NCBI RefSeq assembly: GCF_037392515.1
Contig: NC_090290.1
Coordinates: 25,875,753 to 25,939,752 of the forward strand
Length of the DNA: 64,000 bases
Source: Haliotis asinina
Taxonomy: Eukaryota; Mollusca; Gastropoda; Lepetellida; Haliotidae
Direction: 5' to 3'
Position numbers and translations under genes: made by a program. This document shows, piece after piece, positions 1-64,000 of this stretch. Each line of letters opens with the position of its first letter. Within the stretch, counting starts at the first letter, position 1. The notes beneath the pieces were generated by a model. The model ran no database searches, was not told where the DNA came from, and saw nothing but the letters and a program-made list of their open reading frames with translations.

Positions 1-597
1 TTTGTATCAACTTAATACACCAATAAACGGATTAGAATGAGAGTGAAAGTATATTCTGTAAAATCTCCATAATGATAACTGCATGTTAGCCGGTGTGTAG
101 TATTTTAAGAAAACAGACATGGAGTTGGTGTTCATCAGGATAGCATTTAATAACATCTGTCCTCACCAACAAACACACAACCATGTGTATTGCTGCCTGC
201 TGGCACTCTATATGCCCTAGATACCTTCATGACAAAAATACAAGAATCTGTATCGAAACGTCACATAACCCGAATGTAGAAGTCATTCATCTGTAAATGT
301 GCCTTGAGCATGTAGTAGGTGTGTGGACATGCACGCTGTATGAATGTCCTATAAAATAGTAAAATGGTAAGGGACTGTTCATAATTTATGGAAAGGGGGT
401 GATGATGATTGTTATGGAGCTGCATGTACATTGTGAATGGCAACCCCCTAAAATAAATATACAAAGTAAGTGAAAACCCCTCCTGCTTGTCATGTATGAA
501 ATCAGTGAACCTCCCTCCAGAACATGCATATAAAATTGATGATCTCCCTACCTCACCAGAACAATCATCACCAAAACCCACGTCCCAGCCATATGTT
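1..597. other. Upstream flank or intron of the PNKD-like gene
   Basis: No confident gene is seen here. The reading frame that enters the first recognisable PNKD exon stays open back to about position 487, and an acceptor-like 'ctccctccag' ends near 520, so part of this stretch could be coding. The amino acids before position 660 do not resemble the family, however. True first exons may lie to the left of the window. Confidence 0.4.
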
Positions 598-3500
598 ATG
601 GATGTTCCCTTAATAAATATATGTCCTTATCACTCTCTACCCCATGGTGTATGCTGCAGGTACTTTCTATACACACGGACACGCGTGGGATACTATTACC
701 ACCAGAAAGAGATAAAGAAGGCCAGAGAGAAGTTGCAGGGAGAAGACCATTCCAGCACAGAACCTACAGTGTTCAATGGTAAACAAAGTCAGCTGTGTCA
801 GATGCACAGTGTATCTGTTTTGTTTGCTGTTGTTTGATTTCAGTGCTCACTCAAGCTTTTTACATATGGCAATTCAAAATTCTGTTTATACATACATGAA
901 ATTCAAATTATTGATTTCATTCATTAGTCTTTTTATATTGCAAATTCAATTTGTTTGTTATGGCGCCAGCTGACACCTCGCGGTGCTACTGCCTTAGTTC
1001 CCGTACCGTAACATAAAAATAGCAGACAGAAATGTGGCTGTAGATAAACCAAACTCCCACAGTAGCGTCCACATGGACGTTTCCACAATGAAACTAATTT
1101 GCAAGGAGTCAAAGATGAGCAAACACAGATTGGGTGACAGTGATATTGCATTGGTAACTTCAATCTTCGCAAATACACGGTACAATGGTGCCCCTCAGAC
1201 AATTACAAATTGTGGAACAGGGTGAGTCAAACACACAAAACTATATGCAAGGGGTATTAGTCAAGGAACTATACACACTTTACCATATGGCTTAAAAGAA
1301 AGGAATAAAGTTAGACATACTCTCTGGATGCCTAGTAGATAGTAATCCTTACAGTTTGCTATTCAAAACAACCCCATAGAGCATATGAAGAAGGTGAACC
1401 ATATTTACCCATGTCCAGCCTCCTGAGGTCCTCCCCCAACGACCCTAAGCGCAGTGGCAATGTCCAGCCCAGATGCATGTAATGCAGGGGGATATAGTTG
1501 ATGCATCCGTCCGTCTGTCTGTCCATCATCATTTGGTTTCCGGAGGATAACTAGGAAACCGTTCAATATTTTTAGACCAAAATTAATAGATATAATAATC
1601 TCAACCTATAGTTGTGCCTTTTGCTATTTACAGAGTTTTTGCATTTTTAATTTTTTTCTGTATTTCCATGGAACATTTTGGTGTTAGTCTAATGGTGAGG
1701 TGGGCTTCGTTTCTGGAGCAGAACTCAAAAAGCTGTAGTGGTGCCTTTTGCTATTTACAGGATTTTGTGATTTATTATTTTCTCAGTTTCCATGGAAATG
1801 TTTCGAACTTAGTCTCAAAATGGAGGGATGGGCTTCGTGTCCGGGGCAGAACTCAAAAACTGTTCAATATTTTTCTGCAAAACTTGGTAGATATGTGTGG
1901 CAGACCCCAAAGTGGTGCCTTTTGGTATTTACAGTTTTTTGTGATTTCTCATTTTCTCGGTTTCCATGGAAACATTTTGGACTTTGTCTCAAAATGGAGG
2001 GATGGGCTTCGTTTCTGGAGCATAACTCAAAAACTGTTCAGTATTTTTCTGCAAAACTTGTTAGATACATCAGTCAGAATCTAAAGTGGTGCCTTTTGGA
2101 AATTACAGGTTTTTGTGATGTACTATTTTCTCAGTTTCAATGGAAACATTTTGGACTTAGTCTCAAAATGGAGGGATGGGCTTCATTTCCGGAGCACAAC
2201 TCAAAAACCATTTGATATCTTTCAACAGATCTTGGCAGAGATATGAGGCAGATCTTGAAGATCTTGATGCCTTTTGCTGTTTACAGATATATGTCATTTA
2301 TATTTTTCATGATTTCCATGGAAACGATTCAAACTTAGTCTAAAACAACATCAAGTAACCTTCAGATGATTTGTCCTTACAAATATGTTGGGACCGGGGG
2401 GATATGTCATCTTTTGATGACTCTTGTTGTAATATATGGTGTATAAGTGTTGTCATGTCAACAAACCAAATAAGGTAGGATTAAAGATTGCATAATTAAA
2501 TAACATTAGAATATTTTGATGCAGATTCAGCATGGTAATAAGCCAGGTTAATATGTAGTTCTTTGTCTTATGTTTATTTGTTAGTCCTCAGTGGGTGGTT
2601 TTGTCAGAAAATATTTGTATGTCAGTGCTGACAGTAACTCTGTTATGCATCCACATAAGCTACTGTGCAATTTCTGTAATATTTCAGACAGTTCTTTTTT
2701 TATTCTTTACATCTAATTTTCTTGTTTCCAGATCTGTCTATCATCCCCATTCCCATGCTGTTAGATAATTATGCCTATCTGATCACAGACAAGGCCTCCA
2801 ACATGTCTGTGGTGGTGGACCCTGGGGATCCAGAACCAGTGCAGGTAAGCAGGGTCAAGGTTTTGTTTTGCAAGTGATGGTTAATGATAAAGTACTTATG
2901 AGGCCTGTCCCTCGGCTTATGGATGACATGCCAATTCTGTACATTTTGTCATGTACACTCACATCTCATTGCCGGGGTCTCGAATATTATGCATAACTCG
3001 AAGTACCTATCGGTCCCGGCCATTTTTTCTACCCTCATAGACATACCTATGTCTCGGATACATTGATATGTCAAATTTATTACTTGGTCCCTAGTGATTT
3101 GACTCATCGGGAATTGACTGCATTTCAAGCCCATCCTTGACATTGCGTATTGTAGAACATGCCAATCCTTGGCATTGTGTCATGGATGTACATACCTCAT
3201 TCTTGACATTGTGTATTGCTGAACATGCCAATCTTGGACATTGTGTATTGTAGAACATGCCCACCCTTGGCATTGTGTCATGGATGGTCAGTCTCATCCT
3301 TGACATTGTGTATTGTTGAACATGCCCACCCCTGGCATTGTGCCATGGATGGACATATCCATGCTTGACATTGTGTATTGTACAGCATGCCCATCCTTCA
3401 CATTGTGAATTGTAGAACATGCCCATCCTTGGCATTGTGTCATGGATGTACATGCCCATACGTGACATTGTGTATTGTAGAACATGCCCATCCTTGGCAT

Positions 3501-6500
3501 TGTGTCATGGATGTACATGCCCATACGTGACATTGTATGTTGTAGAACATGCCCATCCTTGGCATTGTATCATGGATGTACATGCCCATGTTTGAAGTCA
3601 TGCCTGGTATATCATGCACATTGCATGGTGTTGCATATCCTCATTCTGTTATCAACGTTCATGAATAGGACACAGTACAATAATATAATAATAACATTAT
3701 AATGATATATAATAATATACAAAATTAAATGATACTTAGATATCCTTTTTTGTCAAGGATAAGTAGTTTATGGCAACTGTTAAATAGATTAGGTTGCCTT
3801 TTGCAGTTGCTAGCCCATCCATGACATTGTGTGTTATCAACACTGGATGACTCTTTCACTTCTCTCTTTCAGAAAGTGCTGAATGATATGAACATTACTC
3901 CTGAAGCAATTCTCATCACCCACAAACACTGGTAAATACAACACACTTTAGCAGACATTCCTTGACTGATCACATCTTTCTTTCTTATCACATCAGTCAA
4001 AGAGTACATTCTGTAAAACTCAAATTCAGCCTTAGATGAGTTAAAATGGATAGTGTAATGAAGAATTGAAAGATTAAAGTCTGCTCTCTGTGTGTAGGGA
4101 TCATAGTGGAGGGAATGAAGCCATGAAGTCTACCTACCCAAACGTCCGGATCTTCGGAGGAACAGAGGACCATGTGCCCAACATTACCAAGTTAGTAGCC
4201 TTTGTCCAACCCATCGAAGTTAATAACTATTGCCCCAAACTGCTAAGTTAGTACCCAGTGTCCACGACCTTTAAGTTTGTAGTTTTGATTTCACCATCAT
4301 CAATTAAGTAGCCCTTGTCCCAAATCTCTAAGGTAGCAGCCTTGCTCACTGTCACCGTGGCAGTAACATTGAACCCACATCACCAAGGCAGTAGACTTTG
4401 AGATTGAGCAAGGCAGTAGATTTCACTGACTTCACCTTTACCTTACAGCCTGTTGCCTTAGACAATATTCAAGCCAGTGGCCTTCTCACAACATCACCAA
4501 GGCAGTAACTTTCTCTAACATCACCAGCAGCACAACCACACTAGTATGAAGCTCACTTTCACTACAGTTTGACAAAAATGTATGACAGAGGGGGAAAATA
4601 TCGATAGGATTATAGTTTCACTGGCAAAAACAATTGGGGTTAATATCAGAGAATGTGACATTGACATCAGTCATAGGGTACCAAGACGCCCCACAAGAAA
4701 GTCCACGTCCAGTGCTCGTGCGATTTGTAAGCAACGCCACTAAGCGTCTGCTATTACAATCCCAGTCAAAACTGAAGAACGTAAAGAAACTAGAAAAACC
4801 AACAGTCTTCATAAATGAAGATTTAACTAAAACACGTGCTACTATAGCTCGTGACGCACGACAAATGGTTAATGATCACAAGTTTGAATCCTCCTGGGTC
4901 ACAGGTGGGGTCATCTTGAAAAAGCTCAAAGATGGCAAGGTCAAAAAGGTCGCAAATCCTACTCAGTACAAAGAAGCTTTCGATTCCACAAAACTTCTGA
5001 CAACTATTAGCCTCAGTCAAGAAAAGGTCGTAAAATCATAATTAAGTGTTCATTGTCTCGATCTAGAGACATGATACTATGCATGGCTAACATATATGTA
5101 TTGCGTTGCTTCAGCATGCATCTGGTGTCTCAATGCATGCAACGTTGACATAATCTAAGCAATCGTCATGATCATATCATGATCTAAAAAAATATGCGTG
5201 TAAAAACCTGTATTGTTTGTTTTCAACACAAGAAGTCTAACGTCTTCGCCTATGCACAGACAAGATGCTTTGGATTATTTCCACTTGCTATAACCAATGT
5301 TTTCATTCGCTAAGCAAGCATTTTCATACGGTATATGAATGACTCCAGCTACGGCACGTTTATTCCGTGCTGAAAATGTGTCCACGTGCAGTGTTTGTTG
5401 TTTTTGGGACCTCTCCTGACCGGTGTCATGATATCATGTGTTACGTCACCACAATAGCCTAATGGCCTCCCTGAGTAAGTCAAGACTCTTCCATGTCTTT
5501 CATGTGCAGCGTTCGATGTCAAGAGATATCAGTGTTTACGCCCACTGACAAAGTATTACTATATCTTAGTGTCCTGCGCATCTACGACACGTCTAGTTTA
5601 TGTCATGAATGTTTTTCATGCGTGTGTGTGAATGTGTATGCGTAATTATATATGTGTATTCTTGCATGCATGTGTGCATGTGCACGTGAATGTGTTTGAG
5701 TATGTTAATGTGTATATAAGTGTTATACATATGTGGGTATAGCTATGCTTATGTATATATGTGTATATGTCTATGTATACGTACATGTATATGCCTGCGT
5801 ATGTGGGTGCATGTGTACATGTGTGCATGTGTATGCGTGCATATGCATGTGTTTGTATATCTGCATATGTTTGTTTGTGCAGGCAGCATGTGGAACACAA
5901 GTGCAACTTACGTTGAGTAAACGCTGTCAAACCTCCCAGGGATTACCTTTGTATTGCGTATTCAGTCCTTTCATAATTCATAAAGAGTAACTGTATAGAT
6001 ATCTTGCTAATATTTGTGACATACCGCTGTCTCTCTTGAAAAAATGTTTGTCAGGTTCAGTCCGCCCAACACATTCTTATTACATAACAGACGCTCGTGC
6101 ATCCTGAGCAGCATGCAGAGTCGAGATTACGATGAATCACCATGCTGGTTTAGTAGATGTTGTTTTGTTTTCCACTGTTGCCTTTCTTGTTGCAGATGAA
6201 AGATTCCATCTGTAACATGATTTTATTTTTTGTTCATTCCTGTTTTCTTATCTTTGTGAGATTATCTACTTGCACTTCTGTCAGAGAGATACATTGTTCA
6301 CGTTATCTACCCACTAGCATACAGATATGTTTGCCTTTCTCTTTTAACATATCAGTAGCTTTACATACACAGTTATATTGCATTTCAGTCGCATGTCGGA
6401 AATTAAATACGATTTGTTTTCTCACAAGTGAACCCACTCAAATTATGATGATTAAACTATTCGATAATGATTGATATTGTACAGTATAGACACGTGGTGG

Positions 6501-9500
6501 GTTCCTTTGTTTGTCACATTGAAAACAAATCTGCCAAGAAGCTTAAACATACTTCTTATTCTTTACTACTCCTTTGCCTATACAATGCCAAAGTCTCCCT
6601 GGTAGTGTCTCTTATTCTCTTGGTCTGTGGCGATATTCATCCTAACCCAGGTCCAACTAATAGTCGTGAACTAAGATAAAATTGACATACTTGAGGCAGA
6701 GTTTGGCTCGTACGATGTCATATGTCTTACTGAAACATGGTTACATGATAGTATCAGTAGTAATGATATTCTGATTCCTGGCTTTCATTCACCTCTCAGA
6801 AATGATAGACAGAGTAGAGGCGAGGTAGTTGCAGTGTACGTTAAAAGTAAAATAAATGCCGAATATATGGAGAATTTAACTATACCCGGGCTTGAGGCGA
6901 TATGGATAAAAATAAGATGTAGAAAAAGGAACTACCTAATAGGAACGTTTTATCACGCAGACAAAACAGAAGCTTATTGGGATTTAATTGAAGATTCTAT
7001 CAATAACGCTACTGATCTTAATATGGATACAATTGTAGTTGGCGATTTTAATATTGATCTTTTTACAGATACAAGTCATAAAATCAACCAATTACAACTG
7101 CTATTTGGACTAACACAACTCATAACCGAACTTACAAGGATTACACCCAGTTCTAGTACATTAATCGATCTCATCTTCGTCTCAAGCGTTAGCACCCTAC
7201 TAAAATCGAGTGTTTTAGATCCAGTGTGTAGCGATCATTGCCCTGTATATGTTACTATTAATGAGTCGATTGCACAATCGATCAATTACAAGAGAAAAAT
7301 ATATAATTATACGCTAGTTGATTTTGACGGGATTAAAAATGCCCTATGTACTCTTGACTGGCATGCTATCTTCGCCTCTGAAAATATTAACCGTATCGCA
7401 GACGACTTTACAGGTACAATTCTTGACGTATGCGATAGTTATATTCCAAATAAAGTCGTTACGATAAGGCCCCGGGATGCCCCCTGGATGAGTAGTGAGG
7501 TACGTAAATTGATTCGTAGATGCAATCGCCATCATAAAATCGCAAAAAGGCATAACTCATCATCTGACTGGGCTTTTTTTAGATCGAGTAGAAATAAAAT
7601 ATCCGTGGTAAGAAATGCAAAGAGGAAGTACACAAAAACAATTGATGAAAAGATAAACAATGAACACGGTACAAAAACATGGTGGCGTCTAGTTAAGAAT
7701 TATGTAAAAAGTAAACATATCACCAATATTAACACTCTTCCTTCGATAATCCATAACGACAAACTATGCGATGACAGTGCTGAAACAGCAAACATTATGA
7801 ATGATTTCTTTGCAGATCAGGCAAGAGTAGATGCTCCAAATAGGGATATTCCCGAAATTCACTCAGAGGTAGATAATCCATTATGTGACCTAACATTTAG
7901 CTCGCAAGAAATCGACGATATTCTCTTCTCTGTTGACACCACCAAAGCAACAGGCCCAGATGGTATTGGCAACAAATTCCTGAAAATGAATACAAGAGAA
8001 TTAGCAGTTCCCTTATCTGAAGTTTTTAATATATCATTAAAGAACAAAGTGTTTCCCGATATTTGGAAGGAGGCATTAGTTGTTCCTATTCGCAAAAAAG
8101 GCAGTATAAATGAATGCTGTAACTATCGACCAGTCGCACTAACAAGCTGTGTAGCAAAGACTTTTGAACGATGCATTTTCAAACACGTATTTAATCAATT
8201 TAGGGATAATGAAATACTTACAAACTTACAATCCGGTTTCGTGCCAGGTGATTCAACAGTAAATCAACTAACGTACCTGTATGACTTTATAGCGAGTGCA
8301 GTCGATAAAGGTAAGGAAATTAGGGCTGTATTTTGTAACGTGAGTAAGGCTTTTGACAAAGTCTGGCATAAAGGTATTATACACAAGCTAAGACGTTATG
8401 GTATCGGGGGTAATTTGTTGAAATGGTTTGAGAGTTATCTAGACAACAGAGTTCAAAGAGTTGTTATAAATGGTTATACGTCTGACCAAAGATCACTCTT
8501 AGCCGACGTTCCACAAGGCTCTGTCCTAGGACCCCTACTGTTTATAGTTTATGTCAACGACATTGTTGAAGGAATTAACAGCAATATCTGTCTCTTCGCA
8601 GATGACACATCACTTCATGCTATAAAAGACGATCCTGCCGAAACTGCTCTGTGTCTTAATAATGATCTTCGTAAAATTTCTGATTGGGCCGACAAATGGC
8701 AAGTTACATTTAATCCCAATAAAACAGATTCTATACAATTCTCTTGTAAAGTGCAGGCAAGCCCAAAACTAAATTTAACAATGAAGGGTTATAACATTAA
8801 TGGTGTTAATAGCCATAAACATTTGGGACTTACTTTACAGCATGACTGCTCCTGGACAGACCATGTTAACTGCATCGCTAAAAAGGTTGCACCCATGGTA
8901 AACTGTCTTAGAGGTTTTAAATATCGTCTCTCACGGAAAACTTTGCAAACAATGTACATACAATTTATTTTGCCTATTTTCGACTACTGTTGTCACATCT
9001 GGGACAACTGTACCAAACAGCAAGCATTAACACTTGAAAAACGTAATCTTGATGCACTCAGAACTATTTGTGGTGCTGTTCGCGGTACGAGTCATAAGAA
9101 AATTTATGATGAGACAAATTTCCAACCACTATGTACTCGCAGACACATCCAAAAACTAACATTTTTCTATAAGATGGTTAATAATTTCACTCCAAAATAT
9201 TTGAGCAATCTCGTCCCTCCTAAGGTATCTGACACAACAAACTACAGTTTTCGAGATCATTTGAAGCTCCAAACTATCGATAGCAAAAGTGCAATTTATG
9301 CTAAGTCATTTCTCCCAGATACTGTAAGATTGTAGAATTCTTTGTCTACTGATCATAGAGAATCGGCTACTCTGGGTAGTTTTAAGAAAAAAATTAGTGT
9401 GTCATATAATAATCAAACTAATTTAAACTCAGGATCAAGATTCTGTCAGATTATTCATTCGCGGCTCAGGCTCAGTTGCAGTGATTTAAACGCACACAAA

Positions 9501-12500
9501 TATGAACGATTTTTATCTTCAAATCCGTCTTGTTCTTGTGGCTACTCTTACGAAGATCCAATTCACTATTTTTTTTCGTGCATAAATTACTCTGACATAA
9601 GACACAAAATGCACTTCTATACCAAAGGATATGATATCAAATCAATACTATACGGCCACTCTAATGGATCTGCTAATGGTAATCACGAACTATTAGAATC
9701 TATGCATTCTTTCATTGTACTCTCAGGCAGATTTGTGTTGTAATAGTAAGGTGAAACTGCACTTCCGACACTAATGATCTCAATGTTATAAGTGGCTATG
9801 TTTTCAAGTTTTGATTGTTACATTCTCAGAAAGCTATTGTTTATTGTTTGATTTGCATGCTTTTCTCCCCACGACTGCTTTATATAAGTTACTTGTATCC
9901 TGGAGCGGTATTAACATAAGCAATATATTGCTTGTTTACCAATCCAGATCCCCTTCTGGAAATAAATATGTTATGGGGTTTTGCAATACTTTTATTCACT
10001 GTGTATGTGTCATTTGGTTGTCACAGTTTAAGAAATAGGAAGTTTTCCTAAACAATTGGTCTAAAGCTTAAAAAGCTAAAAATGGTGGAAGAATGCATTG
10101 CTGACCTGACATTTCTGCAGTGGTGTAGTGGATGGGGACAAGCTGACATTTGGTGGTCTGAAGTTCACAGTCATGTTCACACCTGGTCACACAGTAGGCC
10201 ATGTGGTCTATCTTCTGGAAGGTCTTGGCTTTGGAGCACCGGATTGCCTGTTTTCTGGGGATCATGTCTTCCTTGGCGGATGTGGTAAGTGGAACATTGG
10301 AGTCCGTCTGGACCCATGCCATTGGAATTCCTCAAATGTTAACCATGCAAGGCAGTTTACTGCTCATTGGCCATAGCATGTGTAGGTGGTTCTGAGAGTT
10401 GAATGTTGGCATTTTAGTGTTCAAATCAAGGTAACAGTAATGCTATGTATTGCCTTGTAAATGTTTCTCCGTATTTTTGCGATTTATACTTTGTTAATGT
10501 AGCATAATAACTGTTTGATTGTGTACGGTTTACTACTATGTTTCTTTTGCTATTCACTGTAATATGAGGAGTTATGTTCAGGTCGAATGTTTGAGGGTAC
10601 GCCATCCACCATGCTCATGTCCCTTGACAAGATGTGTGAGCTTCACGACTCCACACTCATCTGGCCAGGTAAGATATACTCGATCATATACACAGGATAA
10701 ACAACTAAATAACAGTAGGAACATTCTATATTATATATACATTTTTTGATGAATAAAAAATAAATTAATTTCTCACTGTCATTTGGATATTTCGGATGAA
10801 CCAGTAGCAACTCATAGATGTTGTGACCTGTGAAGATCTGGGTTAGAATTGATCTTCAGCAACCCATGCTTGTGATGATAGGCAACTAATAGGATTGGGT
10901 GGTCAGACTTGCTGGCCTGGTTGACATGTCATTGTATCCCAACAGGTGTAGATCAATGCCTTTGTTGTTGATCAGTGGATTGTCTGATCCAGATTCAATT
11001 TTTTTACAGGCCTCTGCCATCAGGGATTGAATTGGGCCGCGATATCGTGATTTTCTCGCATCAGTTGCTATAAAATCGCACTCAAATCTATCTGCAGCGA
11101 TTTAAAATCGCATCCTGCTCACCTGTATGATAAGAAATAGTAAAGTTTTCAAATCTATTTTACTGAGAAAGGACTTGTCGTTCTTTTGTCCTTTCAAAGA
11201 TATTCCCGTTGCTTTCTACCTATTTTTAATCTTCGAACCATAACTTCTGGTATCGAACATTGAACATCGTTACACAGCGCTGCACAAAATGAGCTCCGCT
11301 GCAAGGAGTATGGCAAACTCTGAGCCTCGCAGCACTGTGTTGTTTATGCATTGTGCGATGGTGTACAGAGTTCTCATTTGGAAGTTGTGTTCTGCAACAT
11401 CTCACAAAGGGCGGCTACTAACGAAACCATCTCATTGGATATTAAAATCTTTAAATTCTTAAAGACTACGAATGAAAACAAAGAAACAACTTGAACCATT
11501 CAACACCGTAGGCCGAAAAATTGGCCAAGACATCACCAGTCCCCAGGCACTGTAGGTCGAAAAATCGACCAGTCAGTAGTCGCATCAAAATGATTTATAC
11601 TTTTAGGAACCTAACTAACAGATGATTCATTTATCAAATCTATCTATGGCCATATATTATCGACAAGATTAGAATTGTAAACTATTTTCCGCAATGTTAT
11701 TGAAAAAAAAATATTCTCACACACATGCTTCGGCAACGAGTTCTCAGTGAGCAAATTAACAATGCGTAGAGGATATAATTAAACAAATCACATAATCTGA
11801 AGAATAAAATCAACAACAGTACTCATAAAAATTGTCGAACAAACATTATAACTTACTATTTCAATCTTTATTGCGCGGTCGTGTCATGTCATTCTTTTTC
11901 GTTTATGGGGTTAGTCATTAGAAGCCAATGTTTATCCAATAAAAACACTTCTTACAACTATGAAAATACTCTTGGCAAGGATACAGTCATTTTGCTGATG
12001 TTCAGAGCTTTCGAATGATACCCGCCATCAAATGAATCATCTCACATGTTATTCAGTATCAGGCAAAGATTTTAAAACAGAGGTTTTTCACACTGTTGTA
12101 TCATGTTACCAAGCGAAATGCCACTGATATTGGGAAATACACGACCATACATATTACTTCAGAAATCTTTCTAGAATAATTTTTTGATTGTGTATAAATG
12201 AACATATGACAGAAAAAGTGAAGGGGATGTCATGACTTGTTACAAATAGAAAAAAACCTCTCCGGTTTTTTCTTCCCCACATGGTTCATCTGGACATTAA
12301 ATGTGTATGCCTGCATTTTCATTAAAAATTAATTTATTGAAGTTGTAGTTGTTTTTACTGAAAAATATGATAAAAAATAACTTTCATATTTATAAACAGT
12401 AAGATTAGACCTTTCAACTGGTATATGATATGTAGTAGCAATAATGATTTATGAGTTGATATTTTCTCTTGATAAACATAAATTTCATCTATGACCTCGG

Positions 12501-14561
12501 TGTCATGGCAGTATATGCCTCTGGTTGACTGGTGTTGAAAGAGTTAAGTTGACTGGTGTTGAAAGAGTTAAGTTGTTGACCTTGATGACAACCAGAATGG
12601 AGACACCGATGGTGATGCTAGTAGATCTACAGACTTTAAATTCATTGCAATTCAGGATTGCTTGACGTGAAATTGATTATGATACTGTCGTATTTGTCTT
12701 GTATTCTTTTTCTTCTGAGCGATCATGAACAGTTAAATCTCATAAGATTTGGAAAAATATCATGTTTTTGATCCCATGTGCATGTTTTCTGAGCCAGGTT
12801 TATCCCTGTGCCATATGGCTGGAATATTGCCAAATGTAGTATGAAACTAACCTCACTGATTCATACGTTCCATTGACTTATCAAAGGATTAATAGTGGAT
12901 GCAGGTGATATGTTTATTTATGATTTACTTTGATGGTAAAACCTGCATTAATTGGAACACTTCATGTGCATGTAGTTGGTTATTTCAAGAAAGCATGACT
13001 GTCCCAGTTCTATTATATGTATTGCATTAAATATAATTAGCTCTTGACACTATGTTAGTTCCAATTCTAGTCTTGTTTTGTTTCATTGCAACAACTAAGA
13101 GAATCTTCACAAATCTGAATGTTGAAGATCCATGAGAGAAGGATTATTATACTTGGTTGAAATAGTGTACAGATCTAGTATACAAACTTGTCTCAGAGTG
13201 TTACAGACAGGGAAATGGCCTACTCCACTGTTTATTGCAGGACATGAGTATGCTACTGATAACCTGGAGTTTGCCTGCCATCTTGACAGTGAAAACTCAG
13301 ATGCCGAGGTAATACCACATGTTGTTTATGAGATAACAGGTAATGCACCAAAATTATAGAATACAATTCAAGGCGAAATAATTTATGGAGGAAAACAATG
13401 TTTTACAGTATATACTCCTGTGTTCACCAGGTAAGTACTCTGAATATTATGGTCCTCATAATAAACACATTGACATCCATTAGTCCTGCCCCTCATGCTT
13501 ATCACTTGTATATGCTTGTCAGTGTCTTTATACAATAAAATTTCTTTGAATTAGTTGTAACCATGTGCCATACAATTTGTGTGTTGTACAGGAGAAGTTG
13601 AAGTGGGCTAAAGCAAAGCGAGAACAGAAGTCACCTACGGTATGTACATGTCTAGGAAGTACCTGAAACCTGTGTACATCACAAGTTTGTGTAGAAAAAC
13701 TGGTTGTGACTTATTGATGGGTAGGTTTTGAAAGGTGCTCTCTTACGCGCCCTGCCTATTGTGAAGTATTAATGTGTGAACTATTAATTCAACATTAATG
13801 TGTGCAGTTTGACTGAATAAAGTAAAATCACCAAGTTATGTATTATAGTACTTTATCAGGGTGCAAGTGTCTTGATGTCAGATGTTTATGTTACTTCAAC
13901 AGAACAGAAAAGCAACATAAAGCTAAACGAGATAGAGAAAATTATCCCATGTCCAGAAAATTGAACGATTTATGTAACTGAACATCAAAACGGAATATAC
14001 AAATATCATATCACTTCAGCCACGAACCATATCAGTTTGCACACAGTGAAATCCAGCTGACCAGGTACTGTTGTCCTTAAAGTCAACATTTTATGCCTGT
14101 AATCAAATTGCAATATTAACTACTTGTTAGTATTGATTTAAGTTCTATAAATATGTATCACAGGCCTCAACACATGTACATTGCACTTTTGAAGCTGCTT
14201 GTTGTATCTACAAACACCCATCTAATGTCTGAAGACTTTGTGTGAGACTTTAGGCAGCTAGCCACTCAGTTTAAGGCCTAGTTTGAAGTATCTCTGAAAT
14301 CAGTGCAACAATTGTAACCCGACCCCCCATGTTGGCTCAAGACGTCCAAGACATTTCAAAGTAATGCATGTTTTTCAGTGTCCTTCTACTGTTGGAGAAG
14401 AAAAGAGGTATAACCCATTCCTGAGAACAGGTGAACAGTCTGTGCTGGCCCAAATGGGCATCTTAAACAAGGAGAACTTTTCAACCCCAACACATCAAGT
14501 CAGGGCCCAGGCTCTGGGGGAAATCCGTGAGAGGAAGGACAAGTTCAAATACAAACTATGA
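598..14561 (+). CDS. PNKD: PNKD-like metallo-beta-lactamase-fold hydrolase, nine exons
   Basis: Exons: 598(or 660)-778, 2732-2844, 3873-3931, 4098-4190, 10121-10284, 10582-10668, 13241-13308, 13592-13639 and 14379-14561 (TGA). All have AG/GT borders and agreeing phases, giving 331 residues if the ATG at 598 is used. The protein matches human PNKD throughout: LYTRTRVGYYYH before the hydrolase domain, zinc-ligand motif THKHWDHSGGN (residues about 114-123), TPGHT (169-173), FSGD (193-196), GHEY (233-236) and the PNKD-specific tail CPSTVGEEKRYNPFLRT. The family belongs to the glyoxalase II-like metallo-beta-lactamase fold. Vertebrate PNKD is linked to paroxysmal dyskinesia, and its substrate is not well settled. 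All metal ligands are present and the gene looks functional. The left edge of exon 1 is uncertain: a possible acceptor 'tatgctgcag' ends at 659, and the family likeness begins there, so upstream exons may be missing. Intron 4 (about 5.9 kb) carries a large LINE. Confidence 0.93.
1470..2430. repeat. Repeat element with internal 174-bp tandem units, in PNKD intron 1
   Basis: About four units, the first shortened, start with 'gtgccttttg' at roughly 1613, 1741, 1915 and 2089, a spacing of 174 bp for the full ones. Each holds 'tttccatgga' and 'tcaaaatggagggatggg'. The block is introduced by a 'gggggatatag' motif near 1488 and followed near 2395 by 'ggggggatatgtcat'. The open frames across it come from the repeat lacking stops and are not genes. 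It looks like a dispersed element with internal tandem structure; I cannot name its family. Confidence 0.7.
3100..3650. repeat. About 65-bp minisatellite in PNKD intron 2
   Basis: Alternating half-units built on 'ccatccttggcattgtgt' and 'cgtgacattgtgtattgta' repeat at about 65 bp (for example 3421 to 3486), with shorter or imperfect units to the left. Degenerate half-units recur at about 3810-3840. Minus-strand open frames of 79 to 125 codons run through it only because the unit lacks stops. Confidence 0.85.
4590..5041 (+). mobile_element. LINE ORF1-type fragment (RNA-binding/C-terminal domain), frameshifted
   Basis: Two adjacent frames together look like the second half of an L1-like ORF1 protein. 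The first frame (about 4592-4710) gives TIGVNIRECDIDISHRVPRR. The second, to the TAA at 5041, gives RPVLVRFVSN, then FINEDLTKTRATIARDAR and a basic tail ending VVKS. The change of frame lies near 4700. The 5' part of ORF1 is missing. It lies in PNKD intron 4, about 1.4 kb before a CR1-like LINE in the same orientation, and could be ORF1 of that element or a separate insertion. No function for the host gene is implied. Confidence 0.65.
5042..6466. other. PNKD intron 4 sequence with a TATG/TGTA-rich tract
   Basis: No gene is seen. From about 5615 to 5885 the sequence is a low-complexity mixture of tatg, tgtg and tgca steps, which gives spurious open frames on both strands. The rest is ordinary intron or unrecognised LINE flank. 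Confidence 0.6.
6467..9743 (+). mobile_element. CR1-superclade LINE, near-complete ORF2 (endonuclease and reverse transcriptase), decayed
   Basis: An AP endonuclease frame reads from about 6678: VICLTETWL, then VVGDFNIDLF and SDHCPVYV. It runs into a reverse transcriptase with YRPVALTS, PQGSVLGPLLF and CLFADDTS, then the C-terminal knuckle with CSCGYSYEDPIHYFFSC, to 9743. One TAG at 9333-9335 interrupts the frame where the family reads RLWNSL (TGG to TAG). Motif A reads FCNVSKAFD where FxDVSKAFD is usual, so the first catalytic aspartate is lost, and LLADVPQGS replaces the usual GVPQGS. A short preceding frame (6467-6679) ends in a 2A-like motif in a different frame from the endonuclease. The usual CHLNVRSL-like segment between them is missing, so a deletion is likely. 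It sits in the sense direction in PNKD intron 4. Its exact ends were not found. Confidence 0.9.
6629..6655 (+). other. 2A-like ribosome-skipping motif GDIHPNPGP
   Basis: The frame 6467-6679 encodes a leucine-rich hydrophobic stretch (SLVVSLILLVC) followed directly by GDIHPNPGP. The NPGP core preceded by D-I/V-x-x is the signature of 2A-like sequences, which are known in some non-LTR retrotransposons. It lies just before the endonuclease of this LINE, where it would separate an N-terminal peptide from ORF2. The motif is intact here although the element is dead. Confidence 0.75.
10823..11012 (+). mobile_element. SINE fragment in PNKD intron 6
   Basis: It begins near 'gtgaagatctgggttag' and runs through 'gatcttcagcaacccatgc', 'cattgtatccca' and 'gatcagtggattgtctg'. 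The same series of blocks occurs at 39915-40412, which shows a dispersed repeat. The SINE 3' core and tail are not present here. Confidence 0.65.
11013..13240. other. PNKD intron 6, mostly unrecognised
   Basis: No coding exon is seen between the exons ending at 10668 and starting at 13241. A 26-bp segment around 'ttgactggtgttgaaagag' is directly repeated at about 12523-12575. A SINE-core remnant 'atggctggaatattgcc' lies near 12817-12833. The rest is AT-rich and featureless to me. Confidence 0.6.
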
Positions 14562-15486
14562 TCCTCCTCAGAGTTGCAGCTGATACTGATTTATTCCTCT
14601 GGACCAAACCTGTTGTACAAGACTGTCTAAGTTGTTGCCTCACACTTTTTATACATTAACATCATCTAGAATACTCCCTTTAGCATAGAGACAGTTTTTG
14701 TATAGTATACAGCAATAGTATACCAACATGTGGAGAATGAAATACGTCCAAGAACATAATTCTAATGTTATGTTTAAAATGTGACATCATTTTTTTAATA
14801 CCAAAAGTTACAATGAATTTGATTATTCTTATGCTGGCAGCTTTATTTATGTTAGATATTGATAAAATGGCATATTTCCTTGCTGCCTCCATGTTGGACT
14901 ATTCTGGAAATAGATGAAGTTTGACCTCTCCTGCATCAAAGGTTGTGTGGTTGTGTGCTCATCATCTGTGTGTCTGTTCACATTCTGAACATTTCCATGA
15001 TTGCACCTGCAGTGTAATACATGTCACAGCAGGTTAGAAGTGACCCTAACACATATATTGGTCATAAAGGGAGACTCGAAGGCATGGATTGATGATCAGG
15101 ACCACTCCTCAATATTTCAAAGCCACTTTCATGTAGCTGCAATACTTCAAGAGTTCGAGGTTAGCTACACACACACCTCCCATGGTACATATATTCAAAG
15201 TGTCAATTTTGCTCAAACATTGTTTCCATTTTCATGAATCAAAAACATTCAGGGTGATTTGTTGCAGAATCTTTAACAAACCTCCCACCAATTGCACGTC
15301 ATCTCCCCCTTCCCTAAATATTTAAATGAAATTTTTGGTCAATTTTGAAAGAATCCTTAAAATGTTTTTCCACCTAATTCCCCAATACATTTAATGTACA
15401 ATATCACTCACTGTCACAGGTACAGCCATGCAATTGATTATATGGATAGTACCTTACTGCCGTTAATTGTAACTCCTGAAAACATG
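14562..15486. other. 3' flank of PNKD-like gene
   Basis: This follows the TGA of the PNKD-like gene and presumably starts with its 3' UTR. No second gene is recognised. I could not fix a polyadenylation site. Small open frames here have no recognisable likeness. Confidence 0.5.
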
Positions 15487-16995
15487 TTATCCACTGTAGT
15501 TTGGTGTTCTCCACTGTAGTTTGATATTCTCCACTGCAGTAGGGTATTGCCAACTGTAGTTTGGTATTCTCCACTGCAGTAGGGTATTGTCCACTGTAGT
15601 TTGGTATTCTCCACTGCAGTAGGGTATTATCCACTGTAGTTTGGTATTCTCCACTGCAGTAGGGTATTGCCAACTGTAGTTTGGTATTCTCCGCTGCAGT
15701 AGGGTATTGTCCACTGTAGTTTGGTATTCTCCACTGCAGTAGGGTATTATCCACTGTAGTTTGGTATTCTCCACTGCAGTAGGGTATTATCCACTGTAGT
15801 TTGGTATTCTCCACTGCAGTAGGGTATTATCCACTGTAGTTTGGTATTCTCCACTGCAGTAGGGTATTATCCACTGTAGTTTGGTATTCTCCACTGCAGT
15901 AGGGTATTATCCACTGTAGTTTGGTATTCTCCACTGCAGTAGGGTATTGCCAACTGTAGTTTGGTATTCTCCGCTGCAGTAGGGTATTGTCCACTGTAGT
16001 TTGGTATTCTCCACTGCAGTAGGGTATTATCCACTGTAGTTTGGTATTCTCCACTGCAGTAGGGTATTATCCACTGTAGTTTGGTATTCTCCACTGCAGT
16101 AGGGTATTATCCACTGTAGTTTGGTATTCTCCACTGCAGTAGGGTATTATCCACTGTAGTTTGATATTCTCCACTGCAGTAGGGTATTGTCCACTGTAGT
16201 TTGGTATTCTCCACTGCAGTAGGGTATTATCCACTGTAGTTTGGTATTCTCCACTGCAGTAGGGTATTGTCCACTGTAGTTTGATATTCTCCGCTGCAGC
16301 AGGGTATTATCCACTGTAGTTTGGTATTCTCCACTGCAGTAGGGTATTATCCACTGTAGTTTGGTATTCTCCACTGCAGTAGGGTATTGTCCACTGTAGT
16401 TTGATATTCTCCACTGCAGTAGGGTATTGCCAACTGTAGTTTGGTATTCTCCGCTGCAGTAGGGTATTATCCACTGTAGTTTGGTATTCTCCACTGCAGT
16501 AGGGTATTGTCCACTGTAGTTTGGTATTCTCCACTGCAGTAGGGTATTATCCACTGTAGTTTGGTATTCTCCACTGCAGTAGGGTATTATCCACTGTAGT
16601 TTGGTATTCTCCACTGCAGTAGGGTATTATCCACTGTAGTTTGGTATTCTCCACTGCAGTAGGGTATTATCCACTGTAGTTTGATATTCTCCACTGCAGT
16701 AGGGTATTGCCAACTGTAGTTTGGTATTCTCCGCTGCAGTAGGGTATTATCCACTGTAGTTTGATATTCTCCACTGCAGTAGGGTATTGTCCACTGTAGT
16801 TTGGTATTCTCCACTGCAGTAGGGTATTGTCCACTGTAGTTTGGTATTCTCCACTGCAGTAGGGTATTGTCCACTGTAGTTTGATATTCTCCGCTGCAGT
16901 AGGGTATTATCCACTGTAGTTTGGTATTCTCCACTGCAGTAGGGTATTATCCACTGTAGTTTGGTATTCTCCACTGCAGTAGGGTATTATCCACT
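15487..16995. repeat. 40-bp tandem array, about 38 copies, of dimeric 20-bp origin
   Basis: Exact 40-bp periodicity runs for about 1.5 kb. The two halves of the unit, 'ccactgtagtttggtattct' and 'ccactgcagtagggtattat', align with each other, so a 20-bp monomer was doubled before amplification. Variant units (those with 'ttgccaactg' followed by 'ccgctgcagt') recur 280 bp apart at 15661/15941 and 16421/16701, which suggests a higher-order repeat of seven units. Minus-strand frames of up to 155 codons are by-products: 40 is not a multiple of 3 and the unit has no stops. Confidence 0.97.
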
Positions 16996-18465
16996 TATCT
17001 ACTGTCCAGTTTACTTCCATTATTACATTGTAGTTGTCTAACCATCAAGTTAGGTTATTTCCAGACGTCTACGTGTCTTGTTCTGTCCAGACAGAGGAGA
17101 GAATGCTATAACATGAAAAGTACCTTATTGAGATGTTATCTGAAACTCTTAAGCAAATTATATGTATACTCCATTCGGATTGTTCCTGAAGATTGTTATA
17201 TCTGTATATTTAAGGTTAGTGAAGTAATCCAAGTCTGTTTTGTTTTATCTGATAAAACTGACATAGCTCACCTATTTTGAGCATGTGAGTTTGGTAGTAA
17301 TAGTATTTGTATCCCACTGCTCAGACCCAGTCCAGCATCACAGTGTATTCAGCCCTGCCAAGGCTGTGGTATTTGTACCCCATTGCCCTTCTGACATGGG
17401 TTGAGTTGTTATATGGTTAAACACTTGTCCAAATGTGATGAACATTTCTAAGATATATGTTTTCAGCCTTTTTAAAACATTAATTATATTTCATGGCTGT
17501 TTGCAAATATGTTCATATTCCTGTTGATATGTTAAGGGATGGTGATACATATTCTGAGAATAATTAACTAATGTATATGTTCATTATGTATGCTTCGATA
17601 CTCACAGTCTAACATGACACCTATTTATAATGTTGGAAACACATGAATTGTGGAATTTCCATGTTGAACAGTGAGGATTTTTGTTTCAAGCCTGAAAGGT
17701 TATTACCCTTTTACAGTTTTATCATTTTTGTCTGTATAAATCTCAATATATTTTGAATGTAAAATGTTTCTATGCAAGGATTAAAAATATGATATTCATA
17801 ATGTCATCTTGCCCTCCAAAAATCTTATCTGTTTGTACAGCTTCAGTTGTCACAGATCAATAGAACCTTCACCAAATCAGATTTTGACAGTGATCATGTC
17901 AGATACGTCATGAGGTCAGTTTGAGCCGTCACACAGAGGTTGAGCATGTACAACAGATTTGTCAACTACACCCTGCCATTGGTGTGAGCTATCAGAGGAG
18001 TAGTGCTTGTACGACAGACATGTCAATTACACCCTGCCATCAGTGTGAGCTGTCAGACAGGAAGGGCATAAAGACGTATCAACAACACCCAACCAGCAGT
18101 GTAAGCAATGGCCAATTCAAACTCTAGAGTACGGAAAGGGAGGTACTCACTCTGATAGACCAAATCATTGACAAAAACCTCCCTCTCCGTGACAGACAAC
18201 TGATTCTTCACCTTCAAGTCGACAACCAAAATCAGCAAATCAAAAGCTTGTGATAGTCTTCGTTATGATCCATGCGATGTCACTGGGAATGATTTAGTTT
18301 ATTTCAAGTCTGACATAGACAAAATTTGTGCTTGGAGCAGAGACATGGTCACAGCGGTGACAGATACATATCTTCAACTCAGTCTCAGTTTCATTCGAGA
18401 GTATACAAGGTGTGGGCGTCATACTGTTACCTGGAACTCTGATCAAATCGGATGCTTGACTGAAC
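16996..18465. other. Spacer between the 40-bp array and the acid phosphatase duplication
   Basis: No gene is recognised. A roughly 70-bp segment containing 'acaccctgccat' and 'gtgtgagct' is imperfectly repeated two to three times around 17900-18065. The remainder is AT-rich without clear structure. Confidence 0.5.
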
Positions 18466-19066
18466 ATGACAATATTCAAGTTTTCACTCATTCCCATTCA
18501 GCAAAGTTTCCAGCCTGAGACCCACCTGGACTGGACGATCCAGGCAGACCTGACCCCGCAACACTGGACCTCGAGTTTAACTCAAGTCAAGAGACTGGCA
18601 GACATATCAACCCCTTTATGGCGATCTCAGTGCACTTTAGTCCCACCAATGTGGCAACGATGGGACTTGACTTATAATTAACTTAATGACTGTTTGTTAC
18701 TTGATATAATTCATCACTTACAGTATTGCCCAAGACATTACCTTTTGATGAATCTTGACAGATAATGTTCATCTGCTTTTTTCCCCTGGAAGGCAGGAGG
18801 AAGGGCTGACATGCAATCATGCTCAATCCTTGTTCCTTTCTTTTCCTTTGTACGGAATGGTATAGTTTGCCATTCCTAGTTTTGATCTTGTCCATGTTAT
18901 GGTTGCGGGGAAAAGGGCATGGTGATTGAGAGATGGGTGTTGTTTATTGGCTGGTGGGTTTGTCATGGTTTTATTGCTCAGGAGGCGGAACAAGTGATCA
19001 CCTAAATGATTGGTATCTATGTTTAATGTGTATTTGAAGTACAGTTGGTGTAACTTAGAGAGATCT

Positions 19067-22000
19067 TTATTTGAAATATGGATGGAGAACTTTGAGGATT
19101 GGACTTGCTCGATGCCCACGCTTCCCGATAATAGTACCTACAAGATACAACATGTAAATTGAGTGGAACCCAGAACAGGTTACATGTGAATTATTGCCAT
19201 TAAGAATAACAGAACACTGTTAGCTGGACTATTTTCAGGTACTACTTACCTATGAATGGATTAGAGCTCAAGTAGTTACGAAAGGACATAGACACCAGTG
19301 ATCCTACAGTTCATGACAGATGGGAGATGGCATTGTAAGAACACCTGCAGACTTTTAACAGAGGTAACAGCACAGTTGGTGGCTGATGCACAGGACTTGG
19401 TAAGGAGGGGTTACAATGATCCCTGTTTACCTGTGTCGGAGGCAGCACACTCAGCGTCCCAGTCTGTTGGAACCATGTCTTTGGTGAGAGACACAAAGTT
19501 GGTCAGCGGGCACTGGAACGTACAGCCTAGACAGGAACCGATGAATAGAGATTACGTGTGTTGTTTTTTATATGTGTTATTCGTGAAGTGCCGAGATTGG
19601 TTATTTGTGCTTGGATGAGAGGTTTTCATTGGTACAAGGGTGAGATCTGCCATTCGTGTTAGGGCAAGGGGTGTTATTGGTACAAGGGTGAGATGTACTA
19701 CTGGTATGGGAAGTAGATTTGTTTGTCGTACAGAGACATGGTGAGTCGCACCTGGTAAGGTGAGTTGATGAGGCTGTGTGTCATCGTTAGGGTCTGTGGA
19801 GGACACATTCCTGTAGTACAGCTCCACGTGGAAGGCGCCGGGCGTGGCTTCATGTAGCTCCATGAACAATGCTGAGCTGTAGGATGGGATCATGTTATTG
19901 TAGAGCTTCAACGCAGTCAGTACCGACACTACGGTGGAGTCATGCTAGGCAAAAGGAAAGTGTATTAACATAAATCTGCAACGGACACGTGTGTGTAATG
20001 AAAAACACAAAGACGTCATTATTGTCAGACATTGCAACTGAATCGTCAAAGGCCATGACCAAATGTGCTGGGACATTTTGTAGCGGGAGCTAAACGACTG
20101 GTACCTTGTGTGCCAACGTATATTATTGACTAAATCTATGTATCGTTTTGTATTTATGTAATTATGTGTCTCTGATTAAGTGCGAGTTTTCTTTTCAAAA
20201 GAAGTATTACTTCACATTTCCATCTGGCTGTTCATTGAACTTAAGTAGAAGAACTATTTGTTAACCTGACGCTGACATATGATGATCCAAAGTTACCTAT
20301 TTAGAGTAAGAAGCACGAGGAACGAATGTATCTCATAACAACACTGAGGAAATATTCAGTCAGTCGGATGAAATGACTGAAGCGTGTACCATCGTTCTGT
20401 CGATCATGTGGTTTAATGGGCAACTAGTGAAAAGCGCATGAAATATCTTCAGAAGAATACTACACACTTTAGCAGAACATTCCAGAAGAAGTGTGGCTAC
20501 CTATGTCTACTCACAGCAGAGAACATATTCATCTTGGTGGTGATGGCTTTTGACGCGACTTTCTGTTGGGCCAGTTCTATCCACTTCTTCAGTAGAGGAC
20601 CTAAAAGACAAAACTCTTGCAATGTCTAGGACTAGATGGGTGACTGCACGTATCTCGAGAAATGGTATGAGATTGCAGAAAGAATCTCATACTAAAGACA
20701 CAGAGCCATTCAGCATTCCCAAACACACTACCAGAAGGGGTAGTCTTGAACGACAGGATGAACAGTTCCCGTGATGCCACAGTGCACTGTGCACCTCGAC
20801 AAGTCTAGCGTAAGTGACATAGGTGATGACTATTATAGGTACAGTATGTTCGTTGTTAGACGCCACACTCCGCATTATGTCAGCTACATGAAGGCGGTCT
20901 GTAAATAATCGAATCTGGACCAAACAGTATCGTGAATACCGTCATAGAGCACGATGATGTACTATATCAGTCAAGTATCTGAGTCATCTGGCCTGACCAC
21001 CAGATCCAAGAGTCGCCCACACAAGCTTAGGGGTCATACTTAAGACCAGTTCACACCAGGATCTTCACTGGACAGGTTGATACATGTATGTAGATTGGTG
21101 AGTAAGGGAATACAAGCAGTTGAAAGCATTTTCAATCCTTAAACCTAAAAAATAATTTATAGTGTGCGGCAAATTGATGCGGCGGGGGTCACTTTACATA
21201 TTTCCAAAAACGTTCTAAAAAATTTGTTGAATTAGTTAAAACAGTTCGGTAAACAAAATAATGTCAATATCTTACATGACCACCATCAAAAGCAATACAG
21301 GTTTGTGCCCGCCGTTCCATTTAATATTCTACCCATCAAAAGTTTGGACTCACTTTAAGCACTCACTATATGTTATGTATGATATATGTGGTTACATCAA
21401 AGATGTAGATCTTTCCTAAGTTGGGGGAACCAACGGAAAACCCCAAGAAGATGAAATGCATGAGGATCGTGCATTGAATTGCTGAAAATTATGTGCATGT
21501 GAACAGCTGCGTTTTGGTGTGAAGTTCTGATAAGAATTCACAAATTTTCACTGAGTTTCATCCTTTTTGAACTCATGACAGTAATATTTGCAACGTTACG
21601 AATTTGTCTTTCAATACACCAGTTCATGTGTAAACAATACATTTAATCAGTATGGAATACTTTGCAAAATCTAGTTTAAAACAGTTGCCTGAAGTAAGTG
21701 GTTAGATTTACACTAGTGACAGAACCTTTCGAGGTTTAGTATATGTCAAGCGGGGGTGGTTGCATGTGACATATTCTGCCATCCCCCAGTTGTTCAACTA
21801 TCGCTGAGAACATGCTGACCGAATCAAAACTAGGCATCACCTCCTTTCAAACGACCCACGTTGTCATGGAACAGAAGATCGAAGCCGATTTGTTCGAGGT
21901 CTCTGAGCTTAGCATAGGAAGTATCGTTAACCCATGCTGGCCAAGCAATATTGTGCACTTTCTGAAAATTCAATATTAAAAAAGATATAAAACGTCGCAT

Positions 22001-25000
22001 AAACATTGCACTCAGATCCGAATAATGTTTTTTCAGTTGAAGCCTGTCGGCTATTTGCAGAACGTCATACACTGTGATCTATCTCACAATGAAGTGTGTC
22101 CGCTATTTGCAGAGCATCATGCCCTGAGACCTGTCTCACAATGAAGTGTGTCCGCTATTTGCAGAACGTCGTGCACTGAGACCTATCTCACAATGAAGTG
22201 TGTCCGCTGTTTGCAGACATCTGTATCCTACCTCGCAATACAGTGTGTCTGCTACAGGCAACACGTCGCGCACGTTGAATGATTTGAAACCTGATTCTCT
22301 GCTCAGAAACTGCAAGAAATCCTGAAACAAGAAATAAATATATCCACATAATCGAAAGGTATTCTCTATTATTAGAGCCCGAGAAAACACTATTCGTCTC
22401 AACGCTGATAGGCATACATCTATTTATTCTTCTCTTAGGAGAAGAAAATGTGTCTCAGTGTTGTTTGTCAGACATGTATTCTCCCCAAAGAACTCGGTAG
22501 AAGATAATTTACCTCAGTGGTGATCGTCAGACATATATCTATTCCCCTTCAAGGAAAGCTGATAGTCATATATCTTTTCTCTTGTTTGGGACAAAGAGAC
22601 GATAAGTCGTTCCAATGTAATGTGATGGAAAGATGGAACCATTTGGGCTCTGAGAAAACGTGTACCTGGTTTTCAGCCAATAGCTGCTTAATGCGGTTGG
22701 ATGCCAAGTTTGCAGCCTCGATTTGGTCGTATTTCTTGCAGGGTTTCTGCATGGCCAGCATCTGCAATGCAAACATAAATGCTAGTGTTATGAAGTACTT
22801 TATTCACTTCCCATGGTCCACAGACTTCTGGTTAGAAGTATGTTTCATACAGCCATTTTATTTAGTGTATGGGTTTACATGGTACAGGTGACAGTGTTAT
22901 TTACGTTATCCTCCACTTCAGGTCTGGTGTGGACGGGGATTGGCTGCCAGGGTATATTGCTGTTCCACACTTGGTATCCACTTGGAGGGTACAGACCAGC
23001 CAGGTTGGAGTAGGCAGACATCAGGCACCTGTCCACGTCTGAACTCTCCACGCGGATCTGAAATACATCCAAGTGATTCGATTCATCTCAGGAGAAGGAT
23101 TTATTGAAGAAAAAGTACCTCTTGCCATACGTCCACCTCTCTGTGCAGGTACTTGTCATGTGTCACCCACCTCTGTGTGCAGGTACTTGTCATGTGTCCA
23201 TCTCTGTATGCAGGTACTTGTCATGTGTCCTCCATCCCTGTGTGCAGGTAAACGTCATGTATCACCCACCTCTGTGAGCAGGTACATGTATTGTGGCACC
23301 TACCTCTCTGTGCAGATACTTGTCGCTGAGAAATCCCGAGTAGCGTCGACGGATAAATCTCCCAAGAGAGTAGTGCTGTTGCATTCCTTCCTGAAAGCCA
23401 GTTTACATATTAATGTAGTTTCAAGAATAAAATGTATGGCCATTATACAAGACAAGGTATGCTTGAGATGGGACGTACCGTGGTGAGCCATCCTAGTCCC
23501 TGAGGCCAGTACTTGTCGATGGAGTTGGGGTTGTTGGGGTATGTCCGATAGGGGCTGCGGTCCCCATGTCGATATACCTAGGTTAAAAGAGAATTGAATA
23601 CACGAATTGTACAATGTATTATGTTCTTCATCTTTAAGTTCATTCAACACCCAGGTACACGTGAAGTGATACCATTACTGCAGTCAACATCGTGTGCATG
23701 GTGTAGCGTTACCATTGCTGCACTCAACGTCCTGTACATGGTCTAGGGATATCATTACTGCAGTGCACATCCTGTATATGGTCTAGTGTTACCATTACAG
23801 CAGCCAACATCCTGTACAGGATCTTGTGTTACTATTACTGCAGTCAACATTCTGTACAGGATCTTCTGTTACCATTACTGCAGTCAACATCTTGTGCAGG
23901 ATCCTGTGTTACTGTTACTGCAATCAGCATCCTGTATAGGATCGTGTGTTACTATTACTGCAGTCAGCATCCTGGACAGGATCTTGTGTTACTATTACTG
24001 CAGTCAACATTCTGTATAGGATCTTCTGTTACCATTACTGCAGTCAACATCCTGTGTAGGATCCTGTGTTACTATTACTGGAATCAACATCCTGTAAAGG
24101 ATCTTGTGTTACCATTACTGCAGTCACCATTCTGTACAGCATCTTGTGTTACCATTACTGCAGTCAACATCCTGTGCAGGAACCCGTGTTACTATTACTG
24201 GAATCAGCATCCTGTAAAGGATCTTGTGTTACTATTACTGCAATCAGCATCCTGTATAGGATCTTGTGTTACCATTACTGCAATCAGCATCCTGTACTGG
24301 AGTCAGTATCTTGTACATGGTCTAGTGTTACCATTACTGCAGTCAGCACCTTGTGTGGGATCTTGTGTTACCAGTACTGCAGTCAACATCTTGTACATGG
24401 TGTAGCGTTACCATTGCTGCACTCAACATCCTGTATATAGTCTAGGGATACCATTAATGCAGTGCACATCCTGTACATGGTCTAGTGTTATCATTACAAC
24501 AGCCAACATCCTGTACAGGATCTTGGGTTACTTTTACTTCAATCAGAATCCTGTACATGGTCTTGTGTTACCATTACTGTAGTCAATATCTTGTACATGG
24601 TCTAGTGTTACCATTGCTGCAGTCAACATCTTGTGCGGGATCTTGTGTTATCATTACTGCAGTCAATATCTTCTACATGGCCCTAGTGTTATCATTACTG
24701 CAGTCAATATCTTGTACATGGTCTTAGTGTTACCATTACTGCAGTCAGCATCCTGGACAGGATCTTGTGTTACTATTACTGCAGTCAACATTCTGTATAG
24801 GATCTTGTGTTACTATTACTGCAGTCACCATTCTGTACAGCATCTTGTGTTACTATTACTGCAGTCAACATTCCGCAGATGATTTTCTGTTACCATTACT
24901 GCAGTCAACATCTTGTACAGGATCACGTGTTACTATTACTGGAATCAGCATCCTGTAAAGGATCGTGTGTTACTATTACTGCAATCAGCATCCTGTATAG

Positions 25001-25431
25001 GATCTTGTGTTACCATTACTGCAATCAGCATCCTGTACTGGAGTCAGTATCTTGTACATGGTCTAATGTTACCTTTACTGTAGTCAGCACCTTGTGTGGG
25101 ATCTTGTGTTACCAGTACTGCAGTCAATATCTTGTACATGGTCTAGTGTTACCATTACTGCAGTACACAGTCTGTATATGTTCTAAGTCCGAACAAGTCT
25201 GAACAAACCACAATATACAATCTTCGTTGAGTATTCAACAATGCAAAGGGTGCTCACAGCCATGATGGAACAAGTTAGAAGTGAAGTTGACCATGGCTCG
25301 CTACTAGTATCAGAGGAGAGACAAATGTTTCTCACCAGATTGACGAGCCTGAGTGTGGGTGAAGCAGCGAGGCTTACAGCCAAGGCACATCCAAGTACTA
25401 CAGTAAGTGTCGTCCACATATCCAGTCCCAT
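19067..25431 (-). CDS. Histidine acid phosphatase A (lysosomal/prostatic type), secreted, 11 exons
   Basis: Exons on the minus strand: 25431-25336, 23577-23479, 23390-23304, 23057-22905, 22761-22666, 22321-22232, 21961-21841, 20600-20515, 19944-19752, 19526-19431 and 19137-19067 (TAA). All have GT/AG borders and consistent phases, giving 395 residues, the usual family length. It starts with a signal peptide ([19 protein letters not shown]). The catalytic motif YRHGDRSP (34-41) and the second active-site pair in SAHDSTV (275-281) are present, as are [14 protein letters not shown] and WQPIPVH, which match lysosomal acid phosphatase. These enzymes hydrolyse phosphomonoesters through a phosphohistidine intermediate, in lysosomes or outside the cell. 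NDTS and NVSS are possible N-glycosylation sites. The CxxxC pair (GCTFQC) is kept, but the SYSSALFM segment lacks the cysteine usual there. No C-terminal membrane segment is seen, so a soluble product is likely. The last exon is the least certain: an alternative small exon at the acceptor near 19247 would end the protein after two residues. Confidence 0.92.
20833..21484. other. Segment present in copy A intron 7 but absent from copy B
   Basis: Sequences on both sides match copy B (junctions near 28248), where about 20 bp replaces about 650 bp. This is either an insertion in A or a deletion in B. It includes 'catcaaaagtttggactcac', a phrase reminiscent of transposon-derived repeats, but I found no convincing terminal repeats. 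Confidence 0.5.
22035..22231 (-). repeat. 52-bp minisatellite made from the exon 6 donor junction of copy A
   Basis: Units containing 'ctcacaatgaagtgtgtccg' start at 22083, 22135 and 22187, exactly 52 bp apart, with a degenerate unit further left. On the gene strand each reads as the last ~38 nt of exon 6 (ADTLHCE versus ADTLYCE) followed by the start of intron 6. The array directly abuts exon 6 (22232-22321). In most units the donor GT has become AT ('GAGATAGG'). Confidence 0.85.
23117..23303 (-). repeat. 34-bp minisatellite made from the exon 3 donor junction of copy A
   Basis: About five units built on 'gtgcaggtacttgtcatgtg' directly follow exon 3 (23304-23390). On the gene strand each holds the end of exon 3 (DKYLHxE) plus a donor-like 'GAGGTGGGT' or close variant. 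Copy B has the same array at 29964-30150, and copy C has a much longer one. Confidence 0.85.
23669..25186. repeat. 40-bp minisatellite in intron 1 of copy A, about 38 copies
   Basis: The unit carries 'ccattactgcagtcaacatc' and 'ctgtacaggatcttgtgtta' in a 40-bp period. Blocks of several variant units recur about 700-740 bp apart (compare 23702 with 24401, and 24291 with 25031), so the array also grew by larger duplications. Copy B has only about 15 copies at the same place. Long plus-strand open frames here are artefacts of a stop-poor repeat. Confidence 0.95.
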
Positions 25432-26485
25432 GTCATAGACTCCGTGGCTGCCTTCAGTTACTGAGACACCAATTCCCTGCTGGCCGGTGGATATAATCTC
25501 TTATCTTACACCTTGTCTGGCGCTATTGGTTAACTGTAGCACTCAGTATATTCCAACGCTTATCTGGTAAACACGTGTACAGAACGCAGCTCAGCCCACT
25601 CTCCTGTCCAGTTCACATGACTTTCTTAGTACAACTCACCATTTTGAGCGCAAACTGTGGAATAAGACCTCCAGGTATTGTGCCACTGTATAACTCCAGT
25701 GCATTCTATGTCAACTACAAGTCCCCACAGGCTACACTTCAAGTCTTGAAGTCACATACTGCTTCAGATCGTCTGCTTAGGTCGGCTGAACTATCCAGAC
25801 GACGTCACACTTCTTAGCCTTGACCGGTAGTGTAGACAACAGTGTCACAATATTCAAGGTTTTGCTAATTCCCATTCAGCAAAGCTTCCCACCTGTGAGC
25901 AACCTGGAGTGTACGATCCAGGCGAACCTGACCCCGGAACACTGGACCTCGAGTTTAACCCGAGTCGAGAGACTGGCAGACATATCAACCCCTTTATGGC
26001 GATCTCAGTGTACTTTAGCCCCACCAGTGTGGCAACGATGGGACTTGACTTATAATTAACTTAATGACTGTTTGTTACTTGATATAATTCATCACTTACA
26101 CATAGTATGGCCCAAGACATTACCTTTTGATGAACCTTGACAGATAATGTTCATCTGTTTTTTTTCCTCTGGAAGGCAGGAGGAAGAGTTGTTAGGTCAT
26201 CAGTCCGTGTTCGTTACTTTTCCTTCGTACGGAATGGTATAGTTCGCCATTCCTAGTTTTGATCTTGTCCATGTTATGGTTGCAGGAGAAAATGCATGGT
26301 GTTTGAGAAATGGGTGTTGTTTATTGGCGCTGGTGGTACTAGCAGATGGTGGTTAGCATACCATTATAACTGTTGGGTTTGTCATGATTTTATTGCTCAG
26401 GAGGCGGAACAAGTGATCACCTAAATGATTGGTATCTATGTTTAATGTGTATTTGAAGTACAGTTGGTGTAACTTAGAGAGATCT

Positions 26486-29400
26486 TTATTTGAAATATGG
26501 ATGGAGGACTTTGAGGATTGGACTTGCACGATGCCCACGCTTCCCGATAATAGTACCTACAAGATACAACATGTAAATTGAGTGGAACCCAGAACAGGTT
26601 ACATGCGAATTATTGCCATTAAGAATAACAGAGCACTGTTAGCTGGACTATTTTCAGGTACTACTTACCTATGAATGGATTAGAGCTCAAGTAGTTACGA
26701 AAGGACATAGACACCAGTGATCCTACAGTTCATGACAGATGGGAGATAGCATTGTAAGAACACCTGCAGATTTTTAACAGAGGTAACAGCACAGTTGGTG
26801 GCTGATGCACAGGACTTGGTAAGGAGGGGTTACAATGATCCCTGTTTACCTGTGTCGGAGGCAGCACACTCAGCATCCCAGTCTGTTGGAACCATGTCTT
26901 TGGTGAGAGACACAAAGTTGGTCAGCGGGCACTGGAACGTACAGCCTAGACAGGAACCGATGAATAGAGATTACGTGTGTTGTTTTTTATATGTGTTATT
27001 CGTGAAGTGCCGAGATTGGTTATTTGTGCTTGGATGAGAGGTTTTCATTGGTACAAGGGTGAGATCTGCCATTCGTGTTAGGGCAAGGGGTGTTATTGGT
27101 ACAAGGGTGAGATGTACTACTGGTATGGGAAGTAGATATGTTTGTCGTACAGAGACATGGTGAGTCGCACCTGGTAAGGTGAGTTGATGAGACTGTGTGT
27201 CATCGTTAGGGTCTGTGGAGGACACGTTCCTGTAGTGCAGCTCCACGTGGAAGGCGCCGGGCGTGGCTTCATGTAGCTCCATGAACAATGCTGAGCTGTA
27301 GGGTGGGATCATGTTATTGTAGAGCTTCAGCGCAGTCAGTACCGACACTACGGTGGAGTCATGCTAAGCAAAAGGAACATGTATCAACATAAATCTGCAA
27401 CGGACACGTGTGTGTAATGAAAAACACAAAGACGTCATTATTGTCAGACATTGCAACTGAATCGTCAAAGGCCATGACCAAATGTGCTGGGACATTTTGT
27501 AGCGGGAGCTAAACGACTGGTACCTTGTGTGCCAACGTATATTATTGACTAAATCTATGTATCGTTTTGTATTTATGTAATTATGTGTCTCTGATTAAGT
27601 GCGAGTTTTCTTTTCAAAAGAAGTATTACTTCACATTTCCATCTGGCTGTTCACTGAACTTAAGTAGAAGAACTATTTGTTAACCTGACGCTGACATATG
27701 ATGATCCAAAGTTACCTATTTAGAGTAAGAAGCACGAGGAACGAATGTATCTCATAACAACACTGAGGAAATATTCAGTCAGTCGGATGAAATGACTGAA
27801 GCGTGTACCATCGTTCTGTCGATCATGTGGTTTAATGGGCAACTAGTGAAAAGCGCATGAAATATCTTCAGAAGAATACTACACACTTTAGCAGAACATT
27901 CCAGAAGAAGTGTGGCTACCTATGTCTACTCACAGCAGAGAACATATTCATCTTGGTGGTGATGGCTTTTGACGCGACTTTCTGTTGAGCCAGTTCTATC
28001 CACTTCTTCAGTAGAGGACCTAAAAGACAAAACTCTTGCAATGTCTAGGACTAGATGGGTGACTGCACGTATCTCGAGAAATGGTATGAGATTGCAGAAA
28101 GAATCTCATACTAAAGACACAGAGCCATTCAGCATTCCCAAACACACTACCAGAAGGGATAGTCTTGAACGACAGGATGAACAGTTCCCGTGATGCCACA
28201 GTGCACTGTGCACCTCGACAAGTCTAGCGTAAGTGACATAGGTGATGACTATATGGACAATTATGTGAAAATTATGTGCATGTGAAGAGCTGCGTTTTGG
28301 TGTGAAGTTCTGATAAGAATTCACAAATTTTCACTGAGTTTCATCATTTTTGAACTCATGACAATAATATTTGCAACGTTACGAATTTGTGTTTCAGTAC
28401 ACCAGTTCATGTGTAAACAGTACATTTAATCAGTATGGAATACTTTGCAAAATCTAGTTTAAAACAGTTGCCTGAAGTAAGTGGTTAGATTTACACAGAA
28501 CCTTTCGAGGTTTAGTATATGTCAAGCGGGGGGTGGTTGCATAAGAGATATTCTGCCATCCCCCAGTTGTTTAATTTGCTGCAGATTAACTCAGGCCCGT
28601 GCTTTGCTGACTCTTGTGCCAAGAAAGTCCTATCGCTGAGGAGACGTGCTGACCGAATCAAAACTAGGCATCACCTCCTTTCAAACGACCCACGTTGTCA
28701 TGGAACAGAAGATCGAAGGCGATTTGTTCGAGGTCTCTGAGTTTAGCATAGGAAGTATCGTTAACCCATGCTGGCCAAGCAATATTGTGCACTTTCTGAA
28801 AATTCGATATTATTATCATTATAACAAAAGGTATAGCAAACGGATACATCAACGATAATACAAAATTTACAAAAAGATATAAAATATCACATAAACATTG
28901 CACTCAATCCGAATAATTTTTTTTTCAGATGAAGCGTGTCGGATAGTTGTAGAACGCCATGAAGTGTGATCTATCTCACAATGAAGTGTGTCCGCTATTT
29001 GCAGAACATCATGCACTGAGACCTATCGCACAATGAAGTGTGTCCGCTGTTTGCAGACATCTGTATCCTACCTCGCAATACAGTGTGTCTGCTACAGGCA
29101 ACACGTCGCGCACGTTGAATGATTTGAAACCTGATTCTCTGCTCAGGAACTGCAAGAAATCCTGAAACAAGAAATAAATATATCCACATAATCGAAAGGT
29201 ATTCTCTATTATTAGAGCCCGAGAAAACAATATTCGTCTCAACGCTGATAGGCATACATCTATTTATTCTTCTCTTAGGACGCGAGAGAAGAAAATGTGT
29301 CTCAGTGTTGTTTGTCAGACATGTATTCTCCCCAAAGAACTCGGTAGAAGATAATTTACCTCAGTGGTGATCGTCAGACATATATCTATTCCCCTTCAAG

Positions 29401-31376
29401 GAAAGCTGATAGTCATATATCTTTTCTCTTGTTTGGGACAAAGAGACGATAAGTCGTTCCAATGTAATGTGATGGAAAGATGGAACCTTTTGGGCTCTGA
29501 GAAAACGTGTACCTGGTTTTCAGCCAATAGCTGCTTAATGCGGTTGGATGCCAAGTTTGCAGCCTCGATTTGGTCGTATTTCTTGCAGGGTTTCTGCATG
29601 GCCAGCATCTGCAATGCAAACATAAATTCTAGTGTTATGAAGTACTTTATTCACTTCCCATGGTCCACAGACTTCTGGTTAGAAGTGTGTTTCATACAGC
29701 CATTTTATTTAGTGTATGGGTTTACATGGTACAGGTGACAGTGTTATTTACGTTATCCTCCACTTCAGGTCTGGTGTGGACGGGGATTGGCTGCCAGGGT
29801 ATATTGCTGTTCCACACTTGGTATCCACTTGGAGGGTACAGACCAGCCAGGTTGGAGTAGGCAGACATCAGGCACCTGTCCACGTCTGAACTCTCCACGC
29901 GGATCTGAAATACATCCAAGTGATTCGATTCATCTCAGGAGAAGGATTTATTGAAGAAAAAGTACCTCTTGCCATACGTCCACCTCTCTGTGCAGGTACT
30001 TGTCATGTGTCACCCACCTCTGTGTGCAGGTACTTGTCATGTGTCCATCTCTGTATGCAGGTACTTGTCATGTGTCCTCCATCCCTGTGTGCAGGTAAAC
30101 GTCATGTATCACCCACCTCTGTGAGCAGGTACATGTATTGTGGCACCTACCTCTCTGTGCAGATACTTGTCGCTGAGAAATCCCGAGTAGCGTCGACGGA
30201 TAAATCTCCCAAGAGAGTAGTGCTGTTGCATTCCTTCCTGAAAGCCAGTTTACATATTAATGTAGTTTCAAGAATAAAATGTATGGCCATTATACAAGAC
30301 AAGGTATGCTTGAGATGGGACGTACCGTGGTGAGCCATCCTAGTCCCTGAGGCCAGTACTTGTCGATGGAGTTGGGGTTGTTGGGGTATGTCCGATAGGG
30401 GCTGCGGTCCCCATGTCGATATACCTAGGTTAAAAGAGAATTGAATACACGAATTGTACAATGTATTATGTTCTTCATCTTTAAGTTCATTCAACACCCA
30501 GATACACGTGAAGTGATACCATTACTGCAGTCAACATCTTGTACATGGTGTAGCGTTACCATTGCTGCACTCAACATCCTGTACATGGTCTAGGGATACC
30601 ATTACTGCAGTGCACATCCTGTATATGGTCTAGTGTTACCATTACAGCAGCCAACATCCTGTACAGGATCTTGTGTTACCATTACTGTAGTCAATATCTT
30701 GTACATGGTCTAGTGTTACCATTACTGCAGTCAACATCTTGTGCGGGATCTTGTGTTATCATTACTGCAGTCAATATCTTCTACATGGTCTTAGTGTTAC
30801 CATTACTGTAGTCAATATCTTGTACATGGTCTAGTGTTACCATTACTGCAGTCAACATCTTGTGCGGGATCTTGTGTTATCATTACTGCAGTCAATATCT
30901 TGTACATGGTCTTAGTGTTACCATTACTGTAGTCAATATCTTGTACATGGCCTAGTGTTACCAATACTGCAGTACACAGTCTGTATATGTTCTAGTGTTA
31001 CCATTGCTGCAGTGAACAAAAATTGTACAGGATCTGGTATTACCATTACAGCAGTCAACATCTTGTACAGGATCTAGTGTTATCATTGCTGCTCTCAACA
31101 TCCTGTAATTGGTCTTGTGATATTATCCGAAGTCCGAACAAGTCTGAACAAACCACAATATACAATCTTCGTTGAGTATTCAACAATGCAAAGGGTGCTC
31201 ACAGCCATGATGGAACAAGTTAGAAGTGAAGTTGACCATGGCTCGCTACTAGTATCAGAGGAGAGACAAATGTTTCTCACCAGATTGACGAGCCTGAGTG
31301 TGGGTGAAGCAGCGAGGCTTACAGCCAAGGCACATCCAAGTACTACAGTAAGTGTCGTCCACATATCCAGTCCCAT
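26486..31376 (-). CDS. Histidine acid phosphatase B, near-identical duplicate of A, 11 exons
   Basis: Exons on the minus strand: 31376-31281, 30424-30326, 30237-30151, 29904-29752, 29608-29513, 29161-29072, 28795-28675, 28019-27934, 27363-27171, 26945-26850 and 26556-26486 (TAA). Exon lengths equal those of A, so 395 residues are predicted. The signal peptide, RHGDRSP and SAHDSTV are unchanged. I noticed only a handful of amino-acid differences: IAFDLL for IGFDLL in exon 7, and in exon 9 MIPPYSS for MIPSYSS, ELHYRN for ELYYRN, and DTQSHQ for DTQPHQ. No disabling change was seen, so both copies appear expressible and may add dosage. The same reservation about the last exon applies as for copy A. 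Confidence 0.92.
28930..29071 (-). repeat. 52-bp exon 6 junction minisatellite, copy B (shorter)
   Basis: About 2.5 units of the same exon 6-derived repeat as in copy A, again abutting exon 6 (29072-29161). The unit number differs from A, so the array has changed since the duplication. Confidence 0.8.
29964..30150 (-). repeat. 34-bp exon 3 junction minisatellite, copy B
   Basis: Same structure and apparently the same unit number as in copy A, directly after exon 3 (30151-30237). It predates the A/B duplication. Confidence 0.82.
30518..31125. repeat. 40-bp minisatellite in intron 1 of copy B, about 15 copies
   Basis: Same family as 23669-25186 but only about 0.6 kb long. Some unit orders are locally duplicated, for example the pair at about 30691-30790 and 30810-30910. 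This is the largest single length difference between copies A and B. Confidence 0.93.
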
Positions 31377-31815
31377 GTCATAGACTCCGTGGCTGCCTTC
31401 AGTTACTGAGACACCAATTCCCTGCTGGCCGGTGGATATAATCTCTTATCTTACACCTTGTCTGGCGCTATTGGTTAACTGTAGCACTCAGTATATTCCA
31501 ACGCTTATCTGGTAAACACGTGTGAAGACGACACGGTGCTCCTGTACAGCACGCAGCTCAGCCCACTCTCCTGTCCAGTTCACATGACTTTCTTAGTACA
31601 ACTCACCATTTTGAGCGCAAACTGTGGAATAAGACCTCCAGGTATTGTGCCACTGTATAACTCCAGTGCATTCTATGCCAACTACACACATCCCACAGGC
31701 TACACTTCAAGTCTTGAAGTCACATACTGCTTCAGATCGTCTGCTTAGGTCGGCCGAACTATCCAGACGACGCCACACTTCTTAACCTTGACCGGTAGTG
31801 TAGACAACAGTGTCA

Positions 31816-33813
31816 CTTTGAGTCGTTTTAGTACTTAGTCAGATCTACTGAGTATCTTGACATCGATATTGCTTATCTAAGCAGAGATAACCGTATCTTA
31901 GAAGCTAAGTGACTAAGTATGAAAAGGGACCTGATATGCTTTGCGGATGAAAATAGGCAAAGTTGACACTGTGATCAAATATCTTCCACGAAAAGGGAGT
32001 TGAAGAGTGGGACTAAAGGAATCAACTTCAACTGCCACATAAAGGACAATCAATGATATGATTGTGGGTGATCGCCTAGTCACCAGTCACCACAGGGAGA
32101 CGAAAGATGTAATAACGTCCCCAGAAATGAACTAACTGTTCATAACAAAGGCCTCAGCACGCTGGGGACAAAAACTTCTGTCTCGAAATAAGAATTGCCC
32201 CAGGTTTGTCATCTGCCGTAAGAAGTTACGTCTTGTATACTTAGAGGATTGCGAATAGTTAAAATGAACGAGCCTTTGGTTCATTACACTCTGCAAGAAA
32301 CCGAACAGCAGTCAAAAGTGTGGAACATCTATCCTCATCCGGAGAGCTGTGCCGGAGAGCAGTAATACTTCACACTGATTCGAGAGACGACTTGTTGCAA
32401 GCTAGAGGTATATCACCGAGTATCTCTTTACAGTTGGAAAGCGTTTCTCTTCATATGTTCAGACCTACGCACAAAATTTCATTGTATCGTGATTTTTATT
32501 TTCTTCTTTGATTCATGGTGACGTTGACTAATACTCCCTGTGGGCTGTATCCAGTACACAGTATAATGAGTGTGGTACTATGTGAGAGTACGGTGACACG
32601 CTAGGGTAATCTCGACTTCATAGTGGCTGAGGGGGCTGCTCCACATAGTCGTCCCGAAAGAGAATTAAGCTTCATCATCTCTATTGAGACCGACACTGTC
32701 AATAACCCCAGAAGTTTTGGTGTAGCAGGTGCAGCTACCGACTCGTCAGGCTAAGTTCCACAATAGTTATCTGGCGAGAGTTCCCAGACATAGAAAGCAG
32801 ACGGGAACATTACTCTTTGCCAGAAATTCGATGAAAATTCTTAACTCAATCCTTCAACTCTTAGACAACCTCCCTGACGAAATTCAGTCACTTGCATTCT
32901 CGGTGCGTATCAGAGCGCCAGAATAAACCGCACTAGTTTAGATCGTCATTGTCAAACCTCCAAGTTTGGACACAGACCTAATGTTATAATCTGTTCTGAC
33001 ATTGTTATAAGATAGTTGGACAGTATCATGCGACATGTTGAGTTAATGTGCAGTAGAACTGGCGTCAGTAGTTACCTCGTATACGCAGGGGTGCGATATT
33101 CAGACCAGGAGAAACATGTCGAGCGCACACAAAGTCCCATTGGACAAATCACTTGTGTCAATACTGTATTCGACACAGACTATTCTTGACCAAAGGCAAT
33201 ATTTCATCGAAACGTTGGGAAATGTATGCAACATACATTGCATATGTGTGTGCGTGCGTGCGTGCATGCGTGCGTGCGTGCGTGTGTGATGTGCTCAAGG
33301 ACCATTGTCATTAGGTATAGGCAACATCTCCAGGCATGAATTGAAAAGTCATATTAATGCCTGATCAAAAGTATTTACAACGTACTTCTGTTAAATGTAA
33401 GGGGTGCTGTAAGGGACTGGGATTGTCTACTTCAGTATAGTACACAGGATACCAACCTCTAGCTGCTCTGTGAATTCTGTACACGTTGAGGTTTGCCGTG
33501 TGCTTTTACAAAAGGGCGTCACACTAAACAGTAAAATTTGAATGTTACTTTGAGCTCATGGGCTTAATAACTGCAAAACATCACGTTTTAAGACAATGGG
33601 CATAACTTCGAGTGGGCGTAAATACGGAAAGTCCTGGCACTTGCACGAGCATATTGTCAGCTAGACACATGTATGTATGATTTGGTTAAGTAGTTGAGTG
33701 TAAGGTATATAGTATGCAGAAAGTACAAAAGGGGGTATTTTCACAGTGTTTTGTTGAGTGTCTTCATCTGCCAAGGGGTAGTGTTCTGACCTTTAGAGGG
33801 TGGCTTATTTGAT
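31816..33813. other. Spacer between the A/B duplication and the solo LTR
   Basis: No gene or exon is recognised. Short open frames (for example 32320-32511 and 32729-32926) have no recognisable likeness. The only clear feature is a GTGC/GTGT simple repeat at about 33245-33289. Confidence 0.5.
33245..33289. repeat. GTGC/GTGT microsatellite
   Basis: Alternating gtgc and gtgt steps over about 45 bp, with one 'gcatgc' interruption. Confidence 0.9.
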
Positions 33814-33818
33814 CCCAG

Positions 33819-34799
33819 TGTTACGGCTGCGTGAATTCCACCTCCCGCCCTTAATCACGTGACAGCCTAGTGGCTATCTTCAGTATAGTAAGGGCCGTGT
33901 TTGGTGTATGTAAAATTGCTGTCGCTACGGTTAAAATTATATTTCAATATTATGTTATATTGCATCATTCTAATCCTTATTATGTGTACTTTTTATTGAT
34001 GTGCGGTTGGTACACTTAGCTATTACTATTATGAAAATGTTGGAATTTAAAGTGTACCAACCCAGTATTGTAAGGCAGTTTGAAGTCAGTTAACTGCACT
34101 TTACGCTTGATATGTTTTCTTATGTCTATGTTTATGTTCATCATCGTAAAGAGGATGTTGTCAGCTTTATGCACATATATACTTGATATATACTTTGTTA
34201 TCCTATGGCACCCTATTCGGTAATTATCTTAATTTCAAAAGCACCCTCCTCGCTCAATACAAAATGACCGAAGTCTCGCTAAGGCAGTTCCCCTCCGAGG
34301 TCCGCCAGCGGGCTATAAATAGGGTTAGCCAGAGGTCAGTAAGTCGGAGTTGGGGTTAGGATTTAGGATAATCCGGTGTTGTTGAGCTTAAGATAGCTTT
34401 TTGTGAGTACTGTTTGGTTGAAAACTCGCGCCCAAATCTGCTCAGCATTTATATTTTTGTTACTCTGGTATTCCTTTATACTCTAAGGTATATCCTATAG
34501 TCCAGTCCTTCCTTGAGTTACTGCCGGCCTTCATACTTTAGCCTATTAGGAAATAGGGTGCCATCTATGCTTGTTATCCATTGTAAGTAAAACTGTTTAT
34601 CTATCATAAGTATAATACAATTCTAAAACGTTTCTTGTTGTAGTTCTTATTTTATCCTTCACTATTTCGGTTAACTGGAGGCTGGTTTGCCGGTAAAACG
34701 GGTTGGTTTGCCTAAATGTATTATTATCCCCTAGACTTTAATTTGGTTCGAGCCGAGTCACAGTAGAGTGACTCTGTCAGTGTAGTTGTCACCGTAACA
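33819..34799. mobile_element. Solo LTR of a retrotransposon, 981 bp, with 5-bp target duplication
   Basis: The block begins TGTTACGG and ends CCGTAACA, so the ends are inverted TG...CA repeats of 8 bp. It is flanked on both sides by 'cccag' (33814-33818 and 34800-34804). An internal 'ctataaataggg' at about 34313-34324 is a plausible TATA box. No coding region or second LTR is nearby, so this is a solo LTR left by recombination between two LTRs. A 5-bp duplication fits Ty3/gypsy-like or BEL elements. The intact duplication and ends suggest moderate to young age. Confidence 0.85.
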
Positions 34800-34804
34800 C
34801 CCAG

Positions 34805-36426
34805 GAATTCCTCTCTATTGTAGTTCGATGCCAGGCGCTTGACAAGCCATTTTTTTCGTGTAAACCCGATAGTTGCAAAGCTATATTTAGATAATATTGA
34901 GGGCTAGTCCAACCTTTTTAGGACCAGTTAATTTTTTTTTCGTGGTAGGTAGGCTCCTGCAAGCCACACTACATTTGGCCTGGACTAAGACCATTCCCTT
35001 CCATTAGGCCCCCAAAACCCACTCAAGGAAGATCACTCTTTACGGCAAAGTCAATATCTGCTCCGTGCCGTCCTGAACATACATGCGTTGACGGCATCCC
35101 CCGGACAAAGCCGAAACACCGGAGAGTCTCCGGAGGGATCCCTCAGAACTTATCCTGCAAGGCAGACTCACGTTGGTGTAAATTCGGTTATGCGGAGGTT
35201 ATTTGTCAAACGGTGACATAGCTGGAGATCATCTGGTGCTCTAGATCGAACACACCGTGCCTGTCTGTGGTATATCACAATTATAGATGTACCAAGGTGT
35301 CTGGGATGTGCATCACGTGACTGACCAGCTACAGTCGTGCTTAACGAGTGCTTGTTTTTCTGCCATGTACACTTTATGAGGCATTTCCTACATTGTACCA
35401 GTGTATGATGCATATTATTGTGATAAATGTTGACACGTGAATGCAGATGTTGGAAGAGCGTTTACCAGCAGTGTTCAGCTATGGCACATCGTACATCAAA
35501 CTGGTCATGTCATTTGTAAATTTGAAGCGACAGGTGTTCTCTGAATGATTGTTCCATTTGTGGGAGGCATTCGTGTAGCAAATATATATTATTCCAAATG
35601 TAAACAATTCCTTTTGAAACTTACACACACACAAATACAGACAGAAAACGGTATATGATTTCGTAGAATATAGAACTACCATCAAATCATTTCATAACTG
35701 TGATATTATGTTATAAGTATTCAAATACTTTTACCTGTAACTACATTGTATATGGTTCGAATATCGAAGCGCCATAAATTTGGGTACCAGCAATATATTC
35801 AATATTAGGAAGATTTTCTGGTTCTTTAAACCAAGCGGGTTTGTCGATATCATTACTCTGGTCTCAAGGTTTGAAATATTACTGATATTCCCTAAACACA
35901 AAGGAGTTTTATATAACAAAATGGGTGTTTTGTTGTTTTTATATGCTGATAGTAAGATTTCGATATTTTGCATACCTATTTGTATTTACGTTTCACTATT
36001 TACTTTTTTCCATTTTAACTTTGGTAAAGCATTTGTAAATACGTAAGCCCTAAGGTTTTTTGCCAAGATCTGTATATCCAAACTGAAATGATGATAATGA
36101 TGAAATACATGAAATGACAGTTATAAATTACTTTATAAATTACTGCCTGTGCCCCTAAATCACTGTGTGCAATATGACAAATATTTAATTTCACTAACGA
36201 GAAACCGTCTGTTTCTTTAACTTTTATTTTCGATATGAAAGTTATGTAGCAGTAGTTTCTTCAGTCTACTCCACATGTCCTACATCTCAATATGACAAGT
36301 GGACATATCAGACCCTGAGAAACAATCGCCATATAATGCCAAGACAAAACTAAATCTCCATTGTCTGTGGGTGTCATGAGAGTAGTGGTACAAGGCGTCC
36401 GGGCGGTTGGCGTCCTTCTCTCCACG
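34805..36426. other. Spacer without recognised genes
   Basis: No exon or named repeat is recognised. The part around 34850-35160 has a composition suggestive of an old dispersed repeat, but I cannot identify it. Confidence 0.4.
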
Positions 36427-36470
36427 TCATCCGATGACGCCACCTGGAACATGAAGCCTCCGTTCAACAG
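36427..36470 (-). other. Possible terminal exon of acid phosphatase C
   Basis: A good acceptor (aatattgcag) precedes a segment which, read in the phase left by exon 10 of copy C, gives AVERRLHVPGGVIG and a stop. This would parallel the short divergent last exon of A and B. It is weak evidence: the segment is short, 2 kb from exon 10, and a longer frame (LLNGGFMFQVASSDDVERR) is also open in the same place. Confidence 0.25.
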
Positions 36471-37049
36471 CTGCAATATTTTCTGTTTATTCTATGAGAT
36501 ATTTCATGTCAAGAATATCAGATGCCCCTTTTGTGTTTTGCCTAGTCGCTGAAAATATTTATTTTTGATAGAAACATATAACTCCATTGAAAATGAAAGG
36601 GCGATTTAGAGACTTGAGATTTAGAACCTGGGGAAAATCTAGACTCAATTCATCATAACTTTTGTCTTTTAGAAAGGGTAGGGCGTGAGGAAAAAGAGTT
36701 TGACTGACAGTGAGAGAGACAACCTTTCGTATCTGAAGTGTGTCGAGGCTTTTTATATAACTTTTAAATAATAGCCTTTATTCTATGGTGGAGTGTATAA
36801 AACACGAGCATAAAACAATGACACACGTTCTCATTGTCTGTAGTTCTCATTGTATATCGTGGTAAGCCCAGCACCAGAAGAAGAAAGAAATTGTAGCCTG
36901 ACCATGTGTCTGTCCATGCGATATGTAATACGAGTAATCAGTTCCAAGGTCGAGATTGATAGTGAATAGATGTTCGAAACTTTGATTGTCCCTGCAACGT
37001 CAGCAATATTTGGATTAAGAAGTTTCACACGAAGTCTGGTGGATTTATT

Positions 37050-37303
37050 CGGGTGCAGGCTAAAACGTTACCACACCAAAACGGCACCTGGCGAAAACGT
37101 CACCGTTTGGACAGAACGGAACCTTCCCTTTGCGAAAACGACTACAAATGTTATGGCGAAAACGTCACCATATACAATTTTAAAAAGGATGAACATTGAT
37201 ATGATGACTTTATTGTATTGTGAACTTTGGATAAACATTTAGTGTTTCGTAAATAGACGATTTTAGTGCCGTTCTGCTGTGGTGCCGTTTTAGCTATAAC
37301 CCG
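37050..37303. mobile_element. MITE, 254 bp, with imperfect inverted ends and 7- or 8-bp target duplication
   Basis: The ends are CGGGT...ACCCG. The left arm continues GCAGGCTAAAACG...CAAAACGGCAC, and the inverted right arm has AGCTAAAACGGCACCAC...GAACGGCAC. Flanks repeat 'atttatt' (37043-37049 and 37304-37310), extendable to 'gatttatt' if the final G is counted as flank. An 8-bp duplication would fit the hAT superfamily. It is non-coding. Confidence 0.7.
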
Positions 37304-37466
37304 ATTTATTCTGTGGAGGAATTCAGTAGATCGTGACAGGAACTGGATGAATGATTAAGAAAGAAGCAATATTATTTACTAGTATGTACAGACACTTGCT
37401 CATTATTACTGACTCAGATGTTTGTTGGTCTCTCTTTGCTGTGTATGGAGATTGTAAGGTCCACTC

Positions 37467-37558
37467 CATCCTCGATATCTCCAGGGTATACGTTCCGATA
37501 AGTCTTAGTGGAGACTTATCGGAACGTATACCCTGGAGATATCGAGATATCGAGGATG
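37467..37558. mobile_element. 92-bp MITE consisting only of its inverted repeats, with perfect 9-bp target duplication
   Basis: It starts CATCCTCGATATCTCC and ends as its inverted complement. The arms are 38 and 46 bp, the right one with an extra 8-bp 'gatatctc' duplication, and the loop is only 8 bp. The 9-bp flanks 'ggtccactc' at 37458-37466 and 37559-37567 are identical. The arms match the ends of the 510-bp element at 42514-43023. A 9-bp duplication and long inverted repeats fit Mutator-like (MULE) elements. Confidence 0.88.
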
Positions 37559-38451
37559 GGTCCACTCGTAAACTTTTCCATTCTGCCTAAGATGTCGATA
37601 GTTAGTGTAAGTACAGATATGGGACTTTACAATAATGAAACTATATGGGGATATGCCGAAGTGTACCGCCATGAAGTGGAGCTGAGTATTAAGGGCATTT
37701 CTGTACCAGGTTGGGAAACACAGAGAAATATACCTGAAGCATATACACCTAACTCCAACATTATTAAAAGCTGAAATACATGTACATATTTTCCAAGTGC
37801 TTATGGAATAAAAAACAGGCCGTGATAATGTCCCTTCTAGGATTCGGTGAGTCCCGGCGAAGATGTAGACTCTGTAGACTTCTCTGTATAACAAGGGATA
37901 AGGTCAGAAATATATGAACCAATCAGAGTCGATGTAATTACTGCTTGACAAGTATTTGATGAACCAAGACCTCACAAATGACCTAACTTTTGCAGATATT
38001 GGAACGCCCTCCAGAACATTCTATTTGAAACAAGAGGGAAACAGGTTGTCATCTAAATATTGAAAAGTTTACTTTCCTCGTACAAATCGTGTCATGATGG
38101 TGTTTGCGGAACTAAATCGATCTACGAGACACGTGTTAAACAGTGGGGGAATTGTTTTCACGCAACGGTCAGCATGTATTGTACGTGCTTAATCGCCAAC
38201 GTGCCTGTAGTTCCCAAGTGTAATCGTCCAGATTACTTGCCCCGCCTGCTTGTCACAAACGCGTTCACTGCGATGGCTCATCTAACATTTGTCAAGCAGT
38301 AGCGTTATGTGTCACGTTGTCAGTTACCATGAGATGCGATAGTTCCGAAACTACAAACGCAGGGACCTTTTAACATAGTGAACACAGTCAATATACTATG
38401 TACCTGACCGACTGAATGTCCGTCAGCATGTTTGGGCATCTGTTTACTTAC

Positions 38452-41400
38452 CTGTACTTGACGCTGCGCATTCAGCAACCCAGTCGGTAGGAACTATGTC
38501 TTTCGTGAGAGACACAAACTTGCTCAGTGGACACTTGGTCGAACAACCTGGAAACGTAGATATTTGATCATTATAGATTCGGATACACAATTTGTCATGA
38601 TCATTCCTGTTCTGGTGATGACGTTTGAGCTTCTTGACTCTCATATTCAAAACCACCTGCAAGTTTTATACTCACAATGTCTCTCGTGTCATTGGGCCTC
38701 ATGGCAATGAGCTTTTATGAGACTATGGTATTTTCTGTAATGCTGAGTTAGTAAGGAGTCGCACCTGGTAATGTGAGTTGATGAGGCTGTGTGTCATCGT
38801 TAGGGTCTATGGAGGACACATTCCTGTAGTGCAGCTCCACGTGGAAGGCGCCGGGTGTGGCTTCATGCAGCTCCATGAGAAGGGTGGCTGTGTACGGTGG
38901 AGGAAGGTTGTTACCCACCCGGAGAGCGCACAGTACCGACATCACCGTGGTGTCATGCTGCAGACACAGAGCTAATGTAGCCAACTAATTGCAATCTACT
39001 GTCAGTATTTATGTCAGTACAATTACTATGTCCATTCTTTACAGTTTCAACAAACAGTTAAAGTAAAATTTGTGTTTATGTGAGTGATGTCACCTACTCA
39101 CTAGACCCGCAGTGAGGTGTAGCAGTGGTACCTAGCCTTCTTGAATGATCTAGAGCTATCATCATGATCCCCACGTGTAAACTACAAGCAGTTGATGGTC
39201 AGATTATGGAAAGATGTAGCAAGTATACCAACAGCGGAGAACATGTTCATCTTGGTGGTGTAGGCGCTGGAGCTGACTCTCTGCTGTGTCTTTTGGATCC
39301 ATCTTTTCACCATTACCCCTACAACAGTAAACCATTACACCAAGAACAGTCAACCGTTACACCAAGAACAGTCAACCATTATACCTAGAACAGTGAACCA
39401 TTACACCAAGAACAGTCAACCATTACACCTAGAACAGTGAATCGTTACACCAAGAACAGTCAACTATTACACCTAGAACAGTCAACCATTACACTTAGAA
39501 CAGTGAATCGTTACACCAAGAACAGTCAACTATTAAACCAAGAACAGTGAACCGTTACACCTAGAACAGTGAACCGTTACACCTAGAACAGTGAACCGGT
39601 ACACCTAGAACAGTGAATCGTTACGCCTACAACAGGGAAACGTTACACCTAAAACACTGGACCGTTATACTTACATCAGTGGACCGTTTACACTTCATCA
39701 TTACGCCTAGAATAGCGAACTGTTATGTCTACAACAGCGAACCGTTACACCTAGAACAGTGAACCCATATACATGAACCTGCAACAATGAACCGTTGCAT
39801 TTCACTATTACACCTTGAACAGTAAACCTATTTACCATTACACCAAGAATAGCGAGCAGTTGGCAGACTGACAGACAGATATACAAAATACTACTCGTAC
39901 CATACTGACTCAGCAGACCCGTGAAGATCCAGTTAGAATTGGTCTTCAGTAACCCACGCTTGTCCTAAAGAGACGCCTAACAGGATCGGGTGCTCAGGCT
40001 CGTTGACTTGGTTGCCACAAGTCATCGTATCCCGATTCAACATCTCATTCCTTGCAGACTGAACTAATTGTGCCTCGGAAACCTTTCGTCCTGACAGGGT
40101 ACACATTACTTCCCCTCTTTCTATTAGTGATCTTGGCAAACTGTCCACAAAAGAGACAGTTCTCTCTATAGAGGAATTTAGGCTGACTGACGCACGTTGA
40201 GCAAGATCATGGTTGATGTTGTGAGGATTGCAACATTTGCGTCGGTATTCCTTGTAGCCTATTTTCACAACTTCTTGGTAATTTGTTTCCCCCTTGCAGA
40301 TGATGCAGTGATCCATTATCTGAACGATTGTCATGATGTTGATCACTGGATTATCTGGTCCAGACTCGAATACTTACATATCGCCGCCACATGGCTGGAA
40401 TATAGCTGAGTGCCTCTTAAACCAACCAAGCAGTTACAGAAAACCTCAAGCTGTGTCTACTTGTAGTACAGTGCAGTTGTATTGTCAGGATTAGTAGCTT
40501 CTTTAGAGAAGTGTTATCGGATGTTGACATTTAGATTTGTTTGTTGGGTAGGTTGTCCAAATATTTACTTCTAAGGTGGTCATGACGAGAAAAAAGAAAC
40601 GCATTGTCAATTATATTTAGATCCAACTACTCACAAGTTTTTGATTTTCTACACACGATTCTGTGTTCGCCAACTTTAAACACAAGTCTAGTAGATCTGC
40701 ATATACACTGTGCTAGTTCAATTCTGATTCCAAACTTAACAATTCTTAAACACCGAAATATGTAAACTAGTACATGTCCACACTCTCCATACCCCAAGAC
40801 ACTCAATGTACAATATTTAATGTAAGGTCATCTTTGCATAACATAGAGGCAACTGTTTAATTGCTCTGAATTCAAAATATATTCCACCATGTTAGCACAC
40901 AGTAAACATCACACTGTGCATATTTGCACCATGTTGCCTCACAGTAAACATCACGCTGTCTATATATTTACACCACGTTGCCACACAGAAAACATCACAC
41001 TGTCTATATATTTACACCACGTTGCCACAAAGTAAACATCACACTGTGTATATTTACACCATTTTTGCCACACAGTGAATATCATACTGTGCATATTTCC
41101 ACCATTTTGCTACACAGTAAACATCACACTGTGTATATTTCCACCATTTTGCCACATTGTGAATATCACACTGTGTATATTTCCACCATTTTGCCACACA
41201 ATGAATATCACACTGTGTCTATTTCCACCATGTTGTCACGCAGTTAACATCACACTGTATGTTTCCACCATTCTGTCACAATGAACATCACACTGTGTCT
41301 ATTTCCGCCATGGTGGCACACAGTAAACATTATACTGTGTGTATTTTCGCCATGTTGGCACAACGTAAACAACACACCAGCACTGTATCTATTCTACAGA

Positions 41401-44400
41401 TAAACAGGAACAACAGATACCGCATCTTTGTCTCGACACACAGAAACCTACCTCCTTTCAGCCGGCCCACTCCTTTGTCGATGTACTCGAGATCCATGTT
41501 TAGTGCTTCTAATTCCCTCAGTTTCTGGAAAATGGCTTCATTCACCCACGGGGCCCAAGTCACGTTGTGGGTTTTCTGGATAAAACAGTACCCCTTTCTT
41601 GGATGAAACCAAATGCAATCATTACGTCTTCAATCAAGTCAAGCCATCGTTTCCATTGCATGTATACTTGTAGACAAATACCTGTGAGTGAGTGAGTGAG
41701 TGAGTGAGTGAGTGAGTATGACTTTAGGCCGCACTTAGCAATATTCCAGCTATTCACCACAGGCCCCGACCCAATCACAGAAAAGGTTATCGGCCACCAT
41801 AGGCCCATGTCTAATTTTACCTCACAGAACAGGTTCTCGGCCATCACAGGCCCATGCCTAATTTTACCTCACAGAAAAGGTTCTCGGCCACCCTTGGCCC
41901 ATATCTAATTTTACCTCACAGAACAGGTTCTCGGCCACCACAGGCCCCGGTCCTATCTAACCTCACAGAATAGGTTATCGGCCTCCACAGGCCCATATCT
42001 AATTTTACCTCACAGAACAGGTTATCAACCACCACAGGTCCATATCTAATCTTAAGTCACAGAACAGGTTCTCGGCCACCACTTACCCATGTCTAATCTT
42101 ACCTCACAGACCAGGTTGTCAGCCACCACAGGCCCGTATCTTATCTACCTCACAGAACAGGTTATCGGCCACCACAGGCCCATACCCAATCTTACATCAC
42201 AGACCATGTTATCGGCCACCACAGGCCCATACCCAATCTTACATCACAGACCATGTTATCGGCCACCACAGGCCCGTGTCGAATCTTACCTCACAGAACA
42301 GGTTATCAGCCACCACAGACACATGTCGTAGTGTGAATGGAACATACCCCGTCTCTCGTGTTAGGAATGTGAAAAGATCCTAGAAATAAAAAAACCCAAA
42401 CAATTATACACTATTCAAAAAGGAAACGGATGTAGCTTCGGCAAAATCAACACCAAAACAACCACCAACAACCAATACTTCAGCACCAAAACGCGGCAAT
42501 GTCACCTTTCCCCCATCCTCGATATCTCCAGGGTCTACGTTCCGAAAAGTCTCCACTATACCCTGGATGCATCTACGGCTCAGCCCGATATATTTATTAC
42601 CTCCCTTGGCTGGCTTTTTATCCAATCAGGTGCCTACGCTGGGAATTTGAGCGAACCAATCACAACTCACTTTCGCTTTTTAAATTCTCTAACCGATTAA
42701 ACTTGGCAAACAAACCATGCGTAGGTTCTTTGAAAGTATTAGATGAATTTCTTGCATATGTTTTAAAAAAGGTTTCGGACCTCTAAAGTTGCATGTATGA
42801 TTTCCCCAAATTGTGAGTCGCACGGCGAGCAAACCTTCGCAGTTGCAACTGCTACCTTTGTTGACACTTGCAAATTCGGTTATAACGGCGAGCACTCTGA
42901 CTGGCTACTGTGAGAAAGCGGAGTCAGCAAAGGGAGGTAATAAAATTATCGGGCCGACCCGTAGATGCGTCCAGGGTATAGTGGAGACTTTTCGGAACGT
43001 AGACCCTGGAGATATCGAGGATGCCTTTCCCCATGCTTTAGGTGCGTTTGAAGAGTTGAGTTCCGTTGGGTTTTACGTCATATCGGTCCAGTCCTATAGT
43101 GAAGAGGTCAAGTTTGTATCAATTACCATTTTTAGTGCACGGTCCAAAAGAGTTTGACTTTCATTACACAGCCATTTTTAAAACAGAAGATACTGTAACA
43201 TCGAATACAAAAGCAAGCAATTTGTTATTTTCCCTATGAAACTACAATTTATGATATAGGTCAACTTCCATCAGTAAATTTACGATCAGGTGCCCGCTCA
43301 CATGGGAAAACGGATTCAGATTTCTCGCAACATAATGGGAGTTCCTTGCAGTTCAAAAGTCCCCACAGTCAAGTCAAAATAACACCTCGTTGCAGGAGAT
43401 ACACATGGGACGTCCATTATTCTCCCTTTTCAGCAGCTAGGCATGGGTAAAACGGCCATGGCCAATACGGCATCGTCGTAAAACTGCTTCATCACGTCTT
43501 GACTGACAACCCAAGTAGGTATAGTCAATTGTTGGATTCAGTTCATTAAGTTTATTTCTTCCTACCTGGGTGTCACACCTTTCTTGCATGAGGTCAAGAG
43601 AGGTAAGTATAACTTTTGATAGTGGGCTTGAAGTCACTGTACGGTATCAGTAGTGGAGATAAGGGCTTGTTTTAGCTGCTTTAGATGCGGCATCGGCCTT
43701 TGTGTTACCTGCCATGCCGACGTGACCCGGCAGCCAGCAGAGGGCGATGTCACACTGGCCAGTAGAAGATCGTAGTAAAGTTCTAGAATGTCCAGGATAA
43801 TAGACTGACTTGAAGTAACATTTTGAAGTGCAGACAGGATTATGAATCTGTAAAAATGATTATTTTTTTTTAATAGCTCTGGTGTTTTATATAGGTCAAA
43901 GCTGTGAAGATAGGTTTGGCCTCGGCGGTAATTGTCTGGGGTTTCCATGTGATGGAATCAGGCTTGGCACGTTAGGAAATAAGTTTTCGCATAGAGGGTT
44001 CAAGACACAGTTGTATGCAGGATTGGACTCATATGAACGCATTTTAGTGATATATTGCAGTGCAAGTTTAATACGTCGTTGTGCGATGGAAGGTTCTTTA
44101 GCCTCCGCGTCCAGACTGTCTATCGGAAAGGTCCTAAAGGCTCCTAGGGCCTAATGCCTTAATGGTGGTTAGATTTTTTCTAAATTGCTTGTGCAGGTTC
44201 CACCATAGAGAATGGAGCTGTAATCTAGTTTAGTGAGAACCAAAGATCTGTACAGGTGAAGGAGGGTAGTCTGATCCCCTCCCCATTCTGTATTTGAAAC
44301 GACTTTTAGTAAGTCAAGGGCCTTTAAGCACTTTTCAGATATACTATGTGTGGTAAGAATGTCAAGTGACGATCGATCGATCGATTGATTCCCAGGAATT

Positions 44401-47400
44401 TGGCCTCTTGATAGGCGTACCATCTAAAAATAGGTTTTGATCTTTGTGAGGTTTGCATTTATGGTAGAAGTCAATGCAGTTTATTTTGGATTTTGAGAAC
44501 TTAAAGCTATTTTCATTGGCCTATATTTTCATTTGGTTAAGACACAGTTTGAGCTGCCTTTCTATTGCATGCATATGCTTACCACGGCATGAAATATTGA
44601 AATCATCCACGAAAAGGGACTCATTCAACTATTCAAAACTTTAGTGAGGCTGTTAATTTTGATGCTGGATGACAAACGGAATGTTGCCTTGAGGGACGCC
44701 CTTGTCTTGGAAATAGTCAGGCAAAGTAGACGCCCCATCCGTACTTGAAATGGCCTGTCGTTTAAGAACTGGGATGTGAACTGGGGTATCCTGCTCCTTA
44801 ATCCAAATTTGAAGAAGTATTCACCAAAGCGTCATCAAGAAAACATGCAATGCAAAATGCACGTGAGGAAAAGCATAGCGGTATAGATCACTTCAGAATA
44901 AATTATTTTTTGCCGGAAAAGAAGAAATCATAAAGCCACGCCAAGTGCTGCAAATAAGAAACATCGCCACGGGCCGCCTCAAAGTTGGGGACTCGCAGTC
45001 TGCAGTTGCCCGACATTTCAACGTTCACCATAATAAGGTTCCTTCGGACAAAGCTCGCCTGAAAAGCGGCATTTCAACAGTTACCACCCAAGCCCAGGAC
45101 CGCTACATCCGGGTTTCTCATATACGTCATCAACAACATATCCCTGGTTTGAGAAGAATTTCCGACAAAACCGTCAGGAATCGATTTAATGAAGTGGAGA
45201 TTCCAGTGGAGAAAACCAGCTGCGGCTCCTGTTTAGAGAGACTTCCGGAACTGGAACCTTAGAAACTGAAGCTGAGTCTGGTTCAGTGATAAATCACGAT
45301 TTGTTTTTCATGGGCGAGAAGAAAGAGAGCGTTCTTGTCGTCGGTGAAATTAATATTTTTCCCGTACGTGCATTCGACAGGCCGACAGATTCAGTGGGGC
45401 AGTGCCATGGTGTGGGTGAGATATCCAGCACACAAGGATCTGATTTAGTAGAAGTTCAGGAAAACTGACCGCACATCAGTACATCAACGAGGTCTTTGCA
45501 AGTCTCATGCTTCCGATTGTGGACCTACGGAGGAAACTTTTCCAGTATGACAACGCTACTTCATGCGTTACGGTCCGTTACCTTGCCAATTCTAACGTCA
45601 GTCTCATGCCATGACCTTCCCCACCCCCAGATCTAAACCCATAGAGCACCTATGGGATGAACTCAGTCGACGTGTACATCGAAGTCAAAACACATCGCAT
45701 TTTAGGAAGAGTGAGGGAAGAATTCCGTAAGTCTGTGCCGAGACGGTGCCGAGCAGTAATTGCTGTCAATTGCTGATACTGACATTGAGGCCATCTTGTT
45801 TAGTCAAGTGAAAAGAAACACAAAAATAAAGGCTGTTGTATTTTCATCTTTTTAATCACTGAAATAACTTGCAAACTAAAGCAAAAACTTCTTTCTTGTC
45901 TCATGTTTTATATCCCTGGGACCTGGCATCTGTACCGTACCGTTTTAATGCCCAAACTCACCTGGTTCTGTTTCGCCTCCTGCACTGCCCGCTTCGACTG
46001 GAAGATAGACGTCTTTAGCTGGTCATACCTCGGACAGTCCCTCCTCATGGCCAGCATCTGAAACAGCCGGTCGGGTGCGTGGAATCGGTTATTACTAGAC
46101 TAAAATATGACGTCTCTTAATCGTGATATCTTCACGACAATTTATTCACACTATAAAAGTTAGTTGATTAGGTAACAATTGAAACGTGTGACAGCTGACT
46201 GTCCTCGAACATGCATACATTGTCCTCCTCCACTGGTCTGGTGTGGACGGGGATGGGCTGCCAGGGGATATTGCTGTTCCACACTTGGTCTCCACTTGGA
46301 GGGTACAGACCAGCCAGGTTGGAGTAGGCAGACATCAGGCACCTGTCCACGTCTGAACTCTCCACGCGGATCTGAAACACCGAAGGGTGATTCGATTCAT
46401 CTGAGGGGAAAGATTTCTTGAAGTAAAAATACCTCTTGCCATGTGTCACCCATTTCTGTGTGCAGGTACTTGTTATATGTCATCCACCTCTATGTGTACG
46501 TACTTGTCATGTGTCACCCATTTCTGCGTGCAGGTACTTGTCATGTGTCACCCATTTCTGTGTGCAGGTACTTGTTATGTGTCACCCATTTCTGTGTGCA
46601 GGTACTTGTCATGTGTCACCCATTTCTGTGTGCCGGTACTTGTCATGTGTCACCCATTTCTGTGTGCCGGTACTTGTCATGTGTCACCCATTTCTGTGTG
46701 CAGGTACTTGTCATGTGTCACCCATTTCTGTGTGCCGGTACTTGTTATGTGTCACCCATTTCTGTGTGCCGGTACTTGTCATGTGTCACCCATTTCTGTG
46801 TGCAGGTACTTGTCATATGTCACCCATTTCTGTGTGCAGGTACTTGTTATATGTCACCCATTTCTGTGTGCAGGTACTTGTTATCTGTCACCCATTTCTG
46901 TGTGCCGGTACTTGTCATGTGTCACCCATTTCTGTGTGCAGGTACTTGTCATGTGTCACCCATTTCTGTGTGCAGGTACTTGTCATATGTCACCCATTTC
47001 TGTGTGCGGGTACTTGTTATGTGTCACCCATTTCTGTGTGCAGGTACTTGTCATGTGTCACCCATTTCTGTGTGCCGGTACTTGTTATGTGTCACCCATT
47101 GCTGTGTGCAGGTACTTGTCAAGTGTCACCCATTTCTGTGTGCAGGTACTTGTCATGTGTCACCCATTTCTGTGTGCAGGTACTTGTCATGTGTCACCCA
47201 TTTCTGTGTGCCGGTACTTGTCATGTGTCACCCATTTCTGTGTGCCGGTACTTGTCATGTGTCACCCATTTCTGTGTGCAGGTACTTGTCTGTCATGTGT
47301 CACCCATTTCTGTGTGCCGGTACTTGTCTGTCATGTGTCACCCATTTCTGTGTGCCGGTACTTGTCATGTGTCACCCATTTCTGTGTGCAGGTACTTGTC

Positions 47401-49979
47401 ATGTGTCACCCATTTCTGTGTGCCGGTACTTGTCATGTGTCACCCATTTCTGTGTGCAGGTACTTGTCATGTGTCACCCATTTCTGTGTGCCGGTACTTG
47501 TCATGTGTCACCCACCTCTTTGTGAAGGTACTTGTCATGTGTCACCCATCTCTGTGTGAAGGTGCGTGTCATGTGTCACCCATCTCTGTATGCATGTACT
47601 TGTCATGTGTCACCCACCTCTATGTGCCGGTACTTGTCATGTGTCACCCACGTCTGTGTGAAGGTACTTGTCATGTGTCACCGACGTCTGTGTGAAGGTA
47701 CTTGTCATGTGTCACCCATCTCTGTGTGCAGGTACTTGTCGAGTGTCACCCACCTCTTTCTCCAGGTATTCCTCACTGAGAAAACCTGTATAACGCCGGC
47801 GGAGGAAACGTCCAAGAGAGTACTGCTGCTCTTCTCCTGTCTGAAACATGACACAGTTATCACGGGTGCTTTTCACGTATTCCAAGCCTTTGATTGTTGC
47901 TGTGTTGGTTGTATTAGCTTAAATCGCGGTTGACTAGGGTCACAGTGAACGAGTCTGTATTTTCTTGAAATGGGACCACAGGATTATGTTTCAGTTCCAG
48001 ATGTTGCAATTTTGTCATGTACACGCAAGCGCCAGTATACACTATGATGAACTACATATGATGAACTACAGATATCATCGTTATCAATTTATTATCAAAA
48101 TTTAAGAAATATCTGTCTCTACATTTGTTAAAAATAATTCAACATACTATCTATCTGATGGATAATGATCCGAACAACGAAATTGCGATAATGATATCCT
48201 ATACACGTGAATAGCTAATTCTGCCAAATGTTATTCAACAGCATAACGATTTTACACTACTTCTAGAGACAAACTAGAGAAATTACCAAGTGCATCAGAA
48301 TATCAATATCACCTTTGCCTAAGATTTAATTTAAACTTCCTTTTGTTTTCCACACACTGAGTTTCCTATTTCCTATCACATCGAAATAATAACCGTCTCA
48401 TATTTCTTGCCCATCAATTCACTCCTCTTTCAGCGAGATTATATTGATACAAATAGAGATCCTCAAGAATATAAATATCACTCTGAAATAATCATTCTAT
48501 CCGATAGTTCATAATTTTGACCTAATGACTGACTGTAAAGGCCGAGGTTCAAACCTACACAGACGAGGTGTGGTCTCCTTGCCTTGTCAAAGCTGTCTTT
48601 CGATGCAAAACAATGCAGTATTCAAGTGCATTCCATGAAATATTACTAAAAAGGACATCGGTTCATGGTGAAATTAAGCCATAGTGTATGAAGGCTCACT
48701 GTGAAATGTGTGGATGTAGGCAACCTGCAAAACATACATTTTGTAAATTCAGATTAGAATTTCCCACTGCTTCAGTCAGGTGGCCAGAGGAAGGGCAATT
48801 CCATAGAAACAAAGAAACAATTGTAGCCTATGGGTTGGTTAGAGTTTCAATGACGGTTTCAAGTTGTGCACGGTAAGGGGTGCACGCTTGACTGATGTTG
48901 ACATCACCATGATGAAGGTTAGTTTCAAATTAAAGTAAAACTTGAAATTACATGCAGACTAATCAAATTAATTTAAATAATTTATCAAAATATGTAAAGA
49001 AAGGATCATTTATTATAAGGCACATGCATATGTTCATGCTAGTAACGTCCATGGTTAACTTTTGACATCGCCAGGCTGTTAGTCGTTACAGTACCGTCAC
49101 TCATGGGCAGATAACTTCTACACTGCTGGGGAGTAGCCAGCAGAAGACTAATTTGGAGGTTTGCACCCTGGATTTGAAGCAAAAATCTTCCCCATAAGCC
49201 TCTAGCCACAATTTTATGAACACTTCTTTCAAATGGAAGATCATTTTACAAAACACGTCATGAATATTCATTATATTAGGAGAGGGATGGATGTCCCATA
49301 TTTCAGACCCATGAAACAAACTAGATAGAATTCTTACATAAGAAATATCTGTCAGGTAAGTTATCAGAATTGCGCATTCGTTGTTTTAACAACCTTCCAA
49401 GCTTGTAGGGACTTTCTTACCATGCACCTGTACTAGATAGGTGAACCCCCACTACTTATACGTAGGTACAATCTCTGTTGAACTAAACTGTTCATACTTT
49501 CTCAACCTGCCACCTTTACGAAATACAGTGACTTTTGTTTATCCAAATTCATCTGACTCACAGTGGTCAGCCAGCCATATCCATCAGGCCAAACGTCCTT
49601 CAAGTTGTTGGGGTTGCTCGGATACGTTGCGTATGGACTGCGGTCACCATGGCGATATATCTGAATTTAAGGGCTTAATTTCACAGTCAAACTCTAACAT
49701 TTCTTGAATCCAGTGAAACATGTTTGTATATAGAACGATCATGGCTGAGGTTAAGGTGATACTTATTGAGGTTAGGTATATACCAATCAAACCTACACTG
49801 CACAGGCACAATGTTACATACAATATATATTAATTGACCGGTTATTTAAAACCGGTGACGCCCTGTACTGAATGGAGGATTCTTACCAGGTTGACGAGTC
49901 TCAGTGTGTCCGGGGCCGTGGACACGACACAGCACCACCCACACACAAACGCTGCAGCACCCAGCACATCAGTCCACAT
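38452..49979 (-). CDS. Histidine acid phosphatase C, divergent paralogue, 10 recognised exons
   Basis: Exons on the minus strand: 49979-49887, 49660-49562, 47840-47754, 46371-46219, 46057-45962, 42379-42290, 41575-41452, 39318-39233, 38957-38765 and 38547-38452. Phases equal those of A and B, and lengths are equal except exon 1 (one codon shorter) and exon 7 (one codon longer). The product begins with a signal peptide (MWTDVLGAAAFVCGW) and has YRHGDRSP (33-40) and SAHDTTV (275-281). It ends with GCSTKCPLSKFVSLTKD. The terminal exon is not settled (see 36427-36470). The exon 8 donor (GCT|gttggt) is weaker than the others. As in A and B, PPYTATLLM lacks the cysteine usual at this place. Exons 5 to 7 differ greatly from A/B, while exon 4 and the second half of exon 9 are almost identical to them. 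Introns are large and carry arrays, MITEs, LINEs and a Tc1 remnant. Confidence 0.9.
39319..39850 (-). repeat. 22-bp minisatellite made from the exon 8 acceptor junction of copy C
   Basis: Units such as 'cattacacctagaacagtga' repeat every 22 bp for about 530 bp, starting exactly at the 5' edge of exon 8 (39233-39318). On the gene strand the true junction is 'ctgttgtag|GGGTAATGG', and units read 'ctgttctag|GTGTAATGG' or the AG-less 'gttcttggtgtaatgg'. The unit therefore spans a 3' splice site. Decay increases towards 39850. Confidence 0.85.
39915..40412 (+). mobile_element. SINE split by a ~290-bp insertion
   Basis: Left part 39915-40037 has 'gtgaagatccagttag' and 'gtcatcgtatccc'. The right part from about 40331 continues 'gttgatcactggattatctg' and ends with the SINE core 'catggctggaatatagctga'. 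The left part pairs with the SINE at 10823-11012. The inserted stretch (about 40038-40330) has a minus-strand coding relic beginning DHCIICKGETNYQEVVKIG, which I cannot name. Confidence 0.65.
40885..41360. repeat. About 41-bp minisatellite in intron 7 of copy C
   Basis: Repeats of 'acagtaaacatcacactgtg' with 'tatttccaccattttgccac' at about 41 bp, roughly 11 units, with small length variation. Unlike the neighbouring arrays it does not abut an exon, and I see no exon sequence in its unit. Confidence 0.85.
41677..41765 (-). mobile_element. SINE 3' end with (CACT)n tail, minus strand
   Basis: On the minus strand it reads 'gaatagctggaatattgc', 'aagtgcggcctaaagtc' and then about eight ACTC units. 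This is the tail type shared with 51649-51790. It marks the outer edge of the exon 6 array of copy C. Confidence 0.75.
41750..42289 (-). repeat. 47-bp minisatellite made from the exon 6 donor junction of copy C, with many intact donors
   Basis: About twelve 47-bp units ('cctcacagaacaggttatcg' to 'gcccatatctaattt') abut exon 6 (42290-42379). On the gene strand a unit holds the last ~24 nt of exon 6 (GCCGATAACCTGTTCTGTGAG-like, split here as VADNLFCE) plus about 20 nt of intron. The real donor is GAG|gtaaga. Around seven units keep GAG|gt with gtaaga, gtaaaa, gtagat or gttaga after it. Others read GATGTAAG or have lost the site. Confidence 0.9.
42514..43023. mobile_element. 510-bp MITE with long inverted repeats and perfect 9-bp target duplication (MULE-like)
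   Basis: It begins CATCCTCGATATCTCCAGGG and ends as its inverted complement, with inverted repeats of roughly 100 bp that extend to 'ataaatatatcggg'/'cccgataattttattacctc'-like sequence. Flanking 9-bp repeats 'cctttcccc' lie at 42505-42513 and 43024-43032. The centre (about 42620-42910) is non-coding. It sits in intron 5 of acid phosphatase C. The terminal sequence is shared with the 92-bp element at 37467-37558. Confidence 0.88.
43033..43436. other. Intron 5 of copy C between MITE and LINE
   Basis: No coding or repeat structure is recognised in this stretch of about 400 bp. Confidence 0.5.
43437..44830 (-). mobile_element. LINE fragment with reverse transcriptase and RNase H (I-group), decayed
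   Basis: In minus-strand order: DKGVPQGN near 44685, the catalytic FVDDFNISCRGKHM box near 44620, then TLLHLYRSLVLTKLDYSSIL (about 44240), a linker with LGAFRTFPIDSLDAEAKEPS (about 44130), and an RNase H-like CWLPGHVGMAGNTKADAA near 43715. Further downstream is ARIGHTHLTH-like 'RCRIGHGRFTHA'. Several frame changes and stops separate these pieces, so it is dead and 5' truncated. An RNase H after the reverse transcriptase points to the I-group of LINEs. It lies in intron 5 of copy C, in sense with that gene. The Tc1 remnant follows at its upstream edge. Confidence 0.8.
44900..45870 (+). mobile_element. Decayed Tc1-family transposase remnant
   Basis: A frame at 44945-45262 reads IATGRLKVGDSQSAVARHFN (helix-turn-helix) and IPGLRRISDKTVRNRF, both typical of Tc1 transposases. 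Later pieces in other frames give GSDLVEVQEN (about 45430-45470) and, near 45635, a THRAPMG...-like remnant of the IEHLWDELGRR region. Multiple stops and frame changes are present, so the copy is inactive. I could not pair the terminal repeats. It lies in intron 5 of copy C. Confidence 0.8.
46446..47753 (-). repeat. 34-bp minisatellite made from the exon 3 donor junction of copy C, about 38 copies
   Basis: Very regular 34-bp units ('cccatttctgtgtgcaggta' plus 'cttgtcatgtgtca') fill 1.3 kb and directly abut exon 3 (47754-47840). On the gene strand each unit reads as exon 3 end (DKYLHTE) followed by intron sequence (GGGTGACACAT). In the bulk of the array the donor has become 'GAAATGGGT'; only the units closest to exon 3 keep GAGGTGGGT-like or GAGATGGGT sequences, so the array is more uniform away from the exon. 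The long plus-strand open frames (to 419 codons, in all three frames) are artefacts. Confidence 0.93.
47841..49100. other. Intron 2 of copy C, unrecognised part
   Basis: No exon is recognised. A small plus-strand frame at 48688-48876 (MKAHCEMCGCRQPAKH...) has no likeness I can name and looks incidental. Confidence 0.45.
49101..49555 (-). mobile_element. LINE fragment, same family as 53078-54760 and 58990-62535
   Basis: Minus-strand pieces FRKGGRLRKYE (about 49525) and HGSEIWDI (about 49305) correspond to FFRNGGKLRTNE and YASEIWGY in the plus-strand copy at 61380-61660. The rest is shortened and frame-broken. It ends a few bases from the exon 2 donor of acid phosphatase C. Confidence 0.6.
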
Positions 49980-51648
49980 GGCAGTGGAGGTCGAGGCACT
50001 GTGTGTATCTGACTGTAAAAGAACAGGTGCCCTCGTCTATCAGGAATTGTATTCCTTATCACAGCCTTTACTCAACAGTCAATTCGAGATAAGGCAAGCG
50101 ACACAGATAGAATGAGAACATTTAATATCCAATCAGCGATAAGTACTATTTAGTGTAATATCATAAACATAATTATTCCTTCTTATTTTAATCAATGACC
50201 CAGATTGTTTTACGGATCCCACATATTTGTGAACCTGAAAGAATGATTCATGAATATTTTGCATAATCAGTCACATGATATGGATTGAAGGCAATTCCAA
50301 ATGCTGTTACGGGCAAATTCTATAATATGTCGCCAACTAATATCTGCATTAAGTCGTAGAGAGAGAATTGTCAAGTTACATTTAATCACTATCAGCTAAT
50401 AAATGCATGCACAGAAGGTGACATGGACGTTGACAAATGAATTAGATGCAATAGAATTCGATTTTGCGCGGAAAACCTTGAAGTCGTGTTAATATGCATA
50501 TGGACAGGAGCGGATGACTTCACCTGGGTGGATACTAAAAGAGCAACTATCGTTCATTTCCCGATTTCGGTGTGTCGCTTGACTGCGTTGTCAGCCATGA
50601 TTAACACGAATCACTATCTTCGTCAGACGATGAACGTCAACAATACAACGTCAGTTCTGAAATATGGACAGACCTCGTCCAGATGAGCACTAACAACTGC
50701 GTGGTTCCACAAGACTAATCTCACTAATAATGGTAACATGATCGTATAAAAGGTGTTTAAATTCATATCCTGGACATCGGAGATGATGACCATGAACACA
50801 TTTGCCAATTTACAAATGAATCCATATGTGCATAAGATCTTAGCTTGGTTAAAAAGTCATTTTTACTCAGAGTACACCACAAAAATCGTTAAGACGTTTT
50901 GAACTACCTGTTGTTTCTGAAACTCATGAACATAACTGGATGAAGACTGGCAAACTTTACTCCAATCATGCACGGTGGGGTGTTGCGGAAACTACTTTTC
51001 GACTTCTTGCTACGTATACACTTCTTGGTCAGTATCCATTATTAAACCATGGTTTACAATATATGAAGGTGCATAGGATACTGCGGAATTGTTTTGTCCG
51101 CAATGTTGCTAAATATATCCGAAAATGGCCGTCATGTTTCAAGTGTTCAATACACAGAATCTTATATGATATTCATCATAAGGTTGAAACGGTGAGTGCC
51201 AGATCGAGGGCAAAATATGTTCCAGTTTCTGGATATGTTGATAAATGTTTGATTCATCGTTAAATGTACAGATGTTATTATTATTCCTCAAGGATTTTAC
51301 CGTTATTGTTAGTATGGTCACTTCTCCAAGGCGGTTTGTATCCGTTCAGACCGCCCTTGATGATACCATAGTGTGTTGAGAGTACAGATCCTAACCAAAT
51401 ACCCAAAAAACGTAATCTGCATATTGTGACGGTTAGAATCATTTCAACTTCCCCGAATTGGCAGTGTTCCTTGAAGAAAAGTACTTCTGAGTCATGTTTG
51501 TCACTCAGAGAGAGTGGTATATGGATCTACGGATAAGCCAAAGTGTAACCTGTGCAACCTATTTGTCTGTGGAATCATGAACATCCCGTTTTGTGCTATA
51601 TGGCCAGATGCTATTGAATTGTATATTACGTTGGTACACTATCCCATT
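49980..51648. other. Upstream region of acid phosphatase C
   Basis: This lies upstream of the first recognised exon of copy C and should hold its promoter and 5' UTR, but no clear TATA box or other site could be fixed. The open frame 50940-51263 has no recognised likeness. Confidence 0.45.
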
Positions 51649-51790
51649 GGGGCAGTGGAGTAGTCTAGTGTTAAAGCGTTCGCTCGGCACGCCGAAGACC
51701 TGGGTTCGATTCTGCACATGCCCACAGTGAAGCCAAGATATTCCTGGAATACTGCTTAAGGTGGCGTAAAACTAAACTCACTCACTCACT
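51649..51790 (+). mobile_element. tRNA-derived SINE with (ACTC)n tail
   Basis: The head is tRNA-like with an A box around 'tagtctagtgttaaagc' and a B box 'ggttcgattc' at 51703-51712. It is followed by a core 'gatattcctggaatactgc', 'ggcgtaaaactaaactcact' and a short ACTC run. This head-core-tail order is typical of gastropod SINEs as I remember them. Confidence 0.85.
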
Positions 51791-53077
51791 GTATACGAAT
51801 ATATAACCAATCACAGAACTTGAAGTATGCACGAGGTCTGCTCTTGGCAGCGAGTATGAAAGCAAAGGTGTTAATTACGGTTCGGATTCACAAATTGTAG
51901 AATTGCGATGTAGTCTCGACCAGTACGCCAGGGCAACAATTACTGTGCATGATAGGAATGGTGGCGACACTGCCATACATTAGTTAGGTAAAATATATGA
52001 CTAGCAAACTGATTTGGGTACTATTAATAAACATGTGACTTGCTAGTATTATGTAGACATTTTAGTGTTGTCGACATTCAGCTAGCGTCTAGAGCACAGC
52101 TCGTCTCGACACATTGAAGCCTTCAGCGGTTAAGTGGTTCAAGTGGTTATAAAAGTTACTACAATATTACCGAATATGAACCCAAATAATGAGAGGTAGT
52201 TTTACCGATTGGAACTAACCCTGTGAGGAAGAACGCCTTTACATCACCCGACCAATCGCACCGACAGGTTGTCTGACGAAAGTGTTTGAAGAGAGTAAAC
52301 ATATTTAAACTTCCTTAAGAACCACAGTATTTGAAGAATCACCGGTTAGGAGATTCCACTGCAAGTTGGTAAAGGTTTTCCTTGATTTAAGTGTGGTATT
52401 CAAGGTAAACTGTTGACACGTATTGTTACAGTAAAACAGATTTGAACGGAATGGTGATGAACAGTAAAGAATCACACTTAAAATCTGCCACAGCACTATA
52501 GGTGTCAGTGATAGATCCATTATTATGTGTATTTCTTTACAGAGAACCTGTTGTTGACATACATAGAAATAAACGTTTGTTTACAGATGACATCTAACTT
52601 CATGTAACTATCCATAATCCGAACAAGGCTGCAAAAGGTTGAAATGTGACTTCGAAAGGATCTCCCGATAGCAAACAAGATGTTTTCAAGATAAATTAGC
52701 TTGAGCTATAAAACTTTTCATAAACTAAGAATTACTTCAGTGTCAGAGTTCTCATCTCAGAAAATTAAGGCTTCATCTCACGTCAAAGGGTCTGCTTGTA
52801 TGATCGAACAGATCAGATAACGTATTAGATTTCCCTTAACGTGGGACAACTGATTGTGTTGGTCACATACTTGAGTTCCCCCCTGACGAGTGTAAATTGG
52901 GACGGCTCCGACATCATTTTTCTGAATGTTTTATTAATATCTTGCATCTTGCAATCGTGTGCAGCATGTTTTGTCAATGTAGATATTTAATGCACGTGCA
53001 ACGGCGCGCAATTCATGTGAAATAATAGACTATTCAGTACAGTAACGTGGCACGTCGTAAACTGGTTTACAGTACAT
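51791..53077. other. Spacer without recognised genes
   Basis: No exon or element is recognised in this stretch of about 1.3 kb; open frames are short and lack likeness. Confidence 0.5.
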
Positions 53078-54760
53078 TTAGTTCGGAACAGTTGGACACC
53101 TCAGAATACCATGCATGTGCGTAAAATCATTCATAAAGGAACCCACATCACCAACACCTTGGGATTGCCAAACTATTCCAAAACGTAGAGAATACAATAG
53201 ATGCTTCACATGAGTAACCCAAGTTTCCATACCAGATGCACCTTGCCCTACTAATACACTATAACACTGTTTGGGGTTCCTGGTTTCTAACATGTTAAGA
53301 AGTTTGATCCAGTATCTTATACATCTGACAAATGCATTTACATAAATACCATTACACCATTCGCCCACTACAGCAACATTGGGAGATTTGGAGCCAAAAC
53401 TTAGAAAAAAATTACAAAATTTAGCTTGAAAGCATTCCAGAAACAACCATTAGTATGCATCCCAAATCTCTGAACCATAAAGAATTATTGGTTCAATTAG
53501 TGATTCAAACATTTTAAACAGAACCTTTGGGGAAATATTACGAAGCGTATAGCATAGTTGATGAATGGAACCGAAGCCTTAGTTACTTTCTTTGCTAATG
53601 TATGTACAGCTTTGGACCAACACAATCTATTTGAAAAAATGATACCGAGGTAACAATAGTAAGTTGATATCTTGATTTGGACGTCGCCCAGTTTCCATAT
53701 TTCTATTTAGTTAATTTGCCACCATTTCGAAAAACCAATATTTCAGTCTTATCTAAACTGACTCTTCAGTCTCATTTGTTACAAAACGGGAGTAAAACGT
53801 CTATATTGTAACTAGAGAACTGTAATAAATGTTTACTCCCTGCCACCGAAATGCTGAATGTCATTTTCAAGCAGGTTTATGAACAATACAAATACGCGAG
53901 GACTTAAAATTCATCCTTGTCTAACACAACTGAAACAATTGACATAATCGTTGATATTGCTCCTTGACATTTCAACAGAGGCCAGGGTTTTTGAGTACAT
54001 GTCCTTAACGATACAAAAAAAAAACCCTTCACCATGGATATCATTTAAATAAAGGACATACCACAAAAGATCCCAGCTGACGGAATCAAAGGCCTTTTGA
54101 AAATCGGCAAACAGGCAATAAAAGCTTCCTTTTGATTTAAATAAGTACATCTGTCCTACAGACTGAAGAGTAAACATGTATCAACCGTAGACTACCCCTG
54201 CCGAAAACCAGCTTGACACTCTGGGTATTTATCACACAAATCTACAAATGATTTTAATCTGTTAATCAACACCCGTGTTAAAAACCCTGACACAAATGTC
54301 TACGAGTGAAATGCCACGAAAGTTGTTGACACTATGAAGGCACCCTTTTGTGGAGTGGGAAGATAATACTTCTGGACCACCAGTCTGGAAAATTACCACT
54401 TCTAAATATATTACTGAAAACAGTAAGGAGCTAAGGAAGTAACATATGTTTACAACACTTTACCATTTCGGGCAGGATACCATTTGCACATTCTGATTTA
54501 CCACATTTCGAGGCATCGATTGCACTTAAGACTTTATCTACAGTAAAGTCATAGTTCAAGAGACTACTGATATCCTGATCATTACAAACATTACAATTCA
54601 CAGCTTCATGTTCTGTGACGACACTACGACAAAATGCAGCAAAATCCATGTCTATTACATTTTCCGTAATGTTCAGCACAATCTTAAAATACTCAACCCG
54701 TGTGATTTGTACCGAGCGAGGCCAATATGTTCAGTCTTACAAATCAAATCTGTGGCTTTA
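53078..54760 (-). mobile_element. LINE fragment (reverse transcriptase to C-terminal part), minus strand, dead
   Basis: From high to low coordinates: VLSAIDASKCGKSECANGIL (about 54530), FCLFADFQKAFDSVSWDLL-like motif A around 54100, FSCVRQG near 53915, then AKFCNFFLSFGSKSPNVAVV (about 53400), PKQCYSVLVGQ (about 53260) and FGIVWQSQGVGD (about 53170). Each has a counterpart in the plus-strand copy at 58990-62535. Stops and frame changes are frequent. The endonuclease part is absent. Confidence 0.8.
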
Positions 54761-55270
54761 GGCCAAAAGTGATGAACTGAATTTTGTCAGGTTAAACTGA
54801 TGCATCATTTCAAATAACATTTCCAAACTACAAATTCTCAGTATTTAACCCAAAGTGGTTCCAATGTGAAGGAAAAAGATAAATGTGTAATAGTTTCATA
54901 ATATAAAATGTTTAATGGAGTAGTATGTGGTGCAATTACACATTGTTTTCCTCCTTAGATTTATGAATTTTTGTTATTCTGCAACCTGAAGTTCAGTGCA
55001 ATGAAACGAAAAAGTAATATAATATGGTTTAAGGTTTATATATAAGTATAAATGTGGAAAGAATACAAATATATCAATAAAAAATGCTTATGCCACTCGC
55101 GATCTAAGATTTTAGATGCAGATAATAGCAACAAAAGCCTTTGATATCCACAAGAAATATCTGCTAAATACAGTCGATTATATCCTACATCGTGATTATA
55201 TCCTGTAACAGTAATTAATGAAGTTAATTCTGACTTCTGACATGCCCAGTATTTTTGTATTTTTTATGGG
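54761..55270. other. AT-rich spacer
   Basis: Nothing recognisable is seen in this roughly 500-bp stretch. Confidence 0.5.
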
Positions 55271-55279
55271 CTACCTAAT

Positions 55280-56443
55280 CACGGGCCATGCTCGTCAACG
55301 TCTCCAGCTTCACACTCATTTGATTCTTCAGGGTCTTGAAATGTGTTTCTCATTTGCCTTGTGACGCATGTAGGTACATGTGGTGGTTCATACCATACAG
55401 GAGTGGTGATGGGAATCGCCCAATGAGTTCGATTCTGCATATGGTTGCAGTGTGTGATGAACATTTCCGGAGTCCCTCGCCGTGATGTTTGTTTGTAAGA
55501 GACTTGATAACTGCCATTCCATCAATTGCGCACACGTCAAACTGGGAACAGTATGTCTTTTACCTTTTCTTCGAAAAATCTCTTCAGTTTGGTCTTGTCA
55601 GTCTTGTTCTTTGATCCATCCATTTGACCAAGTAAAAGTGGAGGATGTGGAAGAGGGAACTGGATTACTTCATCGAGGTCAATTCGATTAGAAAACGCAA
55701 GGTATAAAAAAACACAGACGTCCGGTTCTTGTCTTTAGTCTGAATGTTGACCTTAAGAACTCCCAGCAATGAAATTCTGAATCCCCTGCTTCCTGGGATT
55801 GGTTTATCAAATCTATCCTGCTAAAAAAAGCAGCACTCTGAAAATGTCTAGCACCATGTTTTACAGTTAACAAAATCATCTGCATCATCTTCTGTTGGTG
55901 GTTCTCCCATTGATATATTATACAGAACTGTGTACGGATGAGCTATCGTGAAATGGGTCAGATAGCTTTCAGTTGCAGTGGCAGGGTTTTCAACATCTTT
56001 ACATCCATGTTTCATCTGTACTGGTTTGCGTGTCCATGTTGAAGGTCTTTTATCACTGCACATGTAAAATCCACCTTTTTCTGGTAGATAGTGACTGTGT
56101 GAAGGGTGTCAGTCTGGAATCTGGATACAGCATCTGCATTCACAGTCTGTTCCTGTGCCATATCCACTGGTATACTTGCAAAAGACTTGGGTCTTCCTTC
56201 CTTTTCCACAGGATTTGTCTTGTCAGTGTTCAGAAGATTGAGATGATATCACCCATCTTGTATAATTGTGACTGCACAGAACAGTGGACATAATTGTCCT
56301 GAGCAGAAAGTGAACAGTGCAAGATCACATCAATGTACATCACCCTGTCTTGGTGTGTTTTGCCATGAGTTCCAAACCATGTTTCATCCATGAACTGGGC
56401 ATTGCCATTGAGAAATGCAGCAACGTTATAACGGCGGACACCT
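55280..56443 (-). pseudogene. Intronless coding relic of unknown, probably element-borne, protein
   Basis: On the minus strand, after an acceptor-like 'cccatttcag' at about 56444, it reads RRYNVAAFLNGNAQFMDETW, HGKTHQDRVMYIDVILHCS, then FASIPVDMAQEQTVNADAVS (about 56170) and EPPTEDDADDFVNCK (about 55890). The DMAQEQTVNADA-type phrase recurs, as I recall, in many predicted proteins of marine invertebrates that look element-borne. I cannot name the family. Several stops and frame changes are present, so it is broken. Confidence 0.5.
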
Positions 56444-56460
56444 GAAATGGGTTTTAAGCA

Positions 56461-56540
56461 TTGTACATGTGGGGAATCGAAACCGGGTCTTTAACGTGAC
56501 AAGCTAACACTTTAACCACAAGGCTACCCCACCACCCTGC
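56461..56540 (-). mobile_element. tRNA-derived SINE head, minus strand
   Basis: On the minus strand 'tggggtagccttgtggttaa' (A-box region, about 56512-56531) is followed by 'cacgttaaagacccggtttc' and B box 'ggtttcgattcc' at 56473-56484. The usual tail is not evident. It lies about 30 bp before the Tc1 element. Confidence 0.75.
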
Positions 56541-56749
56541 CACTTTATAAATTGGGCAGTACAATATATACATCTGGAAAAAAGTATTGCAACACTAGGA
56601 TTTTGGAAATCTGCTGTGACATATACGAATTGTATGATATGGTTGTTCAAAAAATGGACTAAAACCCATCATCGTGAGATAAATAGACTATTGACAATAA
56701 AATGACAACAAAACTGCATGTAATCTGTTATATTTTCAATCCATTCTTG

Positions 56750-57652
56750 TCATTTTAAAACAGGTTGTCTTTGTCGTATCCTACGCCCTAAAATGTCGCA
56801 CACATGCTCAATTGGATTCACGTCAGGGCTTCGTGCAGGCCAGGGTAATGTTGTAATGGCTTCCTGACGAAGATAATCGCGAACCAGGGCAGATCTGTGA
56901 GGTCTAGCGTTATCATCCATAAAAACAGGCCTTGTACGGAGAGGATGGTTGTCAAAGTGTGGAACATAGACCTGTTGCAAGATGTCTCTTTGATACTTAA
57001 CGCCATTGAGGTTCCCCCTTACAGTCACCAGTGGCAGTTTGCAATCGTAGGAGAAACATCCCCATACCATCAAAGATCCACCGCCGAATAGGACCTGTTC
57101 CATAATGTTCCTCTGTGTGTAAGCGGTGCCTCTCCGTCGCCAAACACGGGTTCTGCCACCTGTCATGAAGAGTAAAAACCTACTTTCATCGGACCAATGG
57201 ACCTTTCTCCACGATGCCAAGTTCCAGTTCCTGTGGTCCCTACACCAGCCCAGACGATCAGCTTCGTGAGCAGCTGTCAGCAGCGGACGTTTAAGAGGCC
57301 GTCTAGCACGAAGACCTGCTGCTTGCAGTCGATTCCGGACGGTTCTGTCGGAAATTCGTCGATTGGGCAGCCATTCTCAGTTTAAAACATTACTCTGCGC
57401 AAAAGGATTTCGCCGCACATGCCTCAGAAGGGCCCTGTCTTCCCTGTAAGAAGTGCATCGAGGTTTGCCCGAACGCCTTCTGTCCTTCACATCATTAGTT
57501 TCCCGATGCTTTTTCAAAATGCGGCTGATGGTTGATGGATGATGACCAATTTGAACACCAATTTGGCGCAGTGACATACCGGCGTTCCTCATTCCGATTG
57601 TTTTTTCCCCACCAGGTAGAGACAGGTGCTTGCCACCAATGAGGACAATCAT
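56750..57652 (-). pseudogene. Tc1 transposase, one stop
   Basis: It reads through helix-turn-helix segments (GMSLRQIGVQIGHHPSTISR, then ISDRTVRNRLQAAGLRARRP) into the DD34E catalytic domain: VHWSDESRFLL, FMDDNARPHRS, and NPIEHV with exactly 34 residues between the second D and E. A single TGA follows NVLN near 57378-57380; the rest of the roughly 300-codon frame is open. The reading frame begins MIVLIGGKHLSLPGGEK, a little divergent from the family start. All three catalytic residues are present, so it was active recently. Confidence 0.88.
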
Positions 57653-57746
57653 TTAGTGAATCATAAACACAAGAACTACAAACGTACTAATAGTTTTATC
57701 TCAACTACAGCTCTTTTGGTAAACCTACCCTCTGAAATCATCAGAA

Positions 57747-58796
57747 ATGGACAAAACTGAATACAGGGCAGTCATCAAGTACTTGCAAAAGAAAGGGATG
57801 TCCCCAACACAGATACATGCTGAGATGGTCTCCACTCTAGGGGATGATGCTCCTTCATTTTCCACAGTAAAGAAGTGGGCTGCAGAATTTAAGCATGGCA
57901 GACAAAGCCTTGATGATGACCCACGCTCAGGAAGGCCTTCAACAGCAACCACTCCAGAAAACATCACGAGAGTGCTCGATATGTTGATGGATGATCGACG
58001 ATTGACTACTCGACATATTGCTAGTGTAGTGGGCATCTCTCATGAGAGGGTTGAGCATATTATCACCAACGAATTAGGAATGACTAAAGTGTCTGCAAGA
58101 TGGGTGCCAAAGCTCTTGACAGCAGAACAGAAACGTGTCAGGTTCCAGGGGTCCCTTGACAATTTGCGTCGTTTTGAAGCAGATCCCGATGATTTTGTGG
58201 CATGATTTGTAACCAAGGATGAGACCTGGATACATCACTTTCAACCAGAAACAAAACTACAGTCAAAACAGTGGAAGCATCCTGATTCACCAGCTCCGAA
58301 GAAAGCCAAGTCTGTTCCTTCAGCTGGAAAGGTGATGGCATCAGTCTTTTGGGATTCCAGGGGTATTCTGCTCATTGATTATCTTGAAAAAGGTCAAACT
58401 ATTAACGGCAGATACTATGCTGATCTACTGAACCAGTTGCGAGAAGCAATCAAATCCAAACGACGAGGGATGATCGCTAAAGGTGTCCTCTTCCACCAAG
58501 ACAATGCGCCTGTTCACAAATCGGTGGTGGCCATGTCAACAATCCGCGATTGTGGCTTTGAACTCATTGACCATCCTCCTTATTCACCTTATTTAGCTCC
58601 TTCTGACTTCCACCTGTTCGCCAAAATGAAAAAGGAACTCTCCGGTCGTCATTTTGCAAGTAATGATGACGTCATTTCCGCTGTGACTGATTTTTTTAGG
58701 GTAGCTGAAGAAGATTTCTTCCTGACCGGGATTCGGGCCTTGCAGCATCGCTGGCAAAAGTGTGTGAACTTGGAAGGGGACTATGTAGAAAAATAA
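57747..58796 (+). pseudogene. mariner transposase (DD34D), one stop
   Basis: A 349-codon frame starts MDKTEYRAVIKYLQKKGMSP and has DDPRSGRPST, then the catalytic motifs VTKDETWIHHF (D158), HQDNAPVH (D252) and LAPSDFHLF (D287). The spacing of 34 residues between the last two defines the DD34D mariner family. The only break is a TGA at 58203-58205 where the family has arginine (VARFVTKDE), a likely CGA to TGA change. The right terminal repeat ends at about 58861 ('gccaaccctcg' then TA). I could not recognise the matching left repeat before the ATG, so the left end may be damaged. Confidence 0.92.
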
Positions 58797-58989
58797 ATTA
58801 CAAACGTGGACTTTGTAACTTTTTTTCACAGTGAGGCTTAGAACATTTCAGCCAACCCTCGTACAACTAGGTCACTATCAAAATCAAAGAAATTCCAGCC
58901 TTTAATTATTTTGGTGTTGCAATACTTTTTTCCAGATGTATAGATAGACTTATTGGGTATTACAGTCAGGAATAAGCGAAAGCAGTTGT

Positions 58990-61900
58990 AGTCTATTACG
59001 GATGCTGAGAGGGGGGAAAGGGCGGAGATGTCGTCTACAGTATGACAAGTTGGTTTTTGAGGATGGAGAAGTCATCACTTGGAACCAGGAAACTGAATCT
59101 GCTGTGTACACTCGTCGTCGTCAGTCTGACAAATCAAACAACTCCCGTGTACAGGGGTGTTACCGGGCCTCAGCTGGAAGAGTTATCTCCCTTCTCAATT
59201 GGAACGTTCATGTACTATCTACTAAACTTTTCAACAGTGACTTTCTCAACTTCTGTCTGTTGTATGATATTATCAGCTTTTCGGAAATTTGGAGTTATTG
59301 CAATAAAACTGTTATTGAAAATCTATTCCCCGATCATGACTGTTGCATAAACCTTAGATCCTACAAAAACCGTGTCGGAGTTGGTGTTTTAATACCGAAG
59401 TTTTTATCCGACCACATTGTCAAGGTGTATTTAACATTCAGTGATTGTGTGTTCATTGTCTTTAACTCATCATTTTCTGGACTCGGGAGAGAACTTATTC
59501 TCGGGTTTGCGTATGTACATCCAGAACACCCGCCAGTTGTGAGTGATACACCTGAATTTGAAGGTATTCAATACATCGACAAAGCGATAATCGATCTCAG
59601 ATCGAAACATGGTGACTGTGATTTCCTTCTGAGCGGAGACTTAAATGCGCGGACAGGTCGGCTTATGGATTACTCTGTATGTGGATCCTGTGAACATGTA
59701 CCCGAATTAAGTGATACAGTCGATGTTGTTGATAGTTTTAAGGAAATCAGCTCGTACGGTTAGACAACTGATCAACTTGTGTTGCACACACGGCATTCAC
59801 ATACTGAACGGTGTAACATGTTGACTCCACAGAAACTTTTAATACTTCTCCTGTGAGAAAAGTAGTGTGGCGCACAGGTCTTGTAGAAACTTTTCATCAA
59901 GCTCTGGGAAGTGAATTAGAACAATTAACTATAGACGAGTTTGATACGTTGTCGTCTCACAGGACATGAGAAACTTATAGATTGTATTGAGTTGTCTGCT
60001 CGTAGCTGTGGTATGACACCCAGGAAAAACAACAATAACAACAACCGTATACTCAACACAAATGCTGCGTGGTTTGATGAGGGCTGTGCGAAGCTCAAAC
60101 GTGATAAGTATAATCTACTTGATAGATTTAGAATAACAGGTGATTTCAGTTGTTTGAGTGATTTCCATAAAGTTAGAAACAAGTTTCGAGAGTTGTGTCG
60201 TTAACGCAAAGAACAATATTATTCTAATGTCACCAGCGAAGTGCTACTTTACCACAATCGTAATAACGCTAAAGCGTTTTGGTCATATGTTAAAGCTTTC
60301 AATAATACGTTTATGTACACTGCTCCGTCCATTGACTGTTCTGCGTGGGTTATGTATTTTAAATCTGTCTTAAATACTACGGACGCTGTTGTCGATAAAG
60401 AATTTGTACTCTTTGTAAAAGATTTTATAGATTGTCATGATGACATGTGTACATTGTGATAGTTGTAATGATGATGATTGTAAAATTTGTTGAACAGAGA
60501 TATCACTCGAGATGAGATTGAACAAGCAGTAAATGATTTAAAGTTAAGGAAAAGTTCTGGTCCTGATGGTGTACCGCCTGAAGTTTTTAAACATAAGTAT
60601 AATATTCTTTCCTCTCATTTGTTTGTGCTTTTCAATAATGTTTTTATAACTGGAAATTTTCCTGATCAGTGGGCCAAGAGTATGATTTTCCCATTGCATA
60701 AAAGGGGCAGTAAACATGATGTCAACAATTATCGAGGTTTATCTCTTATGAATATTTGTGGTAATATATTCACTACTGTACTAAATAACCGTTTGAAAGA
60801 TTATGTTGAGTTTATGAATACGTATCAGAGTGTCAGGGTGGGTTTCGTAAAGGGTATTCAACTGTAGACAACATGTTTACTTTACAAAGTGTTATTAAAA
60901 AATATATATCTAAATGAAGAGGGAGTTTTTACTGTTTATTTGTTGATTTTCGAAAAGCATTTGATTCCATTAACAGAGACCTTTTGTGTTATGTTCTGTT
61001 ATCTCACAACATTCATGATCGCATGTCGAGGATTATCAGAGATATGTATTCCAAAACTATAGCATGTGTTAAGCTACCAAGCACATCAGTCAGAGATTGC
61101 TTCCATTCCTTTAGCGGGGTAAGGCAAGGATGTATTTGAAGTCCGCTTCTTTTCTCTCTTATTGTTAATCAGCTTCACGGTGAAATGGGAGAATTAAATG
61201 ACAGGGGTATTTTCATATCTACCGAGTTTTTGGAATTATTTATGTTGTTATATGCGGATGATTAGTGTCTGTTTTCCGATAGTGTTATTGGTTTACAAAT
61301 GAAGATAAAGGTCTTAGAAAAGTTTTGTGTTAAATGGGGTTTACCTGTACATTTTGATAAAACTGAAATTATATTCTTTCGAAATGGTGGCAAACTCAGA
61401 ACAAATGAGTTTTGTTATTTTGGTGAACAACGCCTGAAGATGTCAACTTATTACAATTATTTGGGACTATTATTTTCCAATAAATTGTCGTGGTCAATAT
61501 CTGTTCAGAACCTTGTTAATGAAGCTGCAAATGATCCATCTTCTGTAAAAATTCTAGCTCATAAACTTCCGAACATTTCCCCTGTAGTTCTTTTTAATAT
61601 TTTTGATGTACAGATTAAGCCGATACTTTTGTATGCGTCAGAGATATGGGGTTACCAAAAGTGGTTTGTAATTGAACAGTTTCATATCCAGTTTTGCAAC
61701 TTTGTTTTAGGTTTAAGATACAAGAGCACTAATGTTGCTGCTTTAGCAGAATGTGGTAGACATCATATGTTGATTCTTTTGTTAGGGTTATTAAATATTG
61801 GTTTAAGTTGCATGAAATGTCAGAGAATAGGTACCCTAAACAGTGTTACATTATGTTGTATAACTTAGACAATGTTGGACGTAAAACGTGGGCGTACCAT

Positions 61901-62535
61901 GTTAGAAATAATTTATTTACTTCTGGATTTGGTTTCGTTTGGGACAACCAAGGTGTTGGTTCTAAAGATGCATTTCTTCATAATTTTGAAACAAGGATAA
62001 AAAGTTGTAATATACAGTCAATAATGTCAGAAATCAATGAGTATTCTACTTTGCATCTGTATTCAAGACTTAAGACTTCATTCTGCTTAGAAAGTTATCT
62101 TTCTCATATAAATCTAAAGAGGCAACACGTCGTATTACTTTACTAAGATTTGGTGAATTACCTATTTATGAGAATATTGGTCGACGCGATGGTATTCCGA
62201 GACAGGATCGTTTTTGTAGGCTATGTAAATCTAACGACGTCGAGGACGAATTTCATTTCCTTTATAAATGTCCCTTATATAATGATCTACGTAAAACACA
62301 TGTCTCAAATATTCCTGTGCACAGCAATGAAGAAATCTTTATCAGTATTTTACAGAACAGCAGTTTAAAAATTTATTGTCCATTTATAATTTCATTAAAG
62401 CTCTTGCTTTGCGTAATTCCTCATTGTGAAATTGTCACCTTTATATTGCTTATCGCAACTCAATGACAATGTCATTTATTGTTATTGCTCTGTACGTGGG
62501 CCCAAGGCCTTTCTACTGAATAAACCTGCTTGACC
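58990..62535 (+). mobile_element. LINE, endonuclease to 3' end, inactive
   Basis: Endonuclease: ISLLNWNVHVLS (about 59185), ELILGFAYVHPE and LLSGDLNARTG (about 59630), to a stop at 59763. Then WFDEGCAKLKRDKYNLL (about 60070), and reverse transcriptase SSGPDGVPPEVFKHKYN (60560), IFPLHKRGSKHDVNNYRGLS (60690), VDFRKAFDS (60945), SGVRQGC (61115) and LLYADD (61250). Further on are FFRNGGKL (61380), LLYASEIWGY (61625) and a final cysteine segment FCRLCKSNDVEDEFHFLYKC (about 62215). Several stops and frame changes divide these blocks. The 3' end has 'gggcccaaggcctttctact' and 'gaataaacctgcttgacc', which looks like a LINE terminus. I do not assign a clade. Confidence 0.85.
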
Positions 62536-64000
62536 AATTGATTCACTTTGTGGGTAACAACTTCTTAAATTGTAAGGACTAAAAATATTTTATTGACACG
62601 ACGCCTGATACGGGAATAAGGATCCAATACAAAACCTGATTATTGAAATTCCAAACTGAAAACAGATAAACAAATGAAATTAAAGAAATCTAATCTTTTT
62701 AGGAAAATGGTGAGAGAGAAATGTAAACCAAACACTAGCTATTTTAACCCTGTTTCTAGCTTGAATCACCCGTAATACCCAACTGTGATCTAGAACACAC
62801 AACAGTATACTTACATACTAACGTCCAGATAGCGTTCTCTAAACAAATTACATGTTGGAAACTGTCTCAAAATCTGGTGCAACATCTGGTGATGCAATCA
62901 TAGAAGCCCTAAATAGATCAAAATCAGAATGGAGTTTTCGAAATGTCAATCGGCTAGCTGGTGTCATCAATTGTTTGCTTTAATATCATTGCTGAGACGG
63001 TACACTCTTCTTCAAGATAAATCAAACAACACAATGGGTAAATTGTAGGGAGTTTATTCTTTTCTTATTACAACATTTGTCAGCTTTCATTAAACAGTGA
63101 AATCATATCACTATCTCATGCCGACCAGAGAGTGTCAACCAATGATAAGACAAGGGAATGAGAGTTGTGTCAGAGGCTAGGCAAGCTGGAACACAGTCCA
63201 CTAGCTGTTTTAATCAACACCACCTTCCTTTCATATTGTGCTCATCAAAAGGAAAATGTGGTAACTTATCATTTTGACAAGTTTAAGTTTAAAAACATTA
63301 GTGCAACTTGTCTCACTGACAGAAGAATTATTCTGCTAGTTTTCAATGTTGAGTTTCTCCCAATATCTATTAAAAACACTGCCAATTTTTACACAGTTTA
63401 AAAAGTAACAGCAGTGTTATAACATAATTGTCTCCCGTCAACAAACTTGATAGAATATCATTACATTAAGATTTTCATTAAGTACATGTATGTTAAACAG
63501 TGAAGTACCTCCAACTTCCCTACACCTCTGAGCACAATATCACAACTGTTGAGGCCATCTATACATGCAGTTAGTCACAAAAGTCATTTTGCAGTCATTG
63601 CACTTGAAGGTATCATGTATAATCATAGTCTGCTAGACCTACATCAGCCCTTACCTGATGTGGAACAATCAACTATTAAGCCAGAAATATACTGAGGGAA
63701 AAAAATTAGGAAACACAACTTTACGGCAGTGCTCCTTTATTTATTATCAGACTTCCTTCCACAGCACTATTCTAAGCTGATGCTGAAAACTGAAAAATAT
63801 TACAGGAATGCTTACATTTTCCTGTGTTCCTTTATTTGCTTCTCTCAGTAGATTGTGTTCAACATGGAATAATCTGACAAATTCATGATTCAAATGGAAA
63901 TGGGAAAATATGCTGAAGTCAGTTCCAGCTTCATATTTCTGTCAGACAGACTCTGACTGCTAAATCAATTTGGGTTACATTTTAAATAAATTTGTTATGG
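62536..64000. other. Right-hand flank without recognised genes
   Basis: No coding exon is recognised. A phrase 'gagggaaaaaaattagg' near 63694 resembles transposon ends, but no inverted partner lies in the window. The open frame 63165-63401 has no recognised likeness. Confidence 0.5.

Follow-up and report, generated by a model that had tools for sequence, protein, structure and literature searches.

Minisatellites built from exon–intron junctions in three acid phosphatase genes of the abalone Haliotis asinina

Tandemly repeated exon–intron boundaries in other genes

The closest described counterparts of the repeats reported here are the “mirages” of amphioxus, which are minisatellite-like tandem duplications of exon–intron boundaries found in Adh3 and in the globin genes BflGb6 and BflGb9 (PMC3087553), and also in PGBD5 and the gene for troponin C (PMC3902484). 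In the available text of these reports, mirage units measure 10–72 bp in Adh3 and 150–160 bp in the globins (PMC3087553), the host gene is correctly spliced and arrays are polymorphic in length. Mirages are discussed there as possibly a general feature of lancelets and as a possible route to new introns.

We analyzed a window of 64,000 nucleotides of the Haliotis asinina genome in which three acid phosphatase genes carry arrays of this kind. An earlier, sequence-only reading of this DNA had taken the repeated conversion of splice junctions into minisatellites to be a recurrent phenomenon and knew of no description of it. The idea of an undescribed phenomenon cannot be upheld, as the amphioxus mirages are of the same kind (PMC3087553, PMC3902484, as far as the available portions of both describe them), and the abalone arrays are a further, unusually seeding-rich example of mirages rather than a new phenomenon. 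As in mirages, on the same portions, a tandem unit lies across the exon–intron boundary, donors and acceptors are both affected, and many units, not all, keep the AG or GT. The unit lengths (22, 34, 47, and 52 bp) fall within the range given for mirages in the text available (PMC3087553). What differs is that about four seedings occurred in one gene family and that one array was moved by gene conversion. Copy number can be compared here between paralogs of one sequence only: the exon 6 array has 3.5 copies in gene A and 2.5 in gene B, and the exon 3 array is equal in the two.

Two other known situations are relevant. The minisatellite of the human gene 6-16/IFI6 (Turri et al. 1995) has units that offer several splice donors (PMC4526556). 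In IFI6, as described in the accessible part of that work, downstream units are used as donors and yield isoforms, whereas in the abalone genes most units outside intron 6 of gene C have lost the donor, with the exception of 3/5 in intron 3 of gene A. Intron gain by tandem duplication has been described, in the text available, for vertebrate ATP2A1, a potato RdRp gene and 24-bp repeats in fission yeast (PMC4974935). These cases likewise involve tandem duplication over splice signals, and the potato duplication crosses an intron–exon boundary (PMC4974935); in contrast, no new intron was formed in the abalone genes, where A and C share their intron positions and the growth affected introns already present. 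In the open-licence literature searched, we found no junction array from a mollusc. The available portions of two reports describe a 27-bp intronic minisatellite of abalone, with no stated link to a junction (PMC6905558), and tandem repeats in intron 1 of an earthworm metallothionein gene, not placed on a junction (PMC12783039). About four seedings within one gene family of another animal, a gastropod, suggest that the process is wider than lancelets.

Acid phosphatase genes and their arrays

The three genes, here called A, B, and C, all lie on the minus strand. Open frames with GT/AG flanks define exons 2–10 of A, exons 2–7 of B, and exons 3–10 of C, while exon 2 of C and exons 8–10 of B were supplied by tblastn and their flanks checked afterwards. 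Among PDB sequences, gene A matched prostatic acid phosphatase from rat (E = 9.4e-81) and human (E = 6.5e-80), and gene C matched the Pfam family His_Phos_2 (E = 1.3e-26). Genes A and B are a recent duplication, with 91.7–95.1% identity in the three largest collinear blastn pieces that start outside the intron 1 array. Exon positions and lengths are equal in A and C except for exon 7, which differs by 3 bases (121 versus 124). Over six exons, A and C differ at 92 of 369 first and second codon positions and at 103 of 185 third positions, and this lower rate of change at the first two positions indicates that the genes have been under coding constraint. The exons on which the following analyses bear most directly are:

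47754–47840, minus strand: gene C exon 3, open frame with GT/AG flanks
46219–46371, minus strand: gene C exon 4, identical to A at 144/153 positions, in one conversion tract with the intron 3 array
45962–46057, minus strand: gene C exon 5, open frame with GT/AG flanks
42290–42379, minus strand: gene C exon 6, open frame with GT/AG flanks
41452–41575, minus strand: gene C exon 7, open frame with GT/AG flanks
39233–39318, minus strand: gene C exon 8, open frame with GT/AG flanks
23304–23390, minus strand: gene A exon 3, in agreement with the 34-bp unit at 19/21 positions of its edge
22232–22321, minus strand: gene A exon 6, open frame with GT/AG flanks

Inside the genes there are six minisatellite families in the TRF output, located in intron 1, intron 3, intron 6 (two kinds), and intron 7 (two). 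Their arrays are as follows:

46435–47753, minus strand: gene C intron 3, 34-bp junction minisatellite from the exon 3 donor, 38 units found
23133–23303, minus strand: gene A intron 3, 34-bp junction minisatellite, 5 units found
29980–30150, minus strand: gene B intron 3, 34-bp junction minisatellite, common to A through the A/B duplication
41775–42289, minus strand: gene C intron 6, 47-bp junction minisatellite from the exon 6 donor, 11 units found
22038–22231, minus strand: gene A intron 6, 52-bp junction minisatellite, copy adjoining the exon 45 bp long
28929–29071, minus strand: gene B intron 6, 52-bp junction minisatellite, 2.5 TRF copies
39319–39850, minus strand: gene C intron 7, 22-bp junction minisatellite that runs up to the acceptor of exon 8, distal end decayed and far limit approximate
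23666–25164, minus strand: gene A intron 1, 40-bp minisatellite located 88 bp away from exon 2, without any match to an exon edge that outscores shuffles
40877–41377, minus strand: gene C intron 7, 42-bp minisatellite located 74 bp away from exon 7, without any match to an exon edge that outscores shuffles

A total of 55 junction windows (19 in A, 18 in B, and 18 in C) were searched for copies in the next 250 nt, and a junction was accepted when no shuffle scored as well and z exceeded 4. Seven passed, namely the exon 3 donor and the exon 6 donor of all three genes and the exon 8 acceptor of C, and the remaining 48/55 passed no threshold. The seven are the same set that the sequence-only reading had singled out by noting arrays at exons 3, 6, and 8 of C and exons 3 and 6 of A and B, and its remark that donors and an acceptor are both involved holds for the exon 3 and 6 donors and the exon 8 acceptor.

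When read in gene orientation and broken at the period, 4/6 of the intragenic TRF minisatellites continue into an exon without a change of phase. The 34-bp unit covers the donor of exon 3 with approximately 21 bases of exon and 13 of intron. At the exon 6 donor, the 52-bp unit of A and B is made up of 42 exon and 10 intron bases and the 47-bp unit of C of 38 and 9, and at the exon 8 acceptor of C the 22-bp unit takes 12 bases from the intron and 10 from the exon; each of these limits may be off by about one base. In fixed register, the exon 3 edge matched its unit at 19/21 positions in A (P = 3.5e-9) and 15/21 in C (P = 4.5e-5), the exon 6 edge at 32/42 in A (P = 1.3e-10) and 34/38 in C (P = 3.3e-15), and the exon 8 edge of C at 9/10 (P = 7.9e-5). 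The earlier claim that each unit holds the exon edge together with its splice site is confirmed. The TRF bounds enter exon 3 of A by 21 bases and end 1 base short of it in C, enter exon 6 of C by 29 bases and end 14 bases short in A, and enter exon 8 of C by 10 bases.

In a register-free control, all exon edges were searched and 200 shuffled units served as background. The exon 6 units (scores 20 and 30) beat every shuffle (maxima 16), and the exon 3 units (17 and 16) exceeded the shuffled 95% points (14 and 13) but not the shuffle maxima (17). The 10 exon bases at exon 8 scored 8 against a shuffled 95% point of 12 and, register free, were not above shuffles. The support for exon 8 comes from its array, which continues in phase into the exon.

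Exons are touched neither by the 40-bp array of intron 1 in A and B nor by the 42-bp one of intron 7 in C. A junction origin was sought for these two, for a 40-bp array at 15490 and for a 65-bp array at 3129, and none scored above the shuffled 95% point; the 65-bp array, which lies far from the phosphatase genes, scored 13 against a 95% point of 13. The four were taken from the minisatellites of the window, which also include an array at 1609–2208 and short arrays. The intron 1 array differs strongly in length between the recent duplicates, with 33.9 TRF copies in A (23666–25164) and 15.1 in B (30512–31119), while the intron 3 arrays of A and B have equal length and an equal TRF consensus.

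Further junction copies were looked for in several ways. The own-intron score exceeded that of at least 15 of 16 other introns at six junctions, which are the exon 2, 8, and 9 donors in A and, in C, the exon 4 and 9 donors and the exon 7 acceptor; no convincing decayed junction copies were found at these six. The match of the A exon 2 donor was rejected: it is the exon 3 edge itself, as the 250-nt target overruns the short intron. At the A exon 9 donor (19752) there is a possible single decayed copy approximately 33 nt into intron 9 (score 12.5). A tile scan at z > 6 marked 48/99 tiles in A and 66/233 in C, which correspond to the arrays and two faint clusters in A. The latter are duplications in introns 5 and 9 (near 22402–22442 and 19607–19647) that are absent from the TRF list, and a blastn-short self-search recovered neither of them.

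Seeding at exons 3, 6, and 8

The junction arrays probably arose on four separate occasions. The sequence-only reading had noted exon 3 arrays both in A/B and in C; as separate events these are not supported, and our results indicate one origin followed by gene conversion. All 38/38 units in intron 3 of C are closer to the exon 3 edge of A than to that of C over the 21 exon columns. Exon 4 is identical in A and C at 144/153 positions (94%), in comparison to 359/554 (65%) over exons 2, 3, 5, 6, 8, and 10 (P = 7e-15), which individually are 54–76% identical without gaps; exon 7 was omitted for its length difference and exon 9 was treated apart. Both ends of intron 3 can be aligned between A and C (z of 24 and 28), whereas the other 16 of the 18 intron flanks have z of at most 2.7. 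Given that the units of C are nearer to the edge of A and that the similar tract continues through exon 4, exon 3 was not seeded twice, and separate seedings in A/B and C were ruled out. On sequence comparison, the intron 3 array and exon 4 represent one gene conversion tract between an A/B-type gene and C, and its direction is most likely from A/B to C. The exon 4 pair in the tract is at 46219–46371 in C and 22905–23057 in A.

Two observations run the other way. The exon 3 tree, which is poorly resolved, places the exon of C beside one C unit with support of 0.77, which counts against conversion. Over the 13 intron columns, the edge of C is nearer to the C units than is the edge of A (10.0 versus 8.9 matches), a comparison that carries the caveat that those columns at the edge of C are its own first array copy.

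Exon 9 is also very alike in A and C (C 38765–38957, A 19752–19944), with an identity of 0.89 when aligned and 154/193 ungapped (P = 1e-4), and its intron flanks are not alike. This likeness is perhaps a second conversion tract.

Exon 6 presents a different picture. In the tree, the exon edges and units of A and B form one group with support of 1.0, and the exon of C sits on a zero-length branch between that group and the C units; in the underlying alignment, the 45-bp copies of both A and B fall out of register over their first columns. There are 16 columns at which the exon 6 edges of A and C differ. At these, the A units agree with A at 11 and with C at 1, and the C units agree with C at 14 and with A at 0. 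At two columns both unit consensuses agree and match neither exon, one of these being a three-way tie among the A units and the other real. Over its first 80 nt, which include the array, intron 6 has no similarity between A and C (z of −0.1). As the units group with their own exon edge and the breakpoints differ (42 + 10 versus 38 + 9 bases), the exon 6 donor was probably seeded twice, once in A/B and once in C, unless conversion from exon to array mimics this grouping. The sequence-only reading had likewise proposed at least two seedings at this junction. With one junction, two seedings, and units that diverge from the exon to different degrees, exon 6 offers a natural series for following the silencing of duplicated splice sites.

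Exon 8 of C represents one seeding. Among its exon-proximal units, 9/16 keep the AG (the decayed distal ones among approximately 25 slices were left out). The predicted exon 8 AG is preceded by many array AGs. The array also separates the exon-proximal AG from any native pyrimidine tract further upstream, and so may not be harmless.

Chance, tolerance, and rival origins

The reading we favor, and consider likely, is that these are boundary minisatellites of the mirage type, in which chance duplications straddling a junction were tolerated and then expanded and decayed as intron. Slippage or break repair would have produced a short tandem duplication that happened to straddle a junction. The copy nearest the exon body would keep the exon edge and splice site, leaving the other copies as simply intron, and most duplications within exons would be selected against. 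Growth then took place within the intron, from approximately 2.5 to 38 copies, with many units losing the splice dinucleotide, as the unit structure shows. With the caveats given above, such seeding occurred about four times, once at the donor of exon 3, separately in A/B and in C at the donor of exon 6, and in C at the acceptor of exon 8, with the exon 3 array and exon 4 swapped between an A/B-type gene and C. In this account the arrays need no function.

How often junctions would be struck by chance was estimated by dropping a unit of each size randomly on the gene, with the arrays removed and wholly exonic placements excluded. Under this null, 2–20% of random units straddle a junction. The probability of at least 4/6 junction-derived arrays is 9e-4, or 4e-3 for at least 3/5 when exon 6 is counted once; with the two faint duplications counted as non-junction, the values become 6e-3 (4/8) and 0.02 (3/7). 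These post hoc values overstate the case, as the locus was picked for its striking look. The intron part of all four units is 9–13 nt long, in comparison to an exon part of 10–42 nt (P = 0.007–0.011 under even placement, noticed post hoc). A splice donor depends on roughly the first six bases of the intron. This need leads one to expect a lower bound on the intron part and not an upper one, and the narrow range is not predicted by a filter of tolerance, against which it counts.

The sequence-only reading had proposed a local process acting repeatedly at exon–intron boundaries. A junction-specific duplicating process, in which for example nascent-RNA hybrids or a paused polymerase lead to breaks or slippage with a breakpoint approximately 9–13 nt into the intron, seems unlikely to us, although part of the evidence speaks for it: 4/6 arrays lie at junctions, the intron parts are narrowly distributed (P of approximately 0.01), and such arrays recur in several amphioxus genes. 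These statistics are post hoc and come from one locus, the excess falls to 4/8 once the faint duplications are included, the exon-side breakpoints are spread over 10–42 nt, and 48/55 junction windows pass no threshold. A special process is not required, because 2–20% of random units straddle a junction, and the 4/8 count slightly favors ordinary duplication and tolerance. A broader version would have tandem duplication strike the junctions of some animal genes preferentially, with an intronic breakpoint at approximately 9–13 nt, so that boundary minisatellites arise repeatedly in unrelated phyla and, where they exist, promote gene conversion between paralogs, as with the intron 3 array and exon 4; this is a speculation that we likewise consider unlikely. 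Slightly less probable still is a single ancestral array behind the exon 6 arrays of A/B and of C, each of which would have been homogenized with its own exon by gene conversion. The shared junction and the closeness of the periods (45 and 52 in A versus 47 in C), the conversion between paralogs at exon 4 and the one unit column shared against both exons would fit such a history, whereas the differing breakpoints, the grouping of units with their own exon and the dissimilar start of intron 6 would not.

It is very unlikely, judging from the units themselves, that the arrays were kept for a function, either as banks of alternative splice sites like that of human 6-16 (IFI6) or as splicing regulators. 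The exon 6 units of C would suit such a role best, as GT is kept in 9/11 and GTAA in 7/11, but their GT columns (0.82 and 0.91) are no more conserved than the rest. GT is kept in only 5/38 units in intron 3 of C, in 3/5 in intron 3 of A, and in 0/3 in intron 6 of A. None of the unit lengths (34, 47, 52, and 22) is a multiple of 3, and translation continued beyond exons 3 and 6, in both A and C, runs into a stop codon in 4/4 cases. The array copies therefore do not have the appearance of maintained splice sites. We give hardly any credence to the exons having acquired pieces of a pre-existing repeat or to the arrays being assembly artefacts. The window offers no support for either: A and C agree in exon positions and frames, each array has its own unit and diverged copies, and a search of the window for junction units elsewhere, or for a dispersed source repeat, yielded nothing beyond 11–15-nt matches. 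The sequence-only reading had named an origin of the exons from a dispersed repeat as what would overturn it. The agreement of exon positions and the alignment of the A exon 3 edge with mammalian protein support instead its claim that the units derive from exon edges.

Features resembling mobile elements were also observed in the window. Intron 5 of C contains a terminal-inverted-repeat structure at 42514–43023 with 102-nt arms (93%), and a perfect 35-nt foldback at 37471–37546 has letters that by eye resemble the ends of that structure. A retrotransposon-like frame with RVT_1 and endonuclease domains lies at 6675–9335 (plus strand), and two transposase-like frames (Tc3/DDE_3; HTH of Mos1) are located at 56750–57376 (minus strand) and 57723–58205 (plus strand).
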